Assembly (NCBI GenBank): GCA_903845065.1
Contig: CAIMWH010000020.1
Location: forward strand, 1-41,239
DNA length: 41,239 nt
Source of the DNA: an uncultured Rhodospirillales bacterium
Lineage (GTDB): Bacteria > Pseudomonadota > Alphaproteobacteria > Acetobacterales > Acetobacteraceae
Direction of reading: 5' to 3'
The translations under genes were made by a program, and so were the position numbers. Below are positions 1 to 41,239 of the stretch, one piece after another. Every line of letters starts with the position of its first letter. The stretch's first letter is position 1. The notes under the pieces were generated by a model. The model searched no databases, was not told the DNA's origin, and was given only the letters and a program-made list of their open reading frames with translations.

Positions 1-2
1 CC

Positions 3-3000
3 AGCGCGGCGGCCGCCCGCAAGGACTGGCCCGGTGCGATCGCCGCGCTTGAAACCCGGATATCCCTCGGCGAAGTGCGCTCGGACCACTGGCTTGACCT
101 TGCCGACGCCTTCCTCGCCCGGATTCCCGCCGATCCGCAGCGCGGCCTGCTCGCCGCCTGGCGCGCCTACCAGTCGGCCGATGGCAATGACGCGGAAATC
201 CCTGCCCTCCAGCGGGTGGCCGATGCGCTCGTCCGGCTCGATCGGCCGGTGCCGCTGATCCAGACCTGGGAAGCGCTCACCGAACGCGCGCCCGACAACG
301 AGGAGTTCAAGCGCCAACTCGCCGCCGCCCAGCGCACCGCCGGCATGCTGGTGCGCAAGGTACGGGTGGAGGCCGAGGCTGATCCGCCGCGCGCCTGCCT
401 CGCTTTCACCGCGGCACCGAGTCGGCGGCCCGATTTCAATCCGCAGGATTGGCTGCGGCTGGAACCTGCGGTGCCGGAGGCCGCGATTACCCGCGAGGGC
501 GACGAACTCTGCATTTCGGGCCTGCCCTCGGGCGCCACCACGCGCGGGACATTGCGCGCCGGGCTGCCTGGGGAGGGCGGCATCGCACTCGGCCGGGATA
601 CGCCGCTCGCCTTCAGCCTGCCCAACCGGCGCCCGCGCATCGTGTTCGACAACCGGCTGTTCGTGCTGCCGCGCGGGCAGGCGACCGCCATCACGCTGAG
701 CACCACCAACCTCTCCGCGGTCAGCCTCAAGCTGATCCGGCTGACCGAGCGCAACGTGGCCACGTTGCTGCGGGACACCCGGCTTGGCGAGGCCGTTGAG
801 CGCTGGAGCGCCGAATATATCGCGGATAATTCGGGGCGGGTGGTGTGGGAGGGGAAGGCTGAAATCCCGAAGTGGCAAGCCAACAAGGCGGCCCGAACTG
901 CGCTGCCGCTGCCGGATGCGTTGCGTGATGCCGGGCCGGGCCTGTATTTGCTGGTCGCCCAGCCCGGCGACGGGATTTCGAGCGGCGCGGCGGGGGCGGT
1001 GCAGGTGGTGCTGCGGACCGATCTTGCTCCCACCGTGTGGCGTGGCAGCGACGGGCTGACGGTGCAGATCCGCAGCTATGGCGATGCCAAACCGCGTTCG
1101 GCCATTCGCCTCGCGCTGCTCGCCCGCAACAACGATATCCTGGCCGAGGCCGTGACCGGCGATGACGGCGTTGCGCGGTTTTCGGCGCCGCTGTTGCGCG
1201 GCGAGGGGCCGCTGGCGCCCGCGGCGCTGCATGCGTTCGGTCCGGAGGATGATTTTGCGGCACTCGATCTTACGACGGCGGCGTTCGATCTGGCGGATCG
1301 CGGGGTGGAGGGGATGCCGCATCCCGGGCCGCTCGATGCCTATGTTTGGCTCGATCGCGGCATCTACCGGCCTGGCGAGACCGTGCAAGTGATGGCGCTG
1401 CTGCGCGATGCGGCGGGTCTCCCGGTTGATCTGCCGGCCGAGTTGCGGGTGCTGCGGCCGAATGGGCAGACCTTCCTGCGCACTACGCCGCCGCGTGGTG
1501 CCGAGGGGGCGATCCATTTGCCGGTGACGCTCTCGCAGGGGGCGGCGGCCGGGACGTGGGTGATCGAATTGCGCGGGGACCCCAAATTGCCGCCGATCGG
1601 GCGGGCCGAATTTCGGGTTGACGCCTTCGTGCCCGATCGGATGGCGGTGGAACTCGGCACGCCGCCGGCGATGCTTATTCCGGGCCAGCCGGCCAGCCTG
1701 CCGGTGACGGCGCGCTTCCTCTATGGCGCCCCCGCGGCTGGGCTTGATGGCAAGGCGACCATGCGCCTGGTTGTCGATACCGCGCCGTTCGCTGCGCTGG
1801 CTGGCTACCGGGTTGGCCTCATCGGGGAACTCTACGCCCCGCAAGCCGTTGATCTTAAACTTCCCAACACCGATGGCGAGGGTCGTGCCACCCTGCCCAT
1901 CACGCTGGGCCGCGCGCCGGATACCACGCAGCCGTTGAAGGCAGAGATTGCGGTTGACGTGAACGATCCGGCGGGGCGGGCGTCTCGCGCCGTTACCAGT
2001 ATTCCGGTTCAGGGCGCCCATCCGCTGATTGGCCTCAAGCCGCTGTTTCCGGACAATGCGGTGGATGCCGCCGCCGAGGCCGGGTTCCAGGCCATCGCAT
2101 TGGCGCCCGATGGCAGGCGTATTCCGCTCGCCGCCCGCCTGCGCCTGGTGCGGGAGCGGCCGGACTGGCGGGTGGTGATGCGCGGCAGCCTGGCGCGCTA
2201 CGAGACGGTGTGGCGTGATGAACCGCTCGAAAGCCGGGATATCGCGATCCCGGCGAGCGGCGAGTTCAGGTTCAGCAAGAAGCTCGACTTCGGGCGCTAT
2301 CGCATTGAAATTGCGGAATCCAACGGCATGGCCGCGACCTCCTATCGCTTCCGCGCGGGGTGGGCGACGTCCGAAAGCCCCGATGTGCCGGATAGGGTGG
2401 ATGTGTCGGCGGACCGGCGCTCGGTGCCGGCCGGCGAGAAGGTGAAGATCCATATCGCGGCGCCGTTCGCGGGCGAGGCGACGGTGCTGGTGCTGTCCGA
2501 TCGTGTGCTGTCATTGCGCACGGTGCCGGTGGCCGAGGGCGGCAGCGATGTGGAGGTGCCGGTCGAGACCAGTTGGGGGCCGGGCGCTTATGTGGCGGTG
2601 CATGTGTTTCGCGCCGGTGGTGGCAATCGGCCGGCACGGGCGATTGGGCTGACCTGGGTGGGCGTCGATCCTGCGGCGCGCAGCCTGAAGCTGGCCATTG
2701 GCACTCCTGAGCGCATCACGCCGCGCCAGCCGCTGCTGGTGCCGGTGACCGCTGCTCCCGGCGCGTGGGTGTCGCTGGCGGCGGTGGATGAGGGCATCCT
2801 GCGGTTGACGCGCTTTACATCGCCCGACCCGGCGCCGCATTTCCTGGGTCGTCGCCGACTTGGGCTAGATATCCGCGACGACTGGGGCCGGTTGATCGCG
2901 CCGGCCGAGGGGGAGGCGGCGCTGCTGCGTCAGGGCGGGGACGAGGCGGATTTCGTGCTGCCCGATATCCCACAGCGCACGGTGACGCTGTTCAGTCCTC

Positions 3001-4922
3001 CGGTTCAGGCAGGCGCGGATGGTATCGCGCGTATTTCGCTGGATATTCCCGATTTCAACGGCCAGATCCGCCTGATGGCGGTGGGATGGCAGGCGAGCCG
3101 GATTGGGGCGGTGGCGACCGATGTGGTGGTGCGTGATCCGCTGATCGCCGAGGCGCTGTTGCCGCGCTTCCTTGCGCCGGGGGATGAGGCGCGGCTGGCG
3201 GTGCTGCTGCACAATCTCGATCTGCCCGGCGGTGCGGTGGAGGCGAAGCTCTCGGTGGAGGGGCCGCTGGCGTTGGCGGGCCCGGATCGGCTTGCCGTCA
3301 CATTGGCGCAGGGGGCGCAGGCGGTTCCGGTGACGGTGCTGCGCGCCACCGGCGCCGGGCGGGGAGTGATCCGGCTGACCGCGACCGGGCCTAACGGGTT
3401 CAGCGTGACGCGGGAGTCGGTGATCAATATCCGCCCGTCGCGGCCGCAAAGTGCTGTGGTGTCCGCCGCCGAGATGCAGCCCAATGCCGAGGTGAAACTG
3501 GTGCCGGCGTTCGAGCGGTTCATCGCCGGCACGACCCGCGCGGTGGCCAGTTTCGGCGCGCCGGTGCGCTATGACAGTGCGGCGTTGGTGCAGGCGCTGG
3601 ATGCCTATCCGCTGTCCTGCCTGGAGCAGACCACCAGCCGTGGCCTGCCGCTGGCGTTGCTGCCGGATGGGCCGGTGGCGGGTGATGGGCGGGCCGCGCG
3701 GCTACAGGCCGCGGTGAACTCGGTGCTGGATCGCCAGCGCTATGATGGGGCCTTCGCGCTGTGGTCGGCCAATGGGGATGCCGAGGCGTGGCTGACGCCG
3801 TATGCGGTGGAATTCCTGCTGCGGGCGCGGCAGTCCGGGGCGGTGGTGCCGGATAGCGCGGTGAACGATGCGGTGAAGTTTCTCGCCGAAGTGGCTGAAC
3901 GGGATGGGGATTCGCCGGAGTTCCGGGCCGCCGCCGCCTATGGGCTGTATGCGCTGGCCCTCGCCGGCCAGGGCAGGCCGGGGGCGGCGCGGGTGATGGC
4001 GGAACGGATCAACCAATTGCCCACGCCGCTTGCCAAGGCCCACCTCGCCGCGGCGCTGGCCCTCGGGCATGACCGGCCGCGCGCCGAGGCGGCGTTCAAC
4101 GCGGCGCTGGCGGCACCGGCGCGCAAGTGGTGGAGCGGCGACTACGGCACTGCTTTGCGTGACCAGGCCGCCATCCTGGTGTTGTTGAAGGAAAGCGGGC
4201 TGTTGCCGGATCGCGTGACCCGCCTCGCCGCCAGCCTGCCGGGGGCCGATCTTCAGGCGGGCGCGTTGAGCACCCAGGAACAGGCGTGGACCGCCGCCGC
4301 CGCGGCCGTGCTGGGCCGCGATGGGCGGGCGGTTCGGATCGCGGTGGACGGCACCCCGCGGGATGGCACGCCGGCGCTCAGCGTGCCGGTGAGTGCGGCG
4401 CAGTCGGCGCGTAATCTTGGCACGGCGGCGGTGTGGCAATCGCTCGCGGTGAGTGGGGTGCCGGTGGAGGCGTTGCCGGCGGCGCGGGCCGGGATGCGGA
4501 TCACGCGGCGGTTCCTGACGCTCGATGGCGCCACGCTCGATCTGGAGAAAATCCACCAGAACAACGTGTTCGTGCTGCTGCTTGAGGGTAAGGCGGAGGA
4601 TGCGCAGGACCATCGCGCCATGCTGCTGCAGGGATTGCCGGCCGGCTGGGAAATCGCCGGGCGGATGGCGGCGGGCAAAGTCTCGGGCATGGAGTGGCTG
4701 GGCGAGTTGAGCGAGACCGAGGCGCAGCCGGCGGCGGATGATCGGTTTGCCGCCGTTCTGGCGCTGACCGAGGCCAAGCCCGAGTTCCGCGTGGCGGTGC
4801 GTATCCGGGCGGTGACGCCGGGGCGTTATGAAATCCCTGGGGCCGAATTGTCGGACATGTACCGGCCCGCGGTGTTTGCCCGCCAGGCCGCCAACCGGAT
4901 CAGCGTGCTGGCACCCGAGTGA
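3..4922 (+). CDS. yfhM: Bacterial alpha-2-macroglobulin family protein, 5'-truncated by window edge
   Basis: The reading frame is open to the left edge, so the true start and any lipoprotein signal lie outside; about 1639 residues are visible, close to the roughly 1650 of E. coli YfhM. The thioester motif CLEQ is at 3618-3629. A macroglobulin (MG) motif around LDRGIYRPGETVQV lies near 1345-1390, and the alpha-2-macroglobulin domain (MAVGWQASRIG) near 3075-3110. The C-terminal third is the helical thioester-containing domain followed by beta-rich domains. Known role of the family: a periplasmic protease trap that covalently captures attacking proteases through the thioester. The stop overlaps the start of pbpC by 4 nt (GTGA), the conserved yfhM-pbpC arrangement, which suggests joint defence and repair of the envelope. 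The N-terminal region upstream of about residue 120 looks helical/TPR-like and I cannot assign it confidently. Confidence 0.93.
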   Translation, partial: SAAAARKDWPGAIAALETRISLGEVRSDHWLDLADAFLARIPADPQRGLLAAWRAYQSADGNDAEIPALQRVADALVRLDRPVPLIQTWEALTERAPDNEEFKRQLAAAQRTAGMLVRKVRVEAEADPPRACLAFTAAPSRRPDFNPQDWLRLEPAVPEAAITREGDELCISGLPSGATTRGTLRAGLPGEGGIALGRDTPLAFSLPNRRPRIVFDNRLFVLPRGQATAITLSTTNLSAVSLKLIRLTERNVATLLRDTRLGEAVERWSAEYIADNSGRVVWEGKAEIPKWQANKAARTALPLPDALRDAGPGLYLLVAQPGDGISSGAAGAVQVVLRTDLAPTVWRGSDGLTVQIRSYGDAKPRSAIRLALLARNNDILAEAVTGDDGVARFSAPLLRGEGPLAPAALHAFGPEDDFAALDLTTAAFDLADRGVEGMPHPGPLDAYVWLDRGIYRPGETVQVMALLRDAAGLPVDLPAELRVLRPNGQTFLRTTPPRGAEGAIHLPVTLSQGAAAGTWVIELRGDPKLPPIGRAEFRVDAFVPDRMAVELGTPPAMLIPGQPASLPVTARFLYGAPAAGLDGKATMRLVVDTAPFAALAGYRVGLIGELYAPQAVDLKLPNTDGEGRATLPITLGRAPDTTQPLKAEIAVDVNDPAGRASRAVTSIPVQGAHPLIGLKPLFPDNAVDAAAEAGFQAIALAPDGRRIPLAARLRLVRERPDWRVVMRGSLARYETVWRDEPLESRDIAIPASGEFRFSKKLDFGRYRIEIAESNGMAATSYRFRAGWATSESPDVPDRVDVSADRRSVPAGEKVKIHIAAPFAGEATVLVLSDRVLSLRTVPVAEGGSDVEVPVETSWGPGAYVAVHVFRAGGGNRPARAIGLTWVGVDPAARSLKLAIGTPERITPRQPLLVPVTAAPGAWVSLAAVDEGILRLTRFTSPDPAPHFLGRRRLGLDIRDDWGRLIAPAEGEAALLRQGGDEADFVLPDIPQRTVTLFSPPVQAGADGIARISLDIPDFNGQIRLMAVGWQASRIGAVATDVVVRDPLIAEALLPRFLAPGDEARLAVLLHNLDLPGGAVEAKLSVEGPLALAGPDRLAVTLAQGAQAVPVTVLRATGAGRGVIRLTATGPNGFSVTRESVINIRPSRPQSAVVSAAEMQPNAEVKLVPAFERFIAGTTRAVASFGAPVRYDSAALVQALDAYPLSCLEQTTSRGLPLALLPDGPVAGDGRAARLQAAVNSVLDRQRYDGAFALWSANGDAEAWLTPYAVEFLLRARQSGAVVPDSAVNDAVKFLAEVAERDGDSPEFRAAAAYGLYALALAGQGRPGAARVMAERINQLPTPLAKAHLAAALALGHDRPRAEAAFNAALAAPARKWWSGDYGTALRDQAAILVLLKESGLLPDRVTRLAASLPGADLQAGALSTQEQAWTAAAAAVLGRDGRAVRIAVDGTPRDGTPALSVPVSAAQSARNLGTAAVWQSLAVSGVPVEALPAARAGMRITRRFLTLDGATLDLEKIHQNNVFVLLLEGKAEDAQDHRAMLLQGLPAGWEIAGRMAAGKVSGMEWLGELSETEAQPAADDRFAAVLALTEAKPEFRVAVRIRAVTPGRYEIPGAELSDMYRPAVFARQAANRISVLAPE

Positions 4923-6775
4923 AACGGCGCTGGCTCCTGCTGCTGGTTCCGCTGCTGGCGGTTGGGCTCGACCGGCTGTTTCCGCCTGATTTGTCGCGGC
5001 TCGACCATCTCGGGACCGAGGTGGTCGATCGGGACGGGCGGACGGTGGCGTTGCTGCCGGCGAAGGGCGGCGTGTGGCGGTTCGAGGCGCGGGCGGACGA
5101 TGTGGCGCCGGTATTGATCGAGACGCTGGTCGCCACCGAGGATCGGCATTTCTGGCATCACCCCGGGGTCAACCCGTTGGCGTTGCTGCGGGCGTCCTGG
5201 CAGGACCTGCGGGCGGGGCGGATCGTGTCGGGCGGCTCGACGATCACCATGCAGGCGGCGCGGTTGCTGGAGCCGCGGCCGCGGACGGTGGTGTCCAAGG
5301 TGGTGGAGGTGTTTCGGGCGTTGCAGCTTGAGGCGCGGTTCAGCAAGCGGGAGATCATCGGGATCTGGCTGACGTTGGCGCCGTATGGCGGCAATCTGGA
5401 GGGGGTGCGGGCGGGGTCTTTGGCGTGGTTCGGGGTGGGGCCGGGGCACCTCGATGCGGCGCAGGCCGCGGCGCTGGTGGCGATCCCACGGCGGCCGGAG
5501 GCGTTGCGGCCGGATCGGCATGCGGCGCGGCTTCGGGTGTTGCGGGATCGGATTTTGCAGGCGGATGGGGGGGAGGTGCCGACGCAGCGGCAGAAGCTGC
5601 CTCGGCATGCGGCGTTGGCGGTGTCGGCATTGGCGCGGGCGCCTCGGGTGGTGACGACGCTCGATCTGCCCCTACAGATCGCGATGGAGCGGCTGGTGGC
5701 CGAGCGGCCGGCGGGGTCACCGGCGATGGCGCTGGTGGTGGCGGATTTGCAGGGGGCGATCCGGGCGGTGACGACGTCGGGCGGGTCATTGGACCTGACG
5801 ATGGCGGTGCGGTCGCCGGGGTCGGCGTTGAAGCCGTTCGTGTATGCGCTGGCGTTCCAGGATGGGGTGGTGGCGCCGGATAGCCGGGTGGACGATGTGC
5901 CGCGGCGGTTCGGGCATTATGCGCCGGAGAATTTCGATCGGGGGTTTGCCGGGGCGGTGACGGCGCGGGAGGCGTTGCAGCGGAGCTTGAATTTGCCGGC
6001 GGTGGCGCTGCTGGAGCGGGTGGGGCCGGCCAGGTTCGCGGCGGTTTTGCGGGAGGCGGGGGTGCGGTTGCGGATGGCGCCCGGAGCGGCGGCTTCGTTG
6101 CCGTTGGCGTTGGGCGGGGCGGGGCTGACGCTGCGGGAGGCGGCGGGGCTGTATGCCGGGCTGGCCGGGGATGGATCGGCGATGGCCCTGCATCTGGTGT
6201 CGGAGGGCGGGGTTCGACGGGATTTCCTCGGGCCTCGTGCGGCGGGGATGACGGCGGAGGTTTTGACGCAGCCGTTTCCGGATGGTGGGCGGTCGGGCGT
6301 GGCGTGGAAGACCGGGACGAGCTGGGGCGGGCGGGATGCCTGGGCGCTGGGGTTCGACCGGTCCCATGTGGTGGGCGTTTGGGTTGGCCGGGCGGATGGC
6401 ACGCCGGTGCCGGGGGCGACGGGGCGGAGCCTGGCGTTGCCGATGCTGGCGCGGGTGTTCGATGTGTTGCCGGAGGCGCCAAGGGAGGTTCCCAGGGTGG
6501 TACGGGCGAGGGTGGCGTCGGGGCGGTTGTCGGATGGGTTGCGGCTGTTGTTTCCGCCGCCGGGGGCGGTGTTGAGTGCGGATGGGCCGGTGACGTTGCG
6601 GGCGATGGGGGGGCAGCGGCCGTTGACGTTTCTGGTGGACGGGGCGCCGCTGCCCGCCGATCCGGCACGCCGGGAGGCGGCGTGGCGGCCGGAGGGGCCG
6701 GGGTTCTACCGGGTGGTCATCCTCGATGCCGAGGGGGTGGCGGTGGAGGCGGCGGTGCGGGTTACAGCCCGGTGA
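4919..6775 (+). CDS. pbpC: Penicillin-binding protein 1C (bifunctional glycosyltransferase/transpeptidase)
   Basis: A 618-residue protein with one N-terminal membrane anchor (residues about 4-17). The GT51 glycosyltransferase domain carries the catalytic Glu in ATEDRHFWHHPG (E74) and the GGSTITMQ motif near 105-112. The penicillin-binding transpeptidase domain has all three motifs: SALK (S302/K305), SLN (356-358) and KTG (464-466). A C-terminal BiPBP_C beta domain follows (about 540-615). It polymerises and can crosslink peptidoglycan on the outer face of the inner membrane. It is shorter than E. coli PBP1C (770 aa), mainly through shorter linkers. The start is the GTG that overlaps the yfhM stop, implying translational coupling. 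Confidence 0.95.
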   Translation: MKRRWLLLLVPLLAVGLDRLFPPDLSRLDHLGTEVVDRDGRTVALLPAKGGVWRFEARADDVAPVLIETLVATEDRHFWHHPGVNPLALLRASWQDLRAGRIVSGGSTITMQAARLLEPRPRTVVSKVVEVFRALQLEARFSKREIIGIWLTLAPYGGNLEGVRAGSLAWFGVGPGHLDAAQAAALVAIPRRPEALRPDRHAARLRVLRDRILQADGGEVPTQRQKLPRHAALAVSALARAPRVVTTLDLPLQIAMERLVAERPAGSPAMALVVADLQGAIRAVTTSGGSLDLTMAVRSPGSALKPFVYALAFQDGVVAPDSRVDDVPRRFGHYAPENFDRGFAGAVTAREALQRSLNLPAVALLERVGPARFAAVLREAGVRLRMAPGAAASLPLALGGAGLTLREAAGLYAGLAGDGSAMALHLVSEGGVRRDFLGPRAAGMTAEVLTQPFPDGGRSGVAWKTGTSWGGRDAWALGFDRSHVVGVWVGRADGTPVPGATGRSLALPMLARVFDVLPEAPREVPRVVRARVASGRLSDGLRLLFPPPGAVLSADGPVTLRAMGGQRPLTFLVDGAPLPADPARREAAWRPEGPGFYRVVILDAEGVAVEAAVRVTAR

Positions 6776-7322
6776 CGAAGCGGGCCATCACCACGATGAT
6801 GGCGATCTGCATGCAGCCTTGGAACGCCACGGCGTAGACGTAGCGGCGCATGAGGCGGCCGATGCGGGCGCCGTCGGGCACGGGTTTGCGCATCTCGAAG
6901 TAGACCAGCAGGTTGGACGGCAGCAGGAAGCCGAGGCCTTGCACGGTGAGGATGGTGACGATTACCAAAGCGGCGAGCACCCAGCCGTATTGCGGCCAGT
7001 CGAGCGCGAGGAAGCCGAGTTGCTGGGCGTGGTAGTAGCCGGCGGTGGTGGTCATGATGGAGAGGGTGGGCAGCAGGAAGAGGGTTTTCGGCATCAGGCG
7101 CAGGATCATGGCGCGCCGCGCGGGGGGCGGCAGGGTGCGCATGATGGGGCCGACGACGAAGCCCATGAAGAGATCGATCCCGGTCCAGAGCACGCCGCAC
7201 ATGACGTGGATGAAGTTGAGCAGCCAGGCGTTCTCATACCAGGCGGCCCCACCGGTAACCGCAATCCCCAAGGCGCACCAAATCAGGTTGGTAAGATCGA
7301 TCGGCTTCACATCATCATCCAT
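6762..7322 (-). CDS. Polytopic inner-membrane protein of unknown function
   Basis: About 186 residues with four to five hydrophobic segments. It has a HVMCGVLWTGIDLF helix near residue 40 and a C-terminal helix FQGCMQIAIIVVMARF. The His and Trp in the first segments recall small haem- or copper-related membrane families (CopD/DUF2269-like), but I cannot assign it. Two adjacent ATGs occur (7325 and 7322); the strong AAGGAGG upstream gives better spacing to the second. Longer versions of the frame run into repeat element A1 and are not credible. It lies downstream of the PcaB-like lyase gene, separated by that repeat, so it is probably not a full member of the operon. Its 3' end overlaps the pbpC 3' end by 14 nt on the opposite strand. 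Confidence 0.75.
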   Translation of the reverse strand: MDDDVKPIDLTNLIWCALGIAVTGGAAWYENAWLLNFIHVMCGVLWTGIDLFMGFVVGPIMRTLPPPARRAMILRLMPKTLFLLPTLSIMTTTAGYYHAQQLGFLALDWPQYGWVLAALVIVTILTVQGLGFLLPSNLLVYFEMRKPVPDGARIGRLMRRYVYAVAFQGCMQIAIIVVMARFVTGL

Positions 7323-7343
7323 CATCCCCTCCTTGCTTATCGT

Positions 7344-7384
7344 GGAAAAAGTTTTTGCTTCTTTTTTCAAAAAGAAGCGCTTCC
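7344..7384 (-). repeat. Family A hairpin repeat, copy A1 (short form), probable terminator
   Basis: A 10-bp stem GCTTCTTTTT/AAAAAGAAGC (7357-7366 with 7369-7378), 2-nt loop, flanked by GGAA/TTCC. It starts 3 nt after the stop codon of the PcaB-like lyase gene on the minus strand. The stem is A/T-rich with T-runs on both strands, so it can work as an intrinsic terminator. It is the single-hairpin, shortened member of a family with copies at 14565, 19658 and 36851. Confidence 0.8.
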
Positions 7385-7386
7385 TT

Positions 7387-8724
7387 CTACTGCGCCAAAA
7401 CCCGGTCAATAAACTGCTGCGTAGCCCCCAGATAAGCCGCCGGGTCCGTCATGGCGGCGATGGCCGCCCGATCCAACCGCGATGTCACCTCGGGCTCCTG
7501 CATCAACGCGTCTTCGAGGGTCCCGCCCGCGGTAAGGGCGCGATCGCAGGCATGCTTGACCACGTGGTGCGCGGTCTCACGCCCGAGATGCGGGGCGAGG
7601 CCCATCATGACGGCTTCGGCGACGATGAGGCCGCCGGTGAGATCGAGGTTGCGGCGCATGCGGGCGGGGTCGACCACCATGCCCTCGGCGATGGTGCGGG
7701 CGTGGGCGAGGGCGCCGTGGGTGAGGACGAAGGCTTGCGGGAGGGCGAGGTATTCGGCCTGCCAGGGGCCGGTGGCGCGTTCGTGGTCCTGCGCCATGGC
7801 GCCTTGCATGAGGGGCACGAGGGCGTGGACGGCGCGGGCGCTGGCGAGGATGTATTCGGAGGCGATGGGGTTGCGTTTCTGCGGCATGGTGGAGGATTGG
7901 CCGCGGCCGGGGACATAGGGTTCGGAGACTTCGGCGACTTCGTTCTGGCAGAGCAGGATGATGTCGGTGGCGAGTTTGGACAGGCTGCCGCAGACGAGGC
8001 CGAGGAAGGAGACGGCTTCGGCGAGGCCATCGCGGGCGACATGCCAGGGGGCGGCGGGGGCGGCGAGGCCGAGTTCGTCGGCCAGGCCCTGCATGACGGC
8101 GAGGCCCTGGGTGCCGAGGGAGGCCAGGGTGCCGGCGGCGCCGCCGAACTGGACGAGTTCGACGCGGGGGCGGAGTTGGGCGAGGCGTTCGCGGTGGGCT
8201 TTGAGGGGCATCAGCCAGGTGGCGCATTTGAGGCCGAAGGTGACGGGAAGGGCGTGCTGGAGATGGGTGCGGCCGGCCATGACGGTGTGGCGGTGGGTGT
8301 CGGCCTGGCGGGAGAGGGCGGTGATGATGGCCTGGAGCTCGGCGTCGATCAGGGCGAGGCCGGCGCGGACTTGCAGGACGGTGGCGGTGTCCATGATGTC
8401 CTGGGTGGTGGCGCCCCAATGGGTCCAGGCGCCGTGGGGGCCCGCGGCGCGGGAGAGGCCTTTGACGACGCCGACGACGGGGTAGCCGACGTTGCGGACG
8501 GAGGCGGCGAGTTCGGCGGGGTCGAGGTTTTCCACCCGGGCGGCGGCGGTGATGGCGGGGGCGGCGTCGGGCGGGATGATGCCGAGGCGGGCCTGGACTC
8601 GGGCGAGGGCGGCCTCGACATCCAGCATGTGCTGGAACCAGGCGCGTTCGTCGAAAATGGCGCGGGCGGGGTCGGAGCCGTAGAGGGTGCCGAGGATGGG
8701 GGAGTCGGCGGGATTGATCGGCAT
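7387..8724 (-). CDS. PcaB-family lyase/cycloisomerase (fumarase-aspartase superfamily) in the SQ operon
   Basis: 445 residues from the ATG at 8724 (MPINPADSPILG); the frame extends upstream but that part is Arg/Pro/His-rich antisense noise. Superfamily landmarks: THWGATTQDIMDTA (101-114), GRTHLQHALP (151-160, His154/His157), and the signature GQSSTMPQKRNP (275-286) with its mobile catalytic Ser. Overall it most resembles 3-carboxy-cis,cis-muconate cycloisomerase. Enzymes of this superfamily abstract a proton beta to a leaving group and form or break C-O or C-N bonds. No other beta-ketoadipate gene is nearby. It follows the sulfoquinovosidase gene by 32 nt as the last operon gene, so its substrate is more likely linked to SQ breakdown than to protocatechuate. 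Family call firm; substrate unknown. Confidence 0.88.
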   Translation of the reverse strand: MPINPADSPILGTLYGSDPARAIFDERAWFQHMLDVEAALARVQARLGIIPPDAAPAITAAARVENLDPAELAASVRNVGYPVVGVVKGLSRAAGPHGAWTHWGATTQDIMDTATVLQVRAGLALIDAELQAIITALSRQADTHRHTVMAGRTHLQHALPVTFGLKCATWLMPLKAHRERLAQLRPRVELVQFGGAAGTLASLGTQGLAVMQGLADELGLAAPAAPWHVARDGLAEAVSFLGLVCGSLSKLATDIILLCQNEVAEVSEPYVPGRGQSSTMPQKRNPIASEYILASARAVHALVPLMQGAMAQDHERATGPWQAEYLALPQAFVLTHGALAHARTIAEGMVVDPARMRRNLDLTGGLIVAEAVMMGLAPHLGRETAHHVVKHACDRALTAGGTLEDALMQEPEVTSRLDRAAIAAMTDPAAYLGATQQFIDRVLAQ

Positions 8725-8756
8725 TCTGGGGGCTCGTGGGGTTGGGGGCGCGCGGG

Positions 8757-10754
8757 TCAGGCGATGGTTTTGAGGGATTCGAAGAGGGCGGTGAAGGGGG
8801 AACCGGCGCGGTGGAATACCGGGGGGTGGCCGATGGGGGCGGGAACGGTGATGCGCTGGCCGCCTTGGTGGCGGGTGCCGGTCCAGAGGTGGGTCCAGGT
8901 GGTGCCGGCGGGGAGGTAGACGGTCCATTCGGCGGCGTTGGCGGCGTGGACGGGGGCGACGAGGAGGTCTTGGCCGTAGAGGTAATGGTCCTGGATGTCG
9001 TAGGTGCCGGGGTCATCCTCGTGGTGGAGGAACAGGGGGCGTTGGGCGGGCAGGCCGGTGGCGGCGGCTTCGGCGCTGATGTGGCGGAGGTAGGGGGCCA
9101 GCGCCGTCCAGATGCGGGTGAAGCGGGCGAAGTGGGCGAGGACTTCGGGGTCCTGGTCGACCTGGAGGTTGTGGTCGGGCCGGTTGCCTTCGTGCGTGCG
9201 CATCAGAGGGGTGAAGGCGGCCATCTCGGTCCAGCGCATGATGAGTTCGGGGGTGCGGACGTTGCCGAAGAGGGACGTATAGCCGCCGATGTCGCTGTGG
9301 TGATAGGCGTTGCCGAGCAGGCCGGCGGAGAGGGCGCCGCAGATGACGGTTTGCATTCCGTCATGGCGGGAGAAATCGACGCACTGGTCCCCGGCCCACA
9401 GCATGGTGGAGTGGCGGCTTGAGCCGGTGAAGCCGGCGCGCATCCAGAACAGGATGGGCTCGGGGGCCGCGCGGGCGGCGGTGGCGTTGACCTCGGCCCA
9501 GATGGTGGGCCAGGCGTTGTGCAGGAGTTTGGCATCGCCGTTGGCCAGCACGGCGTCGATGGGGAGGTATTCGCCGAAATCAGCCATCCAGCCGGAGAGG
9601 CCGATTTCGATCATGTTCTGGCGCAAGATGCGGGTGACCCACCAGTCCCGGGCGGCGGGCAGGGTGAAATCGGGGATGCCGCAGGAGAATTCGCCGAAAT
9701 CGACGCGGTAGGTGGTGCCGGCGGTGTTCTTGGCGAGCAGGCCGAGGGCGTCGGCTTCGGCGAACAGGGGGCCGTCATCGCAGAGGTAGCAGGAGGTGTA
9801 GCCGAGGAAGCGGATGTTCTGGGTGCGGAGTTCGGCGATGCGGGCGGGGAGGTTGGGGTAGCGGGCGGGGTTGAACTGCCAGTCCCAGAACAGGCGGCGG
9901 CCGAAGCTGGTCTGGCGGATGCCGGCCCAGTCCTCGCACCAGAGGGCGGCGATGTGGGCGCCGGCTTCGCGGTATTTTTCGAGGCGGGTAAAGCTTTGTT
10001 CGCCGGCTTTGAGGCCGATGATGGCGCCGTTGTAGAGCCAGTCGGGTAGTCCGGGGGGGCGGCCGAAGCGGGTGGAGAGGGCGGAGACGAGGGCGGCGAA
10101 GCTGGGGGCGGTGGTGAATTCGAGGCGGGTGGGGGCGGCCCAGGTTTCGATTTCGTGGTGGGTTTCGGCGCGGAAGTCCAGCACGGTGTAGGCGGTGGTT
10201 TCGAGGTGGAACGCGGTTCGTCGCGAGGTGAGGAAGCTGGGCTGGGGGTAGTTGGTGGTCCAGTAGTCACCGCCGGCGCGGCCGGTGCGGTCGGCCTGGA
10301 AGGTGATTTCGCTGGTCTTGTCGCGGCCGACGCCGGGTTCGCTGGTCCAGATGGGGAAGCGGCGGGTGCGCAGGTTGAAGTAGGACATCTGCTCGCCGCC
10401 GCCCCAGACATGTTCATCGGGGGTGGTTTCGAGGCGGAACCAGAAGCGGTTCCAGGCGGGGGCGGCGTAGGTGAGGACAAGATGGAGGGTGGTGGCGGTT
10501 TCCTCGAGGGTGAAGCTCAGGGCGATGTCATCGGCGGCGTGGCGGCGGAGGTGGAAATGGGGGCCGTCGAGGGTGGTGTGGGGGAGGGGGGCGCGTTCGG
10601 GGATTGTGTCGGAGATGTCGAAGTTGCCGCGGTACATGTCCATGCGTTCGTGGCCGCGGCCGGCGAAGAAGGCGGGGGTGGTGGGGGTGTGGGTGAGGAG
10701 GGCTTTGCCCGCGAGGGTGAGGGTGAAGCCGGATGGGGTGGGGTGGAGGGTCAT
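8757..10754 (-). CDS. yihQ: Sulfoquinovosidase (GH31, YihQ/SmoI type)
   Basis: 665 residues, E. coli YihQ is 678. It hydrolyses sulfoquinovosides (SQ-glycerol, SQDG) to free SQ. Catalytic nucleophile D392 in GWMADFGEYLP and acid/base D456 in LWAGDQ. Sulfonate-pocket residues: K249 (GLKAGE), E274 (WCEDW), R287 and W290 (GRRLFW), Y492 (SDIGGY). This is the K-E-R-W-Y set described for the Agrobacterium enzyme rather than the Q-Q-R-W-Y set of E. coli. The long stretch from MADFGEY through THEGNRP to RPLFLHHEDD is almost colinear with YihQ. No signal peptide is visible, so it acts in the cytoplasm after import by the ABC transporter encoded upstream. Other GH31 alpha-glucosidases lack the R/W pair, so the specificity call is strong although based on recalled family residues. 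Confidence 0.93.
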   Translation of the reverse strand: MTLHPTPSGFTLTLAGKALLTHTPTTPAFFAGRGHERMDMYRGNFDISDTIPERAPLPHTTLDGPHFHLRRHAADDIALSFTLEETATTLHLVLTYAAPAWNRFWFRLETTPDEHVWGGGEQMSYFNLRTRRFPIWTSEPGVGRDKTSEITFQADRTGRAGGDYWTTNYPQPSFLTSRRTAFHLETTAYTVLDFRAETHHEIETWAAPTRLEFTTAPSFAALVSALSTRFGRPPGLPDWLYNGAIIGLKAGEQSFTRLEKYREAGAHIAALWCEDWAGIRQTSFGRRLFWDWQFNPARYPNLPARIAELRTQNIRFLGYTSCYLCDDGPLFAEADALGLLAKNTAGTTYRVDFGEFSCGIPDFTLPAARDWWVTRILRQNMIEIGLSGWMADFGEYLPIDAVLANGDAKLLHNAWPTIWAEVNATAARAAPEPILFWMRAGFTGSSRHSTMLWAGDQCVDFSRHDGMQTVICGALSAGLLGNAYHHSDIGGYTSLFGNVRTPELIMRWTEMAAFTPLMRTHEGNRPDHNLQVDQDPEVLAHFARFTRIWTALAPYLRHISAEAAATGLPAQRPLFLHHEDDPGTYDIQDHYLYGQDLLVAPVHAANAAEWTVYLPAGTTWTHLWTGTRHQGGQRITVPAPIGHPPVFHRAGSPFTALFESLKTIA

Positions 10755-10783
10755 TACGGCTTGGCGTGTTCGCGGGGCGGGCG

Positions 10784-11689
10784 TTAGTTCGGCTGGATGG
10801 TGTAGCGGATGGTGCCGCGGCGTTGTTCGTGGGGGGCGATGACGAAGACGCCGGGGGGGAGGGGGCCGTCCATGCGGTTGAGGCCGTCGGTGATGTTGGT
10901 GACGGGTTCGATGGCGAGGAAGTCGCGGCCGTCGGGGATGTAGACGATGAGGTTGGCGAAGATGGGGTCGGCGGTGATTTGCATGGTGTAGCCGCGATCG
11001 GGGTAGGCAATGCGGGCAAGGCCGGTCCAGCCGGTGAAGCAGTTGTCGATGGAGTCGGGGCCGATGGGGCGGGGGGTGCTGTGGTCGCGTTCGGGGGGGA
11101 CTGGGGTGTGGCCGATGGGGAGCATGTCGGCGCCGTTGCGTTGCAGGCCGGTGGCGGTGAATTGCAGGGTGGCGGCGGGGCTGCGGGGGAAGAACGGGTG
11201 CTGGCCGAAGGCTATGGGGGCGGGGCCGGTGTGGCGGTTCTCGATGAGGCAGGTGCAGACGAGCGAGTCTTCGGACAGGGTGTAGATCTGCTCGGCGTGG
11301 AAGGCGAAGGGCCAGAGTTCGCCGCCGGGATAGTCGAGGCTGAGGGTGACCTGGTCGCCGGCTTCGGTGGCGGTCCAGGGGAGTTGCCAGCCGGCGCCGT
11401 GGATGGCCCAGCCTTGCATGAGGTCGGGCAGGTCGTAGCTGGTGCCTTCGAAGGTGAAGCGGCGGCCGGCGACGCGGTTGGAGTAGGGGAACAGCGGGTA
11501 GCTGGCGAGGTCGCGCGGCGTGCTGGCTTGCAGGGCGTTGGGCTGGGGCGGGCGGAACATCGGCTCGTCCCGGCGGGTCCAGGCGACGACGGCGCCGCCG
11601 AAGCCGGGGGCGAGGACGAGCTTGGCGGTGCCGGCGACGACGGTGACGAGGTGGTGCCGTCCCGGCTGGTTCATCCCCAATGTGCTCAT
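10784..11689 (-). CDS. Aldose-1-epimerase (GalM-like), candidate sulfoquinovose mutarotase
   Basis: 301 residues. GalM-fold landmarks: NRVAGRRF (71-78), AIHGAG with H97, FGQHPFF with the catalytic acid H164, and LAIEPVTN with the catalytic base E261. It would interconvert alpha- and beta-anomers of the sugar released by the neighbouring sulfoquinovosidase, the role of the YihR/SQ mutarotase genes in known SQ clusters. The start ATG at 11689 overlaps the stop of the upstream permease gene (ATGA); a second Met five codons later is possible. A 29-nt gap separates it from the sulfoquinovosidase start. Enzyme family is certain; SQ as substrate is inferred from context. Confidence 0.85.
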   Translation of the reverse strand: MSTLGMNQPGRHHLVTVVAGTAKLVLAPGFGGAVVAWTRRDEPMFRPPQPNALQASTPRDLASYPLFPYSNRVAGRRFTFEGTSYDLPDLMQGWAIHGAGWQLPWTATEAGDQVTLSLDYPGGELWPFAFHAEQIYTLSEDSLVCTCLIENRHTGPAPIAFGQHPFFPRSPAATLQFTATGLQRNGADMLPIGHTPVPPERDHSTPRPIGPDSIDNCFTGWTGLARIAYPDRGYTMQITADPIFANLIVYIPDGRDFLAIEPVTNITDGLNRMDGPLPPGVFVIAPHEQRRGTIRYTIQPN

Positions 11690-12516
11690 CCTTTGACCGC
11701 TCCTTGCGCTAGTCCGCGCACCATGGAGCGTTGCACGACGGCGAACAAGGCGAGGACGGGCAGGATGGAGAGGATGCCGCCGGCGGAGAGGGCACCCCAG
11801 GGGAGTTGGAATTCGCCGACCATCAATTGCAGGCCGACCGGCCAGGTGCGGCTGCCCGAACTGGTGGTGAGCATGAGGGCGAAGAGGTACTCGTTCCAGG
11901 CGGCGATGCCGATGAACACGGCGCAGGCCCACAGGCCGCCGCGGACCAAGGGGAGAATTACCCGCCACATGGCGCCGAGGCGGGTGCAGCCGTCGATGCG
12001 GGCGGCTTCCTCGAGTTCGATGGGGATGGCGTCAAAGAAGCCTTTCATCATCCAGATGAAGATCGGCAGCAGGAAGGCAGTGTAGGCCAAAGCGAGGCCG
12101 ATGCGGGTATCGAGCAGGCCGGCCTGGCGCATGATGATGAAGAGGGGAATGATCATCAGCACGACGGGGAACATGCGCAGGATGAGGAAGAACAGCAGCA
12201 CATTCTTGCGGCCGCGGAATTGCAGGCGGGACAGGCTGTAGGCGCCCAGGGTGCCGGCGAAGACGCAGATCACCACGGTGAAGAAGGTGGCGACCGCGCT
12301 GTTCCACATCAGGTCCGGCAGGTTCGACTGGGTCCAGATCGCGATGTAGTTGGTCAGGGTGGCGGGGATGGGAAGCAGGCTGATGTGGCGGGTGATGATG
12401 TCGCGCTCGAACTTCAGCGAGATGTTGAGCGCCCACAATACGGGGAAGGCGGCGAAGAAGGTGAAGGCGGCGGCGATGGCGTAGATCGCGCTGCGTTCGA
12501 GGCGGGAGCGGCGCAT
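11686..12516 (-). CDS. ABC sugar transporter permease (MalG/UgpE type)
   Basis: 276 residues, six predicted membrane helices. The cytoplasmic EAA loop reads EEAARIDGCTRLGAMWRVILP (EAA at 170-172, Gly176), the docking site for the ATPase. It forms the inner-membrane channel with the other permease, encoded 1 nt upstream, and takes substrate from the binding protein at 14657-15898. In this operon the cargo is presumably SQ or SQ-glycerol. No ATPase gene lies in the operon, so a shared MsmK/UgpC-type ATPase from elsewhere must power it. Confidence 0.93.
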   Translation of the reverse strand: MRRSRLERSAIYAIAAAFTFFAAFPVLWALNISLKFERDIITRHISLLPIPATLTNYIAIWTQSNLPDLMWNSAVATFFTVVICVFAGTLGAYSLSRLQFRGRKNVLLFFLILRMFPVVLMIIPLFIIMRQAGLLDTRIGLALAYTAFLLPIFIWMMKGFFDAIPIELEEAARIDGCTRLGAMWRVILPLVRGGLWACAVFIGIAAWNEYLFALMLTTSSGSRTWPVGLQLMVGEFQLPWGALSAGGILSILPVLALFAVVQRSMVRGLAQGAVKG

Positions 12517-12517
12517 G

Positions 12518-13429
12518 TCAGTCCTCCCGCAGCGCGTTGGAGTAGCGGACGTAGAGCCAGGAGCAGGTCATCAGCAGGAGGAACATCACCACGCTGAGGG
12601 CGCCGGCGTAGCCGAAGTTGAATTCGCGGTAGGCCTTCTGGAAGGCGTAGAGCGACAGCACCTGGGTGGAACGGCCGGGGCCGCCGCCGGTGAGGATGAG
12701 GAGGAGTTCGGGCGAGTTCATCAGGCTGATGGCGCGCAGCACCACAGTGGCGACGATGATCATGCGCAGGCCGGGCAGTTGGATGTGGATGAAGCGGTGC
12801 CAGAAGCCGGCGCCGTCCACCGCGGCGGCTTCGTAGAGTTCGGACGGGATGCCTTTCAGGCCGGCCATCAACAGGAGGCCGAAGAAGGGGAAGCCGTGCC
12901 AGGTTTCGACCAGGATGGCGGCGGGGAGGGCCCAGTCGGGGTCGGCGAACCAGGCCTTGAAGCCTTCGATGACGCCAAGGCCCTGGAGGGCGGCGTTGAT
13001 GACGCCGAGGCGGCTGTCGAGCATGAGGGCCCAGATGTTGCCGGCCACCACCAGCGGCAGGAACCAGGGCAGCAGGATGATCACCGACATCACCCGCATG
13101 CCGGGCAACTCGTAGTCGAGTGCCACGGCGATCACCAGGCCGCAGGCGAGTTCGAGGGCGACGGTACCGAAGACCCAGACGGCGGTGTTTTGCAGGGAGA
13201 TCCAGAAGATCGGGTCATCCAGCAAGGCGAGGTAATGGCGCAGGCCGACATAGCCGATGCCGAGATCCATCCGGTTCAGGCGCATCTGACGGAAGGAGAG
13301 ATCGATGCCGGAGATCGTCGGGTAGATGATGACGGCGAAGACCAGCAGCAGGCTGGGCGCCAGCAGGAGCCAGGGCCAGGCCTTGGTGTCGGATATGCCG
13401 GCAATGCGGGTGGCGAGGCTGCGCGACAT
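12518..13429 (-). CDS. ABC sugar transporter permease (MalF/UgpA type)
   Basis: 303 residues with a cytoplasmic N-terminus and six helices. The EAA loop is ELYEAAAVDGAGFWHRFIHIQLP (EAA at 200-202, Gly206). Its ATG overlaps the stop of the upstream enolase-superfamily gene by 1 nt (TGATG), showing translational coupling. It partners the second permease to import the ligand of the binding protein encoded in the same operon. Confidence 0.93.
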   Translation of the reverse strand: MSRSLATRIAGISDTKAWPWLLLAPSLLLVFAVIIYPTISGIDLSFRQMRLNRMDLGIGYVGLRHYLALLDDPIFWISLQNTAVWVFGTVALELACGLVIAVALDYELPGMRVMSVIILLPWFLPLVVAGNIWALMLDSRLGVINAALQGLGVIEGFKAWFADPDWALPAAILVETWHGFPFFGLLLMAGLKGIPSELYEAAAVDGAGFWHRFIHIQLPGLRMIIVATVVLRAISLMNSPELLLILTGGGPGRSTQVLSLYAFQKAYREFNFGYAGALSVVMFLLLMTCSWLYVRYSNALRED

Positions 13430-14538
13430 CAGACGATCGCGAGGGCGGTCTTTTCGATGTACGCCCAGTCCGGCGCGAAGCCGAGGCCGGGGGTGTCGGG
13501 GATGGTGAATTTGGCGCCGTCGATCTTCAGGCCGTGCGAGCCGTGGCGGAGGTTGCCGATTTGCTGGGAGGAGATCACCAGTTCCTCGTAGAAATCATTG
13601 TTGGGGATGGCGGCGCAGAGTTGGGCCTGGGCCATGCCCATGCCATGGACCTGGGCCTTCATGCCGTGGCACTCGGCGAGGTGGGCGATCTTGATGGCGC
13701 CGGTCATGCCGCCTTTCATGGTGGGGTTGGTGCGCAGCATGTCGAGCGCGCCGGCCTGGACCCAGGAGGCGGCGTTCCAGTGGGCGCCGTCGGAGGTTTC
13801 GGCGGCGAGCAGCGGGATATCGAGGGAGTCGCAGAGCTTGCGGTAGGAGCCGAGTTCGAATTCGCGCATGGGTTCTTCGTACCAGTAGAACCCTTCCTCC
13901 TCGAGGCGGCGGCCGAACCAGAGCGAGGTGACGTAGTCCCAGCCGGCGGAGCCGTCGAACATCAGGACGGCGTCGGGGCCGGTCCATTGGCGCAGGTTGC
14001 GGCAGAGTTTGGCGTCCTCTTTCGCGTCACCCCAGGCATGAAGCTTGAAGGCGGTGAAGCCGACATCAATGCATTCTTTGATGTGGCGTTCGTATTCGCC
14101 CATGGTGTCCCAGGTGACGGTGGAGGCGTAGACCGGGACGACGGGGTTGTGGCCGCCGAGCATCTGGTAGAGGGGCATGTTGGCCTTCTTGGACTTGAGG
14201 TCCCAGATCGCCAGATCGACCAGGCCGAGGGCGTGGAGTTGCATTTCCTCCAGGCGATCGAGTTCCCAGATGCGGTGCCAGAGGAATTCGCTCATCAGCG
14301 GGTTCAGGCCGATGAGTTCTTTCAGGCGGCGTTCGATGAGGGAGCAGACGGCCTCGCCGCGGCCGGTTTTGACGGCGCCGATGATGCCTTCGTCGGTGTC
14401 GATGCGCAGGATGGCGGATTTGGGGGTCTTGCCTTTGGGGGTGCCGTCACCGGAGCCGGGCAGGCCGGCGCGCCAACGGAACGTATCACCGATCCAGGGG
14501 TCTTCGACGAGATAGCCTTTGATATCGGTGATACGCAT
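13429..14538 (-). CDS. Enolase-superfamily enzyme 1 (mandelate racemase subgroup), probable acid-sugar dehydratase
   Basis: 369 residues with a capping domain (1-125) and a barrel. Metal ligands are D195 (LMFDGS), E221 (YEEP) and E247 (AAETSD), at the same residue numbers as in mandelate racemase. The base motif on strand 2 is K165-x-H167 rather than K-x-K. The strand-7 His is present (H298, QVHGMG), but its usual Asp partner seems replaced by Asn (N271 in RTNPTMKGG). Such enzymes abstract the proton alpha to a carboxylate, commonly dehydrating sugar acids. The start has AGGAAA 7 nt upstream. It sits between the binding-protein and permease genes, behind repeat A2. Substrate unknown; a sulfonated sugar acid is a context-based guess. 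Confidence 0.87.
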   Translation of the reverse strand: MRITDIKGYLVEDPWIGDTFRWRAGLPGSGDGTPKGKTPKSAILRIDTDEGIIGAVKTGRGEAVCSLIERRLKELIGLNPLMSEFLWHRIWELDRLEEMQLHALGLVDLAIWDLKSKKANMPLYQMLGGHNPVVPVYASTVTWDTMGEYERHIKECIDVGFTAFKLHAWGDAKEDAKLCRNLRQWTGPDAVLMFDGSAGWDYVTSLWFGRRLEEEGFYWYEEPMREFELGSYRKLCDSLDIPLLAAETSDGAHWNAASWVQAGALDMLRTNPTMKGGMTGAIKIAHLAECHGMKAQVHGMGMAQAQLCAAIPNNDFYEELVISSQQIGNLRHGSHGLKIDGAKFTIPDTPGLGFAPDWAYIEKTALAIV

Positions 14539-14564
14539 CAGTGTTTCCTATTGGTCGGGAAGCC

Positions 14565-14650
14565 AAGCGGACAAAAAATTTTTGCTTCTTTTTTCAAAAA
14601 GAAGCGCTTTCTTTTTTGAAAAAAAGAAACAAAAAAACTTTTGTCCGCTT
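14565..14650 (-). repeat. Family A double-hairpin repeat, copy A2, intra-operon terminator or attenuator
   Basis: Outer perfect 12-bp arms AAGCGGACAAAA (14565-14576) and TTTTGTCCGCTT (14639-14650) enclose two tandem hairpins: GCTTCTTTTT/AAAAAGAAGC, and TTTCTTTTTT/AAAAAAGAAA with a GA loop. It lies 6 nt beyond the stop codon of the binding-protein gene on the minus strand. It probably ends most transcripts there and lets some read through to the permeases, as REP elements do behind malE. Confidence 0.85.
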
Positions 14651-14656
14651 TTTTCT

Positions 14657-15898
14657 TCAGTTCAGCGCGGCGTCGAGGCCTTTGAGCATCGCGTCGGTGG
14701 CTTTTTCGGGGGTGGACTGGCCGACCAGGATTTTCTGGAACTCGGGCAGCACGCTGTTTTGCGACCAGCCGGCCATGCCGACGAAGGCCGGCGGCAGGGT
14801 GCCGAAGCCGAGGGTTTCGGCAGCGGCCTGGTAGAGCGGGTTGCCGGTGATGCGGGCGTCCTTGGCGATGACGCTCGAGGCGGGGAAGTAGCCGGTCTCC
14901 TCGAGGAAGGCGATCGAGGGATCGGTTTCGCCCCAGAAGCTGATCCAGTCCCACGCGGCGTCGATGTTGTCGGCTTTCATGATGCCGTTGAAGAGGTAGG
15001 CGAGGCGCGCGACGCGGGCGGCGGGGCCGGCGGGTTTGGCGGCGGTGCCGAATTCGCCGGGCTTGAAGAAGCGCACCATTTCCGTGAGCGAGCCGGTGTG
15101 GTGCCAGGTCATCGCGGTCTGGCCGGTTTTGAAGCCTTCCATGATCTGGCGGAAGCCGTCATTGGTGACGGAGGGGGGGCAGACTTTGTGGACGGTGTGG
15201 AGTTCGGAATACCACTTCACCGCGGCCAGGACTTTGGCCTTGTCCATGGCGTTCTTGCCGTCGACGACGAATTTGGAACCGAAGGCTTCCATCAGGTCGA
15301 TGAGGTAGGCGGCGCCGCCGGGGCCGGCGCGCATGCCGAAGCCGTAGCGGTTCTTGGAGGGGTCGGTGAGTTTCTTGGCGATGGTGACGAAGTCTTCGAG
15401 GTTCTTCGGCGGGCCGGAGATGCCGGCCTGCTCGAACCAGTCCTTGCGGTAGTAGGTCCAGTCGACGAAGGTGAAGGCGGGGACGCCGTAGATCTTGCCG
15501 TTGGCGGTGCTGCCTTTCCAGCGGTCATCGGGGTAGTTGACCTTGTTGGGCCAGGCGTTGACGCGGCTGGTGAGATCGACGAGGCCGTTCATGGCCAGCA
15601 TGTCGGGCAGGCGTTCGGCGGCGACCATGGTGACATCAGGCCGGGTGTTGGCGACGACGGCGGCGGTGAATTTCGCCATGTATTCGGGGTTGGGGATGTT
15701 TTCCTGCTGGAGCGCGATGTCGGGGAACTTCTGCTTGAAGATTTCCATGACGCGCTTGAGGCCGGTGAATTCCTCCTGGCTGGTGAAATGGTGCCAGTAG
15801 ACGACTTTGCCGGAGTGGCCGGCGGCGTGGGCCAGGCGGGGGGTGGCGGCGAGGGCCGCGGTGGAGGCGAGCAGGCCGCGGCGGGTGAGGGCGTTCAT
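14657..15898 (-). CDS. ABC transporter sugar-binding protein (SmoF-like role), Tat-type signal
   Basis: 413 residues. N-terminal signal MNALTRRGLLASTAALAATPRL with a twin-arginine-like TRRGLL and a predicted cut after AHA (about residue 25). The mature part is a family-1 extracellular solute-binding protein (KVVYWHHF start, DVTMVAAERLPDMLAMNGLVDLT, YYRKDWFEQAGI). It captures the substrate in the periplasm for the two permeases encoded downstream. Next to a sulfoquinovosidase and epimerase its ligand is probably SQ-glycerol or SQ, as for Agrobacterium SmoF; I did not verify ligand residues. GGGAG precedes the ATG by about 9 nt. A terminator-like repeat follows the stop directly, which would favour high expression of this gene over the permeases. 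Confidence 0.9.
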   Translation of the reverse strand: MNALTRRGLLASTAALAATPRLAHAAGHSGKVVYWHHFTSQEEFTGLKRVMEIFKQKFPDIALQQENIPNPEYMAKFTAAVVANTRPDVTMVAAERLPDMLAMNGLVDLTSRVNAWPNKVNYPDDRWKGSTANGKIYGVPAFTFVDWTYYRKDWFEQAGISGPPKNLEDFVTIAKKLTDPSKNRYGFGMRAGPGGAAYLIDLMEAFGSKFVVDGKNAMDKAKVLAAVKWYSELHTVHKVCPPSVTNDGFRQIMEGFKTGQTAMTWHHTGSLTEMVRFFKPGEFGTAAKPAGPAARVARLAYLFNGIMKADNIDAAWDWISFWGETDPSIAFLEETGYFPASSVIAKDARITGNPLYQAAAETLGFGTLPPAFVGMAGWSQNSVLPEFQKILVGQSTPEKATDAMLKGLDAALN

Positions 15899-15927
15899 TA
15901 TGGGGCTCCCTGGTACTATTCTTGATT

Positions 15928-17067
15928 TCAGCTCAGTTGGATCGGCGCCGGCGGCGGGCCGGAGGGGCGGAGGCCCTCGGCGACGGTTTCGACGGCATGG
16001 TTGTAGCGCGCTTCGTCGGACAGGCCGAGGCCGTGGCCGGGGGTATCGGGGGCAATGGCGTAGCCGTTTTCGAAGCGGATGGGGGTTTTGGCGAGGTGGT
16101 TGTAGTTCTGGAAGGAGTATTCGATCCAGTCCGCCTCGGGCAAGGCGGCGGCGATGTGGACGCCGACTTCGAGGAAGGTGTTGCCCAGGGTGATGCGGAC
16201 GCCGTATTCGGCGGCGAGCCAGCAGGCGCGCATGACGTCGGACATTTTGCCGTGGACGTTCATGAAATCCACCGCACGGGCCTCGATGAGGCGGCGTTTG
16301 CCGGTGAGGTCGAGATATTCGCCGGTGTTGAGGTGGGTGAAGGGGACGGCTTCGGAGACCTGGCGCAGGCCCTCGAAATCATCGCGCAGGCAGGGGTCTT
16401 CGATCCAGAGGATGTCATGGCCGGCATCCTTGTAGACATGGAGGGCGCGGATGGCCTGCTTCGGGGTCCAGGCTTCGTTGGCATCGACCATGATGGTGGG
16501 GTTGGGGCCGACGGCTTCCTTGAGGAGTTTGAGGCGGTGGAGGTCCCAGGCGAGGTCGGGGTGGCCGATCTTGATTTTGAAGGCGGTGAAGCCGACTGCT
16601 TTGGCCTTGGCGAAGAATTCGACGTAGTGGGCGTCGGAGAGGTGGAAATCGAGGCCGCTGGCGTAGGCGGGGACGCGAGGGTTGGAGCCGCCGAGGAAGC
16701 GATAGAGGGGGAGGCCGGCCTGTTGGGCGGCGAGGTCCCACAGGGCCTGGTCGATGGCTTCGCCGAAGGCATGGGAGAGCGGGCGCTGGTTGCCGCCGCG
16801 GGGGCGGGAGATGCGGTGGATGAGGCCCGCGGGGTGTTGGCCGCGCAGACCGGGGAAGGCTTCGAGGCGGAAGCAGCGTTCGAGTTCGGCGCGGTCGGGC
16901 AGGGGATGGAAGAGGTTGAGGAGCCAGCCGGTGCCAATTCGACCGGATTCGTCGTGCAGTTCGAGGACTGCGACGTTGCAGACATCGAAGCCGACCTGGC
17001 TGTCGCCGATCACGCGGTCTCGCCGGAAGGCGAAGCGGGTGATGGTGAAGTCCTTGATGGTGCTCAT
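15928..17067 (-). CDS. Enolase-superfamily enzyme 2 (MLE/MR type), first gene of the SQ operon
   Basis: 379 residues. Metal ligands D195 (MVDAN), E223 (WIEDP) and E250 (NTGEY). The strand-2 base motif K164-x-K166 (FKIKIG) is intact. On strand 7 the usual His is replaced by Asn (N296 in TLGNTFLE), and the strand-6 region reads DFMNVHGKMSD with H272 near the usual Asp site. So it keeps one half of the acid/base machinery and has an unusual other half, which leaves dehydratase, epimerase or cycloisomerase activity open. It is only distantly similar to enzyme 1 of the same operon. It has its own promoter-like region upstream and is 29 nt from the binding-protein gene. Confidence 0.87.
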   Translation of the reverse strand: MSTIKDFTITRFAFRRDRVIGDSQVGFDVCNVAVLELHDESGRIGTGWLLNLFHPLPDRAELERCFRLEAFPGLRGQHPAGLIHRISRPRGGNQRPLSHAFGEAIDQALWDLAAQQAGLPLYRFLGGSNPRVPAYASGLDFHLSDAHYVEFFAKAKAVGFTAFKIKIGHPDLAWDLHRLKLLKEAVGPNPTIMVDANEAWTPKQAIRALHVYKDAGHDILWIEDPCLRDDFEGLRQVSEAVPFTHLNTGEYLDLTGKRRLIEARAVDFMNVHGKMSDVMRACWLAAEYGVRITLGNTFLEVGVHIAAALPEADWIEYSFQNYNHLAKTPIRFENGYAIAPDTPGHGLGLSDEARYNHAVETVAEGLRPSGPPPAPIQLS

Positions 17068-17088
17068 TGGCGCCGTTTCTCCCCTATC

Positions 17089-17123
17089 CAGCTATTATAA
17101 CAGCTTGGCGGGGGGGACGTCAC
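17089..17123 (-). promoter_or_regulatory. Candidate promoter and overlapping operator of the SQ operon
   Basis: On the minus strand a perfect TATAAT occupies 17099-17094. GTGACG (17123-17118), matching TTGACA at four of six positions, lies 18 nt upstream. The -10 sits inside a near-perfect palindrome AGCTATTATAACAGCT (17090-17105) flanked by CC/GG, a shape typical of LacI- or GntR-type operators. Transcription would start near 17087, about 20 nt before the ATG at 17067. A second imperfect inverted repeat, GGTAT-G-ATATC, lies at about 17156-17166. No regulator gene is in the operon. Confidence 0.55.
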
Positions 17124-17199
17124 CTGGGGCGATCAGGGGGTGGGAGGCGATTTATTGGTATGATATCGGAACAAAGTGGATATGGTTCGGCGGCGCGGG

Positions 17200-17784
17200 T
17201 CAGGCGGGTTTGAAGGCTTGGCGGGGGAACCAGGGCCGGCGGCGGGGGCATGGCGGGGTGGACGGGGGGATCGGCGGGAAAATGGGCGCGGCTTTGGTGG
17301 GCTGGGGGGTGGGTTTCGCGTTTTTGGGGACCGGGGTGAGTGCGGGGTGATCGAGGGCGAGGAGGCGGCAGATGGGGCGCAGGAGGGCGGCCATGGCGGG
17401 GGCGGCGGCGAGGAGGGCGGCGGTTTCGGGGTGGGCGAGGAGAACCTCGAGTTGGGCGCGGTAGACGCCGGCTTCGTGCTTGAGGGTGGTGAGCAGGAGG
17501 CCGCGGGTTTGCGGCAGGAGGCTGGGCGGGCTGGTGCGATGGGGGCGCGGGGCGCTGGGGCGCGGCAGGCGGCCGGCGGCGAGGCAGGCCATGAGGCGCT
17601 CGACGTGGCGGGCTTTGCGGGTGAAGGAGCGCCAGAGGGGGAGGATGAGGGGGATAAGGCGCGGGGTGCGGATGAAGCGCGCGGCGATGAGGGTGGCGAG
17701 GGCGCGCAGGATGGCGCCGAGCCGCAGGGCGAAGGTGGGCGCGTGGGCGCGGAGGTTGGGGGAGAGGGGGGCGCTGGGCGGCAT
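17200..17784 (-). CDS. Hypothetical protein, helical, Pro-rich C-terminus
   Basis: 194 residues starting MPPSAPLSPNLRAH with AGGA about 9 nt upstream. The middle is helical, Ala/Leu/Arg-rich (IAARFIRTPRLIPLILPLWRSF, then HPETAALLAAAPAMAALLRP). The last 50 residues are Pro/Lys-rich and low in complexity. I recognise no domain. Codon use matches the GC-rich neighbours, unlike the lower-GC ATPase/DUF4276 pair upstream, so it is probably native. It is on the minus strand between that pair and the SQ operon. Confidence 0.55.
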   Translation of the reverse strand: MPPSAPLSPNLRAHAPTFALRLGAILRALATLIAARFIRTPRLIPLILPLWRSFTRKARHVERLMACLAAGRLPRPSAPRPHRTSPPSLLPQTRGLLLTTLKHEAGVYRAQLEVLLAHPETAALLAAAPAMAALLRPICRLLALDHPALTPVPKNAKPTPQPTKAAPIFPPIPPSTPPCPRRRPWFPRQAFKPA

Positions 17785-17863
17785 GGATTTTAATCCTAGC
17801 CGGTTGGTTGGGCGGTTCAAGGGGATTCTTTGGGGAAGTGGATTGTGCCACACCTACCAATGC

Positions 17864-18466
17864 TCAGAGTGGCTGGCCGCCAGACAGGTTCAGGATCGTG
17901 TTTAGGAAAGCTTTCAGTTCGGGGCACTGTGCTGCAGCGATACTCAGGTCTTGGTCTCTCAGGATAGCTGCGCCATCGCGGGTCTTTACATAGGCTCGCC
18001 TGCTACTTCCGCTTGAGAACACCTCGCCCAGCAACCTGCTTGGCGGATTTCCATGGTTTACCTGCTCAGGGGGGCGGGACGGCGCTGAACGGCTACTTCC
18101 AGCCTTCCGCTGAATGATCGACCAGTAAGGCAAGAGCCAAGCCTCGAAATCATGTTGTGCGGCATGGGGGTGGAAGCAGTCATTCGGTCCGACCCAAGTC
18201 TGCATCTGCCGTTTGGCATGTGCGGCATCGTTGAAGTCACTGGTTCCGGTATAGACATCGGTAAGGGCAATCACCGCGTCGTTTCTCTCTAGCCATCGTT
18301 CAACGATACGTTTGAGTTGCTCGCCTTTCGGAATTCGTCCGTCCTGCGGCGAAAATGTTAGACGCGGCATTCTGCCGGCTAGCCTTGGCGCTAGGAACGC
18401 CAGAAGTGTGGACTTGAAGGCCGCTTCCGTTGCGCCTTCCACAAGGACTACGATCCGAATGCTCAC
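17864..18466 (-). CDS. DUF4276 family protein (TOPRIM-like), partner of the AAA ATPase
   Basis: 200 residues starting at a GTG that overlaps the ATPase stop by 4 nt (GTGA). The N-terminus VLVEGATEAAF holds the acidic residue typical of TOPRIM-like folds. ALTDVYTGTSDF (about 71-82) and HDFEAWLLPY give the expected further Asp and Glu. DUF4276 proteins commonly pair with ABC/AAA ATPases in candidate phage-defence modules, where they are thought to act as nucleases. Codon use and base composition are clearly less GC-rich than the surroundings, a sign of transfer. The family is recognised from motifs; the defence role is inferred. Confidence 0.75.
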   Translation of the reverse strand: MSIRIVVLVEGATEAAFKSTLLAFLAPRLAGRMPRLTFSPQDGRIPKGEQLKRIVERWLERNDAVIALTDVYTGTSDFNDAAHAKRQMQTWVGPNDCFHPHAAQHDFEAWLLPYWSIIQRKAGSSRSAPSRPPEQVNHGNPPSRLLGEVFSSGSSRRAYVKTRDGAAILRDQDLSIAAAQCPELKAFLNTILNLSGGQPL

Positions 18467-19617
18467 GCCCGTCCTCCCAACCGCCCCATGCTCCAGAGTT
18501 GATCGAGCGTGTAGTCGTCCATCCAGGAGTCCAGTTCCATGGTGTCGGCTCGTTGCACCGACATGGCGCCTTGGTCGTCACGATCACAGACGACCAACTC
18601 GTCCGGTCGCAAGAAGCGAACAAACCGGTCCGAATGGGTCGCGACCACCAATTGCGTTCGCGTCGAGGCCTCGCGCATCAGTTCGGCAAGAATGCGCAGC
18701 ATTTCAGGATGAAGGCTGACCTCAGGTTCATCGATCAGTGTCACCTTGGGAAGCCCGGGGCTTTTTAGGAGGGTTGTTAGCCAGAGAAAGCGCAATGTCC
18801 CCTCGGACAACTCATTGGCAAATATCGGTCGCGTCATATCCCTGTCGCGCCATCCCAAGGTCACTTTACCCGCCGCTGGGGTCGGAAATTCTAGGCGCAC
18901 AAACGATGGAAATGCCGCGTGCAACGCATCTTCGACGGCCTCGAATCTATCTCGATCCGTTTCGCGCATCGTATAGAGGCTCGATAGCAAATCCTCACCG
19001 TCACTTCCTGGAGTTTGGGCGGGAGAAAGTGTCTGTGGTAGTCTGACAGGTGCGCGGTCGGAGACATCAAGGCCATGGTATATTTCTGATATATTCGCGA
19101 GCAGGCTTCGGAAACTTTCAGCTTCGCGATACATTTTGGGAGCCTGCGAGAGGGAGGTTTCCAACTCCTTGTGTTCCCAAGTCGGTTCTACGAGTTTACC
19201 TCCCTCTTGGTACCGAATCCGTGTTGTGTTCGAGTCGATGTGGAGGAACGGCACCGGCAAGGTGGGATTTCTTCGCTGGCTAAGACGTTCCTGGGCAATT
19301 TGATAGCCGTAGCCACGACGGATCATTGTTACCTGATAATCTAACGGCGCCCCGCGATCGTGAGGCAGAAGCAGACCAATAGAAAGTTGATTGGTTGCGC
19401 CATCGGCAGTTAAAATGGACTCCATCCCACCCATGCCGGTGATAGTGCTTTCAAGTTGGGCATTGGCGGACGCAGCCAACGTGTCAAATATATTGAGAAC
19501 GGAGCTTTTGCCGACACCGTTCGCGCCGATCAGCACATTGAGCGGGCGCAGTTCGATTTCGACACTCTTCAGTCGCCTGAAACCAGCAACGGAAAGTGTC
19601 GAGAAGCCGACAGTCAT
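18463..19617 (-). CDS. AAA/ABC-type ATPase (RecF/OLD-like), candidate defence component
   Basis: 384 residues. Walker A GANGVGKSS (31-39), ABC signature-like NELSEGTLRF, Walker B KVTLIDEPEVSLHP, and switch His in VVATHSD, the layout of AAA_15/AAA_21 ATPases. Unlike OLD nucleases it has no C-terminal TOPRIM domain; the overlapping DUF4276 gene probably supplies it, as AriB does for AriA in PARIS or AbiLii for AbiLi. Base composition is visibly lower in GC than neighbouring genes. It is transcribed on the minus strand, with repeat A3 between its start and the penicillin-acylase gene. Confidence 0.85.
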   Translation of the reverse strand: MTVGFSTLSVAGFRRLKSVEIELRPLNVLIGANGVGKSSVLNIFDTLAASANAQLESTITGMGGMESILTADGATNQLSIGLLLPHDRGAPLDYQVTMIRRGYGYQIAQERLSQRRNPTLPVPFLHIDSNTTRIRYQEGGKLVEPTWEHKELETSLSQAPKMYREAESFRSLLANISEIYHGLDVSDRAPVRLPQTLSPAQTPGSDGEDLLSSLYTMRETDRDRFEAVEDALHAAFPSFVRLEFPTPAAGKVTLGWRDRDMTRPIFANELSEGTLRFLWLTTLLKSPGLPKVTLIDEPEVSLHPEMLRILAELMREASTRTQLVVATHSDRFVRFLRPDELVVCDRDDQGAMSVQRADTMELDSWMDDYTLDQLWSMGRLGGRA

Positions 19618-19657
19618 GGTGTCCTCCTTGGTCCGACTGGCCTGCGTTGTTCGAACT

Positions 19658-19716
19658 CCAAGCGGATGGAAGTTTTTTGGTTCTTTTTTTCAAAAAAGAA
19701 CAGAACTTCCTTTTGG
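19658..19716 (-). repeat. Family A hairpin repeat, copy A3, probable terminator
   Basis: Inner 10-bp hairpin GTTCTTTTTT/AAAAAAGAAC (19680-19689 with 19692-19701), outer arms GGAAGTT (19668-19674) and AACTTCC (19704-19710), then CCAA/TTGG. Where other copies have CTTC/GAAG at the stem base, this one has GTTC/GAAC: both strands of the stem changed together. It lies 37 nt past the stop codon of the penicillin-acylase gene on the minus strand. Confidence 0.8.
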
Positions 19717-19753
19717 CTGTGGGCATCAAGGTGCCATGCCGTCGGATGCCAGA

Positions 19754-22069
19754 TCATCCCGGGAGCAGTTTCAGAATGAGTTCGGCCGCGGCGTCTACTG
19801 CTTCGGTTGAATAGGGGAGGGGGACGTATTCGCCGGCGGCCCATTTTTCGGCGAGGTCGGCGTAGTGGGGGGAGCGGGGGTCACCGGATTGGCCGGGCGA
19901 GTTGATGCAGACGCTGGCGTCCCAGTTGCCGACGTCGGCGACCATGCGGAAGGAGGCGCCGGTGGTGACGCGGAAATCGGAGGCGCGGTAGCCGGTGGCC
20001 ATGGGGGTGGAGCCGGAGCCGCCTTTGGGGAGGGGGCCGATGTTTTTCATCTCCGGGAGGAGGTCTGACAGGGGGTGTTCGAAGAAGCCGTGGTGGAGTT
20101 TGCCCCATTCCCACAAAGCGGCGTCCTGGCCGAGGCGGAGGCGGCAGTCGACGAAGGCGCCGGCGAGGGTGCGGAGCAGGAGTTCGGGGCGGTCGGTGAT
20201 GCGGGCGTCGGGGGTTTCGAGCATGCCGAGCAGGGTTTCGATGTCACCGGGGACGAGGAGGGGGCGGATGTCGGGGTCGGTGGTGACGAGGTCGAGGAGG
20301 GCGGGCTTGAGGTGTTTGGTCCACCAGACTTCGAACAGGGCGGCTGGGGCGGAGGTGCGGGCGAGGTGGCAGTCCCAGGCGGCGAGCATGGCGAGGGCGT
20401 CGGCGCCGTCCCCGGAGGATTCGAGGCCGGCGAGGAGGGGGAGGATGCGGCGGGCGGGGATGGAGAGGTCGTCGGTTTGCAGGGCCATGGAGTCGGCCAG
20501 GGAGTGGGCGGGTTGGGCGTCCAGGACTTCGTGGATGCGGGTGGTGCGGGAGCGTTCGGCCCATTCGAAGCCGAGTTTGTTTTCGGCGTAGGGGTAGGCT
20601 GCGGGAAGGTTCATTTCGTTGGCGGTGGCGACGAAGCCGCGCTCGGGGTTGATGGAGCGGGGCAGGGCGGTGAAGTCATGGAAGCCGGCCCATTCGTAGC
20701 GGCCATCGCCGGGGACGGGGAGGAGGCCGTCCCAGTAGGGGCGGATGGGGGTGCGGCCGGCGGCGTACCAGGCGATGTTGCCGGCGGTATCGGCGTAGAC
20801 GTGGTTGACGGAGGGGGTGGCCCAGCCGGCGAGGGCGGCTTCGTAGTCGGCCAGGTTCGTGGCCTGCATGTAGCCGAGGCTGGAGAGGTAGGCGGAGGCG
20901 CCGGGTTCGAACCAGACGGAGCGGACGGCGTAGGCGCGGTGGGTTTCGGCGTCCTCGTGGATAACGGGGCCGTGGCGGGTGAATTTGAGGGTGACGGTTT
21001 GGGGTTCGGCGCCGCGGACGGCGATGGTTTCGGTGGTGACGCGCATGTCTTCCCAGCCGCCCTGGTAGCGGTAGCGGTTGGGGGCGTCGGGGTCGGTTTC
21101 GTAGATGTAGAGGTCTTCCTGGTCCATCGGGAAGATGGTGAGGCTGAAGGCGCAGGTCTGGTTGTGGCCGATGGAGACGCCGGGGACGGCGGGTTCGCCG
21201 GCGCCGATGACATCGATGCCGGGGCCGGTGAGGTGGACGAGCCAGCGCAGCGAGGGGAGGGCGTGGGCGCGGTGGGGGTCGGACGCCAGGATGGGGCGGC
21301 CGGTTTCGCTGCGGGCGGCGGCGACGGCCCAGTTGTTGGAGCCCTGGGTGTAGACGTCGCCGAGGTCATCGACGCGGGTCCAGGACCAGGCGGTGTCGAG
21401 GGTGGCGGTCATGCGGGCGTGGCTGAAATCGAGGCGGGCGGTGGCGAGCTTGAAGACGTCGAGCACGGTTTTGGGGATGGCGGCGGCGTCGAGCCCTTCG
21501 GGGATGATGGTTTCCCACGGCGGTTCGATGGAGCGGCGGGCGAGGTCGGTCTCCAGGCTGGACTTGGCCATGATCTGGGCGCGGGTGACTTCGGAGAGGA
21601 CGTTGCGGACCAGGCCGTGGCTGCGGATGCGCACGGCATCCTCGGCGGTCCAGTGTTCGGGCTGGGTTCCCATGGCGGCGAATTCGGGCGGGAGGAGGGC
21701 GGGCTGGGCGGTGCAGCGATCGATCCAGGCGTTGATGCCGGCGGCGAAGGCGGCGGTGATGTCGCGGGCGTCGGGCGTGCCGTAGGCGGCCCATTCGGCG
21801 TCCATGTCGCCCTGGTAGAGGAAGAGGCGGGAGGCGCGGTCCTGGGCGAGGAAGCCGGGGCCGAAGTCGGCGGCGAGGCGGCCGAGGCCGCGTTTGCGCC
21901 ACAGGTCGAGCTGCCAGAGGCGCTCGCGGGCGGCGGCGAAGCCTTGGGCGAAGAAGACATCGTGGCGGGTGGCGGCGCGGATGTGGGGGATGCCGGAGCG
22001 GTCGACGATGATCTCGGCGGGCTGGTCGAGGCCGGGGATGTGGAGTTCGACGGTTTGGGGCGTGGTCAT
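19754..22069 (-). CDS. Penicillin acylase family Ntn hydrolase, apparently without signal peptide
   Basis: 771 residues from MTTPQTVELHIPGL; an upstream Met adds only a low-complexity leader. The architecture is the usual alpha chain, spacer, beta chain. The nucleophile Ser is in QGSNNWAV (about residue 252-257), the site where the precursor is cut to expose Ser as the beta-chain N-terminus. Other landmarks: RDSHGIPHIRA-like DRSGIPHIRA near the N-terminus, ASDPHRAHALPS, and the C-terminal ATGYRASDFRVTTGASFRMV. The family hydrolyses amides of hydrophobic acyl chains (penicillins, acyl-homoserine lactones, related lipids). Most members are periplasmic; here no signal sequence is seen. True substrate unknown. 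It is divergent from the SDR gene. Confidence 0.88.
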   Translation of the reverse strand: MTTPQTVELHIPGLDQPAEIIVDRSGIPHIRAATRHDVFFAQGFAAARERLWQLDLWRKRGLGRLAADFGPGFLAQDRASRLFLYQGDMDAEWAAYGTPDARDITAAFAAGINAWIDRCTAQPALLPPEFAAMGTQPEHWTAEDAVRIRSHGLVRNVLSEVTRAQIMAKSSLETDLARRSIEPPWETIIPEGLDAAAIPKTVLDVFKLATARLDFSHARMTATLDTAWSWTRVDDLGDVYTQGSNNWAVAAARSETGRPILASDPHRAHALPSLRWLVHLTGPGIDVIGAGEPAVPGVSIGHNQTCAFSLTIFPMDQEDLYIYETDPDAPNRYRYQGGWEDMRVTTETIAVRGAEPQTVTLKFTRHGPVIHEDAETHRAYAVRSVWFEPGASAYLSSLGYMQATNLADYEAALAGWATPSVNHVYADTAGNIAWYAAGRTPIRPYWDGLLPVPGDGRYEWAGFHDFTALPRSINPERGFVATANEMNLPAAYPYAENKLGFEWAERSRTTRIHEVLDAQPAHSLADSMALQTDDLSIPARRILPLLAGLESSGDGADALAMLAAWDCHLARTSAPAALFEVWWTKHLKPALLDLVTTDPDIRPLLVPGDIETLLGMLETPDARITDRPELLLRTLAGAFVDCRLRLGQDAALWEWGKLHHGFFEHPLSDLLPEMKNIGPLPKGGSGSTPMATGYRASDFRVTTGASFRMVADVGNWDASVCINSPGQSGDPRSPHYADLAEKWAAGEYVPLPYSTEAVDAAAELILKLLPG

Positions 22070-22151
22070 CGCGGGGGGAGTCTCCGATTGCTGGCGCAGG
22101 GTTCCATGGGGCGGGGCGGGGGGCAAGCGGGGGCGTCGACGAAGGTAGATT

Positions 22152-22211
22152 GAACAAAGAGACAGCGAGACGGCGAGAAGTAAGACGGTCCTTCTCGCTG
22201 TCTCTTTGTTC
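22152..22211. repeat. Family B inverted repeat, copy B1 (in a divergent promoter region)
   Basis: Left arm 22152-22180, right arm 22191-22211. The arms are complementary except for one extra 8-nt unit in the left arm, which would bulge. The sequence contains the octamer motif GACAGCGA. It lies in the 205-bp gap between the penicillin-acylase start and the SDR start. It cannot be a terminator for either flanking gene and may affect both promoters. A second, perfect copy is at 33269-33360. Confidence 0.85.
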
Positions 22212-22274
22212 GGCTTGGCTTTCGGGGGCGCGGCCGGGCGGTTAGGGTTGGTGGATCAGGCAAGGGAGAGCGTT

Positions 22275-23024
22275 ATGGGCGGGAACAAGGTGGCGATCGT
22301 GACCGGGGGTGCGCGGGGGATTGGGCGGGGGTGTGCGTTGGCGCTGGCGGAGAAGGGGTTGGATATCGCCATTGTCGACATGCTGGAGCCCGAGATGGCG
22401 CGCACGGTGGGGGAGATCACGGCGCTGGGGCGGGTGGCGCGGTGGTATGTGGCGGATGTGGCCGACCATGCGCGGGCGGCCGTGGTGGTGGGGCAGGTGG
22501 CGGCGGATTTCGGGCGGATCGATGTGCTGGTGAACAATGCCGGGCGGGGTAATCCGAAGGGCATCCTGGAGATCACCGAGGAGGAGTTCGACCGGACGAT
22601 CGCGGTGAACCTCAAGAGCTGCTTCAACTTCATCCAGCCGGTGGTGCCGGTGATGCGGGCGGGTGGCGGCGGGCGGATTGTCTCGATGTCCTCGTTGAAC
22701 GCGCATTCGGGGGGCGTGACGAGCGCGGTGTCGAAGTTTTCCTATGCGGCGGCGAAGGCCGGGATCATCGGGTTGACGCGGGCGCTGGCGAAGGAACTGG
22801 GGCCGGAGATCGCCATCAACTGCGTGTGTCCGGGGGTGATCGAGACGGAACTGGGGAATTCGCTGACCAAGGCGCGCGGGCCGGAGTTGATGAAGGGGAT
22901 CGCGCTCGGGCGGCTGGGCACGCCGCGGGATGTGGCGGGGCTGGTGGCGTTCCTGGCGACGGTGGAGCCGAACTTCATCACCGGGCAGGATTTCATCATC
23001 GACGGCTTCCAGTGGGTGGTGTGA
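22275..23024 (+). CDS. SDR-family oxidoreductase (NAD(P)-dependent dehydrogenase)
   Basis: 249 residues. Nucleotide-binding TGGARGIG (10-17), NNAG (87-90), catalytic Y157-x-x-x-K161 (YAAAK) and Ser near 140, with a slightly longer S-to-Y loop than usual. The ATG at 22275 is preceded by GGGAGA at good spacing; an upstream in-frame Met at 22206 lies in the hairpin repeat and is not credible. SDRs of this type oxidise sugar or polyol alcohols or reduce ketones. The SQ dehydrogenase of the Pseudomonas sulfo-ED pathway is also an SDR, so a link with the SQ operon 5 kb away is possible but unproven. Confidence 0.9.
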   Translation: MGGNKVAIVTGGARGIGRGCALALAEKGLDIAIVDMLEPEMARTVGEITALGRVARWYVADVADHARAAVVVGQVAADFGRIDVLVNNAGRGNPKGILEITEEEFDRTIAVNLKSCFNFIQPVVPVMRAGGGGRIVSMSSLNAHSGGVTSAVSKFSYAAAKAGIIGLTRALAKELGPEIAINCVCPGVIETELGNSLTKARGPELMKGIALGRLGTPRDVAGLVAFLATVEPNFITGQDFIIDGFQWVV

Positions 23025-23040
23025 CCCGCTGAAACCGCGA

Positions 23041-23062
23041 CCCTCCCGGGGAGCCGGGAGGG
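23041..23062. terminator. Hairpin between convergent SDR and merR genes
   Basis: A perfect 9-bp GC stem CCCTCCCGG/CCGGGAGGG (23041-23049 with 23054-23062) with a 4-nt loop fills most of the 39-bp gap between two converging stop codons. There is no clear T-tract, so it may be a weak or bidirectional terminator. Confidence 0.55.
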
Positions 23063-23063
23063 G

Positions 23064-23651
23064 TTAGCGCTTGAGTTCGGCGCGCAGGGCTTCGAGGTCG
23101 CGCAGGGTGATGGCGAGGAGGGCGCGCAGGCGGGCGCATTCGGCCTGGGACTGGGCGAGTTGGGCCTGGACGAGTTGGGCCTGGGTGGACGGTTCGCCGC
23201 GCGGGCGGGCGGTGGCTGGGTTGCTGCTGACCGGGCCGATGAGGCCGGGCATCGGTAGTTGCGAGGGGGCGTCGGGCTGGGGGGCGGCGGTGCGCTCGGC
23301 CTCGGCGGCGGCGCGTTCGTCAGGAGTCGCGGGGGGGATGTCATCGGCGAGGCGGCCGCCGCCTTCGCGGAGCAGGCGCTGGACGCCCTTGATGGTGTAG
23401 CCCTGGATGTAGAGCAGGTCCGAGATGCGACGGAGCATGGCGATGTCGTCGGGGCGGTAGTAGCGCCGCCCGCCGCCGCGCTTGAGCGGCTTCACCTGGG
23501 GGAACTTGGTCTCCCAGAAGCGCAGGACATGCTGCGGGATGTGAAGTTCGTCCGCCACCTCGCTGATGGTGCGGAAGGCGTTGGGGGCCTTGCGCGGCTT
23601 GCCCCCGGCGTCAGGTGTGTCAGACGCCATGAGGGCGGTGGCTCCACTCAT
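23064..23651 (-). CDS. MerR-family transcriptional regulator
   Basis: 195 residues. The MerR winged-helix DNA-binding domain occupies about 25-95 ([30 protein letters not shown], then [18 protein letters not shown]). The C-terminal part is a short Pro/Ala linker plus a coiled coil with many Gln/Glu/Leu ([20 protein letters not shown]), with no metal-binding Cys. The ATG overlaps the ihfA stop (ATGA), the usual alphaproteobacterial ihfA-merR pairing. Targets unknown. Confidence 0.92.
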
Positions 23652-23965
23652 TCATGCTCTCCGTCTTCCAGCGGCGGGGTGAGATTATTGACGTGGGCCT
23701 TGAGAACCTGGCTCGGCCGGAACACCAGGACGCGGCGCGGCAGGATGGGAACCTCGATGCCGGTTTTGGGATTGCGCCCGATGCGGCGGCCCTTCTGGCG
23801 CACAGAAAACGTCCCGAAGCTACTGATTTTAAAGGATTCACCAGCGGCCAACGCGGCCGAGATCCGTTCCAGCACGCTCTCCAGGAGATCGGCTGATTCG
23901 TTGCGGGAGAGGCCGACCTGGGTATAGATCGTCTCGGTCAGGTGCGCGCGGGTGATGGTGTTCAT
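23648..23965 (-). CDS. ihfA: Integration host factor subunit alpha
   Basis: 105 residues from [11 protein letters not shown]; the frame extends upstream but without homology. The HU/IHF fold is complete, with the DNA-bending beta arm around [26 protein letters not shown] (Arg-Asn-Pro motif). It pairs with IhfB to bend DNA in recombination, replication and transcription. In many alphaproteobacteria ihfA follows plsX-fabH; here no fabH is upstream, so the pair stands alone. Confidence 0.95.
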
Positions 23966-24348
23966 GACATGACGGTAGGCAGGCAGGAACGACTCGTCAA
24001 GAATACATAAGATCAAGCGGTTGTGACGCTGTGGTCAGACCGCCCCGCGGGTGGCGCCGGGGAGGCGGAATCGGGGGGTGCGACGGGGCGCGCAACGACG
24101 GCGCGCAACGACGGGGCGATGGTGGCGGTGCGCGCCGTGGCGGGGGGCTTCATCGGATGTTCATGGCTCCGATGCATATTTTTTTCGCGGGATCAATAGG
24201 TCCGGTTGGGTTGGGGCGGCTGGAACCCTTGCGCCTGCGGGGGGGGCGGATGCATACGTGCGCTGCACAACGGATACTTCGTGTGTTCCGTAATACGGAC
24301 GGGCCGGCCGCACTTGCACCGGCCGGATGACCGGGAAAGGATTTCAGC
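23966..24348. promoter_or_regulatory. Divergent intergenic region between ihfA and pntAA
   Basis: 383 bp without a credible gene. It holds a perfect tandem 13-mer GCGCGCAACGACG (24088-24113). An imperfect inverted repeat ACGGATAC...GTGTTCCGT lies at 24270-24291. A hairpin CCGGCCG/CGGCCGG (24304-24310 with 24320-24326) sits just upstream of the pntAA ribosome-binding site (AAGGA). These may be control sites for pntAA, but no clear -35/-10 pair stands out. Confidence 0.4.
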
Positions 24349-25488
24349 ATGCGCCTGACGGTGCTCAAGGAACGCGCGGCATTCGAAACCCGCGTGGCGG
24401 CGACAGTCGACACAGTCAAGAAGCTGACGGCGCTGGGCCTCAGCGTGGTGGTGGAGACCGGGGCGGGGCTTACCGCCGCGGTGTCGGACAGCGAATACCA
24501 GGCGGCGGGGGCGGAAATCGCCGCTGATCCAGCATCGGCGCTGGCTGGCGCCGGGGTGGTGTTCGCGGTGCAGGTGCCGGAGCCGGCGATCCTGGCCCAT
24601 GTGCCGCGCGGTACCCTGCTGGTGTGCATCGCCAATGCCTTCGCGACGCCCGACCTGCCGGCCACGCTGGCGGCGGCGGGGATCGATTGCGCGGCGATGG
24701 AGTTGCTGCCGCGCATCACCCGGGCGCAGTCGATGGATGTGCTGTCGAGCCAGGCGAACCTCGCCGGCTACCGGGCGGTGATCGAGAGCGCCTACACCTT
24801 CGAGCGTGGCTTTCCGATGATGATGACGGCGGCCGGCACGGTTCCGCCGGCGCGCGTGTTCATCGTGGGCGCCGGGGTGGCCGGGTTGCAGGCGATCGCC
24901 ACGGCGCGGCGGCTGGGGGCGATTGTTTCCGCCACCGACGTGCGGCCGGCGGCCAAGGAGGAGATCAAGTCCCTCGGCGCCAGCTTCGTGGGCGTGGAGG
25001 ATGAGGAGACGGCGGCGCAAAAGGGCGCCTATGCGAAGGAAATGTCGGACGCGTTCCGCCGCAAGCAGGCCGAGCTGATGGCGACCACGGTGGCGAAGAA
25101 CGACATCGTGATCACCACCGCGCTGGTGATGGGGCGCCGGGCGCCGACCATCGTGACGACGGCGATGGTGGAAAGCATGAAGGCCGGCAGCGTGGTGGTG
25201 GATCTGGCCTCCGACGCCGGCGGCAACTGCGAATTGACGGTGCCGGGCGAGGCGATCACCACGCCGGGCGGCGTGCGCATCCTGGGCTGGCGCAACTGGC
25301 CGGGCCGGATTTCGGTGGCGGCGAGCGCGCTGTATTCGCGCAACCTGCTGACCTTCCTCACCACGTTCTGGGACAAGGAGGCCCGCGCGCCGAAGCTTCC
25401 CGAGAGCGACGACATCATCAAGGGCACGATGCTCACCCGCGGCGGCGCCGTGGTGCATCCGCAATTTCAGCCTGCTCAGGCGGCCTGA
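24349..25488 (+). CDS. pntAA: NAD(P) transhydrogenase subunit alpha part 1 (soluble domain I)
   Basis: 379 residues. It binds NAD(H) in the cytoplasm: [23 protein letters not shown] is the family signature and [11 protein letters not shown] the Rossmann motif (about 171-180). [14 protein letters not shown] follows. The three-gene arrangement with pntAB and pntB is the split form typical of alphaproteobacteria. The complex uses proton entry to drive hydride transfer from NADH to NADP+. AAGGA lies about 9 nt before the ATG. Confidence 0.96.
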
Positions 25489-25499
25489 GGAGATCGACA

Positions 25500-25874
25500 A
25501 TGACATTGGCAGAACTCGCCACCCAGGCTGACGCGCTGGCGGCGGCCGCGCGGGCGATGGCAACGGCGGCGCCCGACATGGGCGACGCGGTGGAACCGTT
25601 TGTGTTCCTGTTTACCATTTTCCTCATGGCCTGCTTCGTCGGCTACCATGTGGTGTGGAACGTGACCCCGGCGCTGCATTCGCCGCTGATGGGCGTGACC
25701 AACGCGATTTCCTCGGTGATCGTGGTGGGCGCCATGCTAGCGACCGGGCTGGCGCAGTCGCCCTGGGCGATCGCGTTCGGCTTTATCGCGGTGACCTTGG
25801 CCTCGGTGAATATCTTCGGCGGCTTTGTGGTGACGCAACGCATGCTGGCGATGTTCAAGAAGAAGGGGCGCTAG
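25500..25874 (+). CDS. pntAB: NAD(P) transhydrogenase subunit alpha part 2 (membrane)
   Basis: 124 residues with a poorly conserved N-terminal helix and then three to four membrane helices ([63 protein letters not shown]). It supplies part of the proton channel (domain II). It begins 11 nt after pntAA, with GAGGAGA as ribosome-binding site, and ends 3 nt before pntB. Confidence 0.95.
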
Positions 25875-25877
25875 ATC

Positions 25878-27284
25878 ATGTCGGCTTCCCTGACCTCCTT
25901 CGTCTATCTCATCGCGGCCGTTCTGTTCATCCTGGCGCTGCGCGGGCTGTCGCATCCCGAGACCTCGCGGCGCGGCAACCAGATGGGCATGGCCGGCATG
26001 GCGATCGCCATTCTGGCGACGCTGATCCATTCGGGCATGCATATCTCGGGCATCGGGCTGATCGTGCTGGGTATGGCGATCGGCGGCGGCGCGGGCACGT
26101 TCATCGCGCTGCGCATCCAGATGACGGCGCTGCCGCAGCTGGTGGCGGCGTTCCACTCGCTGGTGGGCCTGGCCGCGGTGTTCGTGGCGGCGGCGGCGCT
26201 GAATGCGCCCGAGTCGTTCGGCATCATCTTCGAGGGGCATATCCACGGGCAGAGCCTGGTGGAGATGTCGCTTGGGTTGGCCATCGGCGCCATCACGTTC
26301 TCGGGCTCGCTCATCGCGTTTGCCAAGTTGCAGGCGCTGATGAAGGGCAATCCGATCACCTTCCCGTATCAGCACCAGCTGAACCTGGCGCTGGGCATTC
26401 TGCTGGCGGTTTTGATCGTCACCTTCGTGGTGAGCGGCGGCAGCCAGCCGGTGTTCTGGGCGATTGCCGTGCTGGCGATCGTGTTGGGCTTCCTGCTGAT
26501 CATCCCCATCGGCGGCGCGGATATGCCGGTGGTGGTGTCGATGCTGAACTCCTACTCCGGCTGGGCCGCGTGCGGCATCGGGTTCACCATTCAGAACCTG
26601 GCGCTGATCATCACCGGCGCGCTGGTGGGTGCTTCGGGCGCCATCCTGTCCTACATCATGTGCAAAGGCATGAACCGAAGCATTCTCAATGTGTTGCTGG
26701 GCGGCTTTGGTACGGATAGCGGCGTGGCTGGGCCGGCGGCGGCCACCGGCGATCGTTCGGTGAAGGCGGGCGCGGCGGACGATGCGGCGTTCATCATGAA
26801 GAACGCCTCCAAGGTGATCATCGTGCCGGGCTACGGCATGGCGGTGGCGCAGGCGCAGCACGCGCTGCGGGAAATGGCGGACGTGCTGAAGAAGGAGGGC
26901 GTCGAGGTCAAATACGCCATTCATCCGGTGGCGGGGCGTATGCCGGGGCACATGAACGTGCTGCTGGCCGAGGCCAATGTGCCGTATGACGAGGTGTTCG
27001 AGCTGGAGGAGATCAACTCCGAGTTCTCGACCGCCGACGTGGTTTATGTGATCGGCGCCAACGACGTGACCAACCCGGCGGCGAAAACCGATCCGTCGAG
27101 CGCGATCTACGGCATGCCGATCCTGGAAGTGGACAAGGCGGCGACGGTGTTGTTCGTCAAGCGGTCAATGGCGTCGGGCTATGCGGGCGTCGACAACGAG
27201 CTGTTCTTCCGGCCGAACACCATGATGCTGTTCGGGGACGCGAAGAAGATGACCGAGGAAATCGTGCAGGCCCTCGGCCACTGA
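25878..27284 (+). CDS. pntB: NAD(P) transhydrogenase subunit beta
   Basis: 468 residues. The N-terminal half holds eight to nine membrane helices of the proton channel. The C-terminal domain III (from about residue 300) binds NADP(H): VPGYGMAVAQAQ, HPVAGRMPGHMNVLLAEANVPYD, VIGANDVTNPAA and KRSMASGYAGVDN. It is the last gene of the pnt operon and is followed by a strong intrinsic terminator. Confidence 0.97.
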   Translation: MSASLTSFVYLIAAVLFILALRGLSHPETSRRGNQMGMAGMAIAILATLIHSGMHISGIGLIVLGMAIGGGAGTFIALRIQMTALPQLVAAFHSLVGLAAVFVAAAALNAPESFGIIFEGHIHGQSLVEMSLGLAIGAITFSGSLIAFAKLQALMKGNPITFPYQHQLNLALGILLAVLIVTFVVSGGSQPVFWAIAVLAIVLGFLLIIPIGGADMPVVVSMLNSYSGWAACGIGFTIQNLALIITGALVGASGAILSYIMCKGMNRSILNVLLGGFGTDSGVAGPAAATGDRSVKAGAADDAAFIMKNASKVIIVPGYGMAVAQAQHALREMADVLKKEGVEVKYAIHPVAGRMPGHMNVLLAEANVPYDEVFELEEINSEFSTADVVYVIGANDVTNPAAKTDPSSAIYGMPILEVDKAATVLFVKRSMASGYAGVDNELFFRPNTMMLFGDAKKMTEEIVQALGH

Positions 27285-27291
27285 GGACGGG

Positions 27292-27324
27292 TCGCCGGCT
27301 GGGAGAACCAGCCGGCGATTTTTT
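27292..27324 (+). terminator. Intrinsic terminator of the pnt operon
   Basis: A perfect 11-bp stem TCGCCGGCTGG/CCAGCCGGCGA (27292-27302 with 27308-27318) with a GAGAA loop, followed by six T (27319-27324). It starts 8 nt after the pntB stop. Confidence 0.93.
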
Positions 27325-27336
27325 CATGCGTGCGGG

Positions 27337-27531
27337 TCAGCGGCGGCCCCAGTGGCCGCCGCCACCCCAGTATCCGCCATGATAGGCGGGGGCGACGTAG
27401 ACCGGGGCGGGGGCGTAGTAGCCGCCGCGATAATAGGGTCCGTCCTCGGGGACCACCACGCAGCCGGCGAGCAGGGCCAGCAGAACGGCGGGGGCGGCGA
27501 AGCGGACGGTGTTGATCAGGATACGGTGCAT
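27337..27531 (-). CDS. Small Gly/Tyr-rich lipoprotein
   Basis: 64 residues from the ATG at 27531, chosen because GGAGG lies 6 nt upstream. Type II signal peptide with lipobox LLAGC near residue 24. The mature part is short and rich in Gly, Tyr, Pro and His (YYRGGYYAPAPVYVAPAYHGGYWGGGGHWGRR), as in many small alphaproteobacterial envelope lipoproteins. Function unknown. It is convergent with pntB and divergent from the FecR/DUF6600 gene. Confidence 0.75.
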   Translation of the reverse strand: MHRILINTVRFAAPAVLLALLAGCVVVPEDGPYYRGGYYAPAPVYVAPAYHGGYWGGGGHWGRR

Positions 27532-27709
27532 GTGTGCCTCCATCGGGCTGCATCCTTATGCGGTTCCTGATTTGCGGCGGCTTGGTGGCGCCCGGGCATC
27601 CTGAACAAGTTTTAACCAGCCCGCAGGGAAGCCGGTCGCGGTTTCGCCACGTTGGCGTAGCATATAGTCCGGGCGGCCGCCTTTGGTCCGCGACATGAGG
27701 AAGCGCGCC

Positions 27710-29995
27710 ATGCGCACACAGAGCCGATTCTTCCGACTGACCGCCATGCTCGCCGCCACGGCGTTGCTGGTTGGACCCATGATGCCGATGCCGGCCTATG
27801 CCCAGGCCGAGGCGCCCGCTGTCGATCCGCCGTCCCGGGTGGGGCGGGTGGCGCGATTGTCGGGCACGGTGTCGTATCATGGCGCCGAGCAGACCCAATG
27901 GGAGCCGGCGTCGCTGAATTTCCCGGTGAGTTCGGGGAGTTCGTTCTGGACCGAGCCTGGTGCCGGCGCCGAGGTGGAAGCCGCGGGCGTGCGGGTGGTG
28001 ATGGACCAGAGCACCCAGTTCGATATCGACCAGCTCGCCGACCACGCGATGGTGGGTACGCTGGCGCAGGGCAATGTGACGCTGGCGGTGCATGACCTGC
28101 AGCCCGGCGACACCTATCAGTTTCGTACCCCGCGCGGCACGGTGACGATCGCGACAGACGGGCAGTATGCGCTGACGGCCGGGGATACCGAGCATCCGAC
28201 GCAGGTGAGCGTGATGCGGGGCCAGGCGCAGGTTTCGGGCGATAACGTGTCGTTGCTGGTGAGTTCGAGCCAGACCGCGCAGATCAACGGGGCCGGGCCG
28301 TTCCAGGGCAGCGTTGGGCCGCTGGTGTCGAGCCCGATGCTGGCGCAGGTGGCGCCGCCGGTGATGCCGACCGGGGATTATGCGCCGCCGCCGGTGGTGG
28401 CGCAGATGACGGGCGGCGAGGTGACGGCGGAGACCGGGCGCTGGGAGCGGACGGTGGAATATGGCCAGGTGTGGTATCCGCCGGTGGAGCGCAGCTGGGT
28501 GCCGTATCGGCATGGCCACTGGGCCTATGTGGACCCGTGGGGCTGGACCTGGATCGATGACGCGCCGTGGGGTTTCGCGCCGTTCCACTATGGCCGCTGG
28601 GCGGAGATCAATGGCGCCTGGGGCTGGATCCCGGTGGTGCCGGGGGTGGGCGTTGGGTTCGGCTACCGGCCGGTGTATGCGCCGGCGCTGGTGAGCTTTA
28701 TCGGGCTCGGGGTTGGGGTGGCGATCGGCGTGGGCATCGGGCGCTCGGTGGGCTGGTTCCCGCTCGGGCCGCGCGAGGCGTATTATCCGCCTTATCGGAC
28801 CAGCCCGAACTATGTGCGCAACGTGAACGTGACCAACGTGACGAACATCACCAACATCACGAACATCAATAATGCGCCGCTGCCCTCGATGAACCGCAGG
28901 GCCTCGACGGTGGTGCCGACGACGGCGATGACCGGTTCGCAGCCGATCGCCGGGCGGGTGCAGCAGGTGCCGGCGGGTGCGCTGTCGCAGATCCAGCCGG
29001 TGCGGGCTGCGCCGGTGGCGCCGACGGCGGTGACGCGCGGGGTGACTCCGGTGGTGGCGTCGCGGTTGAATCTGGCCGCTCCGGCGCCGGGCACGGCGGC
29101 GCCGCGTCCGGTGGCGCCGGGGCCGGTGGTTCGGCAGACCGGGCAGAGTGCGGGCGTTCCGGGCCAGGGTGGTTTGGGCCAGGGTGCGCCGGTGCCGCTG
29201 CGGTCGTCCGGTGTGCCGGTGACGGGTGGGGTGCCTGGTGCGTCGGGTGGTGTTGCGCCGGGTGCGGCCGCGCCGCGGGCGATGCCGCAGGTAACGTCGG
29301 TCGGGCAGTCCGGCGCGGCGCCGCGTCCGGTTTCGCCGGGGATTCCGACGGGTGGGGCGCCGGGGCCGGCATTTGCGCCGCGGGCGCCTTCGGCTGGCGG
29401 GGTTCCGGCGCCGTTGCCGCAGTTGCGGGGCAATGGGGCGGTGAGTGGGCCGACGGGTGGTCAGGTGCAGGCTCCGGGGCAGGTCCCCGGGCAGGCGCCG
29501 CCGATCCAGCGGCCGGGCCAGGGGATTGCGCCGGCGCCGCAGCTTCGGGCACCGGGGATGCAGTCGGGGCCGTCGGCACCGGCACCTTCCGCGCCGGCGC
29601 CGTTGTCGGCGGCACCAGTGTCACCCGCGCTTCCGCATGCCGCGCCGGCGGTTCCGGCGGCACCGCGGCCGATGCAGCCGATGCCGCAAACCGCGGCGCC
29701 GATGCAGCAGGCGGCACCGCAGATCCAGCATGCGGCACCGCAGCCGATGGCGCCGCAGATCCAGCGCGCGGCACCGGTTCAGCAGGCCGCGCCGCCGGTG
29801 CAGCACTATGCTCCGCCGGCACCGGCACCGCAGCCGCACTATGCTGCCCCGGCCCCGGCCCCTCAGCCGCATTATGCTGCCCCGGCGCCCGCGCCGCAGC
29901 CGCATTATTCGGCGCCGGCTCCGCAGCAGCATTCGGCCCCGGCGCCGCAGCCGCAGCAGCATCATAGCTGCCCGCCGAACCGGCCGAACTGCTGA
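27710..29995 (+). CDS. Secreted FecR-domain/DUF6600 protein with long Pro/Ala/Gln tail
   Basis: 761 residues; ATG at 27710 preceded by GAGGAA. A signal peptide ends near MPAYA. A FecR-like beta domain follows (about 40-150: VGRVARLSGTVSY, TPRGTVTIATDGQY). Next comes the DUF6600 Trp-rich region (RSWVPYRHGHWAYVDPWGWTWID, FAPFHYGRWAEI), a Gly-rich hydrophobic stretch (LGVGVAIGVGIG) and an Asn/Thr/Ile repeat (NVTNVTNITNITNINN). The last 350 residues are Pro/Ala/Gly/Gln-rich, ending in three near-identical PHYAAPAPAPQ repeats, a His-rich end and Cys. Likely periplasmic or surface-exposed. DUF6600 proteins have no assigned activity that I know of. Confidence 0.85.
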   Translation: MRTQSRFFRLTAMLAATALLVGPMMPMPAYAQAEAPAVDPPSRVGRVARLSGTVSYHGAEQTQWEPASLNFPVSSGSSFWTEPGAGAEVEAAGVRVVMDQSTQFDIDQLADHAMVGTLAQGNVTLAVHDLQPGDTYQFRTPRGTVTIATDGQYALTAGDTEHPTQVSVMRGQAQVSGDNVSLLVSSSQTAQINGAGPFQGSVGPLVSSPMLAQVAPPVMPTGDYAPPPVVAQMTGGEVTAETGRWERTVEYGQVWYPPVERSWVPYRHGHWAYVDPWGWTWIDDAPWGFAPFHYGRWAEINGAWGWIPVVPGVGVGFGYRPVYAPALVSFIGLGVGVAIGVGIGRSVGWFPLGPREAYYPPYRTSPNYVRNVNVTNVTNITNITNINNAPLPSMNRRASTVVPTTAMTGSQPIAGRVQQVPAGALSQIQPVRAAPVAPTAVTRGVTPVVASRLNLAAPAPGTAAPRPVAPGPVVRQTGQSAGVPGQGGLGQGAPVPLRSSGVPVTGGVPGASGGVAPGAAAPRAMPQVTSVGQSGAAPRPVSPGIPTGGAPGPAFAPRAPSAGGVPAPLPQLRGNGAVSGPTGGQVQAPGQVPGQAPPIQRPGQGIAPAPQLRAPGMQSGPSAPAPSAPAPLSAAPVSPALPHAAPAVPAAPRPMQPMPQTAAPMQQAAPQIQHAAPQPMAPQIQRAAPVQQAAPPVQHYAPPAPAPQPHYAAPAPAPQPHYAAPAPAPQPHYSAPAPQQHSAPAPQPQQHHSCPPNRPNC

Positions 29996-29996
29996 G

Positions 29997-30530
29997 ATGA
30001 TGCGCTGGCGGCATCTGCGCGACATCGTCCTCCTGCCCATCGCCCTGGTGGTGGTGGTGCTGGAGGACGTGATCTGGGCGGGGTTGCGTGCGCTGCTCCG
30101 CCTGGTCGCGGATTTGCCGGCGGTGCGGCGGGTGGCGGCCTGGCTCGGCACGCTGCCGGGCTGGGCGGCGCTGCCGATGTTCCTGATCCCGGAGGCGATC
30201 GGGCGCATCGGCGATGTGTGGGCGGTGGCGCTGCTGGTGCAGGGGCAGGTGGTGGCGGCGGGCGTGGTTTACCTGCTGGTTCGCCTGGTCTCCACGCTGC
30301 TGGCGGTGTTTGTCTATCACGCCTGCGAGGCGGCGCTGCTGCGCTATCAGTGGTTCGCCGCCGTGGTGGCCTGGTTCGGCCGGGTGCGGGACTGGGCGCT
30401 GGGGATCATCGCGCCGTGGCGGGAGGCGATCCGGGCGTTGCTGGGGCGGGGGCGCTCGCGGCTGGGGGGGCGGCTGCTGGCATTGCGGCGGGTCTACGCG
30501 GTGGGCCGGTTTCGCGCGCCGGAGGAGTGA
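29997..30530 (+). CDS. Integral membrane protein of unknown function
   Basis: 177 residues beginning MMRWRHLRDIVLLPIALVVVVLEDVIWAG; either of two adjacent ATGs may be used. Two or three hydrophobic segments (about 10-30, 75-110) and a basic C-terminus. It starts 1 nt after the DUF6600 gene and its TGA overlaps the next ATG (TGATG), so it belongs to this small operon. I do not recognise the family. Confidence 0.75.
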   Translation: MMRWRHLRDIVLLPIALVVVVLEDVIWAGLRALLRLVADLPAVRRVAAWLGTLPGWAALPMFLIPEAIGRIGDVWAVALLVQGQVVAAGVVYLLVRLVSTLLAVFVYHACEAALLRYQWFAAVVAWFGRVRDWALGIIAPWREAIRALLGRGRSRLGGRLLALRRVYAVGRFRAPEE

Positions 30531-31192
30531 TGCGGCAGGCGGTGCTGTTCGACGTGGGCGGGCCGATCGACCTGGAAATCGCCTATGAGCGGATGATCGA
30601 CGCGGCGCTGCGGGCGGCGAGCGGGGCGGATGAAGCCGCCCTGCGGGCCGCGAGCGCGCGGGCGGTGGCGCGGTTTGCGCCCAATGCCTATCGGGCGGTG
30701 CTGTTCGACCTGATGGGGGATGCGGCGCCGGCGGCCTGGGCGCGGCTGGTGGCGGGGTTGCCGCCACCGCCGCCGATCGAGCTTCGGCCGGGGATGGCGG
30801 CGTTGCTCGGCGGACTGGCGGCGCGCGGGGTGCGGCTGGGGTTGGCGGCCAACCAGCCGGCCTCGGTGCTGGCGCGGCTGGCGGCGGCGGGGCTGGACGG
30901 GGTTTTCACCGGTATTGCGCTGAGCGGGACGACCGGGTTCGCCAAGCCCGATCCGCGGCTGTTCCTGCATGCCTGCGCCGGGCTGGGGGTGACGCCGGGC
31001 GCGTGCATCATGGTGGGGGACCGTATCGACAACGACATCGGCCCGGCGCGGCGGCTGGGGATGGCGGCCGTGCTGATCCGCACCGGACGGCACGCGGGGC
31101 AGCAGCCGCGGGACTGGCAGGAGGTGCCGGATGCCGAGGTGACGGATGTCGATGGGATGGCGGCGGCGCTGGATCGGCTGCTCGCGGGGTAG
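30530..31192 (+). CDS. HAD-superfamily hydrolase
   Basis: 220 residues. Motif I LFDVGGPID supplies the Asp nucleophile; the second Asp of the usual DxD is Gly, as in YihX-type DLGN enzymes. Motif II is in LGLAANQPAS. The conserved Lys is in GFAKPDPRLF, and motif IV is MVGDRIDNDIGPARRLGM. Likely a small-molecule phosphatase or dehalogenase; substrate unknown. The start overlaps the stop of the membrane-protein gene by 1 nt. Confidence 0.9.
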   Translation: MRQAVLFDVGGPIDLEIAYERMIDAALRAASGADEAALRAASARAVARFAPNAYRAVLFDLMGDAAPAAWARLVAGLPPPPPIELRPGMAALLGGLAARGVRLGLAANQPASVLARLAAAGLDGVFTGIALSGTTGFAKPDPRLFLHACAGLGVTPGACIMVGDRIDNDIGPARRLGMAAVLIRTGRHAGQQPRDWQEVPDAEVTDVDGMAAALDRLLAG

Positions 31193-31280
31193 GGGGCTCC
31201 CGTTGCGCTTCCTCTCCGGGCAGTATGTGCGCGAGAGGGGGCCGATGCACGGTGCCCCCGGTTAACCGCGAGGACCCCGC

Positions 31281-33254
31281 ATGCCCCGTACTTTGACGCC
31301 GCTGGATGTGTTTGCCTTCACCAACGTCACCGATGCCCGCATCAGTCCGGATGGGCGGCGGGTGGTGGCGACGCTGACGCGGCGGGATATTGCTACCGAT
31401 ACGCGGGTGTCGCGGCTGGTGCAGAGCGTGGATCGCGGGCCGTGGGTGGAGATCGGCGATACCGAGGGGGTGACGCTGGCGCGGTTTTCGCCCGATGGCG
31501 ATGTGCTGGCGCTGCTGCGGCGGCGCGGCGAGCGGACCGAGGTGGTGGTGCATGACGGGGCGGCGCGGGTGCTGCATCGGTCTTCCACGCCGCTGCGGGA
31601 ACTCGCGTGGTCGCCGGATGGGCGGTGGCTGGCGTTCCAGCAGCGGGTGGACACGGCGCTGCCGGAGTGGCTCGGGCTGCTGACGCCGCCGGCGGGGGCG
31701 GCCTGGTCGGCGCCGCCGAAGCACACCCATCGGATGATGTATCGCCATGACGCGATGGGGGAATTGCCCGAGGCGGTCTACCACGTGTTCGTGCTGGAAG
31801 TGGACGGTGCGGCGGCGGCGCGGCAGGTGACGCGGGGGATGTGGCACAACGGGCTGCCGCACCATATTCCGCCCGGCCTGGGGTTTTCGGCCGATGGGAC
31901 GGAACTGCTGATCGCCGGGACGCAGCGCGAGGATTGGGACACGGTGCCGTCGCATACGGATATCCACGCCATTCGCCTGGCCGATGGGGCCGTTCGACGG
32001 TTGACCGAGATCCCTGGGCCGACGGCGCATCCGGCGGCCTCGCCCGATGGCAAGTGGCTGGCGTTTACCGCGGTGAACGACCGCGGGCTGAGCCACCAGT
32101 TGCGGCGGCTGCATGTGATGCCGGCGGGTGGCGGGGTGGCGCGGGAGGTGCTGCCGGGGTTCGATCGGAGCATCGGCGAGGTGGCGTGGGCGGCCGATGC
32201 GGCCTCGATGGTGGTGTCCTACGATGATGCCGGCTGCACCCATATCGCGCGGGTGACGCTGGATGGCACGGTGACGGTGCTGGCGCGGGATGCGGGGTCG
32301 GGCCAGATCGAGATGCCGTATGGCGGGGCGGTGCCGCTGTCGGTGGCGCGGGATGGCACGGTGGCCTACGTGCGGACGGCGACCGAGGTTCCATGCGATG
32401 TTGCGGTGGTGACGCCGAATGGCGACACGGCTGTTCTGAGCGGGTTCAACGCGGACCTGGCGGCCGAGGTGGGTGGGTTCCGTGGCGCCGCGTTGATGAC
32501 GGTGGCCGGCGGCGAGGGGCGGTCGGTGGAGGCCTGGCTGATGCAGCCGGCCGGGCCGGGGCCGCATCCGCTGGTGCTGGAAATCCATGGCGGGCCGTAT
32601 GCGCAGTATGGCACGCGGTTTTCGATGAAGTACCAGATGCTGGCGGCGGCGGGGTATGCGGTGCTGTCGGTCAATCCGTGCGGCTCGACCGGGTATGGCG
32701 AGGATTTCGCCAATGCGCTGCATGACCGGTTTCCGGGGCCGGATTTCGAGGATTTGATGGCGGCGGTGGATGCGGCGGTGCTGCGGCCGGAGATCGATGG
32801 CGACAATTTGTTCATCACCGGGGTGAGCGGCGGCGGGGTGCTGACGCTGTGGACGGTGACGCATACGCACCGGTTCCGCGCGGCGGTTTCGATCAAGCCG
32901 GTGGTGGATTGGCAGTCCTGGCTGTTGAGCGCGGATATCGGGCCGTCGATCGGGATGGTGTGGATGGGGCACGAATTGCCGTGGGAGGCGCCGGAGAAGT
33001 ATCGGGCGCGCTCGCCGCTGGCGTTCGCGCAGGATGCGAAGACGCCGACGCTGCTGATGTGCGGCGAGGCGGACAGCCGGACGCCGCCGAGCGAGGCGTT
33101 GCAGATGTATGCGGCGTTCAAGCTGGCGGGGGTGACGAGCGAGCTGATGCGGTTCCCCGGGACGTCCCATAGTTCGTCGGTGATGCGGCCTTCGTTGTTT
33201 GCGGCGGAGGTTTCGGCGACGGTGGGGTGGTTTGGGCGGTATCGGGCGGGGTGA
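31281..33254 (+). CDS. S9 family peptidase (prolyl oligopeptidase/acylaminoacyl-peptidase type)
   Basis: 657 residues. The N-terminal beta-propeller (to about 400) has WD40-like blades (ISPDGRRVVATL, LAWSPDGRWLAF, HPAASPDGKWLAFTA). The C-terminal alpha/beta hydrolase has the triad S516 (GVSGGG), D598 (GEADSRTPP) and H630 (GTSHSS), and the oxyanion motif HGGPYAQYG. No signal peptide, so cytoplasmic. It cleaves short peptides, perhaps N-acylated ones. It is followed by repeat B2. Confidence 0.92.
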   Translation: MPRTLTPLDVFAFTNVTDARISPDGRRVVATLTRRDIATDTRVSRLVQSVDRGPWVEIGDTEGVTLARFSPDGDVLALLRRRGERTEVVVHDGAARVLHRSSTPLRELAWSPDGRWLAFQQRVDTALPEWLGLLTPPAGAAWSAPPKHTHRMMYRHDAMGELPEAVYHVFVLEVDGAAAARQVTRGMWHNGLPHHIPPGLGFSADGTELLIAGTQREDWDTVPSHTDIHAIRLADGAVRRLTEIPGPTAHPAASPDGKWLAFTAVNDRGLSHQLRRLHVMPAGGGVAREVLPGFDRSIGEVAWAADAASMVVSYDDAGCTHIARVTLDGTVTVLARDAGSGQIEMPYGGAVPLSVARDGTVAYVRTATEVPCDVAVVTPNGDTAVLSGFNADLAAEVGGFRGAALMTVAGGEGRSVEAWLMQPAGPGPHPLVLEIHGGPYAQYGTRFSMKYQMLAAAGYAVLSVNPCGSTGYGEDFANALHDRFPGPDFEDLMAAVDAAVLRPEIDGDNLFITGVSGGGVLTLWTVTHTHRFRAAVSIKPVVDWQSWLLSADIGPSIGMVWMGHELPWEAPEKYRARSPLAFAQDAKTPTLLMCGEADSRTPPSEALQMYAAFKLAGVTSELMRFPGTSHSSSVMRPSLFAAEVSATVGWFGRYRAG

Positions 33255-33268
33255 GGCAGGGAAGGATT

Positions 33269-33360
33269 CACAAAGAGACAGCGAGACAGCGAGAAGGAAG
33301 GCCCGGGTGACTGAACCGGTTGGCTGGTCTGACTTCTCGCTGTCTCGCTGTCTCTTTGTG
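33269..33360. repeat. Family B inverted repeat, copy B2, bidirectional terminator position
   Basis: Perfect 28-bp arms (33269-33296 with 33333-33360) separated by 36 nt. Each arm carries the octamer GACAGCGA twice in tandem, ending CACAAAGA outside and GAGAAG inside. It fills the gap between the converging S9 peptidase and pyruvate kinase genes and could stop transcription from both sides. It is related to B1 at 22152-22211, whose right arm has only one octamer. Confidence 0.9.
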
Positions 33361-33380
33361 GTAATGGCTTGCCTGCGGCG

Positions 33381-34820
33381 CTACTTTACGTGGGCGACGC
33401 GGAGCGCGTTGGTGGTGCCGGCCTGGCCGAAGGGGACGCCGGCGATGACGATGATTTCGCTGCCGTGGGGGCTGACGCCTTCGGAGAGGGCGGTGCGGGT
33501 GGCCTTGTTGACGGTTTCGGTCATGGTGTGGGTTTCGGGTGCGATGACGGCGTGAACGCCCCAGACCACGGCGAGGCGGCGGGCGGTTTCGGCCGACGGG
33601 GTGAGGCTCAGGATCGGGGCTTCCGGGCGTTCGCGGGCGGCGCGCAGGGCGGTGGAACCGGACGAGGTGAAGGCGCAGATCGCCGAGGCGTTGATGGTGT
33701 GGGCGATCTGGCGGGCGGCGGCGGCGATGGCATCCGCGGTGGAGCGTTCGGGCTCGGGGCGGGAGGAGTCGATATTGCGGCGCCAGCCTTCGTCCTGCTC
33801 CACGCGGGCGATGATGCGGTCCATGATGTTGACGGCCTCGAACGGGTATTGGCCGGCGGCGGTTTCGGCGGACAGCATCACCGCGTCCGCGCCATCGAAC
33901 ACGGCGGTGGCGACGTCGGACGCTTCGGCGCGGGTGGGGGCGGGGGCGGAGATCATGCTCTCCAGCATCTGGGTGGCGACCACCACGGGGCGGCCCATCT
34001 GGCGGGCGGCGCGGACGATGCGCTTTTGCGCGAGGGGGACTTCCTCGGGCGGCAATTCGACGCCGAGATCGCCGCGTGCGACCATCACGGCATCGGACAA
34101 GCGGATGATTTCCTCCAGGTTTTCAAGGGCCTGGGGCTTTTCCATCTTGGTCATGATCCAGGCGCGGCCGGCGGCGATGTCCTTGGCCTCGGCGACATCC
34201 TCGGCGCGCTGGACGAAGGAGAGGCCGATGTAGTCCGCACCGTGTTCGAGGGCGAAGGCGAGGTCCTCGCGGTCCTTGACGGTGAGCGCCGGGATGGGGA
34301 GGACCATGTCGGGCACGTTGACGCCCTTGCGATCGGAGAGCGGGCCGCCGACGGCGACTTCGGTTTCGAGATGGTCCTCGCGCACGCGGGTGACGCGCAG
34401 GCGCAGCTTGCCGTCATCGAGGAGGAGGTTGGTGCCGATGCTGGCGGCCCTGATGATCTCGGGGTGGGGGAGTTGCACGCGGCGGACGTCGCCGGGCATC
34501 GGGCTGAGATCGAGGCGGAAGGCCTGGCCGGTTTGCAGTTGGACGCGGCCGGCCTGGAAGCGGCCGACGCGGAGTTTCGGGCCCTGCACGTCAGCCAGGA
34601 TGCCGATCGGGCGGTCGAACTTCTTCTCCAGGTCGCGGATCATGGCGAAGCGCAGGGCGTGGTCGTCGTGGCTGCCGTGGCTGAAGTTGAGGCGGAAGAC
34701 GTCGGCGCCGGCCTGGAAGAGGCGCGCGAGTACTTCGGGGGTGGAACTGGCCGGGCCCAGGGTGGCGATGATCTTGGTGCGGCGGCGGCGGCGGATGCGG
34801 ATGCGGGTGGAGGAGGACAT
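33381..34820 (-). CDS. pyk: Pyruvate kinase
   Basis: 479 residues. It converts phosphoenolpyruvate and ADP to pyruvate and ATP. Barrel motifs: KIIATLGPASS near the N-terminus, FRLNFSHGS, the metal/substrate loop IMTKMEKPQALENLEEII, MVARGDLGVELP, and VVVATQMLESM. The C-terminal domain ends with the ALRVAHVK tail. It is co-transcribed with the glycerate kinase gene 8 nt upstream, the arrangement of ttuD-ttuE in tartrate clusters, so it may serve glycerate catabolism rather than only glycolysis. Confidence 0.96.
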   Translation of the reverse strand: MSSSTRIRIRRRRRTKIIATLGPASSTPEVLARLFQAGADVFRLNFSHGSHDDHALRFAMIRDLEKKFDRPIGILADVQGPKLRVGRFQAGRVQLQTGQAFRLDLSPMPGDVRRVQLPHPEIIRAASIGTNLLLDDGKLRLRVTRVREDHLETEVAVGGPLSDRKGVNVPDMVLPIPALTVKDREDLAFALEHGADYIGLSFVQRAEDVAEAKDIAAGRAWIMTKMEKPQALENLEEIIRLSDAVMVARGDLGVELPPEEVPLAQKRIVRAARQMGRPVVVATQMLESMISAPAPTRAEASDVATAVFDGADAVMLSAETAAGQYPFEAVNIMDRIIARVEQDEGWRRNIDSSRPEPERSTADAIAAAARQIAHTINASAICAFTSSGSTALRAARERPEAPILSLTPSAETARRLAVVWGVHAVIAPETHTMTETVNKATRTALSEGVSPHGSEIIVIAGVPFGQAGTTNALRVAHVK

Positions 34821-34828
34821 GGGGGCTC

Positions 34829-36103
34829 CTACGCGACCAGGACGGCGCGGATATCGTTGACGTTGGTGAGCGTGGGGCCGGTGCGGATGAGGTCACCGAT
34901 GGTGTCGAACAGGGTGTAGCTGTCATGGTCGGCGAGGATGGCGCGCGGGTCGAGCCCGGCGGCGCGGGCGCGGGCGATGGTGTCCGGGGTGACGATGGCG
35001 CCGGCGGCATCGTCGCTGCCGTCAATGCCATCGGTGTCGCCGGCGGTGGCCCAGATGCCGGGGCGGCCGGTGAGCGCGATGGCGAGGGCGAGGAGGAATT
35101 CGGTGTTGCGGCCGCCCTTGCCGTGGGGGCCGTTGCCGATGGTGACGGTGGTTTCACCGCCGGAGAGCAGGATGGCGGGGGCGGGCAGCGGGGCGCCGTG
35201 GGTGGCGATGGAGCGGGCGATGCCGGCCATCACGGTGCCCATTTCGCGGCTTTCGCCCTCCAGCGCGTCGCCCAGGATGAGCGGGGTGAGGCCGAGCGTG
35301 CGGGCATGGGCGGCGCAGGCGGCGAGGGCCATGGCGGGGGTGGCGATCATGCGGAATTCGGCGTTGGGGAGTTCGCCGGGCTTGGGCGTTTCGTCGGCGT
35401 CCTGCGCCAGGCGGGCGGCGACGGCGGGGCTGGGGGCGATATCGTAGCGGGCGAGGAGGGCGCGGGCGTCGGCGAAGGTGGTGGGGTCGGGCACGGTGGG
35501 GCCGGAGGCGATGACCGCGGGATCGTCGCCGGGGACGTCGCTGATGGCGAGGGTGACGACGTGGGCGGGGGCGGCGGCGGCGGCGAGGCGGCCGCCCTTG
35601 ATGGCGGAGAGGTGTTTGCGCAGGCAGTTCATCTCGGAGATGGTGGCGCCGCAGGCCAATAGCGCGCGGTTGAGGGCCTGCTTGTCGGCGAAGGTGAGGC
35701 CGGGGGCGGGCAGGGCCATGAGGGCGGAGCCGCCGCCGGAGATCAGGGCGATGACGAGATCATCGGGGCCGAGGCCGCGGACGGCTTCGAGGACACGGCG
35801 CGCGCCACGTTCGCTGTTGGCGTCCGGCACCGGATGGGAGGCTTCGATGACCTCGATGCGTTGGGTGGGCACGGCGTGGCCATAGCGGGTGACGACGACG
35901 CCGGTGAGGGGGACGTCGGGCCAGGCGGCTTCGAGGGCGGCGGCCATGACGGCGGCGGATTTGCCGGCGCCGACGACGACGCAGCGGCCGCGCGGGCGGG
36001 CGGGGAGGTGGGCGGCCAGCATCTTGCGCGGGTCGGCGGCGGCGACGGCCGCATCGAACACCGAGCGCAGCGCGGCGCGCGCCTTTGCGTCATCCCAGCC
36101 CAT
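34829..36103 (-). CDS. ttuD: Glycerate 2-kinase / TtuD family (MOFRL domain)
   Basis: 424 residues from MGWDDAKARAALRSVF, with GAAGGGG upstream; longer frames are noise. Motifs: VVVGAGKSAAVMA, LISGGGSALMALP, the MNCLRKHLSAIKGG loop with the conserved Lys, and the C-terminal MOFRL region (LLSGGETTVTIGNGPHGKGGRNTEFLLA, ATAGDTDGIDGSDDAAGA). It phosphorylates D-glycerate to 2-phosphoglycerate; older literature calls TtuD a hydroxypyruvate reductase. Next to pyruvate kinase it completes a glycerate-to-pyruvate route with enolase supplied elsewhere. Confidence 0.93.
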   Translation of the reverse strand: MGWDDAKARAALRSVFDAAVAAADPRKMLAAHLPARPRGRCVVVGAGKSAAVMAAALEAAWPDVPLTGVVVTRYGHAVPTQRIEVIEASHPVPDANSERGARRVLEAVRGLGPDDLVIALISGGGSALMALPAPGLTFADKQALNRALLACGATISEMNCLRKHLSAIKGGRLAAAAAPAHVVTLAISDVPGDDPAVIASGPTVPDPTTFADARALLARYDIAPSPAVAARLAQDADETPKPGELPNAEFRMIATPAMALAACAAHARTLGLTPLILGDALEGESREMGTVMAGIARSIATHGAPLPAPAILLSGGETTVTIGNGPHGKGGRNTEFLLALAIALTGRPGIWATAGDTDGIDGSDDAAGAIVTPDTIARARAAGLDPRAILADHDSYTLFDTIGDLIRTGPTLTNVNDIRAVLVA

Positions 36104-36189
36104 CCCGTTTCCCCTTCTGCAATCGATTGGCCAAGTATGGCGAAATCTCCGTCGAGGCGCCATGTTGGGGCGCAGACAGGAGGAATGCC

Positions 36190-36501
36190 ATGCCCGCACC
36201 CGAGATGGACGACAAGACCCGCACCGAACTGGAGGCCGCCGCGTTTCGCAAGCTGGTGGCGCATTTGCGCGAGCGGACGGATGTGCAGAACATCGACATG
36301 ATGAATCTGGCCGGGTTCTGCCGCAACTGCCTCAGTCGGTGGTATCGCGAGGGGGCGGCGGAACAGGGGATCACCATCGCCGATCCGGATGCGCGCGAGA
36401 TCGTGTACGGGATGCCGTATAAGGAATGGCAGGCGCAGTACCAGAAGGAAGCGAGCGCTGGGCAGAAGGCGGCGTTTGCCAAGGCCAATCCGGGCCATTG
36501 A
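36190..36501 (+). CDS. DUF1244 family protein
   Basis: 103 residues. The ATG at 36190 has AGGAGG 6 nt upstream; an out-of-frame ATG 5 nt earlier is ignored. The conserved core is FRKLVAHLRERTDVQNIDMMNLAGFCRNCLSRWY with a CxxC pair, then GMPYKEWQAQYQ. A small soluble protein common in proteobacteria with no firm function known to me. It is divergent from the ttuD-pyk operon and 57 nt from the next gene. Confidence 0.92.
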   Translation: MPAPEMDDKTRTELEAAAFRKLVAHLRERTDVQNIDMMNLAGFCRNCLSRWYREGAAEQGITIADPDAREIVYGMPYKEWQAQYQKEASAGQKAAFAKANPGH

Positions 36502-36558
36502 CCGAATGGGGGCGCGCGGCTAAGCCCGCCGCCCCAGCGTAGCAGGAGCATTTTCGAC

Positions 36559-36843
36559 ATGGCCATGGACCCCACCGCCCCGGCGGAGAAGACCGAGGAT
36601 TCTGCCCAGTGGGGCAATGTTTCCGCTGACCGGCTGCGCAGCCTGATTGAGCGCATCGAGCGGCTGGAAGAGGAGCGCAAGGCGCTTTCGAGCGATATCA
36701 AGGACATCTTCGCCGAGGCGAAGTCCGCCGGGTTTGATGTGAAGGTGATGCGGCAGCTTATCCGCATTCGCAAGCAGGAGCCGGCCGAGGTGGAGGAGCA
36801 GGAAACCCTGCTCGACGTGTACCGCCGCGCCCTTGGCATGTAA
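36559..36843 (+). CDS. gapR: GapR-type nucleoid-associated protein (DUF2312)
   Basis: 94 residues. The core LRSLIERIERLEEERKALSSDIKDIFAEAKSAGFDVKVMRQLIRIRKQ matches the Caulobacter GapR coiled coil and basic helix. GapR forms a tetrameric clamp on overtwisted AT-rich DNA ahead of replication and transcription forks. The acidic C-terminus (EVEEQETLLDVYRRALGM) is normal. It ends at repeat A4. Confidence 0.92.
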   Translation: MAMDPTAPAEKTEDSAQWGNVSADRLRSLIERIERLEEERKALSSDIKDIFAEAKSAGFDVKVMRQLIRIRKQEPAEVEEQETLLDVYRRALGM

Positions 36844-36850
36844 GGCTAAA

Positions 36851-36929
36851 CGGATAAAAAGTTTTTGCTTCTTTTTTCAAAAAGAAGCGCTTTCTTTTTT
36901 TCAAAAAAGAAACAAAAAACTTCTATCCG
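36851..36929. repeat. Family A double-hairpin repeat, copy A4, between convergent genes
   Basis: Outer arms CGGATA (36851-36856) and TATCCG (36924-36929) enclose hairpin 1 GCTTCTTTTT/AAAAAGAAGC (36867-36876 with 36879-36888) and hairpin 2 TTTCTTTTTT/AAAAAAGAAA. It follows the gapR stop by 7 nt and its right arm contains the stop codon of the converging dehydrogenase. Copy A2 has CGGACA/TGTCCG at the outer arm, so the two arms covary. Confidence 0.88.
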
Positions 36930-37828
36930 ATGGCATCGAGTTTTCGGAAGCCGGCGCCCGCCATTTCGGCGAGGATGCCGGGGAGATGTGGGATTGAGAG
37001 TTCGCCGTGGCCGGCCGCCAGCAGGTCCGCGAGGATGGTGCTGACGGTGTCGGCCAGGGCGGTAGGCGCGCCGCCGGCGTGGGCCGCCGCGCGGTAGGCT
37101 TCGAGCACGCCGGCGCCGGCGGCGATGCGGCCGCGGCCCCGGCTGTCATCGCCGTCGGTGATCCATGGCTTGATCCACTGGAACATGGTGCTGTTGGAGC
37201 CGCCGGCCTCGATCATGGCGATCAGGGGGGCGAAGGGGACGCCGAGCTTGCTCGCGGTGGCGAAGGTCTCGGCGATGACGAAGGCGTTGGTGAACGAGAT
37301 GAAGTTGTTCACGATTTTGACGGTGAGCGCCATGCCGAGAGGGCCGGCCTCGATGATGGTGTCGGCGTAGGCTTCGACGATGGGGCGGATGGTGGCGATG
37401 TGGGCCGGATCGCCGCCGAGCAGGGTGGAGAGGCGGCCTTCCTCGGCCTCTTTCGGGCTGCGGCCGATCGGGGCGTCGATGAGGCCGACACCGATGGTGG
37501 CGAGCAGGGCGCCGAGGCGGCGTGTGGCGGCGGGGTCCCCGGTGGATTTGTCGGCGATGATGGTGCCGGGGCGCAAAGCGGGGCGCATGGCCTCGATGGT
37601 GGCCGCGACCTCGGCGGTGCCGGGGAGGCAGAGGAAGATGACATCGCTGGCGGCGGCGAGATCGGCGGCGGTGGCGGCTTCGGTGGCGCCCCGGGCCACC
37701 AGGTCATCGACCGGGGCGCGATTGCGGTGGGCGAGGATGGTGAGCGGCCAGCCCTTGCGCAGGATGTTCTTGGCCGCGCCGTGGCCCATCAGGCCGACGC
37801 CGATATAGCCGACGCGCAGGTTCGCCAT
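36923..37828 (-). CDS. Beta-hydroxyacid dehydrogenase (HIBADH family), candidate sulfolactaldehyde reductase
   Basis: 301 residues; ATG at 37828 with GGGAGGA upstream. Rossmann GYIGVGLMGHGAAKN (7-21). In place of the usual DAPVSGG substrate loop it has DAPIGRSP with Arg123. Catalytic K171 is in KIVNNFIS, with N174 and S178. E. coli YihU, which reduces sulfolactaldehyde to dihydroxypropanesulfonate, has the same GR motif and residue numbers by my recollection, with Arg123 contacting the sulfonate. Alternatives are tartronate semialdehyde reductase or 3-hydroxyisobutyrate dehydrogenase, but those normally keep SGG. The glycerate kinase gene nearby would also fit a tartronate semialdehyde role. 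Confidence 0.85.
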   Translation of the reverse strand: MANLRVGYIGVGLMGHGAAKNILRKGWPLTILAHRNRAPVDDLVARGATEAATAADLAAASDVIFLCLPGTAEVAATIEAMRPALRPGTIIADKSTGDPAATRRLGALLATIGVGLIDAPIGRSPKEAEEGRLSTLLGGDPAHIATIRPIVEAYADTIIEAGPLGMALTVKIVNNFISFTNAFVIAETFATASKLGVPFAPLIAMIEAGGSNSTMFQWIKPWITDGDDSRGRGRIAAGAGVLEAYRAAAHAGGAPTALADTVSTILADLLAAGHGELSIPHLPGILAEMAGAGFRKLDAIG

Positions 37829-37922
37829 TTTGTCCTCCCGGGTTGCTGCCATGAGCGTGCCCCATCTGGCCTCTGGCGGGGAAGCGGTTCAATCTTCGTG
37901 CTTTGTGACACCGGAGAATTCG

Positions 37923-38903
37923 ATGACCGCCAACCGGAAGAAGTTGCTGCTCCCCGCCGCGATGTCGCAGGCCGGGTGGGACGTGGCGCAGGCGCGCGAC
38001 GATGTGGACACCGTGCGGTTCGAGGATTTGACGCCGGAGGCCGAGTTTCGCGCCATGCTGGCCGATGTGGACGCGGTGGCGCTGTGGGGTCGGCCGTTCC
38101 GGCCCGACGATATCGCGGCGGCGGGGCGGCTGAAGGCGGTGGTGCGGATCGGGGTGGGGTATGACGCGGTGGATGTGCCGTCGCTGACCGCGCGGGGGAT
38201 TCCGTTGCTGATCGCGGGGACCGCCAATTCGGTGACGGTGGCGGAGCATGCGATCTATTTCATGATGCATTTGGCCAAGCGGGGCTTCGACCAGCATGCG
38301 TTCGTGCGGGACGGGCGGTGGCGCGACAAGATGCAGGCGCCGATTGTCGATCTATATGGCAAGACGCTGCTGATCATCGGGTTCGGCAAGATCGGCACGC
38401 GGGTGGCCGCGCGGTGCGCGGCGATGGAGATGAGCATCCTGGTGCATGATCCGTATGTGCCGGAAGATGCGATCCGGGCGCGGGGCGGCATTCCGGCGCC
38501 CGATCTGGAGGCGGCGCTGGCGAAGGCGGATTTCGTCACCATCCATTGCCCGAAATCGCCGGCGACGGTGGGGCTGATCAATGCGGCACGGCTGGCCTGC
38601 ATGAAGCCGACGGCGTTCCTGGTGAACACGGCGCGCGGCGGGATCATCGATGAACCAGCGCTGTATGCGGCGCTGACGGCGGGGAAGCTGGCCGGGGCGG
38701 GGCTGGATGTGTTTGCCTCCGAGCCGATCGAGCCGGAGAACCGGCTCCCGCATCTGCCCAATGTGATCACGGCGCCGCATATGGCGGGGGTGACGCTTGA
38801 GTCGCTCGATCGGATGGCGGTGACGGCGGTGCGCAATGCGCTGTCGGTGCTGGACGGGCGGCCGAATACCGAGAACGTGGTGAACAAGGAAGTGCTGGGC
38901 TGA
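37923..38903 (+). CDS. D-isomer-specific 2-hydroxyacid dehydrogenase
   Basis: 326 residues from MTANRKKLLLPAAM, with GGAGAA upstream. NAD-binding GFGKIGTRVAARC, catalytic Arg in VNTARGGIIDE, Glu in FASEPIEPENRLP and His in APHMAGVT. It is of the phosphoglycerate dehydrogenase/glyoxylate-hydroxypyruvate reductase type without an ACT domain. It may act on hydroxypyruvate, glyoxylate or another 2-oxo acid. It is divergent from the beta-hydroxyacid dehydrogenase gene and 2 nt before the MFS gene, suggesting co-transcription. Confidence 0.92.
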   Translation: MTANRKKLLLPAAMSQAGWDVAQARDDVDTVRFEDLTPEAEFRAMLADVDAVALWGRPFRPDDIAAAGRLKAVVRIGVGYDAVDVPSLTARGIPLLIAGTANSVTVAEHAIYFMMHLAKRGFDQHAFVRDGRWRDKMQAPIVDLYGKTLLIIGFGKIGTRVAARCAAMEMSILVHDPYVPEDAIRARGGIPAPDLEAALAKADFVTIHCPKSPATVGLINAARLACMKPTAFLVNTARGGIIDEPALYAALTAGKLAGAGLDVFASEPIEPENRLPHLPNVITAPHMAGVTLESLDRMAVTAVRNALSVLDGRPNTENVVNKEVLG

Positions 38904-38905
38904 GC

Positions 38906-40099
38906 GTGGCGCCTTGGCTTTCGGCGCCGCCTGGTGGAGGGGCGGCGCGGCCACCGTTGTGGCTGCTGATGGCGCTGTGCATCTCGGGCACCCTGGCGAT
39001 GCATATTTTCGTGCCGGCGTTGCCGATCGCGGCGCGGGACCTTGGGGTCAGCGGCGGGACGATCCAGTTGACGCTGACGCTGTATCTGGTGGGGGTGGCG
39101 AGCGGGCAGTTGTTCTGGGGGCCGCTGTCGGACCGGATCGGGCGGCGGCCAGCGTTGCTGGCGGGGATTGCGCTCTACACGGTGGGCAGCGTGGCGGCGG
39201 CGATGGCGCCGGGGGTGGGTACGCTGATCGTGGCGCGCGTGGTGCAGGCGCTGGGCGGGTGTTCCGGGCTGGTGCTGGGGCGGGCGGTGCTGCGCGATGT
39301 GTCTGCTCCGCGCGAGGCGGCGGCGAGTCTGGCGCTGATGAACCTGTTCATGTCGATCGGGCCGGCGATGGCGCCGCTGGTGGGGGGCGTGGGGGCGGCG
39401 CTGCTGGGGTGGCGGTTTATTTTCGTGTTTCTCGCGGGGTTGGGCGGGGTGACGCTGTGGTTCGCGTTCCGGCTGCTGCGGGAGACGCATACCGAGCGGG
39501 GGGTGTCGCGCGGGGTGTTGCACGGGTATGTGCGGCTGTTGTCGGTGCCGGCGTTTCGCAGTTTCACCATCGGGGGGGCGTGTTCGACGACGAGTTTCTA
39601 TGCGTTTCTGTCGGCGGCGCCGTTTATTTTCGCGGATCGGCTGCATCGCCCGCAGATGGAGATCGGGTTCTATTTCGTGGTGCCGATCCTGGGGTTCTCG
39701 ATCGGGGCGATCCTGGCCAACCGGCTGGTGCGGCGGTTCGACCCGGTGCGGATCATGCTGATCGCCAGCGTGGTGGCGACGTTGGGGGCGTTGCTGTTCG
39801 CGGGGCTGGAGGTGACGGATCAATTGAGCGTGGCGGGGGTGCTGGTGCCGATCCTGATTTTCTGCATCGGGTCCGGCACGGTGAGCCCGCTGGCGTTGAC
39901 CACCGCGATCGGGGTGCAGCCGGGGATGATCGGCGCGGCTTCGGGGTTGTATGGCTGCGCGCAAATGGGGTTTGGCGCGCTGTGCACGCTGGCGGTGAGC
40001 CAATGGCATGCCAATCCGGCCGAGGGAGCCGCCACGGTGCTGGTGATTTCGACGGTGGTGGGGCTGGCCGCGCTGGTGGTTTCCGCGCGGCGAAACTAG
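38906..40099 (+). CDS. MFS transporter, Bcr/CflA drug-resistance type
   Basis: 397 residues, twelve predicted helices. The family start is MHIFVPALPIAARDLGVS, and motif A reads GPLSDRIGRRPALLAG between helices 2 and 3. GTG start at 38906, 2 nt after the dehydrogenase stop. Known members export drugs or small metabolites; with a dehydrogenase upstream it could export an acid end product. Its TAG overlaps the stop of the converging AI-2E family gene through a shared CTAG. Confidence 0.9.
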   Translation: MAPWLSAPPGGGAARPPLWLLMALCISGTLAMHIFVPALPIAARDLGVSGGTIQLTLTLYLVGVASGQLFWGPLSDRIGRRPALLAGIALYTVGSVAAAMAPGVGTLIVARVVQALGGCSGLVLGRAVLRDVSAPREAAASLALMNLFMSIGPAMAPLVGGVGAALLGWRFIFVFLAGLGGVTLWFAFRLLRETHTERGVSRGVLHGYVRLLSVPAFRSFTIGGACSTTSFYAFLSAAPFIFADRLHRPQMEIGFYFVVPILGFSIGAILANRLVRRFDPVRIMLIASVVATLGALLFAGLEVTDQLSVAGVLVPILIFCIGSGTVSPLALTTAIGVQPGMIGAASGLYGCAQMGFGALCTLAVSQWHANPAEGAATVLVISTVVGLAALVVSARRN

Positions 40100-41139
40100 G
40101 TGCGGTCGTCCACCATCCAGGTTTGCAGCAGCGTGTAGGACACCGCGAGGACGGCGGGGCCGAGGAAGATACCGACCAGGCCGAAGGACAGCAGGCCGCC
40201 GATGACGCCGGCGAGGATGAGCAGGATGGGCAGGTCGGCGCCCTTTTTGATCAGGACCGGGCGCAGCAGGTTGTCCAGGCTGATCACCACGATCATCGCG
40301 ATGAGCAGGAACGTGCCGGCGCCGGTGCGGCCGGCGGCGTAGAGCCAGATGGTGGCGGGCAGCAGCACCGGGGTGGGGCCGATCTGGGCGACGCACATCA
40401 TGAACATCACGGCGGTGAGGATGGAGGCGAAGGGGACGCCTGCCAAGGCGAGGGCGGCGCCGCCGATGACGCATTGGACCACGGCGGTGACCACCACCGC
40501 GAGGGCGACGCCGCGGATGGCTTTGCCCGCGAGTTCGACGGCGGCGACGCCGCGTTCTCCGGCGAGGCGGCGGCCGAAGCGGACGACGAGGGCGGCGCTG
40601 GCTTCGCCGTGGGTGTACATGATGCCGGCCAGCACTACGGTGAGCAGGAACTGCACGAACACCAGGCCGAGCGAGCCCACTTCGGCGACGAACCAGTTGG
40701 TGACGCGCCCGGCGTAGGGCACCAGTTGGGGGCCGAGGTCCCGCAGGCCCATGTCGGCGGCGCTCTCCCACATCTCGTTGGCCTTCTCGCCGATTACCGG
40801 CAAGGTAGTCAGCCAGTCGGGGGCAGCGGGCAGGCGAAAGGTTTCGAGGCCTTTGACGAAGCCGATGAGCTGGCTGGTGTGCTCGACGATGGTGCCGATG
40901 GCGAGCCAGAACGGCACCACGAACACCAGCAGCAGGGCGACAGTCATCACCGCCACGGCCAGCGGGCGGATGTTCCACAGGGCTTTCTGCACCCGTTCCA
41001 TCAGCGGGAAGGAGGCGATGACGAGCGTGGAGGCCCAGACGATGGCGGGCAGGAAGGGGCCAAGAATCCAGAAGCAGGCGATCAGGGTCGCGCCGATAAA
41101 CAGCACGCCGAAGGTGATGCGGGTGAGATCCTGATTCAT
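40096..41139 (-). CDS. AI-2E family transporter / PerM-type permease
   Basis: 347 residues with about eight membrane helices: two N-terminal pairs, an extracytoplasmic segment (about 100-150), and the conserved C-terminal block IGPTPVLLPATIWLYAAG...LRPVLIKKGADLPILLILAGVIGG. The family includes AI-2 exporter TqsA and several Na+/H+ or unknown permeases; E. coli YdiK is the closest type I recall. Substrate unknown. It is convergent with the MFS gene. Confidence 0.9.
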   Translation of the reverse strand: MNQDLTRITFGVLFIGATLIACFWILGPFLPAIVWASTLVIASFPLMERVQKALWNIRPLAVAVMTVALLLVFVVPFWLAIGTIVEHTSQLIGFVKGLETFRLPAAPDWLTTLPVIGEKANEMWESAADMGLRDLGPQLVPYAGRVTNWFVAEVGSLGLVFVQFLLTVVLAGIMYTHGEASAALVVRFGRRLAGERGVAAVELAGKAIRGVALAVVVTAVVQCVIGGAALALAGVPFASILTAVMFMMCVAQIGPTPVLLPATIWLYAAGRTGAGTFLLIAMIVVISLDNLLRPVLIKKGADLPILLILAGVIGGLLSFGLVGIFLGPAVLAVSYTLLQTWMVDDRT

Positions 41140-41164
41140 GGCGCAACCCTATCAGGAAAAGAGC

Positions 41165-41202
41165 TTGAAAAACAGAAGGCCCCGGGTTGCCCCGGGGCCT
41201 TC
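41165..41202 (-). terminator. Intrinsic terminator for a minus-strand gene beyond the right edge
   Basis: An 11-bp GC-rich stem GAAGGCCCCGG/CCGGGGCCTTC (41175-41185 with 41192-41202). On the minus strand it is followed by TGTTTTTC, a T-tract, so it ends transcription coming from the right. The gene it belongs to is outside the window; 41203-41239 holds no recognisable complete feature. Confidence 0.75.
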
Positions 41203-41239
41203 ACATTGTCTGGCAGCTCGCGCTGGCCGACGGAACCTA

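Follow-up and report, generated by a model that had tools for sequence, protein, structure and literature searches.

Background

An enolase-superfamily dehydratase is already known from a sulfosugar pathway, i.e. the sulfofucolytic Entner-Doudoroff pathway (SfcH/D/F/E) of Paracoccus wurundjeri, in which the sulfoaldonate dehydratase SfcF is a PF13378/PF02746 member of that superfamily (PMC12421959). The Paracoccus strain failed to grow on SFuc glycosides, which the authors take to mean that it has no sulfofucosidase (PMC12421959). For the plant sulfosugar sulfoquinovose (SQ), the SQ dehydrogenase (SQDH) motif, Ser-x4-Arg-x-Arg-x5-Tyr-x3-Lys, can be read off PMC12133307, and Elstera, a lake alphaproteobacterium, is described as labelled by 13C-SQ in PMC13372026. 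Two sulfo-ED operons served as references here, one on a plasmid of Rhizobium sp. WSM4643 (L094, identified by annotation) and one in G120, a genome of the order studied (L178, identified by similarity).

Organization of the operon

The window, i.e. the whole stretch of DNA analysed (41,239 nucleotides of contig CAIMWH010000020.1, from an uncultured Rhodospirillales bacterium), contains eight ORFs in one run on the minus strand, from 17067 to 7387, with intergenic gaps of -4 to +118 bp. Domain calls for the eight, by Pfam and NCBIfam profile scans, bear out the eight co-directional genes and the families listed in a first-pass annotation:

15928 to 17067, minus strand: E2, enolase-superfamily protein (379 aa; MR_MLE_C, 141 bits)
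14657 to 15898, minus strand: sugar ABC solute-binding protein, SBP (413 aa; SBP_bac_1, 98 bits)
14562 to 14636, no strand: A/T-rich dispersed repeat, family D2 (repeat search)
13429 to 14538, minus strand: E1, enolase-superfamily protein (369 aa; MR_MLE_N and MR_MLE_C)
12518 to 13429, minus strand: permF, MalF-like ABC permease (303 aa; BPD_transp_1)
11686 to 12516, minus strand: permG, MalG-like ABC permease (276 aa; BPD_transp_1)
10784 to 11689, minus strand: aldose 1-epimerase, probable SQ mutarotase (301 aa; Aldose_epim, 111 bits for a longer ORF)
8757 to 10754, minus strand: GH31 sulfoquinovosidase, SQase (665 aa; NF007746, 883 bits)
7387 to 8724, minus strand: PcaB, 3-carboxy-cis,cis-muconate cycloisomerase (445 aa; Lyase_1/ADSL_C and orthology)

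The D2 repeat sits in the SBP-E1 gap, within the operon, with other copies at 7335-7409 and 36845-36919. The scans of the eight ORFs revealed no SQ isomerase, kinase, aldolase, IlvD-type dehydratase or flavin monooxygenase, and the Pfam scan no SGL lactonase or SLA dehydrogenase/reductase. The binding-protein importer proposed earlier is present as the SBP and two permeases, but the operon has no ATPase; no window ORF of at least 150 aa combined a Walker A motif with LSGG[QE]. The SBP has an RR-type signal sequence (by eye) and scores only 30 bits against SmoF, which binds SQ-glycerol.

Sulfoquinovosidase and mutarotase

The GH31 protein scores 883 bits with the YihQ model NF007746 (cut-off 553), and its best solved structures are entries titled 'Alpha-glucosidase yihQ' (5ohy, 948 bits), which we take to be the Agrobacterium SQase. 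Aligned to 5ohy, it keeps the WMADFGEY, AGDQ and R-L-F-W motifs; the first two presumably supply the catalytic Asp residues and the Arg/Trp of the third the sulfonate-binding ones, so that it is a YihQ-type GH31 enzyme with both features. Given the family score and the kept residues, the link to SQ made in the first-pass annotation stands, in that an SQ glycoside is very probably what this locus processes.

The aldose epimerase is probably an SQ mutarotase, to judge from its sequence. It is 45-48% identical to four, and 36-40% identical to two, epimerases encoded near SQDH genes, and 38% identical to that in a sulfofucose-type cluster of S. mexicanum. Its WAIHG (94-98), QHPFF (163-167) and IEP (260-262) segments contain likely equivalents of the two His and the Glu that PMC5902678 names for HsSQM.

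The enolase-superfamily enzymes

E1 matches both PF13378 and PF02746, and E2 PF13378 only. The closest PDB entry to E1 is 1rvk (173 bits), and its K165-x-H167, D195, E221, E247 and H298 are invariant in five aligned sequences, the window's included; on these features E1 is a candidate 6-deoxy-6-sulfogluconate dehydratase. E2 falls in the Mll7089/2oz8 group (2oz8, 460 bits), with K164-x-K166, D195, E223 and E250 invariant among four aligned sequences and N296 at what we take to be the position of the mandelate racemase catalytic His; it is probably a sugar-acid dehydratase. Enolase-superfamily enzymes require an alpha-proton next to a carboxylate, so an oxidised substrate is to be expected. Both proteins are remote kin of the S. 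mexicanum SfcF candidate (E1 23% identical; E2 30% over 186 residues), which rules out E1 as an SfcF ortholog. A plasmid search with E1 gave six records only, each below 60% identity. Distant E1 homologs adjoin genes for an aldo/keto reductase, an amidohydrolase, an SDR and an FAA hydrolase, a set known from L-fucose pathways.

Proposed role and its main alternative

The reading that we prefer, tentatively, although it may well be correct, is that the seven genes E2 through SQase make up an operon for the uptake and front-end processing of SQ glycosides, serving an Entner-Doudoroff-like route via an enolase-superfamily dehydratase, with PcaB an unrelated neighbour. The SBP and two permeases, together with an ATPase encoded elsewhere, would import a glycoside such as SQ-glycerol, which the SQase, given its conserved residues, very probably hydrolyses; the epimerase would interconvert the SQ anomers, and a dehydrogenase encoded outside the operon, of which none was found, would oxidise SQ to 6-deoxy-6-sulfogluconate. 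E1 would then, as SfcF does with its own substrate, abstract the proton beside the carboxylate and remove water, giving 2-keto-3,6-dideoxy-6-sulfogluconate (KDSG). E2 is probably a second sugar-acid dehydratase, and KDSG would be split by an enzyme encoded outside the operon.

E2-SBP-E1-permF-permG is a separate sugar-acid module, for which no report was found in the SQ literature among the matches listed. A possible alternative, less probable than the SQ-operon reading but a serious one, is that this module serves a non-sulfonated sugar acid or glycoside, the mutarotase and SQase being merely co-located, with SQ processed by unlinked enzymes or only its glycerol used. SQase is missing in 44 of the 50 E1-carrying genomes searched, so that E1 cannot serve to mark SQ use specifically in bacteria at large. 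Rhizobium and Neorhizobium have a 59% identical SBP adjoining an E2 homolog, with no SQase within the stretch fetched, and in Neorhizobium an SDR and an FAA hydrolase gene come after the E2 homolog. In G154, of the same genus as the window, SQase and PcaB lie on another contig than the module, and the window locus has also picked up PcaB. The SQ-operon reading is weakened by the 44 genomes and the G154 split, by the distance of E1 and E2 from the SfcF candidate, and by genus g54, where E1 and SQase occur in separate genomes, one (G228) having E1 and SQDH with no SQase found, the other (G254) epimerase-SQDH-SQase with no E1 at E <= 1e-60.

Against the alternative, the genes for permG and the epimerase overlap by 4 bp, and the order module-epimerase-SQase recurs. 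The exact set, E2-SBP-E1-permF-permG-epim-SQase-PcaB, a search for which had been suggested with the first-pass annotation, was found again in the MAGs L015 and, with one additional ORF between epimerase and SQase, L014; L019 has the module-epimerase-SQase order without PcaB. In L010, L020 and L089 approximately 0.8-2 kb separates the module from an SDR gene on the opposite strand, the product of which is 67-69% identical to the SDR of the Rhizobium operon that carries the sulfo-ED genes and keeps the sulfonate-binding arginines named in PMC12133307. SQDH and mutarotase (L010, L020, L089) or SQase (L021) are encoded near the module in relatives. Among 299 genomes of the order, E1 occurs in six, SQase in nine and both in four; by genus, E1 is present in three of 64, all among the seven SQase genera (hypergeometric p = 8e-4, uncorrected for shared ancestry). 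Together with the fit of the SQase family and residues, the sulfofucose precedent for an enolase-superfamily dehydratase (PMC12421959), and the L-fucose-like surroundings of distant E1 homologs, these observations favour the SQ-operon reading.

Oxidation, dehydration and cleavage steps

The SQ-operon reading is further weakened because no SQDH ortholog was found in the window genome, G154, G247 or the genomes of L014, L015 and L019, five of which (all except G247) bear SQase. The best SDR of the window genome is 51% identical to that of L020 and 49% to that of Rhizobium; its motif reads SISWHLAMGGMPAYTTAK, with neither arginine. An SDR encoded on contig C155 was ruled out as SQDH since it lacks the arginine pair. 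The best SDR of G154 (50%) is likewise not close to SQDH, and the L014, L015 and L019 genomes gave no SQDH-like SDR at E <= 1e-68. Nine of the 11 SDRs of at least 59% identity keep both arginines, and two (L152, L180) the first only.

For dehydration, the window genome has seven IlvD-type matches, the best (58%) on contig C237, where the part inspected showed no SQ genes, compared with 71% for the dehydratase of the G120 sulfo-ED cluster. The absence of SQ core enzymes claimed in the first-pass annotation is therefore correct for the operon, but only partly so genome-wide. None of six HpcH-type matches was accepted as a KDSG aldolase, the best (38%) being interrupted by a stop codon and showing no SQ genes in its inspected surroundings (four of the six neighbourhoods were inspected), whereas the aldolase of the G120 cluster shows 64% identity. 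With a flavin-dependent oxidoreductase adjoining SQase on a Novosphingobium plasmid, taken as SmoC, as the SQ monooxygenase (SMO) query, the window genome gave no match at E <= 1e-30, and three of nine genomes gave matches of 31-34%. The profile PF07221, for the YihS-type SQ isomerase of the sulfo-EMP/TAL/TK pathways, matched two of nine genomes (G178, G179) and not the window genome; it left the E. coli control unmatched too, which gives the negative little weight.

A complete known SQ pathway elsewhere in the genome, the occurrence of which would have told against a new route, was thus not found by searches for KDSG aldolase, IlvD, SQDH and SMO. The suggestion of an undescribed route is tempered by the SfcF precedent and by the many E1 genomes without SQase; a wholly new SQ route is not proven. 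Of the first-pass scheme, the first half, oxidation of SQ to a sulfonated aldonic acid and its dehydration by an enolase-type enzyme, is favoured by the SQDH ortholog beside the module in three relatives, but a later step via the lyase is not.

The clade might, although this is unlikely, use an Entner-Doudoroff-like route in which an enolase-superfamily enzyme replaces the IlvD-type dehydratase and an unrelated enzyme replaces SQDH, and in which KDSG, as the SDR and FAA hydrolase genes that adjoin E1/E2 relatives would suggest, may be oxidised and hydrolysed directly to pyruvate and sulfolactate, with no aldolase. It is quite unlikely that the clade has lost SQDH and acts on SQ by other chemistry, bypassing sulfogluconate and KDSG and not involving the lyase: the five SQase-bearing genomes without an SDR close to SQDH, the missing arginines and the SMO and aldolase results would fit, but the searches would miss an unlinked or unrelated dehydrogenase, the genomes are drafts, and enolase-superfamily chemistry points to an oxidised substrate. 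The order holds SQase-bearing genomes whose later SQ steps resist assignment from sequence, with defined, testable gaps, i.e. the E1/E2 enzymes and the missing oxidation and cleavage steps.

PcaB at the operon end

The lyase appears to be PcaB, an ordinary aromatic-degradation gene product and a passenger rather than part of the SQ operon. It scores below the cut-offs of the NCBIfam PcaB models (503-504 bits with NF006554, cut-off 595; 348, cut-off 355.75), as do two pca-linked orthologs (477 and 496; 332 and 341); the assignment is made on orthology and genetic linkage to protocatechuate (pca) genes, which accompany the ortholog in five of ten neighbourhoods fetched. Matches at E <= 1e-120 occur in 117 of the 299 genomes (97, the window genome included, at 64% identity or more), compared with nine for SQase. 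In the window genome the lyase is the sole such match, and the contig carrying its pcaDC-pcaH-pcaG cluster has no pcaB. The gene resembles PcaB elsewhere in sequence, single detected copy and ortholog neighbourhoods, but in this clade it is separated from the pca cluster and comes after the SQase or the epimerase gene.

That the lyase eliminates sulfite from a sulfonated intermediate, or has some other activity on one, is very improbable. It is the next gene after SQase in the window, L014 and L015, with 1.2 kb between the two in G154, and its superfamily includes XcbD, an enzyme of sulfonate metabolism (393 bits; cut-off 600), but its broad orthology, its pca neighbourhoods and its presence without SQase, as in G247 (where it comes after acylase and epimerase genes), tell against such a role, and this reading was rejected. 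The lyase as an SQ enzyme, as first annotated, is a false lead that its naming as PcaB removes.

Comparison with known systems

In Elstera relatives a GH31 SQase is accompanied by only part of the sulfo-ED genes; they are said to have no obvious lactonase, and the word enolase does not occur in the main text (PMC13372026). Like the canonical sulfo-ED operon, the window operon has a GH31 SQase, but it has none of the IlvD-type dehydratase, HpcH-type aldolase, SMP-30 lactonase, SDR and semialdehyde dehydrogenase of the Rhizobium operon, the SQDH of which is kept by several genomes of the order as an SDR of 59-70% identity. By contrast with the sulfofucose pathway, as described in PMC12421959, the window operon has no dehydrogenase, lactonase or aldolase, and it encodes a GH31 SQase whereas the Paracoccus strain is inferred to have no sulfofucosidase. 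The two have in common an ABC importer, an aldose epimerase (in some sulfofucose clusters) and an enolase-superfamily enzyme, and the window operon may feed SQ to sugar-acid dehydratases of a type not previously shown for SQ.

The operon and its glycosidase

Contig C20, which makes up the window, comes from a draft assembly of 5.9 Mb in 380 contigs (96.4% complete, 4.4% contaminated). Pfam and NCBIfam scans bear out the gene families named in the first-pass annotation, and the eight-gene, same-strand operon is real, with successive intergenic gaps, E2 to lyase, of 29, 118, -1, 1, -4, 29 and 32 bp.

17067 to 7387, minus strand: in gene order, E2 (enolase superfamily), solute-binding protein (SBP), E1 (enolase superfamily), ABC permeases permF and permG, epimerase (mutarotase), GH31 glycosidase, lyase

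No importer ATPase is encoded in the operon, and no window ORF of at least 150 residues matches the Walker A plus LSGG[QE] pattern.

Judged from its sequence, the GH31 protein is a sulfoquinovosidase (SQase): its score is 883 bits with the YihQ model, whose cut-off is 553, and 948 bits with 5ohy. On alignment it retains the two motifs holding the catalytic aspartates as well as R-L-F-W, presumably the sulfonate clamp. A tree of 18 SQases places it with those of relatives L014, L015 and G154 (support 100/100), this group lying inside a weakly supported set (81/90) that includes SQases linked to sulfoquinovose (SQ) dehydrogenase (SQDH) in related genomes.

A repeat search of the window also returned an A/T-rich 75-nt element, a hairpin by eye, in three copies.

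7335-7409: copy at the 3' end of the lyase gene
14562-14636: copy within the operon, in the SBP-E1 gap
36845-36919: third copy

Translated stretches resembling this element (KKRTKK, FLLLFSKR) turn up at gene edges in two relatives, L008 and L015. At 17864-19617, flanked by the operon on one side and a penicillin acylase gene on the other, a DUF4276 protein adjoins an AAA_21-type ATPase, possibly a defence-type pair.

The lyase

The lyase had been placed in the SQ pathway, a misattribution, as it is PcaB (3-carboxy-cis,cis-muconate cycloisomerase), which is common across the surrounding order (299 genomes, 64 genera) and linked to protocatechuate (pca) genes in 5 of 10 neighbourhoods. With up to five candidates scored per genome, matches at E <= 1e-120 were found in 117 of the 299 genomes and 32 of the 64 genera (49-100% identity), and, counted from the search list, 97 genomes, the window genome included, have a match of at least 64% identity; SQase is far rarer (9/299 genomes, 7/64 genera). 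Orthologs neighbour pcaH and pcaG in G184, G228 and G019, pcaDC and pcaF in G245, and in G204 the ortholog lies between pcaDC-like and pcaF-like genes; no pca genes were assigned in the other five neighbourhoods (G247, G254, G057, G066, G176). An NCBIfam check of ten proteins put the PcaH, PcaG, PcaDC and PcaF examples above cut-offs and all three lyases below those for PcaB, the two pca-linked lyases scoring no better than that of the window.

The window genome carries pcaDC-pcaH-pcaG on contig C109, which has no pcaB, and the window lyase is its sole match at E <= 1e-120. In G247, of the same genus, the gene order is penicillin acylase-epimerase-PcaB, and the genome has no SQase match. Thus wide occurrence, pca-linked orthologs, the lack of pcaB on C109 and the G247 arrangement together argue that PcaB is a neighbour, not a pathway member. 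In the window, L014 and L015 PcaB comes directly after SQase, and in G154 the pair is separated by 1.2 kb containing one ORF; we read this adjacency as shared ancestry of the locus. In one relative (L015, 17049-18002) a Gfo/Idh/MocA oxidoreductase gene, a possible, unconserved sugar dehydrogenase, converges on PcaB beside the operon.

The E2-SBP-E1-permease module

Within the order E1 occurs in 6/299 genomes and 3/64 genera; four genomes carry both E1 and SQase, and all three E1 genera contain both, g54 being a genus in which G228 carries E1 and a different genome, G254, carries SQase. Counted by genome, the hypergeometric p for co-occurrence is 6e-6, and counted by genus 8e-4, both uncorrected for ancestry. 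In L010 (from G228), L020 and L089 the strand opposite the module carries genes for a short-chain dehydrogenase (SDR) and an epimerase at a distance of ~0.8-2 kb, and in L010 and L089 an MFS gene intervenes; near the module of L021 are instead an MFS gene and an SQase truncated by the contig end. The three SDRs are 67-69% identical to that of a Rhizobium operon annotated with a full sulfo-ED gene set, and retain the active-site residues given for SQDH in PMC12133307 (Ser, both Arg, Tyr and Lys).

SQDH stands alongside SQase in G178, G179, G254, G298, G240 and G320 (the genome of L040). Most of these loci include an epimerase and many a transporter of MFS or ABC type, and the stretches read hold no IlvD or HpcH genes; G120 has the only SQDH-SQase locus that also carries both. 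The fetched stretch of G224 has SQase and MFS without SQDH, and the G178 SDR copy at L152 and the G240 SDR keep the first arginine alone. An MFS-like gene (~450-470 residues; Pfam check on the L153 copy only) recurs beside SQase/SQDH, mostly on the opposite strand, in L153, L176, L177, L179, L152, L010, L021 and L089. The SQDH-linked epimerase has a GDSL-family hydrolase gene as neighbour in L020 (15295-16548, Pfam) and L010 (~10967-12601, by eye); the hydrolase could be an esterase with a lipid or acylated SQ glycoside as substrate.

Several relatives have a gene of the penicillin-amidase family linked to the epimerase/SQase/PcaB locus; in L014 and L015 it is a tandem pair.

window 19754-22126: penicillin-amidase family gene
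L014 2736-7343: tandem pair
L015 2541-7342: tandem pair
L181 3663-5909: penicillin-amidase family gene
L237 7496-9847: penicillin-amidase family gene

The gene order acylase-epimerase-SQDH-SQase in G320, set against the acylase genes upstream of the operon in the window (2.7 kb away), L014 and L015, suggests that the module may have inserted into an older SQ locus and that SQDH was lost.

Across 84,980 species genomes a five-sequence E1 profile gave 346 relatives. Clustering the best 80 loci with the window, many being cut by contig ends, placed SBP orthologs in 43 loci, permG in 38, permF in 37 and E2 in 24; the carriers are Alphaproteobacteria, Kaistia, Inquilinus and Devosia among them, and a GntR/FCD regulator or an ATPase is a frequent companion. 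SQase of at least 68% identity lies in the fetched flank of 4/80 loci (L014, L015, L019, L021), and L064 has a GH31 of 30% identity. Among 50 of the 80 genomes searched whole, SQase at E <= 1e-100 was found in six (those four, L026 and L040) and not in the other 44. E1 homologs of ~49-51% identity adjoin aldo/keto reductase, amidohydrolase, SDR and FAA hydrolase genes (Pfam check on L090 only), a set known from non-phosphorylative L-fucose pathways; downstream of an E2 homolog in Neorhizobium come SDR and FAA hydrolase genes. In the wider sense E1 and E2 look like sugar-acid dehydratases. E2 and 2oz8 share an Asn at one alignment position, presumably the catalytic His site of mandelate racemase.

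Some relatives have a PhyH-family (phytanoyl-CoA dioxygenase-like) gene in or beside the module (Pfam, L020).

L020 6658-7476: PhyH-family gene
L026 9192-9998: PhyH-family gene
L043 9018-9842: PhyH-family gene
L053 14110-14943: PhyH-family gene
L083 6469-7110: PhyH-family gene

A conserved ~630-residue protein (cluster c10; L064 15574-17472 and 11 further loci), one member of which had no Pfam match, lies, in Devosia and its relatives, mostly downstream of the genes for E1, SBP and permeases.

Missing steps and comparison with known pathways

The best SDR of the window genome is 51% identical to that of L020 and lacks both SQDH arginines; in G154 and G247 the best reaches 50%, in G304 (L021) none exceeds 54%, and no SDR match at E <= 1e-68 came up for L014, L015 and L019, with 55 candidates scored per genome. 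The best homolog in the window genome of the aldolase for 2-keto-3,6-dideoxy-6-sulfogluconate (KDSG) is 38% identical with an internal stop codon, and the best IlvD (58%) has no SQ genes in the surrounding stretch read. The SQ monooxygenase has no match in this genome at E <= 1e-30, nor does the PF07221 isomerase, a search that was also blank in the E. coli control and carries little weight.

In its abstract the review PMC12890257 counts six SQ pathways; an enolase-superfamily dehydratase is absent from that abstract and from section 3.2. It is plausible, albeit unproven, that the operon encodes an enolase-type Entner-Doudoroff variant. Elstera was labelled by 13C-SQ in a lake, and its relatives carry SQase with a partial sulfo-ED set, according to PMC13372026. 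In the sulfofucose pathway of PMC12421959, where S. mexicanum is named, the dehydratase is a PF13378/PF02746 protein; an ABC importer goes with it, and some clusters add an epimerase. A sulfofucose-type cluster was located in S. mexicanum; because its enolase-superfamily protein is 23% identical to E1 and 30% identical, over 186 residues, to E2, the operon proteins are not close members of this type, and may work in a like manner.
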